Shown: positions 1-24,173, counted from the first letter of the stretch. The stretch is 24,173 bases of DNA from a virus (IMGVR_UViG_3300029448_000433:1-24173), one strand, 5' to 3'. The notes: generated from the letters alone by a model not told the origin. Numbers and translations: made by a program.

Positions 1-105
1 GGCTTCGCGGGATCGCGTCGCGTATAGATGAAGGACGCCGAGGCCGAAGGCCCGACCCACCCCCCCGCCGGCAGCCGGCGCGCAGCGCCTGGATCAATCA
101 TGCCT
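1..105. other. GC-rich leading segment, origin unclear
   Basis: The first 100 bases hold 72 G or C, against 41 of 117 in the stretch from 101 to the first gene. Three partial readings are possible: the tail of an upstream + strand gene (open from 3 to the TGA at 156-158, rich in Arg and Pro), a 32-residue + strand ORF (ATG at 28, TAG at 124-126), and a - strand gene starting at the ATG complement at 99-101 and running off the window. None has a recognisable product. A GC-rich inverted repeat (CGCCGG, CAG, CCGGCG) lies at 66-80 and has no T-tract behind it, so it is not a typical terminator. This may be the end of a neighbouring gene, a host-phage border or an assembly join. Confidence 0.4.
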
Positions 106-154
106 TCCTGTATAAATTTTCTGTAGGCCCAATCTTTCGACTGTTTGTAGGTGG

Positions 155-182
155 TTGATATTAAATAGAATTCCAATAGAAT
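155..182 (+). promoter_or_regulatory. Candidate sigma70 promoter before the fibre genes
   Basis: TTGATA at 155-160 (5 of 6 to the -35 consensus), a 16-nt spacer, then TAGAAT at 177-182 (5 of 6 to the -10 consensus). Transcription would start near 189, giving a leader of about 30 nt before the ATG at 218. It lies in the longest clearly non-coding, AT-rich gap of the window, upstream of a long run of co-directed genes. The match is by eye only, and AT-rich DNA yields such matches by chance. Confidence 0.35.
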
Positions 183-183
183 T
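164..183. repeat. 11-bp-spaced direct repeat in the leader
   Basis: AATAGAATT occurs at 164-172 and again at 175-183, so the copies are 11 bp apart, about one helical turn. The second copy overlaps the candidate -10 box. This could be an operator for a DNA-binding protein or a chance feature of AT-rich DNA. Confidence 0.4.
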
Positions 184-217
184 GCGCCCAAATATCTATC
201 GTAAATAGCGGTAATTT

Positions 218-1987
218 ATGGCCTATAGCACTCCGACTAAGTTCACCCGAGGTTACGATTTCAGTTCGTATCAAACCTCTAATCCCGCCGACCCGCTACC
301 AGCAAGCAGTGTTGACTCCCAACTGGACAACATCGCCACGCATTACAACAAGACCGTCGATAACCTCGTCGTTATCCAGAGGTCAGATGGCAAACTTGCG
401 AATAATGCCGTACACATCCAGACGTTTGATACTGCTGCCCTTGCCTTAATCGGCAACAACTTCACCCCCAAGGGGGATTGGGGTGCCACTACTACCTATG
501 CTGCAAACGATATGGTCGAGCAGTCTGGGAACGTGTACATAGCGTTAGAGGCTCATACCTCATCGGCAGCATTTTCGACCGACGATGCCAAGTGGCAGAT
601 CATTGCCAATTCCTCGATCTCGACGGACGCTGCCACGGTTGAAAATTTCACAGGAACCGGATCAACTTCAGTTTTCACGACCTCGGTCACTTACCAAAGC
701 GCGAACAACGCTCAAGTATTTGTCAACGGCGCACTGGTAAGACCGACTACTGATTACACTTTATCCGGCACCACACTGACGTTCACTGCCGGTTACGGGC
801 ATCCACCTTCTGCTGCGACGATCCTTATCTGGGGCGTCTCCAGCACGGTTGCCAGTATCACGACGAGCGTCAACAGTGCCTCTGCAAGCGCGACAGCAGC
901 AGCAGCCTCGCTCGCCACATTCCAGGGGCAGTACCACGGGGCAGCGTCCAGTGATCCGTCTTCGGGTCTGAACACGGGCGACCTCTATTTCAACACTTCT
1001 GACAACATTATGAAGACCTATAACGGGTCAGCATGGGTGAGGATTCAGCCGACAAGCGCAGATCAGGCACACATTAATACCGTGTCTGGAATTAGTGCGA
1101 ATGTCACCAGTGTTGCCGGTAAAGCAACTGAGATCGGACGGCTCGGCACGACCGACGCCATCGCAGATTTAGCGTTGCTCGGAACCGCAGACGCGGTGGC
1201 CGACATGAACACGCTGGCCGTGGCCGACGTCATCGCAGATATGAATACCCTCGCTGTCGCAGATGTGATCTCAGACATGAACACGTTAGCGACCGCCGAC
1301 ATCGTTTCCGACATGAACACCCTCGCGGTAGCTGACGTTATCTCGGACATGAACACGCTTGCCACAGCAGCCAACGTGACCGCGATGGATACGCTAGGCA
1401 CCTCTGCAAACGTGACTAACATGGCCACGAACGCGACCAATATCGCCAACATCAACACTGTCGCTGCGGACGCGACGGACATTGGTGCGGTAGCGGGCAA
1501 GGTGACGGAGATCGGGCGACTGGGTACGGCTGACGCCGTTACAGACATGAATACCCTCGGCACCAGTGCCATCGTTTCTGACATGGACACCTGTGCGACG
1601 AACGCCAGCAGCATAACAAGCACGGCGGGGGCGATTGCTAACGTCAACACGGTTGCGACCAACCTGACCAATATCAATACCACGGCAACCAACATTGCTG
1701 ACGTCAACGCATTTTCCGAGATCTACCGGATTAGCTCGAGTGCGCCGTCTACCAGTTTGGACGAAGGCGATCTGTGGTGGGATTCAACAAACGATGCGTT
1801 GAAAGTCAGGACGTCAAGTGCCTGGTACGACCCCGTAGGCACCGCCAGCACCCACGCCACCAACGCTGCCAGCTCGGCAACGAGCGCAGCATCTCACGCA
1901 ACCACTTTTTCCGGCCTCGGACATTACGCCGATTACGGCGATCTGACCGCAGCGGGCTCACCAACTGATTACGGAGCATTAACGTAA
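218..1987 (+). CDS. Tail fibre / shaft protein with 12-residue repeats
   Basis: A 589-residue protein, most likely a tail fibre or the fibre that anchors the others to the tail. The first 80 residues look like a tail-attachment domain. Around residues 85-125 there is a small carbohydrate-binding-like stretch (GDWGATTTYAANDMV, then WQII), of the kind seen in phage fibres. Residues about 305-400 form a fibrous shaft with a strict 12-residue period: DMNTL recurs at residues 329, 341, 353, 365 and 377 with degenerate copies after them, and EIGRLGT occurs twice (before and after this block). The C-terminal part is rich in Ala, Ser and Thr and repeats the GDLYFNTS / GDLWWDSTND type of motif. The ATG at 218 has only a weak ribosome site. 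The stop overlaps the next start (TAATG). The role is inferred from repeats and position; I see no enzymatic domain. Confidence 0.8.
   Translation: MAYSTPTKFTRGYDFSSYQTSNPADPLPASSVDSQLDNIATHYNKTVDNLVVIQRSDGKLANNAVHIQTFDTAALALIGNNFTPKGDWGATTTYAANDMVEQSGNVYIALEAHTSSAAFSTDDAKWQIIANSSISTDAATVENFTGTGSTSVFTTSVTYQSANNAQVFVNGALVRPTTDYTLSGTTLTFTAGYGHPPSAATILIWGVSSTVASITTSVNSASASATAAAASLATFQGQYHGAASSDPSSGLNTGDLYFNTSDNIMKTYNGSAWVRIQPTSADQAHINTVSGISANVTSVAGKATEIGRLGTTDAIADLALLGTADAVADMNTLAVADVIADMNTLAVADVISDMNTLATADIVSDMNTLAVADVISDMNTLATAANVTAMDTLGTSANVTNMATNATNIANINTVAADATDIGAVAGKVTEIGRLGTADAVTDMNTLGTSAIVSDMDTCATNASSITSTAGAIANVNTVATNLTNINTTATNIADVNAFSEIYRISSSAPSTSLDEGDLWWDSTNDALKVRTSSAWYDPVGTASTHATNAASSATSAASHATTFSGLGHYADYGDLTAAGSPTDYGALT
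1202..1420 (+). repeat. 36-bp in-frame repeat array (DMNTL repeats)
   Basis: The codons for DMNTL start at 1202, 1238, 1274, 1310 and 1346, exactly 36 bp apart. Degenerate copies continue at 1382 and 1418 in the same phase. A second, shorter pair sits at 1544 and 1580, also 36 bp apart. Synonymous bases differ between copies, so the array is not a recent duplication. Selection on a regular fibrous fold is the simplest explanation. Confidence 0.9.
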
Positions 1988-2826
1988 TGCCAACTGCTAT
2001 TCAAAGACGTCGCGGAACGACCTCGGCGCATTCATCTTTTACCGGCCTAGTCGGGGAACTTACTGTTGATACCGACAAAGATACGGTTATCGTGCATGAC
2101 GGATCGCAGGCCGGTGGTTTCCCGCTTGCCCGCGCAACCTCAGACCATGCCCTGCAGGTCGGCACGATCAAGATCACGGGTGGCTCTCCCGGCGCTGGCA
2201 AGTACCTTCAATCCGACGCAGACGGTGACGCTTCATGGGCAACGATTTCTGCTGGGGGCGACACCAGTTCTTCCAGCTCGTCCTCTACAGATAATCAGAT
2301 CGCCCGATTTGACGGCACCACGGGTAAGACGATCCAGACCTCATCGCTTGTTGCGGATGACTCCGGCAACATTACCGCAGGCGCATGGACAGCAACCGAT
2401 GTTGCCGTCGCCCACGGTGGCACGGGTGCATCAAGCGCGTCTGCAGCGAGAACAAACCTCGGTGTCGTGATCGGCACTAACGTACAGGCATACGACGCCG
2501 ACACTGCGAAGCTCGACGTTGACCAGTCTTGGTCTGGCTCTCAGAGAGGCACGGCGTCATCAGTCACCGATGGCACTCTGGATCTGAACACCGCGAACAA
2601 CTTTTTCTATACGCCCGGTGGCGCGGATGTGCTTGAGTTCTCCAGCGAGACATCAGGCCAGTCTGGCTTTATCAAGGTCATCAATACGTCCGGCCACGCG
2701 ATCTCGGTCGGCGGTGAAGTAAAGAAGGGCGCATCGTGGGACATCTCAACGGCAGGCACTTATCTTGTCTCTTACCTCTGCGACGGCACTAACGTATACG
2801 TCTCTGCAAGCGAGGCGCTTTCCTAA
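1987..2826 (+). CDS. Mtd-N-type receptor-binding / fibre protein
   Basis: A 279-residue fibre component. Residues 4-45 (IQRRRGTT, then GELTVDTD and VHDG) match the N-terminal domain known from the Bordetella phage major tropism determinant and from many phage fibre proteins, which serves trimer formation or attachment. A serine run follows (about residues 93-102), and then a typical phage tail repeat at about residues 139-155 (VAHGGTGA, then AARTNLGV). The C-terminal 90 residues look beta-rich and have no clear family. The start overlaps the preceding stop (TAATG), and the next gene begins directly after its TAA, so the three fibre genes are probably translated as one coupled block. I see no C-type-lectin variable region at its end, so the Mtd name refers only to the N-terminal domain. 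Confidence 0.8.
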   Translation: MPTAIQRRRGTTSAHSSFTGLVGELTVDTDKDTVIVHDGSQAGGFPLARATSDHALQVGTIKITGGSPGAGKYLQSDADGDASWATISAGGDTSSSSSSSTDNQIARFDGTTGKTIQTSSLVADDSGNITAGAWTATDVAVAHGGTGASSASAARTNLGVVIGTNVQAYDADTAKLDVDQSWSGSQRGTASSVTDGTLDLNTANNFFYTPGGADVLEFSSETSGQSGFIKVINTSGHAISVGGEVKKGASWDISTAGTYLVSYLCDGTNVYVSASEALS

Positions 2827-5800
2827 ATGCCCGTTCTCCAAACAGGTCTGGCGACGCCTTCGGCGTCATCGTTTGAGATTGAGCAGTCAATTCGCGTTGA
2901 TGATGGCGACTCTGCAAATTTAAGCCGGACGCCAAGTAGCGCAGGCAATCGTAAGACTTGGACATGGAGCGGTTGGATCAAACGCGGAAACCTTGCAACG
3001 GGCAGTAATCAATGTTTCTTTTCTGCCGGTGTTGATGGATCGAACTATCAAAACCTAGCGTTTAATACGTCCGACAAACTTATTTTTGAGCATTACGAAA
3101 GCAATGTTCTAAAAGGTGCGCGAACCTCATCAGCGGTTTACCGTGACCCCTCGGCGTGGATGCACTGCGTTGTCGCTTATGACACGACTCAATCAACCGC
3201 AAGTGACCGCATAAAAATTTATGTGAATGGGGAACTGCTAACAGACTTTTCTTCTACAACTGATCCCGCTCAAGACCATGACGGCATTGTTAATAACACC
3301 GTTGAGCATCGTCATTTTTCGATTGGTTACGGCGCGTATTGGTTGTTTGACGGCCTAATCGCTGAGGCGCATTTTGTAGACGGTACCGCGCTTACTCCGG
3401 CGAGTTTCGGTGAAACCAGTTCATCACACGGCCAATGGGTTCCAAAAGACACCACTGGCGCGATCACCTACGGCACGAACGGCTTTTACCTCAAGGGCGC
3501 GGACAGCGCGCTTGCGAATAGTTTTACGGACAACAGTTCGTCATCTAAAACCATAACCGCTAACGGTGACGTAGCCCACTCCCGCGCTCAAGCAAAGATC
3601 GGCAGTTCATCCATTAAGTTTGATGGTACTGGAGATTTTTTAAGTTGCGCTGATTCAAGCGACTGGTCATTCGGAACAGGTGACTTCACTCTTGAGACTT
3701 GGGTGCGCTTCAATGACAGCGCGGGAAGTGAAAACCTTTTCAGCCAATATCAAGACGGCTCAAACCGATGGTATTTGTCCGCTGATCTGACAAACAATTC
3801 TTTAGGCTTCTACGATGCCGGAAGCGGTATGGATGTTGAACAGACAGTTGTAACGTGGGTCGCAGATACTTGGTATCACGTTGCGATGGTCAGAAGTTCT
3901 GGAACGGTGACGTATTACGTTGACGGAACGGCTTACACGATTTCCGGAACAAGTCCCGGCGGGAACATCACAAACAACACTGGAACACTTCAGATCGGCC
4001 AGTACAACACTGGCGATAACTTAAACGGCTATTTAGACCGGATAAGAATCTCTAACAGTGCTAGATATACAAGTGCCTTCACTCCATCCACAACAGCGTT
4101 CGCCTCGGACTCAAACACCAAACTCCTGATCCAATCAGACTTTAGCGGTGGGCTAGGCGCAGATAGTTCTGGGAATAAAAACGATCTAACCAGTGCCAAC
4201 CTCACTGCCAACGATGTTGTCTTGGACGCGCCAGGACGCAACTTTGCTACGCTGAATCCTTTAGATGGTTTCAATAGCATGACTGCTACTGAAGGAAATT
4301 TAAGAGCGCATACTAACTCTGGAAGTAATCCTAAGATAAATGCTACCTTCCAAATACCGCAGTCGGGTAAATGGTATTGGGAGTTTGTAGATCAGCATGG
4401 ACTCTCCATAATGATCGGTGTAGTTGACCAAATTAATACAGGCAGTGTGTATAGCAACAACAACTCCGTTATATATAACTCTGGAGATGGCAATAAATAC
4501 AACTTTTCGTCTTCGGCCAGTTATGGAGCAAGTTGGACTACTGGCGACATAATTGGTGTGGCATTTAATAGAGATGATAATGAGATTACGTTCTACAAAA
4601 ATAATGCTTCCCAAGGGACATTAACGATAGGTGGAACAGCCGCTCAACGCGCCAGATTAATGCCGATGATTGGTACTGGAACTACTGGTACTGGTGGAGG
4701 AACCTTCAACTTCGGTCAAGACAGTTCATTCGCCAATACAAAATCAGGCTCTGCGTCAGCACAGGACGCTAATGGCAAAGGTGATTTTTTCTATGCCCCA
4801 CCGGCAAATCATTTAGCACTCTGCTCTGACAACCTCAGTAACCCTAGCATCGCTGATCCTACGGCTCACTTCGATACCAAACTCTACACCGGCACAGGTG
4901 CGGAACTCGCAGTCACCGGCTTAAATTTCTCACCGGGCCTAACGTGGATCAAGACCCGCGCTTTGACTTACAACCATCGTGTCTTCGATGTTGTTCGTGG
5001 CGTCACAAAAGAACTCTACCCAAACACGACTGGCGCTGAAGTCACAGACGATGCTCAAACTCTGAAATCTTTTGACAGCAATGGCTTTACTTTAGGTACA
5101 TCTAGCGGTGTAAACCCATCAAGCACGATGGCCTCATGGAATTGGAAAGCAGGAGGCACAGCATCCTCTAACACTGACGGCACGATTACCAGTTCAGTAA
5201 GTGCGAATCCTACGGCTGGATTCAGTGTGCTAACTTATACAGGAAATAATACGGCAGGTGCAACAATAGGTCATGGACTTGGTTCTGTTCCTGAGTTAAT
5301 TATTACAAAAGGTCGCACCGCTTCTGCATCAGCGCATTCCGACGACTGGTTTGTTTACTTAGAAAAAAAAGGAGCAAATGCAGCATTAAAGTTAAATTCA
5401 GATGCAACGCCAGTAACTTCAGCAACACAATATTGGAATAATACATCGCCAACATCTTCTGTATTTTCAGTATCAAATGACACAGTTACAAACGAAAACT
5501 CAAGAAGCTATGTAGCCTATTGCTTTAGTTCCGTAGAAGGCTACAGCAAGGTAGGTAGTTACGTTGGAAACGATCAAAATCCTAATGGGCCATTTATTTA
5601 CATGGGTTTTAAACCTGCTTTCCTTATGATTAAAGCATTGGATAGAAGTGATGACTGGATTATCGTAGATAACAAAAGAGATTCATACAATATTGTAACA
5701 AGAAAATTAAATCCAAACACTGCTGGCGCTGAAATAACCAACCATGCGATTGTAGATTTTGTTTCTAATGGATTCAAAATTAAAGACAATAGCGACAAGG

Positions 5801-5874
5801 TAAATCTACTTAATAGTAATTATCTTTATTTGGCTTTTGCAGAATCACCATTCAAATACTCTAACGCGAGGTAA
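2827..5874 (+). CDS. Large multidomain lectin-like fibre (LamG, SPRY-like)
   Basis: A 1015-residue protein built of sugar- or surface-binding modules, presumably the main host-recognition protein. In order: a LamG / concanavalin-like domain at about residues 18-215 (TWTWSGWIKRG, KIYVNGE); a second at about 258-435 (KFDGTGDF, ETWVRF, WYHVAMVR, YYVDG); a SPRY-like domain at about 501-635 (KWYWEF, GDIIGVAFNRDDNEITFYKN); and two related modules to the C-terminus, about 680-830 and 860-1010, of a kind I recall from marine phage fibres (DUF7483-like; TWIKTR, WFVYL, ELYPNTTGAE / KLNPNTAGAE, FDSNGF / FVSNGF). The gene is compositionally patchy: the SPRY part and the 3' third are distinctly AT-rich. 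It starts one base after the previous stop. Individual domain names are from pattern recall, not a search. Confidence 0.8.
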   Translation: MPVLQTGLATPSASSFEIEQSIRVDDGDSANLSRTPSSAGNRKTWTWSGWIKRGNLATGSNQCFFSAGVDGSNYQNLAFNTSDKLIFEHYESNVLKGARTSSAVYRDPSAWMHCVVAYDTTQSTASDRIKIYVNGELLTDFSSTTDPAQDHDGIVNNTVEHRHFSIGYGAYWLFDGLIAEAHFVDGTALTPASFGETSSSHGQWVPKDTTGAITYGTNGFYLKGADSALANSFTDNSSSSKTITANGDVAHSRAQAKIGSSSIKFDGTGDFLSCADSSDWSFGTGDFTLETWVRFNDSAGSENLFSQYQDGSNRWYLSADLTNNSLGFYDAGSGMDVEQTVVTWVADTWYHVAMVRSSGTVTYYVDGTAYTISGTSPGGNITNNTGTLQIGQYNTGDNLNGYLDRIRISNSARYTSAFTPSTTAFASDSNTKLLIQSDFSGGLGADSSGNKNDLTSANLTANDVVLDAPGRNFATLNPLDGFNSMTATEGNLRAHTNSGSNPKINATFQIPQSGKWYWEFVDQHGLSIMIGVVDQINTGSVYSNNNSVIYNSGDGNKYNFSSSASYGASWTTGDIIGVAFNRDDNEITFYKNNASQGTLTIGGTAAQRARLMPMIGTGTTGTGGGTFNFGQDSSFANTKSGSASAQDANGKGDFFYAPPANHLALCSDNLSNPSIADPTAHFDTKLYTGTGAELAVTGLNFSPGLTWIKTRALTYNHRVFDVVRGVTKELYPNTTGAEVTDDAQTLKSFDSNGFTLGTSSGVNPSSTMASWNWKAGGTASSNTDGTITSSVSANPTAGFSVLTYTGNNTAGATIGHGLGSVPELIITKGRTASASAHSDDWFVYLEKKGANAALKLNSDATPVTSATQYWNNTSPTSSVFSVSNDTVTNENSRSYVAYCFSSVEGYSKVGSYVGNDQNPNGPFIYMGFKPAFLMIKALDRSDDWIIVDNKRDSYNIVTRKLNPNTAGAEITNHAIVDFVSNGFKIKDNSDKVNLLNSNYLYLAFAESPFKYSNAR

Positions 5875-5880
5875 TTTCGT

Positions 5881-6495
5881 ATGTGGTATTCAGAAACATT
5901 TGGAACAATTAAAACGCCACGCTCAATCACGCTCGATGGAATCACGCATCCCTCGGCAGTTTTTAGATCAATCGCAACTCTTGCGACGCTGGGCATTGCC
6001 CCGGCCCGTGTCGAGCGTGTCGATTCCCGATACGTCAACACTGGCGGTGAGTCCTACACACTTGCCGACGATGGCGAGTGGGTCATCAGTTACGCGACCA
6101 CCGACAAGCCCGTCGATGAGGTGAAGGAACGAATCCTCGAGGACATCAAAATGTATGTCGGCGCTTTGTTAATGCCGAGTGACTGGCGTGTTATTCGGGC
6201 AAGCGAGTCGGGTGAGGCGCTAACCGGAGACTGGGCTACATGGCGAGCTGCCGTGCGGGAGAAGGGTAATTCCCTTGAAGCCGGCGTCCAGGCGTTTGCC
6301 TCCATCGAAGCCTGCCGTAATTGGGAGAACCACGCTTGCCAAGAAGAACGCAAGATCGTAACCACCGATGCGGAAGGCAACGAGACGATTACGGACGATA
6401 CCGAGATCTTCGACAGAACTGTCAACAAGTCGCGCTGGGACTACCCGCTTGCGCCTGACGATACACCTGATCCGTTGCACGTTCGTTGGTTGTGA
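5881..6495 (+). CDS. Tail fibre assembly chaperone-like protein
   Basis: A 204-residue protein directly behind the fibres. It starts with MWYSETFG and has a GEWVISYAT strand near residue 67. The most telling part is residues 98-125 (MPSDWRVIRAS, then DWATWRAAVREKG), which resembles the phage tail assembly chaperone motif in which a DW pair is followed by a W-x-x-(Y/W)-R-x-x-(L/V)-R helix. Such proteins help fold or oligomerise the fibres encoded next to them and are usually not part of the mature virion. A GAGG at 5868-5871 can serve as ribosome site, nine bases before the ATG. The TGA at 6493-6495 overlaps the GTG of the next gene. An alternative is a small baseplate or fibre-tip component. 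Confidence 0.6.
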   Translation: MWYSETFGTIKTPRSITLDGITHPSAVFRSIATLATLGIAPARVERVDSRYVNTGGESYTLADDGEWVISYATTDKPVDEVKERILEDIKMYVGALLMPSDWRVIRASESGEALTGDWATWRAAVREKGNSLEAGVQAFASIEACRNWENHACQEERKIVTTDAEGNETITDDTEIFDRTVNKSRWDYPLAPDDTPDPLHVRWL

Positions 6496-6875
6496 AAAAA
6501 CTGATTGCAACATTGTTGATGCTGCCGATCTTTGCCGTGGCGCAACAGGCACCGCCTCCAGGCATCAAGGCGATAACCGTGCCGTTCCAAATCTTTTGCG
6601 CGGATAGTTTTGAATACGTCACGAAAGTCCTCAAAGCAGATTTTGGCGAGACAATCGTCGCAATGGGCTATCTTCGTGAAGGGCCAGAGCCAAAGACCAT
6701 AGTCTGGTTTTCTAATAAAGAAAATACTCAAACAACCATCGTAATTACGAAAAAAACCAAGTATGACGAAACAGCCTGCATTGTTTGGTCGGGTCGATCC
6801 TCGATGGCGTTTAGTGTCAATCCTAATCCTGTCTTCCCGCCGGAACCTGTCGCAAAAGAAGGGGTCGAGATGTGA
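6492..6875 (+). CDS. Small exported protein with signal peptide
   Basis: The GTG at 6492 overlaps the preceding TGA (GTGA) and is preferred over a TTG at 6486, because it gives a clean signal peptide: KK, then LIATLLMLPIFAVA, with likely cleavage before QQAPPPG. The 127-residue product has two cysteines in the mature part (QIFCADS and ETACIVW) that could form a disulfide in the periplasm, plus a GE and a FSN motif between them. I recall small secreted proteins with this C-GE-N-C(I)V layout in marine phages, but they have no agreed function. It opens a run of five overlapping small genes. It could act in lysis or superinfection exclusion; nothing in the sequence decides this. Confidence 0.65.
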   Translation: MKKLIATLLMLPIFAVAQQAPPPGIKAITVPFQIFCADSFEYVTKVLKADFGETIVAMGYLREGPEPKTIVWFSNKENTQTTIVITKKTKYDETACIVWSGRSSMAFSVNPNPVFPPEPVAKEGVEM

Positions 6876-6910
6876 TGGATGGCATGACTTATTTAATAGT
6901 GCGGGCATGA
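6875..6910 (+). CDS. Possible 11-codon coupling ORF
   Basis: An ATG at 6875 overlaps the preceding TGA (TGATG) and opens an 11-residue frame, MDGMTYLIVRA, that ends at the TGA at 6908-6910, three bases before the ATG of the next gene. That next ATG has no well-spaced ribosome site of its own. The small frame could carry ribosomes from one gene to the next. It may equally be a chance open frame. Confidence 0.25.
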   Translation: MDGMTYLIVRA

Positions 6911-6913
6911 GGA

Positions 6914-7354
6914 ATGGAGGCAGACAAGCCGGTAAGTATTTCAGATCGCACACAAGTTGGTTTACCCCTTCGCAATCTCATTGGACTAGCGTCGGCAGTA
7001 GCAATTGGCACCTGGGCTTGGTTCGGTCTTCAAGAAAAACTGAATCAACACGATATGCGGTTGACCCTGATGAGGGCCGAAGTGGATAGCAATAGCCAGT
7101 TTTCAGAACAGCTCAGTCGAGGGGAGATCAGCACGGCCTCATCTCAAGAGATGTATCTATTACTGGAGCATACGGCAGGTCAACTTAACCAACTTGAGAA
7201 AACGATATCTGACGGCAAAGCCGTATCAATAAATAAACAGCAAGAACTGACAATCAACTTTTTATCTTCGCGAGTCGATTCGCTTGAGGGCAAACTGGAA
7301 ATGCTCAGAGACAAATACGCAGAGATGAAAGCTAACGGCAACGGGACGCATTAG
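6914..7354 (+). CDS. Single-TM coiled-coil membrane protein, i-spanin-like
   Basis: A 146-residue protein with a short polar N-terminus, one membrane helix at about residues 21-39 (NLIGLASAVAIGTWAWFGL) and then a long charged, heptad-like region to the end (for example SSRVDSLEGKLEMLRDKYAE). An N-terminal anchor followed by a periplasmic coiled coil is the layout of inner-membrane spanins of the Rz type, and the gene lies between fibres and terminase as Rz does in T7. Class I or II holins and structural membrane proteins remain possible. An in-frame TGA at 6908 lies just upstream, so the ATG at 6914 is the first available, although GAGG at 6909-6912 is too near to be an ideal ribosome site. 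Its TAG overlaps the next GTG (TAGTG). Confidence 0.55.
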   Translation: MEADKPVSISDRTQVGLPLRNLIGLASAVAIGTWAWFGLQEKLNQHDMRLTLMRAEVDSNSQFSEQLSRGEISTASSQEMYLLLEHTAGQLNQLEKTISDGKAVSINKQQELTINFLSSRVDSLEGKLEMLRDKYAEMKANGNGTH

Positions 7355-7611
7355 TGGAAATTATTTTATTTACTCTTGTCCTATATATGAATGATCAGCC
7401 AAAAGAATGGATGTCGTATTGGGAAGATCCAGTGACAAAAGAATGGAGTGAAATGGGCTTGCCAGGATGCCTCGCAATGAAAAGAACGCTGAAACGGCAG
7501 GGATGGCACGACACAAAAGGCGGTCGCTACGCCTGTGAAAAACGGCGTGTCACAACCCGTGTTAATTGGGAAGGGCATACGGTCATCGACACACTGGGAG
7601 GAAAAGTGTGA
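7354..7611 (+). CDS. Small basic protein of unknown function
   Basis: An 85-residue protein starting at a GTG that overlaps the upstream TAG. The first 12 residues are hydrophobic (MEIILFTLVLYM), then a Trp-rich stretch (EWMSYWEDPVTKEW) and a basic part with two cysteines (PGCLAMKRTLKR, RYACEKRR). The C-to-C spacing with K/R on both sides recalls small proteins that recur in marine phage genomes, for which I know no function. Read as a signal anchor the N-terminus would place it at the membrane, but the segment is short. It is about the length of T7 small terminase (gp18) and sits near the terminase gene, yet I see no helix-turn-helix or other reason to call it that. Confidence 0.6.
   Translation: MEIILFTLVLYMNDQPKEWMSYWEDPVTKEWSEMGLPGCLAMKRTLKRQGWHDTKGGRYACEKRRVTTRVNWEGHTVIDTLGGKV
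7597..7601 (+). promoter_or_regulatory. Strong ribosome binding site deciding a GTG start
   Basis: GGAGG at 7597-7601, inside the end of the preceding gene, lies six bases before the GTG at 7608. This supports GTG 7608 as the start of the next gene rather than the upstream ATG at 7566, which would overlap its neighbour by 46 bases. Confidence 0.7.
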
Positions 7612-7817
7612 TTATTTTTGATTACGAACATTATCGTGGAAAGTATTGGGAGCATTTAAAGCGTGGGTGCTTTATCAGCGGTTTATTTATCGTTGCCGGA
7701 TTGCTTGGCCTCGTTCATTCCGTTACCCGGTTTTTTCTTCCCCAGATTCTCAGTGAGGCCAACAAGCGGATCGGTCGGGAACTGGAACAAAAGTTTTGTG
7801 AGTGTCCTCCCGAATGA
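7608..7817 (+). CDS. Small one-TM membrane protein, DUF6356-like
   Basis: Starting at the GTG at 7608 (strong GGAGG upstream; GTGTGA overlap with the previous stop), the product has 69 residues: an N-terminal polar part (DYEHYRGKYWEHLKRG), a membrane helix at about residues 21-44 (FISGLFIVAGLLGLVHSV), and an amphipathic charged tail (SEANKRIGRELEQKF) ending CECPPE. The pattern H-x-x-x-Y-x-x-H-L, then a Gly-rich helix with LVHxxxxFFLP, resembles from memory the small DUF6356 family, whose function is unknown. Its size and single helix would also fit a holin. The tail cysteines are unusual for such a small protein. The ATG of the next gene overlaps its TGA (ATGA). Confidence 0.6.
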   Translation: MIIFDYEHYRGKYWEHLKRGCFISGLFIVAGLLGLVHSVTRFFLPQILSEANKRIGRELEQKFCECPPE

Positions 7818-8149
7818 AAGCATTGCTACTCATACCCGCTGTTTTTCTTGCCGGCTGCTCTGCCCTTAAAACGGGTGGCGTTGCAGGCGTGAGTGCGGGC
7901 GTGGGTGGATTGGTCGGCGGGCCAGCCGGCGCTGCTGCCGGAGCTGCGGTTGGAGCGGGTGCAACGTCTTTATTAACGGCTGGCGTCAGCGGTGGTGAGT
8001 GCGATGCACCAGTTACAGGGTTCTGGCCTCTTATGGGTCAGGTTATCGAAACCGGCGGGTGGTTATTGGCGGGCATCATTATCATTCCGCTCGTAATGGG
8101 ATATTTGATTCCAAATGGATTGGTAAAAGTCAAAAAAGCAAATGGCTAA
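7814..8149 (+). CDS. Glycine-rich lipoprotein with C-terminal TM
   Basis: I choose ATG 7814 over a GTG at 7802, because ATGA overlaps the previous stop and the protein then begins with a textbook lipoprotein signal: MKALLLIPAVFLAGC, lipobox LAGC, lipidated Cys15. Residues 21-57 are almost only Gly, Ala and Val with many GxxxG steps (glycine zipper), and a membrane helix follows at about 82-100 (GGWLLAGIIIIPLVMGYL) with a basic tail (KVKKANG). The 111-residue product is thus tied to the outer face of a membrane at one end and spans a membrane at the other. An outer-membrane spanin is the closest known idea, but those normally lack a second helix. The gene overlaps the terminase start by eight bases. 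Confidence 0.65.
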   Translation: MKALLLIPAVFLAGCSALKTGGVAGVSAGVGGLVGGPAGAAAGAAVGAGATSLLTAGVSGGECDAPVTGFWPLMGQVIETGGWLLAGIIIIPLVMGYLIPNGLVKVKKANG

Positions 8150-9746
8150 GAAAAGCGACAAAGACACTCAAAATCTGGAAAGCCAGTTAAAAGAACTGGA
8201 TCGCAAGATGGCCGTGGCCTCTCGCCAACATCGGGCCGTTGAATGCCGAGAGAGTTTCTTGAAGTTCGTGAAGTTCACGATGCCTGACCCTGATGACCCA
8301 GACGATATAGAGAAATCCATGTTTAAGGATGCCAAGCATCACCGGGCTCTGGCCAAGGTGCTTGAAGAAGTCGAGAAGGGTCACATTCCCCGCTTGATCG
8401 TAACCCTGCCTCCCAGGCACGGTAAGAGCGAATTGATTTCGCGCCGGTTCATTTCATGGCTGATGGGTAAAGACGGATACCGTGACGTTATCTTTGCGAC
8501 CTATAACGAGGACTTTGCTGCTGACTTCGGCTCAGATGTAAGGTCAATACAATCCTCGCCACAGTACAAGCAGGTCTTTCCCGGGTTCGCCTTCCGAAAG
8601 GGCGGGGCCAGTAAGAGCCGGATTCAATCTGAGGGTGGCGGTATGGCCGTCTTCGTCGGCCGTGGTGGATCGATCACGGGCCGTGGCGCCGACTTCCTCA
8701 TTATCGATGACCCGATCAAAGATGCCGAGGAAGCGGGTTCGCCCACGATCCGGCAGAAACTCTATGAGTGGTTTACACAGGTTGCGATGACTCGCCTGAT
8801 GACCGCATCGGCCAGTGTCATCATCGTTCATACGAGGTGGCATGAAGACGATCTGATTGGTCGCCTTACCGATCCAATGTCTCCGTATTACAACGAGGAA
8901 GAAGCAAGCAAGTGGAAAGTGATTAACCTGCCCGCGATGGCTGGTGACTCTGATCCACTGGGTAGAGAGAAGGGTGAGATTTTATGGCCCGAGCGTTTCG
9001 ATAGAGAATTCCTTGAGGCGCAGAAAAGATTAGATCCCCGAGGTTTCAGTGCGCTCTATCAGCAGCAGCCAAGCCCCGAGGATGGTGACTTCTTCCGGCG
9101 CGAGTACATCAAGACTTACAACAAGAATCTAAGGCCCAAGAATCTCAGGATTTACGCAGCCTCAGATCACGCGATCGGCATAGACAAGACCCGTAATGAT
9201 TACACAGTGATGATCGTCGTGGGTGTTGATGAGAATCAGGATATCTACGTCCTTGATGTCTGGTGGGAGATGGCCCCGGCTGATCGAGTGGTCAACGCGA
9301 TGCTAAACCTCATGCGCCAATGGAAACCTTTGGTCTGGTGGGCAGAGAAGGGACACATCACGAAATCCATAGGCCCGTTTCTGCGAAAGCGGATGATTGA
9401 GGAAGGCGTGTACTGCGCTGTCGATGAAGTTACGCCGGTTGCCAATAAAGTGCAGCGGGCTCAGTCGATCCAAGGACGCATGGCGATGGGTAAAGTTTAC
9501 TTTCCCACGGTCGCGCCCTGGATGGTTAAAGCGACAGACGAGCTGATGAAATTCCCTAATGCACGGCATGATGATTTTGTCGATGCGTTGTCATGGGTTG
9601 GAATGGGGTTGCAGCGACAGCACGGCCCCGGCGTTACTAAGAAGATAGAAATCTTGCCGAAGGTCGGGACGTTGGGATGGGTTAAATACGACAGCGACTA
9701 CCGATCCCGTCAGGAACGGCGTAAAAAATCGGCAGTAGGATTCTAA
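8142..9746 (+). CDS. terL: Terminase large subunit
   Basis: The 534-residue ATP-driven DNA packaging motor and nuclease. The ATPase half has a Walker A-type loop at residues 89-97 (LPPRHGKSE), Walker B LIIDDP at 186-191 with the acidic pair, and a coupling-type motif VIIVHTRWHEDD at 226-237. The nuclease half starts near residue 335 with the RNase H-like strand LRIYAASDHAIG (Asp342) and ends with HDDFVDALSW (Asp477, Asp478, Asp481), the usual metal-binding acids. Length and motif order are typical. The ATG at 8142 lies within the end of the lipoprotein gene, and the portal follows three bases after the stop. No small terminase subunit can be recognised next to it; it may lie elsewhere or be one of the unnamed small genes. 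Confidence 0.95.
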   Translation: MAKKSDKDTQNLESQLKELDRKMAVASRQHRAVECRESFLKFVKFTMPDPDDPDDIEKSMFKDAKHHRALAKVLEEVEKGHIPRLIVTLPPRHGKSELISRRFISWLMGKDGYRDVIFATYNEDFAADFGSDVRSIQSSPQYKQVFPGFAFRKGGASKSRIQSEGGGMAVFVGRGGSITGRGADFLIIDDPIKDAEEAGSPTIRQKLYEWFTQVAMTRLMTASASVIIVHTRWHEDDLIGRLTDPMSPYYNEEEASKWKVINLPAMAGDSDPLGREKGEILWPERFDREFLEAQKRLDPRGFSALYQQQPSPEDGDFFRREYIKTYNKNLRPKNLRIYAASDHAIGIDKTRNDYTVMIVVGVDENQDIYVLDVWWEMAPADRVVNAMLNLMRQWKPLVWWAEKGHITKSIGPFLRKRMIEEGVYCAVDEVTPVANKVQRAQSIQGRMAMGKVYFPTVAPWMVKATDELMKFPNARHDDFVDALSWVGMGLQRQHGPGVTKKIEILPKVGTLGWVKYDSDYRSRQERRKKSAVGF

Positions 9747-9749
9747 AGA

Positions 9750-11897
9750 ATGGCAGAAAACGAAGAAAAGATATGTCCTAAATGGCCTGAGTGCGGTTGT
9801 TCGTACCAAGGCGAACAGTGTGGGATGTCCATGCCGGTAAAGGAACCCGAGCGGGCGAGGATGAAACTCGTAAAGCAGGTTCTTGGCAAGGTCAAATCAG
9901 CCGAGAAGTTCCACGAAGCTGCGTTCAAGCAGATGAAAAGGGATATGGAACTTGCGTTTGATGGCCACGACTCCAACTGGTCGGATGAATGGTACACAGC
10001 CAACATCGTAAACCGGCACATTCAGCAGAGAACGGCTGCGCTCTACGCCAAGAATCCTAAAGCGACTGCAAAAAGACGCGAACGGATGGATTTTTCGATC
10101 TGGGATGAGGATAACAAGTCCTTGCAACGCGCCATGATGGGTGTCCAGGCAGCGAATCAGATGGGCGATCCGTCAGGTGGCGCTTTCGCGCCACAGTTAA
10201 TCAAGGCCCAGTCCATTATGGAGGACTACTCGCAGGGTCAGGAACGCCGGAAGATGCTTGAACGGATCGGAAAGACCATGGAGATTCTTTTTTCCTATTT
10301 CATGGACGAGCAGAACCCGGATTTCAAGACGCAAGCCAAGGCTCTAGTGCGACGGGTCATCACGACTGGCTGCGGATTTGTAAAAATTGGCTTTCAGAGA
10401 CAGATGGAGCGCCGTCCAGAGGTCGCAGCGCGGATAAACGACGTCACAGCGCAGATTAACCGGCTTCAACGCCTTGCTGGAGACATTGCCAAGGGCGATT
10501 TGAACGAAGGCGATGCCGAATTAGAAGAATTACGCTTAATGCTCGAATCTTTAATGTCCGAGCAGATGATGATCGTCCGCGAAGGGTTGATTTTCGACTT
10601 CCCAGAGCCGGATGCCATCATCGTTGACCCAATGGCGAGTCAACTGCGTGGTTTTGTTGGCGCAAAGTGGATCGCGCACAAAATGTACCTCTCACCTGAT
10701 GAGGTGCAAGAAGTCTATGGGTACGATGTAAGTAAAAAGGCCATTCGTTACGATATGAAAGGTGTTGCGGAAGACCGGAAGATGTATTCAGACGTTACCG
10801 AGTTTGATGAACATCAGGATACCCGCACCAATCTGGTTTGCGTGTACGAAGTCTATGATAAGCCGTCCGGCCTGATGTACGTTGTCGCAGACGGTTGCCC
10901 CGACTTCCTGACTGACCCTATTGCACCGCCAATGAAAATTGAAACCTTCTGGCCGGTGATGTGTCTTACGTTTAACGAGTCAGAACACAAGGAAAAACTC
11001 TATCCGGTGTCTGATGTTGGACTGATCGCACCGATGCAGGCTGAGTACAACCGCGCTCGACAGGGATTGCGGGAGCATCGCCGAGCCAACCGGCCCAAGT
11101 ATGCGACGGCAGCCGGGATGCTAGAGGACGAAGATCGCGCAAAACTTCAAATGCACCCCGCCAACGCGGTGCTTGAGTTACAGGCACTTGCAGCGGGCCA
11201 GAAGGTCACGGACGTACTTCAACCCGTGCCGATGATCGGGATCGACCCGAATCTGTACGAGGTCAAAACGATTTTTGATGACATTCAACTGGTGGTTGGA
11301 GCCCAGGAGGCCACATTCGGTGGCGTCTCCAAAGCGACCGCGACAGAGACGTCGATTGCTGAGAGTTCACGAATGTCCAGCATGGGCGCTAACGTCGATG
11401 AGCTGGATTCGTTTATGACGGAGATCGCCAGACTCTCTGGGCAAATTTTGTTACAGGAAATGTCGATAGAGCAGGTCAAGAACATTGCAGGCCCGGGAGC
11501 CACTTGGCCAGAGTTCTCTCACCAACAGATTCAAGAGGAGATTTATCTTGAGATCGAGGCGGGATCTACCGGCAAACCAAACCGAGCTGCTGAACTGGCA
11601 AACCTCGAAAGAATACTTCCGTTCCTATTACAGATGCCTGGGATCGACCCAGTGTGGCTGGTCAAAGAAGTGCTAAAACGCATGGATGACAAACTTGATA
11701 TTGATAGGGCGATTAACGATGGAATGTTGAGTATTGCAGCGCAAAACTCGATTCAACAGGGACTGGCCGTAGGACAGGAAGTAGCAGCCAGCCCCGGAAA
11801 CGAACCTTCACAACAGGGGCAACGTGGTGCTAACCAGTTGCCTGATCCGCGCCAACCCGAAGGTTCGACAGCACCAATGGGCGCCAACAATGTTTAA
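9750..11897 (+). CDS. Portal protein (head-tail connector)
   Basis: A 715-residue protein forming the ring at the packaging vertex, through which DNA enters and leaves. Size and position directly after the terminase and before the scaffold fit, as do typical portal parts: an early NIVNRHIQQRTAALYAKNPKA helix region, a membrane-like core RRVITTGCGFVKIGF, a long charged coiled coil at about residues 227-275, the VDP-centred core (DAIIVDPMASQL), and a helical stem region with EATFGGVSKATATETSI. The length is nearer to P22-type (about 725) than T7-type portals (about 536). The C-terminus is Gln/Pro-rich and probably disordered. Unusually, the extreme N-terminus holds four cysteines spaced C-x5-C-x-C-x6-C at residues 9, 15, 17 and 24. 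The start follows AAAGA closely after the terminase stop. Confidence 0.88.
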   Translation: MAENEEKICPKWPECGCSYQGEQCGMSMPVKEPERARMKLVKQVLGKVKSAEKFHEAAFKQMKRDMELAFDGHDSNWSDEWYTANIVNRHIQQRTAALYAKNPKATAKRRERMDFSIWDEDNKSLQRAMMGVQAANQMGDPSGGAFAPQLIKAQSIMEDYSQGQERRKMLERIGKTMEILFSYFMDEQNPDFKTQAKALVRRVITTGCGFVKIGFQRQMERRPEVAARINDVTAQINRLQRLAGDIAKGDLNEGDAELEELRLMLESLMSEQMMIVREGLIFDFPEPDAIIVDPMASQLRGFVGAKWIAHKMYLSPDEVQEVYGYDVSKKAIRYDMKGVAEDRKMYSDVTEFDEHQDTRTNLVCVYEVYDKPSGLMYVVADGCPDFLTDPIAPPMKIETFWPVMCLTFNESEHKEKLYPVSDVGLIAPMQAEYNRARQGLREHRRANRPKYATAAGMLEDEDRAKLQMHPANAVLELQALAAGQKVTDVLQPVPMIGIDPNLYEVKTIFDDIQLVVGAQEATFGGVSKATATETSIAESSRMSSMGANVDELDSFMTEIARLSGQILLQEMSIEQVKNIAGPGATWPEFSHQQIQEEIYLEIEAGSTGKPNRAAELANLERILPFLLQMPGIDPVWLVKEVLKRMDDKLDIDRAINDGMLSIAAQNSIQQGLAVGQEVAASPGNEPSQQGQRGANQLPDPRQPEGSTAPMGANNV

Positions 11898-11909
11898 TTT
11901 TGTCTAAAA

Positions 11910-11930
11910 TGTCAGTCTAAGTGACTGACA
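11910..11930 (+). promoter_or_regulatory. Hairpin between portal and scaffold genes
   Basis: TGTCAGTC at 11910-11917 pairs perfectly with GACTGACA at 11923-11930 across a five-base loop (TAAGT). The sequence behind it is AT-rich (AATAATATACAATT) but has no run of T, so a strong intrinsic terminator is unlikely. An RNA-processing or mRNA-stability site, or an operator, would fit a place where expression of scaffold and capsid must rise over portal. Confidence 0.5.
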
Positions 11931-11962
11931 ATAATATACAATTCATACAGGAGTAGGGACGA

Positions 11963-12961
11963 ATGGCCGAAAATGCCGTTGAAGAAGCACCAGAACCGTC
12001 CACTGGTGTATCGGACGTAGAAGCACAGCCCGTCGAAGCATCGCAGGTTGACCAATCACCGCCGTCCAGTGATGAGACTGAATCATCTGAGGATTTGCTG
12101 AGTGTTCTTGAGGACGTTGTAAAGCCGAAAGAAGACGATCCAGAGCCTACAGAGGAACAAGCGGAATCAGTCACCGCCATCGCAGATGATGAGTCGGAGC
12201 CTGTAGACGTTCGCCTTGAAGAATCCGGTGAAACCGATGACTTCAAAGACGTACCGTTTAACAAGCATCCACGATTTCGTCAGGTGATCCAAGAACGAAA
12301 GGAGTTCAAACAGCAAGCGGAAGATTACAGGGACAAAGCGGGACAGTTTGACCAAGTAATCGAGTTTATGAATCAGAACCAGTTGACGCCCGATGAAATG
12401 GCAGAAGGCATCAAGATCATGGCGCTGATGAAGAACGATCCGCTTGCAGCCAAAGAGGCTATGAAGCCTCATTTGGAGAATCTGGGACGCTATACCGGCG
12501 AGGTCTTGCCCGAAGATATCGAGTCAAGACTTAACGAGGGGTATATAGACCAAGATACGGCAGCAGAGTTAGCGCAGGCGCGAATGCAGACTGAGATGTT
12601 AAGAGGCCGAGAGGTCAATACGCATCAGCAGAGCGTCCAAGCGGAACAGTCCCGGATTCAGAACGCCGTTGTTTCATGGGAAAGCACGACAAGATCGACC
12701 GACCCTGATTTTGAGATGAAACAAACACTGATCTCTGATCGGGTAAGAGGCATGGTTGCAGAACGGGGCCAACCACGAACGGTTGATGAAGGGGTTTCGA
12801 TGGCTAAAGAAGCGTATGAGTCCGTAAACGATCATTTACGCAAATTTAGCGTTGAACCCAAGCAGCCAGTCACCCCAGTCGGAGGCGGTAAGGTGAGCGG
12901 AACGCCAATCCCTGCTCCTGCGTCTCTAAAAGAGGCAATGGAACAGGCCGTAAGGCGATAA
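11963..12961 (+). CDS. Capsid scaffolding protein
   Basis: A 332-residue protein between portal and major capsid protein, the standard place of the scaffold. Residues 1-95 are very acidic and rich in Pro, Ser and Glu, so probably disordered. The middle (about 105-245) is helical and charged (RQVIQERKEFKQQAEDYRDKAGQF, cut here in two halves by a QQAE step, and later AAELAQARMQTEML). The last 50 residues include a GGGKVSG linker and end in a short basic helix (KEAMEQAVRR) like those with which scaffolds grip the capsid protein. It should guide procapsid assembly and leave before maturation. There is no sequence signature as strong as an enzyme motif, so the call rests on context, charge pattern and length. 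AGGAG at 11948-11952 gives a good ribosome site. Confidence 0.85.
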   Translation: MAENAVEEAPEPSTGVSDVEAQPVEASQVDQSPPSSDETESSEDLLSVLEDVVKPKEDDPEPTEEQAESVTAIADDESEPVDVRLEESGETDDFKDVPFNKHPRFRQVIQERKEFKQQAEDYRDKAGQFDQVIEFMNQNQLTPDEMAEGIKIMALMKNDPLAAKEAMKPHLENLGRYTGEVLPEDIESRLNEGYIDQDTAAELAQARMQTEMLRGREVNTHQQSVQAEQSRIQNAVVSWESTTRSTDPDFEMKQTLISDRVRGMVAERGQPRTVDEGVSMAKEAYESVNDHLRKFSVEPKQPVTPVGGGKVSGTPIPAPASLKEAMEQAVRR

Positions 12962-12999
12962 CGCTCAATTTATCAACTCTTTTAAAGGGCTAATTAACG

Positions 13000-14064
13000 A
13001 TGGCATTTTCAGCAGGCGAACTTGCGAACATTGCTAACGCTGCGCTCGACTTTTTTGTTGATCGTGGCGATGTACTGTCGCAAACCATCCAAAGCAAACC
13101 ACTTCTCAAAGCCATGGACGGAAAAGCTAAAACTTTTCCGGGCGGTAAAGGTGATGTGAGTGTGGCTGTGAAGGGTGCGTACACCACAAGCGTTGCGGGT
13201 TACACACATAACGATACTGTTACGTATGCAAACCCCGCTAACATTGTCCGAGCGAACTACACCTGGCGTGAGCATCACGCTGGCATCTCGCTCACTCACA
13301 CGGAACTAAAGCACGACGGTATCTCTGTTGTTGATACCGACGGCGCCGAAGTTTCACAGCACAGCAAGCGTGACATGACCATGCTGGCCAATCTTCTCGA
13401 GGACAAGCTCGAGGACATGATGGAAGGCTACGCACGGGGCATGAATACTCTCCTTTGGGGAGACGGCACCAGTGATGCGAAAGCAATCGCGGGTATCCGG
13501 GCGTTTGTGACCGACGATCCAACAACCGGCACGGTGGGTGGCATCAACCGTGCAACTTCCGGCAACGAATACTGGCGCAACCGTGCCAAGATCGGTGCCG
13601 GCAAGATCGCTGCATCTGCGGATCTGGTGGAGACTATCCACACAGAGATGAGGCAGTTGCGTCGGTACGGTGGTCGTCCAAACATTGCTCTTTGTGGCTC
13701 GACATTCCTTGACCGTCTGGTAAAGGAATTGAGAGATAAAGGCAATTACACCGAGTCGGGCTTTTCCAAAGGCGCCGATATCTCAATCGGGGAGATCAGT
13801 TACAACGGAATTAAATTCCAGTACGACCCCACGCTTGATGATTTGGGAACCTCTGGTTCGGGTGCAACTATCGTTGACTATCCGAAGCGTTGCTACATCC
13901 TCGACACCAACCATATCCATCTAATGTACATGGATGGCGAGAAGATGAAGCGCCACTCACCCACCCGCCCAGCGAACCAGTATGTGATGTATCGCGCAAT
14001 CACGACCACAGCGGTTGTGTCTGCCAATATGCTGAATTGCAACGGCGTCTATCAGGTTGAGTAA
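13000..14064 (+). CDS. Major capsid protein (HK97-fold type)
   Basis: A 354-residue protein following the scaffold. The N-terminal arm is helical (LANIANAALDFFVDRG), then come beta-rich parts (VSVAVKGAYTTSVAGY, YTWREHHAGISLTHTELK), the stretch WGDGTSDAKAIAGIRAFV near residue 152, and GGINRATSGNEYWRN near residue 180. The WGDG, then 'I x G I x x x V x D x P', then GGI(N/D)RAT pattern is one I know from major capsid proteins of many podoviruses and siphoviruses. A later part CGSTFLDRLVKELR and a C-terminal beta strand fit the HK97 fold. Codon use looks like that of a strongly expressed gene, and a hairpin follows the stop, as behind the capsid gene of T7. A separate decoration protein is not obvious unless it is the next gene. 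Confidence 0.9.
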   Translation: MAFSAGELANIANAALDFFVDRGDVLSQTIQSKPLLKAMDGKAKTFPGGKGDVSVAVKGAYTTSVAGYTHNDTVTYANPANIVRANYTWREHHAGISLTHTELKHDGISVVDTDGAEVSQHSKRDMTMLANLLEDKLEDMMEGYARGMNTLLWGDGTSDAKAIAGIRAFVTDDPTTGTVGGINRATSGNEYWRNRAKIGAGKIAASADLVETIHTEMRQLRRYGGRPNIALCGSTFLDRLVKELRDKGNYTESGFSKGADISIGEISYNGIKFQYDPTLDDLGTSGSGATIVDYPKRCYILDTNHIHLMYMDGEKMKRHSPTRPANQYVMYRAITTTAVVSANMLNCNGVYQVE

Positions 14065-14085
14065 TCAGGCTCAAAAACCGGGAAA

Positions 14086-14107
14086 GGGCGGGGATCGTTC
14101 CCCGCCC
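14086..14107 (+). terminator. Terminator-like hairpin after the capsid gene
   Basis: GGGCGGGGA at 14086-14094 and TCCCCGCCC at 14099-14107 form a perfect nine-pair, GC-rich stem with a TCGT loop. The stem starts 21 bases after the capsid stop. The bases behind it (AATCCTTC) are not a proper T-tract, so termination would be partial or factor-aided. Partial stopping here would keep capsid mRNA high and tail mRNA lower, like the terminator after T7 gene 10. Confidence 0.65.
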
Positions 14108-14147
14108 AATCCTTCAACTCGCACACCCAAGCGTAAGAGGAAAAACT

Positions 14148-14489
14148 ATGGAAATTTTTAGTGCTGAAGTGAATCTAGGTGGTGACATCAGGAACAGCGT
14201 TGTTATTCATCTGTTGACCGTGCCTGAGTTAGAAGTATTAAGACGAGTGCATGGACATGACGCGATCTGGAATATCTCCAAGACCGGAGAAGATGCCACG
14301 ATTGATAATGATCGTGAACGAGAGACGCTGCAACTCAAATATGGGCCAGATGTTGTAAGTACGACGTTTGGGCCATACGGCCAGTTACCCACCAAAGTGA
14401 CTGAACTAAAAATACCGGAAGCACAGGTTAAATCTCTCCAAGTGCCAGCCGTCACGGCAGGCATCGAGAGAAAGTCGGCAGTTTCCTAA
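14148..14489 (+). CDS. Small protein between capsid and adaptor genes
   Basis: A 113-residue protein of unknown function. It begins with beta-like strands (EIFSAEVNLGGDIRNSVVIHLLTVPELEVLRRVHG), contains GHDAIWNI and a C-terminal part rich in Val and Pro. The start has a good AGAGGA site seven bases upstream. From memory, small proteins of similar size with an 'xLGG.RN..., ...PEL..LR..HG' start lie behind capsid genes in other marine podovirus-like phages, which would fit a head-completion or decoration role. This is recall plus context only. It is the first gene after the hairpin at 14086-14107. Confidence 0.6.
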   Translation: MEIFSAEVNLGGDIRNSVVIHLLTVPELEVLRRVHGHDAIWNISKTGEDATIDNDRERETLQLKYGPDVVSTTFGPYGQLPTKVTELKIPEAQVKSLQVPAVTAGIERKSAVS

Positions 14490-14501
14490 CGAGGACAGCG
14501 C

Positions 14502-15200
14502 ATGGCTAGAGGAACAACACTAAATTCCTTAATTGAACAGTTAAGGGCAGAGGCAGGTTATTCCTTATCGGTAAGCCTTGGCGCTGCGAATCGTGACGTA
14601 CTAAAAAATCTGTTGCAAAGGACACAGAGACGGCTATGGGAAGACTTCTCATGGCCGTTCTTGCGCGTCAAAAGCGACATCGCAGCATCTTCCGCGCTGC
14701 GTTATTACAACCTGCCGTCGAACATAGACATTGACCGTATAGAGCGGGTCGAGTTCAAGGATGGCGGTTACTGGACGCCACTCGAGTACGGGATCGGCCC
14801 GCACCAGTTGGCCGAACACGATAGCGATGAATCCGAGAAGGGGTGGCCTGTCAGGAACTGGGAGATTTACTCAGACACCCAGTTTGAGGTTTGGCCCGTT
14901 CCGAATACAAACGGAACGCCCTCCGACCTTGACGGTTACTTCCGAATCATCGGCACTAAGAATCTCTCTGCCCTTGTTGATGGATCTGATACCGCTGATC
15001 TGGACGATCATCTGCTGGTGCTTTTCGCTGCTGCGGAAATCCTAGCCAGAAATAAAAGCGGTGATGCTGACGTCAAGTTCCAGCAAGCACAGGCCCATTA
15101 CGCACGGATCAAGGCCCGAGTATCAAAAAGTAACACCTTTGTCATGGGCGCTTCTCCAGCAGCACGGCAACCCCGATTGAAAGGGGCGATTATTACCTGA
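14502..15200 (+). CDS. Head-tail adaptor (gp11 / SU10-adaptor-like)
   Basis: A 232-residue protein in the place of T7 gp11, which forms the ring between portal and nozzle. Features known from this family: an N-terminal helical part with an LQRTQRRLWEDFSWPFL motif (residues about 42-59), a YYNLPSNIDIDRIERVEF strand pair, the (E)WEIYSDTQFEVWPVP stretch around residue 125, and a C-terminal helix DDHLLVLFAAAEILAR followed by a basic tail. This fits the SU10-type phage adaptor family (recall). GAGGA lies before the ATG. The last base of its TGA starts the ATG of the nozzle gene (TGATG), so the two are likely made in balance. Confidence 0.8.
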   Translation: MARGTTLNSLIEQLRAEAGYSLSVSLGAANRDVLKNLLQRTQRRLWEDFSWPFLRVKSDIAASSALRYYNLPSNIDIDRIERVEFKDGGYWTPLEYGIGPHQLAEHDSDESEKGWPVRNWEIYSDTQFEVWPVPNTNGTPSDLDGYFRIIGTKNLSALVDGSDTADLDDHLLVLFAAAEILARNKSGDADVKFQQAQAHYARIKARVSKSNTFVMGASPAARQPRLKGAIIT

Positions 15201-17446
15201 TGCCTTATATCGTCGTTGAAAATTTCAAAGGTGGTATCGATGGGCGTCGGATGGATGTTACCGCCACCCCAGGCACGTTGACGGAGTTAAAGAACGCGCA
15301 TATCACCCGTGGTGGTGAGATCGAAAAGCGACCAGCCTTCGTGGAGTTATGTACCTTGCCGACTGATACCTCTGGGCTGGCAGCATCGGCAGATACACTG
15401 TTCACCTTTGGATCAGTTGCATCTGTCAGTCTACCGTCTGGCGCTCCGTCCAATCTGACTTATCAACGACTGGTGCATCCGACGAATAGCAGCACCGCGC
15501 TATCGCGGGTCGCAGACGTAGAGATCTATTCCGGCAAGACATACGCCGTCGCAGAGTTTGCTGACGGCTCTTTGAATCATTACTACAACACTTCCCGCGT
15601 GACCCAGTTGTTTGATGGTCGCGCCTCTGGGCAGTACACCATCACGGGTGGCACAAAAGGTGCAATCACCAGTATCACTGTGAACGGTGTCGAGGCTCTG
15701 GGATCGAGTGTCCAGATGGCCTACACCGAAGCGACGTTTACTGGGGGCGGTGGGAGTGGTGCAACATCAACAGTGACCCTCTCAAGCGGTGCTGTCAGCT
15801 CGATTGCTGTAAACGATGGCGGGTCGGGATATTCGACTGTGCCGACAGTCGTGATTTCTGGCGGGGGTGGCAACAGCGCCACGGCGACAGCAACCATCTC
15901 GGCGCAAGTGGCCTCCGTGACAGTCACAAACGGGGGCAGCGGTTATTCGAGCTCGCCCACGGTGGGCTTTTCTGGCGGGGGCGGGTCTGGTGCGACAGCC
16001 ACGGCAAATCTCTCTGCGGGCGCGGTGTCTTCACTAACGATTACGAGTGGTGGATCGGGGTATTCAAGTGCGCCGACGGTTTCCTTTTCTGGTGGCGGTG
16101 GTTCCAGTGCAGCCGGTACGGCCGTCCTGGGGTCAGGCTCGATTGCATCAATTTCTGTGACGGGCGGGGGCAGCGGTTATGCCAACGACAGCACGACGTC
16201 TTTCGCAACCAAGGTAGCGTCGCAACTCGATACTTTTTCAAGCAGCCCAGAATACAGTGGAGCCGATGCCGGAAGCAAGGTTCACGTTCTCGCTGCTGCC
16301 AGTGGAACAGGATCGAACGGATTTTCAATAGTAATGACTGTTGCTGCCGGGACTGCATCCGGCTACGACATTACCTCAAGCGGAACGTCCGCTGTCGGGG
16401 GCAGTTCAACGACCTATACCACCTCAATGAGCGGAGGCGGTTCGTCTGGAGGAACGTACACCCCAGGTGAATTTGTCTGGACGTCTGGCAATAAGGTTTA
16501 CCAATTGTCAGAGTCCGTCATGTTCTTCAGTGGTATCGACTCTCCGACTGAGTGGCTTGATGCCAGTATCGGCGCAGGGTTCATTAATATGTCGAATCAG
16601 GCAGCGGGTTCTGAGAAGTTAAAGGCGATGGCCAACTACTACCAGAACGCTGCCATTTTCTCTGAACGTGCTGTACAGATCTGGTTCATCGACCCTGACC
16701 CTGATAAAAACTCCCAGTTACAGGTGCTTTCCAATACCGGCACAATAGCAGGCCATAGCGTTGTTCAGTTTGGCGATAACGACGTCTTTTATCTCTCGGA
16801 AACGGGGGTACGTTCTCTGCGGGCGCGTGACTCATCCAACGCTGCTTTCGTCGGCGATGTGGGCAATCCTATTGATGACATCATTCGGGCAGAGATACAG
16901 GCAAGTAGAAGTAATGCTGTAATTGCAAAAGGGGTGATCGAGCCGAGGGAAGGCCGGTACTGGTTAGCCATCGGCACCAAGATATACGTCTTCTCCTACT
17001 TCCCTGGGTCAAAGGTGCAGGCATGGTCAACCTATGAGCCGGGATTCACGGTAGACGCCTTCGCAGTACAGGGCGAGAAACTTTATGTGCGCGATACCGC
17101 AAACAAACTTTATCTTTATGGCGGGACAACAGGAACAACCTACGATTCCTCGACTGTTACCGCGACGATCCCATTCCTTGATGCTGGTTCACCGGCAACG
17201 ACCAAAGCGTATTCGGCTATAGACCTTGCTTGCGATGGCGTCTGGGCCGTCAACGTCGCTACCGATCCGCGAGATATTACCAAGACTGAACTGATTGCCA
17301 CGGTGCCGGACACGACTTACGGCATGGGGTCGGCAGCCTTCCAGGGCTTGTCTACGCATATCGGACTGAAACTAACCAACACTGATCCCGGGTCGGCCAA
17401 AGTGGCCAACTTGGTTGTTCATTACCAGAGCGCACAGGCCGACTGA
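15200..17446 (+). CDS. Tail nozzle protein (T7 gp12-like) with Gly-rich insert
   Basis: A 748-residue protein, close to the length of T7 gp12 (about 790). It opens with the family-typical NFKGGIDGRR and 'ELKNAHITRGGEIEKRPAFV' type start. The rest forms beta-propeller-like strands: FSERAVQIWFIDPD, DVFYLSETGVRSLRARD, IGTKIYVFSYFPGSKVQAWS and GEKLYVRDTANKLYLYGG. Residues about 181-330 are an insertion made of four tandem Gly/Ser/Thr repeats. The protein closes the head-tail channel. It follows the adaptor with a TGATG overlap and is itself coupled to the next gene in the same way. The family call is firm on context and on the strand motifs; the insert is not a feature of T7 gp12. Confidence 0.82.
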   Translation: MPYIVVENFKGGIDGRRMDVTATPGTLTELKNAHITRGGEIEKRPAFVELCTLPTDTSGLAASADTLFTFGSVASVSLPSGAPSNLTYQRLVHPTNSSTALSRVADVEIYSGKTYAVAEFADGSLNHYYNTSRVTQLFDGRASGQYTITGGTKGAITSITVNGVEALGSSVQMAYTEATFTGGGGSGATSTVTLSSGAVSSIAVNDGGSGYSTVPTVVISGGGGNSATATATISAQVASVTVTNGGSGYSSSPTVGFSGGGGSGATATANLSAGAVSSLTITSGGSGYSSAPTVSFSGGGGSSAAGTAVLGSGSIASISVTGGGSGYANDSTTSFATKVASQLDTFSSSPEYSGADAGSKVHVLAAASGTGSNGFSIVMTVAAGTASGYDITSSGTSAVGGSSTTYTTSMSGGGSSGGTYTPGEFVWTSGNKVYQLSESVMFFSGIDSPTEWLDASIGAGFINMSNQAAGSEKLKAMANYYQNAAIFSERAVQIWFIDPDPDKNSQLQVLSNTGTIAGHSVVQFGDNDVFYLSETGVRSLRARDSSNAAFVGDVGNPIDDIIRAEIQASRSNAVIAKGVIEPREGRYWLAIGTKIYVFSYFPGSKVQAWSTYEPGFTVDAFAVQGEKLYVRDTANKLYLYGGTTGTTYDSSTVTATIPFLDAGSPATTKAYSAIDLACDGVWAVNVATDPRDITKTELIATVPDTTYGMGSAAFQGLSTHIGLKLTNTDPGSAKVANLVVHYQSAQAD
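15740..16192 (+). repeat. Tandem GGSGY repeats inside the nozzle gene
   Basis: The codons for G-G-S-G-Y start at residues 207, 245, 284 and 322, so the unit is 38-39 residues (about 115 bp). Each unit has an S-G-G-G-G-(S/N)-(G/S)-A block, a Thr/Ala-rich strand and a V-(S/T)-(S/T)-(I/L)-x-(V/I) strand before GGSGY. Copies differ at many third positions, so the array is old or under protein-level selection. Confidence 0.85.
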
Positions 17447-17934
17447 TGATTCTTGAGCCAATAACTCCAAACGACGTTTTTGATGTTGCTTATCGGATGC
17501 GGGATCAGGACTTTGAAGAGATTCGCCTGCCATACCGTTCAGAGAGTCGTAGAAAAGTCGCCACGATCTTGATGGACAACTTAACTGGGTATTACGCCGA
17601 TGGCTGGACAATGTGCAACGACCGGGGAAAGCGTGTCGCGATCTGTGGTTGGTCACGTTATCCAGAGAAGCTGACGCGGGCCAAGGTCGGATTTTTCGCA
17701 ACAGATGACTTTAATAGGATGCGCTACACGATCACGAAAACGATTCGAGAAAACTTGGATCACTGGGCGCAGCAGCGTGATGTTGTTCAGATGGATTGCC
17801 AGTCTCTTGAAGACTATGACGACGCGCACAAGTGGATTGAATTCTTTGGTTTTAAGCGTGGTGATGTGTTGCCCGATTGGCGGGACACAGGCCATAACTA
17901 CATTAACTTTTCAAAACAGATAGCAATTCTTTAG
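17446..17934 (+). CDS. T7 gp13-like protein with GNAT-like fold
   Basis: A 162-residue protein in the gp13 position, between the nozzle and the gp14-like gene. It reads like a degenerate acetyltransferase fold: ITPNDVFDVAYRMRD at the start, a central sheet (GKRVAICGWSRY, KVGFFATDDF), a helix DDAHKWIEFFGFKRGD and a terminal strand GHNYINFSK. T7 gp13 has the same order of parts ('...RFLKTIGAVF...' before a last strand), is needed for virion morphogenesis and is not known to acetylate anything. No clear acetyl-CoA loop (R/Q-x-x-G-x-G/A) is visible here, which speaks for a structural or assembly role. Confidence 0.65.
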   Translation: MILEPITPNDVFDVAYRMRDQDFEEIRLPYRSESRRKVATILMDNLTGYYADGWTMCNDRGKRVAICGWSRYPEKLTRAKVGFFATDDFNRMRYTITKTIRENLDHWAQQRDVVQMDCQSLEDYDDAHKWIEFFGFKRGDVLPDWRDTGHNYINFSKQIAIL

Positions 17935-17945
17935 AGGATAGAGAT

Positions 17946-18818
17946 ATGTGTGATCCAGTAACAGCATTAATCACAACCGCTCAATTTATTGGTGCAAACG
18001 CTCCAGCACTAATTGCAGCAACAGGAGCAGCAGTATCGGGTGCTACTTATGAGGAAGGGCGTAAGGGCGCCCATAGAGCAAGAGAGGCGGGGAAGGCTGC
18101 ACAGAGTACTGCAACGGATCAGTACAACGAGCAAACAAAGATCAGTCAGGATCGCTATACAGCGCAACAGGACTTAATGGAAGCTGAGAGAGTACGGGTA
18201 GCGGAACGAGAGGCTGCTATGGAAGCAGAACGCACAAGAATGAGGGACGAAGAACAGCAAAGGCAGAACCGAATTGCTGGAGGGCGATCCGCTGTATCTG
18301 ATGTTTTTGGCCAGACCTTCAATCCGGACTTTTACGACAAGCAGCAGCAGGCTTTCTTGGATTTCCAAAATCCACAACTGGAAGACCAATATAAAGATGC
18401 CGGATCAGAACTGTTGTTCGCTCTCACCAGAACTGGGCTCGGGCAATCCTCTGCGATGAACAAACGTCAGGCGAAACTGTCTGACACTTACACACAGGCC
18501 GGTCAGGATATTGTGGATGAGGGAGCCAGAAGAAGGGCGCAGACTGAAGCAGCCGTCAATCAACAGAAGCAAATGCTGATGGGGCAGGCTGAAGCAGCGC
18601 ACGATCCTTCCTATATGCGGGGTCTGGCGCAATCCCAGTCTGCATCGTTGGCTGCACCTCAATCCTTGTCAAACCTTGGGGACGTTTTTGCAACTGCGCT
18701 CTCTGGGATCACCAGCGCATACGATCAGGAAAGACGAAAAACGGCTATCGCTGACAGGATGCGCCGAGCTTCCGAATACGGGATCAGTGGTGAAGGCCCA
18801 ACAAATATCGTGAGTTAG
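17946..18818 (+). CDS. Internal virion protein, T7 gp14-like
   Basis: A 290-residue protein that starts Met-Cys, then a hydrophobic stretch (ALITTAQFIGANAPALIAATGAAVSGA, here residues 6-32), then a long charged coiled coil (about residues 40-105, rich in Glu, Arg and Gln) and further helices. A Met-Cys start with an N-terminal membrane-active stretch and a helical body is the layout of T7 gp14, which is ejected first and makes the outer-membrane channel. Position behind the gp13-like gene agrees. GAGGATAGAG before the ATG is a good ribosome site. Confidence 0.72.
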   Translation: MCDPVTALITTAQFIGANAPALIAATGAAVSGATYEEGRKGAHRAREAGKAAQSTATDQYNEQTKISQDRYTAQQDLMEAERVRVAEREAAMEAERTRMRDEEQQRQNRIAGGRSAVSDVFGQTFNPDFYDKQQQAFLDFQNPQLEDQYKDAGSELLFALTRTGLGQSSAMNKRQAKLSDTYTQAGQDIVDEGARRRAQTEAAVNQQKQMLMGQAEAAHDPSYMRGLAQSQSASLAAPQSLSNLGDVFATALSGITSAYDQERRKTAIADRMRRASEYGISGEGPTNIVS

Positions 18819-18829
18819 GAGGAAGGGTT

Positions 18830-19687
18830 ATGAGTATTAACTGGAATTCGTTGTTTCAGAATTTAGGCGCCCTCGCTCCTCAAATCGCGAATTTCGCGAG
18901 TGCAGCTCGAGGCCCGATAGGTCTTGGCATGATGGGTGGGGGCTTCGCTAGTGCGCTTAAAGGGCAGCAACAGGAATACGATGCCTGGAGGCGTAAATAT
19001 GATGATGAACGACGCTTGATGGAAGAAGCAAATCTGGGGCGTCACAATCAATTTATGGCCAAAAAAGCCTTGCGTGATGATGAGATCGCACGGCAGGCAG
19101 GTATCCAACAACAGAGCGAGGCGTTATTCGATCAATCTTTGCAGCGACAAAAATCAATGGACTCGGAAATTGAGGCCCGCATGAAAGACACGCTGGCACA
19201 GTACGCAGATATTCCGGCAGCGCCGATACCTAAAACACAAGGCGCGACAGAGGCGCCCAAGGTCGTGGCCGAAAATCTCAACAAGCAGATGGCAGATCAG
19301 GCTGCGAGAAATCAGTCCAGGTCGCAGGCCAGAGCGCAGGTACTCGCTCCCGGCTTTGCGTTAGCCAATGCAGGTTTACAGGCCGGCGACATTAACAATG
19401 CGCTCCAATCTACTGCTGCTCAAAGTCAGAGAAGCGGGCGGGTTGCCGACATTGAACAGCAGATGTTTAATCCGGTTCCGCTGTACCCGACCTCTGAGAC
19501 AGGCATCGACCCACGGGCTGATATCAACAAACTGATCGGCTCCACGATGTTCAATATGGGTAATCAGATCAGGCCATCGTTCAGCGATATGTTTGGCTCA
19601 ATGTTCCCTTCCAGTAACACCCGTCAACCAACGCCTCGACCGTGGTCTTCAGTTTACGGGAACACTTACAACACTCGACCGAGATAA
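18830..19687 (+). CDS. Probable second internal virion protein
   Basis: A 285-residue protein with a strong GGAGG site before the ATG. Residues 11-45 are hydrophobic and Gly/Ala-rich (LAPQIANFASAARG, IGLGMMGGGFASALKG), then a charged, Gln-rich helical part (about 46-120), a basic Ala/Gln-rich part, and a Pro/Ser/Thr-rich tail. The layout mirrors the preceding gp14-like gene, and the position is that of an extra ejection protein. I do not recognise a family. It could be a diverged copy of the gp14-like protein or an additional membrane-channel subunit. Confidence 0.6.
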   Translation: MSINWNSLFQNLGALAPQIANFASAARGPIGLGMMGGGFASALKGQQQEYDAWRRKYDDERRLMEEANLGRHNQFMAKKALRDDEIARQAGIQQQSEALFDQSLQRQKSMDSEIEARMKDTLAQYADIPAAPIPKTQGATEAPKVVAENLNKQMADQAARNQSRSQARAQVLAPGFALANAGLQAGDINNALQSTAAQSQRSGRVADIEQQMFNPVPLYPTSETGIDPRADINKLIGSTMFNMGNQIRPSFSDMFGSMFPSSNTRQPTPRPWSSVYGNTYNTRPR

Positions 19688-19692
19688 CGGCA

Positions 19693-20964
19693 ATGGCTAA
19701 GTACACAACATTCTCACCGCTGTATAACAACACCGGACTCGGAGCTGCTGCGAAAAACTTTCAAAGCACGATGTTTGGAGGTGGTGGAGGTGGCGCATCA
19801 GAACTTGACCCCTCGCAGATTTACGCTAACGAGCAGTTGGCTGAACAGCGAAAGAGGGTAGCAGCACAACAACAGTTTGAGACAGGCCAATGGAGGGATA
19901 GATTTAATCAGCCAAATGCTTCCCCGACATTGTTCGGCAGTAATTATGCTCAAGAGCAAGCAGGGCTGAGTCACATAACAGGCAGAGATATGTTGTTGCG
20001 GGGAACCCCTTATGCCAATCAACCAGCAACAGGAATCTCTAGCGCAATGGCGGGAGCGCCTTTAGCGCAGAGCCCAGATGGCACACCCGTTTCAAATGCC
20101 ATGCTGCCACAGCCAATCACATCCGAAGCAGACTGGCAACGGGTTGGATACCTTATGGGTCGAAACCAGATGGATACAGGTGGATGGTCGGCCGGGACTC
20201 GTCAAGACAATTTCGATGCAAGTTTGGCCAATAATTTAGAAAAACAGGCTCTTGCAGATAAAGGCGCAATGGCACGACAGCGAGTGGTTACAGACGGCGC
20301 AAATGAGAAACAACGAATCGCAGATACAGGCTCAATGGCTCGGCAGCAACAGTCGGACGAATCATCAGAAACGCGACAGTCCGGCGTGAACGTAACAAAC
20401 GAATTCAGCAATCAGGGTGTTCTTTCTCCAAGCGCATCCAGACAACTGATTCCTGATTACCAGTCCATGACGCCGGAAGATTTATCAGCGTTAGGGTATC
20501 AAAGGGTCGGCAATGGTCTTAGATCATTAAGCACAAGCAGGTATGACTGGACACTTTCTGAGCAAGTTGCATCAGGAAGAAACATTAATTCGTACTTCAA
20601 AGGTCAGTCAGAAGAAACGCAAGGCTTGGCACAGTTAATTCCAGACAGTGTATTGGATTCTTTTCAGACAGATATCGCAGCCGAATTTAAAAGAACGGGT
20701 GATAACAAAAAAGCGGTCGATCAGATAATGGGGTCAGAGTTTGATGGCGGTGTGACTTTAATTGAAGAAGCCGACGGTTCTTTTGGAGGGGAAGATACAG
20801 CGATCTCTACTAAACAATTAAAAGAAGCGAGCAAGCATTTTAGGGCATGGGCCACTAAAGGAGAAGCCGCACAAGGACGGACGATAGTTGCTGGTTGGTT
20901 GAAATCACTGGGCTATCCAGAGAAGCACATTAACAGCATTATGCACCATATAGAAAATAACTAA
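19693..20964 (+). CDS. Probable internal virion protein, gp15 position
   Basis: The ATG at 19693, five bases after the previous TAA with GAG upstream, is preferred over ATG 19642, which would overlap the previous gene by 46 bases. The 423-residue product has a run of six glycines near residue 30, long Gln/Arg-rich helical parts, a 22-residue repeat at residues 188-231 and a more globular C-terminal third (YLMGRN, LIPDSVLDSFQTDIAAEFKR, GRTIVAGWLKSLGYPEKHI). No catalytic motif is visible. Its place between the gp14-like genes and the giant gene suggests the role of T7 gp15, a tube-forming ejection protein, although it is shorter than gp15 (about 750 residues). Its TAA overlaps the ATG of the next gene (TAATG). 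Confidence 0.65.
   Translation: MAKYTTFSPLYNNTGLGAAAKNFQSTMFGGGGGGASELDPSQIYANEQLAEQRKRVAAQQQFETGQWRDRFNQPNASPTLFGSNYAQEQAGLSHITGRDMLLRGTPYANQPATGISSAMAGAPLAQSPDGTPVSNAMLPQPITSEADWQRVGYLMGRNQMDTGGWSAGTRQDNFDASLANNLEKQALADKGAMARQRVVTDGANEKQRIADTGSMARQQQSDESSETRQSGVNVTNEFSNQGVLSPSASRQLIPDYQSMTPEDLSALGYQRVGNGLRSLSTSRYDWTLSEQVASGRNINSYFKGQSEETQGLAQLIPDSVLDSFQTDIAAEFKRTGDNKKAVDQIMGSEFDGGVTLIEEADGSFGGEDTAISTKQLKEASKHFRAWATKGEAAQGRTIVAGWLKSLGYPEKHINSIMHHIENN
20254..20385 (+). repeat. 66-bp in-frame repeat in the gp15-position gene
   Basis: The codons for ADKGAMARQ (from 20254) recur as ADTGSMARQ (from 20320), 66 bp or 22 residues apart, followed in both by Gln/Glu/Arg-rich residues. It is a helical repeat; the two copies have drifted at the DNA level. 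Confidence 0.7.
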
Positions 20965-23900
20965 TGGCGAGACTGAGCCTTTATGACGGCCTTTATATGC
21001 CGTCAAATACGCTTGAACCTGTCGATGATCTCGACTCGCAGAATTCAACAAACCTAAGAATTTATGACGGCCTTTATATGCCGTCAAATACGGTGCTTGA
21101 TGCCCCGCAGGCGATTGATACGCTTGAACCTGTCGATGATCTCGACTCGCAGAATTCAACAAACCTAAGAATTTATGACGGTCTATTTTCCCCACCCGTC
21201 ATCACCCCGGCCATCGGTGACGAAGAAGAAGCAGACGAACTGCTAGTGGCGCCATCGGTTGAGCAGGTACAGCCGGAAACTACTGCGCCGATAACTACAT
21301 CTGCAATAGATCCAGCCCCAGAGAAAGGATTGTTTGACTCTGCGATTGACTCTTTCATGGGTGTAGATAACGTCAGGCAGGGTATCGCGAAAAATTGGCG
21401 CGAGGCCGAGAGTCTTGGGGATTACCTCTATCCAGAAACTTTAAGAGACATAGATCGACGAGATTTCGAGGATTATGGAAAGCCACTAGCAGAGGCAGTT
21501 AAGTCTGTTCCAGACCTCGCGCAGCAAACGGCAGGCGGTCTGATGCAATACGGAGCCTCCGGCGCGAACGAAGATTACAAGATTGGGGAAAATTACGCTC
21601 TTTATCGTTTAGGACAATTATGGAAACCCGCTGTTGAAAAGAAAGGTGCTGAACTAGCGGAAACAGCAGCCAAGGAGCTGAAAAAAAGCGGTGAGCAGTT
21701 TGAGCCCGGATCGCGAGGCCACTACGTTTACCAGATCGCGCTGCAAACAGGAAATATGATCCCGGCGGTTGCTGTAACAGTTGCTACGAGAAATCCAAAC
21801 CTCGGCGCAACGATCATGGGTACTCAAGCGTTTTCGCTCAAATATGACGAGTCAATCAGAGTAGACGGACGAACCCACGATCAGGCTACCGTGGACGGTT
21901 TAGTGTTCGGGTTATCCGAATTGCTGACAGAGAGAATTCCTCTTGGGATTATCACCAAAGAAGGTGGCACGTTCGTCTGGCGTGTTGCTAAAGGTGCAGC
22001 AGCAGAGGGTATTCAAGAGCCTGTAAACCAAATTATTCAAAACCTGTACGACGTCGGTGTTCTCGACAAGAAGATGACGTTAGATCAGGCGATACACGAA
22101 ATAAAAGAGGCAGCCAAGATCGGCGGTGGCACAGGTGCCGTCCTTGCTGCCCTTACCCATGTGTTCGTCAGAAAGCGCGGTGGCGTAACGCCTCCGACCG
22201 GAGATCGCCTATCTGATGATATGCCGGACGGAACACAAGAAGAACGAGACGCAACAGCAGCGTTTGTAGACGCAGAACTGGAGAAAGGACGAGAACAGCC
22301 TGCTCCATCACAGCCCGTAGGGCAAGGCATTACTTCCGTATTAGGCGCTGAACAGCGTACCGTTAAGACACAGGCCGGTACGGCCGTCGATGTTTTACCG
22401 GAGGTTATCGATGCAGCAAATCTAATACCCGCCGATGCAGAGTTACAGCCACGGGATCGGGATCGCGCAGCGATGGAATCTCAGATAACGCGGATCGCGT
22501 CCGAGCTTGATCCAAACCAGTTGGGCCTGCAACCCGACGCGGATCGGGGCGCTCCGATCATTGGCCCGGACAACACAATCGAATCCGGCAATGGCCGAGT
22601 AATGGCCATAACGATGGCGCAAAAGCAGTTCCCAGAACGGTTCGAGGCGTATAAGAACTTCCTTGAGGAACAGGGCTACGACCGCGATCAGTTAGACCAG
22701 ATGCAGGTGCCGGTACTGGTGCAGAGACGCACGACCGAGATGAGTCAGGACGAGCGGATGCGGTTCGCGCAAGAGGCCAACGCTGCCACACTGGCCAAGT
22801 TATCTGCGACCGAGCAGGCCAAGGTAGATTCCTCACGCCTGACGCCGGCCGTTATCGCGCAGTTGCAGACAGATGATCTCAATGCTGCTGCAAACCGTGA
22901 TTTCGTCAAGTCGGCCATCGAGGTACTGGCGCCCACGGCAGAGGAAAAGAATGTCCTCGTAGACAAGAGCGGGGCGCTCTCCAAGGAAGGTTTAAGTCGT
23001 GTCAAAGGCGCGGTACTGGCAAACGCATACCCCAATCAGGAAGGGCTGCTCGAGCAGCAGCTTGAATCGACGGACGAGGACACCAGAGCCGTGTCCCAGG
23101 CATTGCTGAACGCAGCGCCACGGATCGTGCAGACTCGCGATCTTCTACCCGAGGATCGGCGTGAGCAATATGAGATTGCCGATGATCTGGTGGAGGCAGC
23201 GCAGGCGCTTGCCGATATGAAAAGCAAAGGCATGAGTCTTTCCGACTACCTCAACCAGTCTGATATTTTTGGAACGAATGAAAACGCACTCGCGATCTTG
23301 ACGGCGTTTTTAAACCCAAACAATGACCGCGCTGCGGGCGTAGACAAGATAAAAGAGTTTATAAACGATTATCTGGCCGTTGTGCCGACCGAGCGCACTG
23401 CCACGCTTTTTGGCGATAAGCCGATGAGCAAGGCCGACATTCTTGATTTTGCATTAAAACGGCACAAGGAACGCTTTGGTAAGCCGGCCGAGCAGAAGGG
23501 ATTATTCAATCCTGCTGGGCAGTCCACCACAAGTCAGCCAGAGCCGAAGCCAGAAACAAAGCCGGACGTTTTTACCCCACAACAGTTTTACGATGGCCCG
23601 CCATTAAAGTCTGGCAAAGAAGCGTTTGACGTTTTAACTAAAGAGCGAAACAAGCGTAAGTCGGCCGACCCCGGGGAATTTTTCACGATTGAGGTTCCGC
23701 TTGGGGATCAGAAGGTTACTGCAACATGGGTCAGCGGTAAGACGAACTGGCGTGTTGATGGCGTGATCGTTAGCGTCAAAGTCGTCAAGGAAATGACGCT
23801 TGAGCCGGTCAAAAAGCCAGCGACGAAAATGTTTACCCCACAACAGTTTTACGATGGCCCGCCACTAACGTCTGGCAAAAGAGTCGTTACTGTTTTACAA

Positions 23901-24173
23901 AGAGAGATGTATCAACGATCGATACTACAAGGCCAAGAAAACTTTACGCTTGAAGTTCCGTTTGGGGATAAGAAGGTCACTTTAACAGATATAACAAGCG
24001 ATCACAGTAAAGTTGGACAACACCGACAGTCTGAACGGCAATACCACGTTGATGGCTCCCCCGCCACCGAAAGCAGCATTCAAGAGATGACCCTAAAGCC
24101 GGCCAAGAAGGCAGTGGCAAAAAAGAAGGTAGCGCCACAACGGGCCAAAGAGATTAATTTCTGGCGCAGCTCT
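20964..24173 (+). CDS. Giant polyvalent-type ejection protein, 3' end cut
   Basis: An ATG at 20964 overlapping the previous TAA opens a frame with no stop up to the window end: 1070 codons, incomplete. Residues 6-73 are nested repeats (YDGL three times). Residues about 122-265 are helical. Hydrophobic or amphipathic parts lie at 263-287 (GNMIPAVAVTVATRN, NLGATIMG), around 315-350 (LLTERIPLG, GAAAEGIQEPVNQ) and 387-402 (GGGTGAVLAALTHVFV). Residues about 468-625 carry a ParB-like domain of the DdrB type: VLPEVIDAANLIPA, GPDNTIESGNGRVMAI (GNGR at 542-545), VPVLVQRRT, FAQEANAATLAKLS. The usual helical extension follows (ALSKEGLSRVKGAVLANAY, from 671). Two copies of an 87-residue module start at 870 and 957. 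The gp16 position suggests virion packaging and ejection. No transglycosylase motif is seen in this part. The family call is from recall of polyvalent proteins. Confidence 0.78.
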   Translation, partial: MARLSLYDGLYMPSNTLEPVDDLDSQNSTNLRIYDGLYMPSNTVLDAPQAIDTLEPVDDLDSQNSTNLRIYDGLFSPPVITPAIGDEEEADELLVAPSVEQVQPETTAPITTSAIDPAPEKGLFDSAIDSFMGVDNVRQGIAKNWREAESLGDYLYPETLRDIDRRDFEDYGKPLAEAVKSVPDLAQQTAGGLMQYGASGANEDYKIGENYALYRLGQLWKPAVEKKGAELAETAAKELKKSGEQFEPGSRGHYVYQIALQTGNMIPAVAVTVATRNPNLGATIMGTQAFSLKYDESIRVDGRTHDQATVDGLVFGLSELLTERIPLGIITKEGGTFVWRVAKGAAAEGIQEPVNQIIQNLYDVGVLDKKMTLDQAIHEIKEAAKIGGGTGAVLAALTHVFVRKRGGVTPPTGDRLSDDMPDGTQEERDATAAFVDAELEKGREQPAPSQPVGQGITSVLGAEQRTVKTQAGTAVDVLPEVIDAANLIPADAELQPRDRDRAAMESQITRIASELDPNQLGLQPDADRGAPIIGPDNTIESGNGRVMAITMAQKQFPERFEAYKNFLEEQGYDRDQLDQMQVPVLVQRRTTEMSQDERMRFAQEANAATLAKLSATEQAKVDSSRLTPAVIAQLQTDDLNAAANRDFVKSAIEVLAPTAEEKNVLVDKSGALSKEGLSRVKGAVLANAYPNQEGLLEQQLESTDEDTRAVSQALLNAAPRIVQTRDLLPEDRREQYEIADDLVEAAQALADMKSKGMSLSDYLNQSDIFGTNENALAILTAFLNPNNDRAAGVDKIKEFINDYLAVVPTERTATLFGDKPMSKADILDFALKRHKERFGKPAEQKGLFNPAGQSTTSQPEPKPETKPDVFTPQQFYDGPPLKSGKEAFDVLTKERNKRKSADPGEFFTIEVPLGDQKVTATWVSGKTNWRVDGVIVSVKVVKEMTLEPVKKPATKMFTPQQFYDGPPLTSGKRVVTVLQREMYQRSILQGQENFTLEVPFGDKKVTLTDITSDHSKVGQHRQSERQYHVDGSPATESSIQEMTLKPAKKAVAKKKVAPQRAKEINFWRSS
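20984..21005 (+). promoter_or_regulatory. Hairpin 1 in the repeat
   Basis: TGACGGC (20984-20990) and GCCGTCA (20999-21005) form a seven-pair stem with an eight-base loop. It lies 20 bases after the start codon, where a stable mRNA hairpin could slow ribosomes or bind a protein. Confidence 0.55.
21009..21181 (+). repeat. 62-bp direct repeat (pair B)
   Basis: A 62-bp sequence beginning ACGCTTGAACC and ending TTTATGACGG is identical at 21009-21070 and 21120-21181, 111 bp (37 codons) apart. It encodes TLEPVDDLDSQNSTNLRIYDG. Pair B overlaps pair A, so the block reads A, B, A, spacer, B. Identity with no synonymous change points to a recent duplication that kept the frame. Confidence 0.95.
21065..21086 (+). 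promoter_or_regulatory. Hairpin 2 in the repeat
   Basis: Second exact copy of the TGACGGC / GCCGTCA inverted repeat, arms at 21065-21071 and 21080-21086, 81 bp after the first. Two identical palindromes could also pair with each other, allowing slippage or recombination. Confidence 0.55.
23571..24090 (+). repeat. Tandem 87-residue module in the giant gene
   Basis: FTPQQFYDGPP starts at residue 870 (base 23571) and again at 957 (base 23832), 261 bp apart. Each copy goes on with SGK, a helix, an (I/L)EVP(L/F)GD(Q/K)KVT strand and ends (M)TL(E/K)P then a Lys-rich linker. The first 33 bases are nearly identical while the rest has drifted, as if the start is under stronger constraint or was converted more recently. 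Confidence 0.85.

Follow-up and report, generated by a model that had tools for sequence, protein, structure and literature searches.

A giant DdrB-ParB polyvalent protein at the end of a phage internal virion cluster is probably a gp16-type ejection protein

We analysed a 24,173-nt stretch of viral DNA (IMGVR_UViG_3300029448_000433:1-24173; "the window"), which is an entire virus contig record. The last gene of its internal virion cluster encodes a giant polyvalent protein that we read, with a probability of about 75%, as a gp16-type ejection protein combining a head-docking N-terminus, an envelope-crossing N-domain and C-terminal half, a delivered ParB domain and a candidate protease. The giant is very probably packed in the head and injected into the host.

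Results

The giant gene closes a T7-like internal virion cluster

The virion genes of the window lie on one strand, as follows:

from 8142, + strand: large terminase (TerL), upstream of the portal gene
9750..11897, + strand: portal protein (42-43% to the Mae-Yong1326-1 and RHph_N65 portals; phrog_12082)
from 11963, + strand: scaffold-position gene, between portal and major capsid protein
13000..14064, + strand: SU10-type major capsid protein (phrog_9953, E=3e-46; Pfam SU10_MCP)
14502..15200, + strand: adaptor / tail tubular A-like protein (Pfam SU10_adaptor, E=2e-11)
15200..17446, + strand: nozzle / tail tubular B-like protein (36-44% identical to the proteins that relatives encode at this position)
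17446..17934, + strand: GNAT-fold "internal virion protein", gp13-like (phrog_308, E=3e-11)
17946..18818, + strand: 290-aa gp14-like protein starting MCDPVTA (labelled by position)
18830..19687, + strand: 285-aa internal-virion-cluster protein (by position and its L002 and L030 homologues)
19642..20964, + strand: 440-aa protein, likely internal virion (gp15 slot), adjoining the giant upstream as in L002 and L030
20964..24173, + strand: putative ejection-type polyvalent giant, first 1070 aa (open frame; 3' end beyond the contig)

Tail-fibre genes also lie upstream of the giant on the same strand. The order of the cluster matches T7 genes 12-16, with the giant as the last gene. The labels "gp14-like" and "gp15 slot" rest on position and sequence style, not on a profile match; searches of Pfam and PHROG with the 440-aa protein returned no family match. 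The GNAT-fold protein also resembles Acetyltransf_3 (E=0.002), too weakly to pass Pfam's cut-off. The product of the gene at 18830 is 78% identical to its L002 homologue, and we set aside the dN/dS value for this pair, which conflicts with that identity.

The order adaptor, nozzle, GNAT, gp14-like, giant is common to contigs L008, L015, L017 and L030 and to phage Mae-Yong1326-1, as far as the contigs reach, and is seen from the nozzle onward in L009. Rhizobium phage RHph_N65 has the same order, but a 708-aa protein replaces the giant. The 290-aa gp14-like protein is kept between the GNAT gene and the place of the giant in L008, L009, L015, L017, Mae-Yong1326-1 and RHph_N65. Of 124 ParB loci for which 5 kb or more of upstream DNA is available, 86 have podovirus adaptor/nozzle genes ahead of ParB.

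The ATG that starts the giant shares 1 nt with the stop codon of the gene before it (TAATG). The frame is still open where the 24,173-bp record finishes, indicating that the gene is truncated by the assembly and not by a stop codon. An earlier sequence-only reading had described an open frame of over 1070 codons in the last place of the cluster, and we recovered this frame as 1070 aa from the ATG to the contig end. Within its ParB region, the window is 90% identical to L002 and 77-79% identical to L030, with dN/dS values of 0.16 and 0.14, respectively. These values reflect purifying selection, showing that this region is a real, constrained coding sequence.

We distinguished the following features within the frame:

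20973..21011, + strand: N-terminal motif copy 1 (LSLYDGLYMPSNT, residues 4-16; repeat score above all 200 shuffles)
21054..21092, + strand: N-terminal motif copy 2 (LRIYDGLYMPSNT, residues 31-43; repeat score and motif comparison)
21165..21203, + strand: N-terminal motif copy 3 (LRIYDGLFSPPVI, residues 68-80; motif comparison)
21627..22226, + strand: helical N-domain, an exchangeable cassette (residues 222-421; 31-37% to the PTXU04 and 1.232.O giants)
22377..22730, + strand: DdrB-type ParB domain (residues 472-589, QPRDR...SGNGR; Pfam PF18763, E=8.4e-31)
22731..23465, + strand: conserved helical extension of ParB, to residue 834 (aligned in 48 sequences and P1 DdrB)
23565..24113, + strand: two diverged copies of a unit of ~85-95 aa (FTPQQFYDGPPL...; from the sequence and the L003 alignment), at which contigs break

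The giant continues on related contigs

Viral contig L003 starts within the last 312-348 nt of the window, and the same frame runs on for 1420 aa. The overlap includes the diverged ~85-aa repeat, and its final ~110 bases are nearly identical; hence, L003 and the window are close relatives and not proven to be one genome. The repeat region has dN/dS values of 0.6-1.0. The zincin and gp16-like parts described below lie past the end of the window and were read from L003 and other relatives.

On other contigs, 19 ORFs (some of them near-duplicates, and several truncated at the 5' end) carry ParB, MPTase/LPD1 and two C-terminal blocks, MID and CTERM, in one frame, so that ParB, LPD1/zincin and a gp16-like C-terminal half stand together among virion genes, as in a polyvalent protein. 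Complete one-frame giants span ~2190-2580 aa, and some of the contigs were binned with an alphaproteobacterium or a Sphingopyxis. The domain order is N-terminal motif, helical N-domain, ParB, HEWFH zincin with LPD1, and an all-helical C-terminal half. In our first alignment, Pfam detected LPD1 in 14/14 members and ddrB-ParB in 12/14; ddrB-ParB was missing from L003, whose sequence begins beyond that domain, and from Mae-Yong1326-1.

The sequence-only reading had guessed that the remainder of the gene might hold methyltransferase, helicase, protease or transglycosylase domains. A protease motif (the zincin) was indeed present, but Pfam detected no methyltransferase, helicase or transglycosylase domain in L003 or its relatives, and SLT/lysozyme profiles matched nothing in the window protein, L003 or the relatives. 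The same reading had noted several hydrophobic stretches. The strong membrane-like segments, including the two strongest hydrophobic segments, lie in the C-terminal half beyond the window; by contrast, the part of the giant in the window has just two mild segments with mean hydropathy above 1.2, and none above 1.6.

The C-terminal half is homologous to T7-type gp16

We compared a profile of the C-terminal half (17 sequences, 921 residues after LPD1) with the aligned gp16 sequences of T7, LKA1, JG068 and LIMElight. The two matched with a probability of 97.7 (E=1.8e-12) over 549 columns, from about residue 611 of T7 gp16. Removal of T7 from the gp16 family left the probability at 97.3. By contrast, the gp15, nozzle and terminase families taken from these four phages scored at most 0.11 against the C-half profile, and reversed gp16 and column-shuffled profiles scored at most 0.19. 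The signal is a property of family profiles, since hhalign with T7 gp16 or L003 as a single sequence gave none.

Structure prediction was consistent with a helical gp16-like part. An AF2 model of the C-terminal half was all helical (pLDDT 67, pTM 0.62). In a Foldseek search of viral models with this half, polyvalent proteins led, followed by internal core proteins (E 1e-5 to 1e-7) of phiKMV/T7 type from RSB3, Ab05, LKA1, LIMElight and JG068, and an "internal virion protein D"; the corresponding search of the PDB gave no fold match. From the profile comparison we conclude that the C-terminal half is a homologue of T7-type gp16-C; the residues concerned are those of L003 and the relatives, as the window itself stops short of this half. 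The proposal that the giant stands in the position of gp16, as a merger with an envelope-crossing protein, is thus supported by homology (probability 97.7, with controls below 0.2), with the T7 transglycosylase absent.

The C-terminal part of T7 gp16 binds DNA, contains inner-membrane segments and has been placed in the cytoplasmic hub of the ejectosome (PMC8954989). Based on the homology and the hydrophobic segments in the C-terminal half, the giant is best read as a gp16-type ejection protein in which ParB and a zincin replace the T7 transglycosylase. P22 gp16 likewise has no transglycosylase, indicating that this domain defines only the T7-type gp16.

The region after ParB contains a candidate protease

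In the relatives, beyond the window, the motif FAHEW[FGM]HA[LF]D belongs to a block that lies before and within LPD1. H153, E154, H157, D160 and E282/E289 are invariant in 17 relatives, giving an HExxH motif with a downstream acidic ligand. Pfam recognised LPD1 alone in this block and no peptidase family, and its best solved-structure match was a zincin at a non-significant E=0.2. The zincin/LPD1 block is likely a protease, judging by these conserved residues. The counterpart domain of P1 DdrB was read as a self-processing protease (Iyer 2017; PMC5512222), and P1 DdrB has HELGH at residue 872.

The ParB region is of DdrB type, and its predicted fold weakly resembles partition ParB

The claim of a GNGR-centred DdrB-ParB domain with a helical extension, placed by the sequence-only reading at residues 468-790, was confirmed by PF18763 (ddrB-ParB) at 107.1 bits against a curated cut-off of 27.6; the match to phrog_5143 is wider, covering residues 460-923. 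In 48 aligned sequences the SGNGR arginine and a tyrosine in a following helix are invariant, and a D/N stands ahead of the SGNGR strand in most rows. The published hallmarks of DdrB-ParB are an active-site arginine, a D/N ending strand 2 and a tyrosine in an extra helix (PMC5512222), with which we equated the window's columns by eye.

An AF2 model of residues 452-840 (ParB and its extension) had a pLDDT of 91.6. Its four best PDB folds were pNOB8-like ParB-N (two chains), a ParB-CDP dimer and Noc on DNA, with weak E-values of 0.005-0.4. By eye, the motif order QPR, GNGR, P-V, N...TEQA resembles QPRR, GERR, P-V, EN...EEA of partition ParB. A profile alignment with bacterial partition ParB did not recover this correspondence, and the idea of a CTP clamp therefore stays at the level of the fold. 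No solved structure was matched significantly in sequence searches, whether the query was the window protein or a profile of the ParB, zincin or C-half region.

ParB comes and goes in homologous ejection proteins

More than 60 epsilon15-like loci, many from Acinetobacter genomes, have the same ParB region near the C-terminus of a gp16-like protein, which is encoded between gp15-like and gp17-like genes. Epsilon15 gp16 itself shares its N-terminal part with Alcaligenes phage Piluca gp047 (29%, E=1e-17) and has no ParB; the Mae-Yong1326-1 giant is homologous over its last 1300 residues, yet also has no ParB. Hence, ParB appears to have been gained or lost inside homologous ejection proteins in two podovirus lineages, and by this comparison it behaves as optional cargo. 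A search for the gp16-like C-terminal half in other ParB giants found none, with one small family also having a zincin; since giants with unrelated C-terminal halves carry ParB, ParB is independent of the gp16-like part.

The N-terminus carries a lineage-specific repeated motif and an exchangeable domain

The motif LxxYDGL[YF] occurs three times within the first 80 residues of the giant in the window. Other motifs recur at the N-termini of relatives: NLFPELDI three times in L030, DYS[VI]DTFGN twice in L006, FDFRPSQ twice in L008 and DPWAVV twice in Mae-Yong1326-1. FDDLIP occurs near residues 4 and 21-31 in L034, L040, L058 and L132, with an extra copy at 347-464 in three of these four. Using within-segment shuffles, we detected an N-terminal repeat (p<=0.01) in 17 of 64 non-redundant N-termini, as compared with 2 of 256 control windows from the same proteins. 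Such repeats were scored in 16/34 giants and 1/30 short proteins (Fisher p=5e-5, for a giant/short split chosen after the data were seen). The motif of the giants is thus short, present in two to three copies and different in each lineage. The spacers between copies have diverged in L030, L006 and the FDDLIP group, whereas the motif has not. The spacer in the window is duplicated as well, indicating that a recent DNA duplication contributes to its repeat. A search of the available phage contigs found the motif in no other gene of the same phages. The first 30 residues of P1 DarB suffice for head targeting (PMC9024508), which makes a head-loading address the natural hypothesis for the motif. 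By this analogy, we consider it a candidate head-loading address.

Window residues 110-450 cannot be aligned with L002 or L030, which match each other at 49% there; the N-domain has thus been replaced in L002 and L030, although their ParB is 77-91% identical to that of the window. The window's version of the N-domain instead has counterparts at 31-37% in two giants that end in LPD38, those of Escherichia phage PTXU04 and Vibrio phage 1.232.O. A scan for further relatives of the N-domain returned one new contig and one that is apparently PTXU04 itself, and profile comparison links several N-domain families weakly. The comparison with epsilon15 gp16 gave E=6e-4 at a probability of only 29 (controls at most 1.3), which is suggestive only of a common origin.

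Discussion

We propose that the N-terminus of the giant probably docks the protein inside the head, that the N-domain and C-terminal half would form the envelope-crossing machinery, and that DdrB-ParB would be DNA- or nucleotide-handling cargo that this machinery brings to where the DNA enters. The zincin/LPD1 block is a candidate self-processing protease, and could cleave the giant to free the ParB part. Most likely, ParB would bind or nick the genome as it enters, in an NTP-regulated manner. We advance only tentatively a more specific scheme, in which a gp16-type machine is loaded via repeated N-terminal address peptides and ParB is an NTP-dependent clamp or handle on the entering genome end; here each lineage would have rewritten its address peptides as a set, with the copies remaining similar to one another, and both the membrane cassette and the cargo would be freely swapped.

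Other roles for ParB are conceivable after delivery. With DNase or NTPase activity, it may act against host DNA or nucleotide pools, as part of a takeover of the host or of rivals. DdrB-ParB domains retain the family's conserved arginine and tyrosine, and DNase/NTPase activity has been proposed at the family level (Iyer 2017; PMC5512222). However, the closest solved folds of the ParB model, at weak E-values, are partition ParB and Noc and not nucleases, and we found no activity data for any DdrB-ParB; we give a takeover function a limited chance of being right. A role confined to the virion, in head assembly or in helping other internal proteins into the head, with no action inside the host, would fit the listing of P1 DdrB as a helper in adding DarB to the capsid (PMC9024508), but epsilon15 gp16 and the Mae-Yong1326-1 giant must assemble, and do so with no ParB, making this role unlikely.

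The sequence-only reading had favoured a guard role, in which incoming DNA is shielded against nucleases of the host in the manner of P1 DarB. Such a role draws on the presence in the head of P1 DdrB, a member of the Dar antirestriction set. Nonetheless, the adenine methylase and SWI2/SNF2 helicase that typify DarB are absent from L003 and the relatives, and P1 DdrB is itself listed as a DarB-loading aid (PMC9024508); anti-restriction by the giant is, consequently, distinctly improbable, and this part of the earlier proposal is not supported.

The tape-measure rule of ~1.5 A per residue converts 2441 aa, the length of the Mae-Yong1326-1 giant, to 366 nm. The idea that the giant is the tail tape-measure protein of a long-tailed phage, prompted by a published micrograph description of a 340-nm flexible tail for Mae-Yong1326-1, is scarcely credible given the gp16-C homology of the C-terminal half, the presence of adaptor and nozzle genes where neither the window nor the annotated Mae-Yong cluster has a recognised tail-tube or tail-terminator gene, and the prospect that the micrograph shows another phage than the one sequenced.

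The reading of the giant as a gp16-type ejection protein links two literatures, on polyvalent proteins as predicted injected effectors and on the gp14-gp15-gp16 ejectosome. Should the giant be ejected, the ParB and protease domains would have a concrete delivery route in its gp16-like half. Because ParB comes and goes in homologous ejection proteins, its role can be tested by deletion with the channel intact. The candidate role of the repeated N-terminal motifs as a head-loading signal can be put to the test, with the first 30 residues of P1 DarB as a parallel (PMC9024508).

Comparison with known systems

A merger of this kind is not unprecedented, since DdrB-ParB polyvalent proteins encoded beside virion genes have been described (Iyer 2017; PMC5512222) and JC1 gp69, a DarB-like giant of 4515 aa with a similar place in its cluster, has been found in virions (PMC9144972). 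Bcep22 gp75 and JC1 gp69, compared by annotation alone, resemble the giant in following head-closure, acetyltransferase and internal-protein genes, but are of DarB type and not of DdrB type. P1 DarB is a methylase-helicase, whereas the ParB region of the giant is DdrB-like. P1 DdrB (995 aa) shares with the giant ParB and its helical extension (30% identity over residues 467-827), and with the giants generally a zincin motif C-terminal to ParB and a virion-gene neighbourhood; it has neither LPD1 by Pfam nor MPT_LPD1, MID or CTERM by HMM, all of which the giants have. P1 ddrB is nonessential in plating without restriction, an observation that speaks neither for nor against a guard role.

The epsilon15-type proteins, from Alcaligenes phage Piluca (gp047) and Acinetobacter phages, likewise have ParB in a protein of the ejection cluster, but are ~955 aa long, with ParB near the C-terminus and no zincin or gp16-C detected. 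Mae-Yong1326-1 ORF38 (2441 aa), whose published transglycosylase label found no Pfam support, does not have ParB, but is syntenic with the giant and 29% identical over the zincin/LPD1/gp16-like part. Lastly, T7 gp16 has an N-terminal transglycosylase where the giant, about twice as long, has ParB and zincin/LPD1; nevertheless, gp16 of T7 and phiKMV-type phages is, like the giant, encoded by the last internal-virion gene, and is homologous to its C-terminal half over 549 columns.

Replacement of the N-domain and variation along the giant

The ParB regions of the gp16-type ejection-protein candidates (giants) are 77–91% identical between the window and its close relatives L002 and L030, yet the N-domain, the helical region lying between the N-terminal motifs and ParB, has been replaced. 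The window's N-domain also occurs in the giants of Escherichia phage PTXU04 and Vibrio phage 1.232.O, both of which end C-terminally in LPD38; the latter additionally shows matches to helicase and, weakly, to methyltransferase. The N-termini of the giants carry 2–3 copies of a short motif, each lineage having its own version, and this repeated motif is a candidate head-loading address. A diverged tandem unit of ~85 aa marks the place where the window contig stops and L003, which continues the frame, starts; dN/dS is near 1 within this region.

Features of the giants
Window 21291-22313, N-domain, compared with L002:5383-6477 and L030:7926-9029
Window 20973-21203, N-terminal motif repeats
L030:7377-7640, N-terminal motif repeats
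L006:436-620 (another relative), N-terminal motif repeats
N-termini of the L034, L040, L058, L132, L008 and L022 giants, N-terminal motif repeats
Window 23565-24173 and L003:1-312, diverged tandem ~85-aa unit, FTPQQFYDGPPL...

Neighboring genes and a Microcystis phage relative

Past the giant, L003:4806-7177 encodes two HTH proteins, one small and one of the Cro/CI type, along with a phage integrase and a PD-(D/E)XK nuclease, suggesting that L003 is a temperate relative. The tail-fibre cluster (window 218-5874) contains chitin-binding CBM5/12, Mtd_N (major tropism determinant), laminin-G, SPRY and DUF7483 domains.

The 'peptidoglycan transglycosylase' annotated in Microcystis phage Mae-Yong1326-1 (L022; OP028995.1) is a homologous giant, in which Pfam detected no transglycosylase domain. 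The published description gives this phage a 340-nm flexible tail, at odds with its gene set, which is of the podovirus type.
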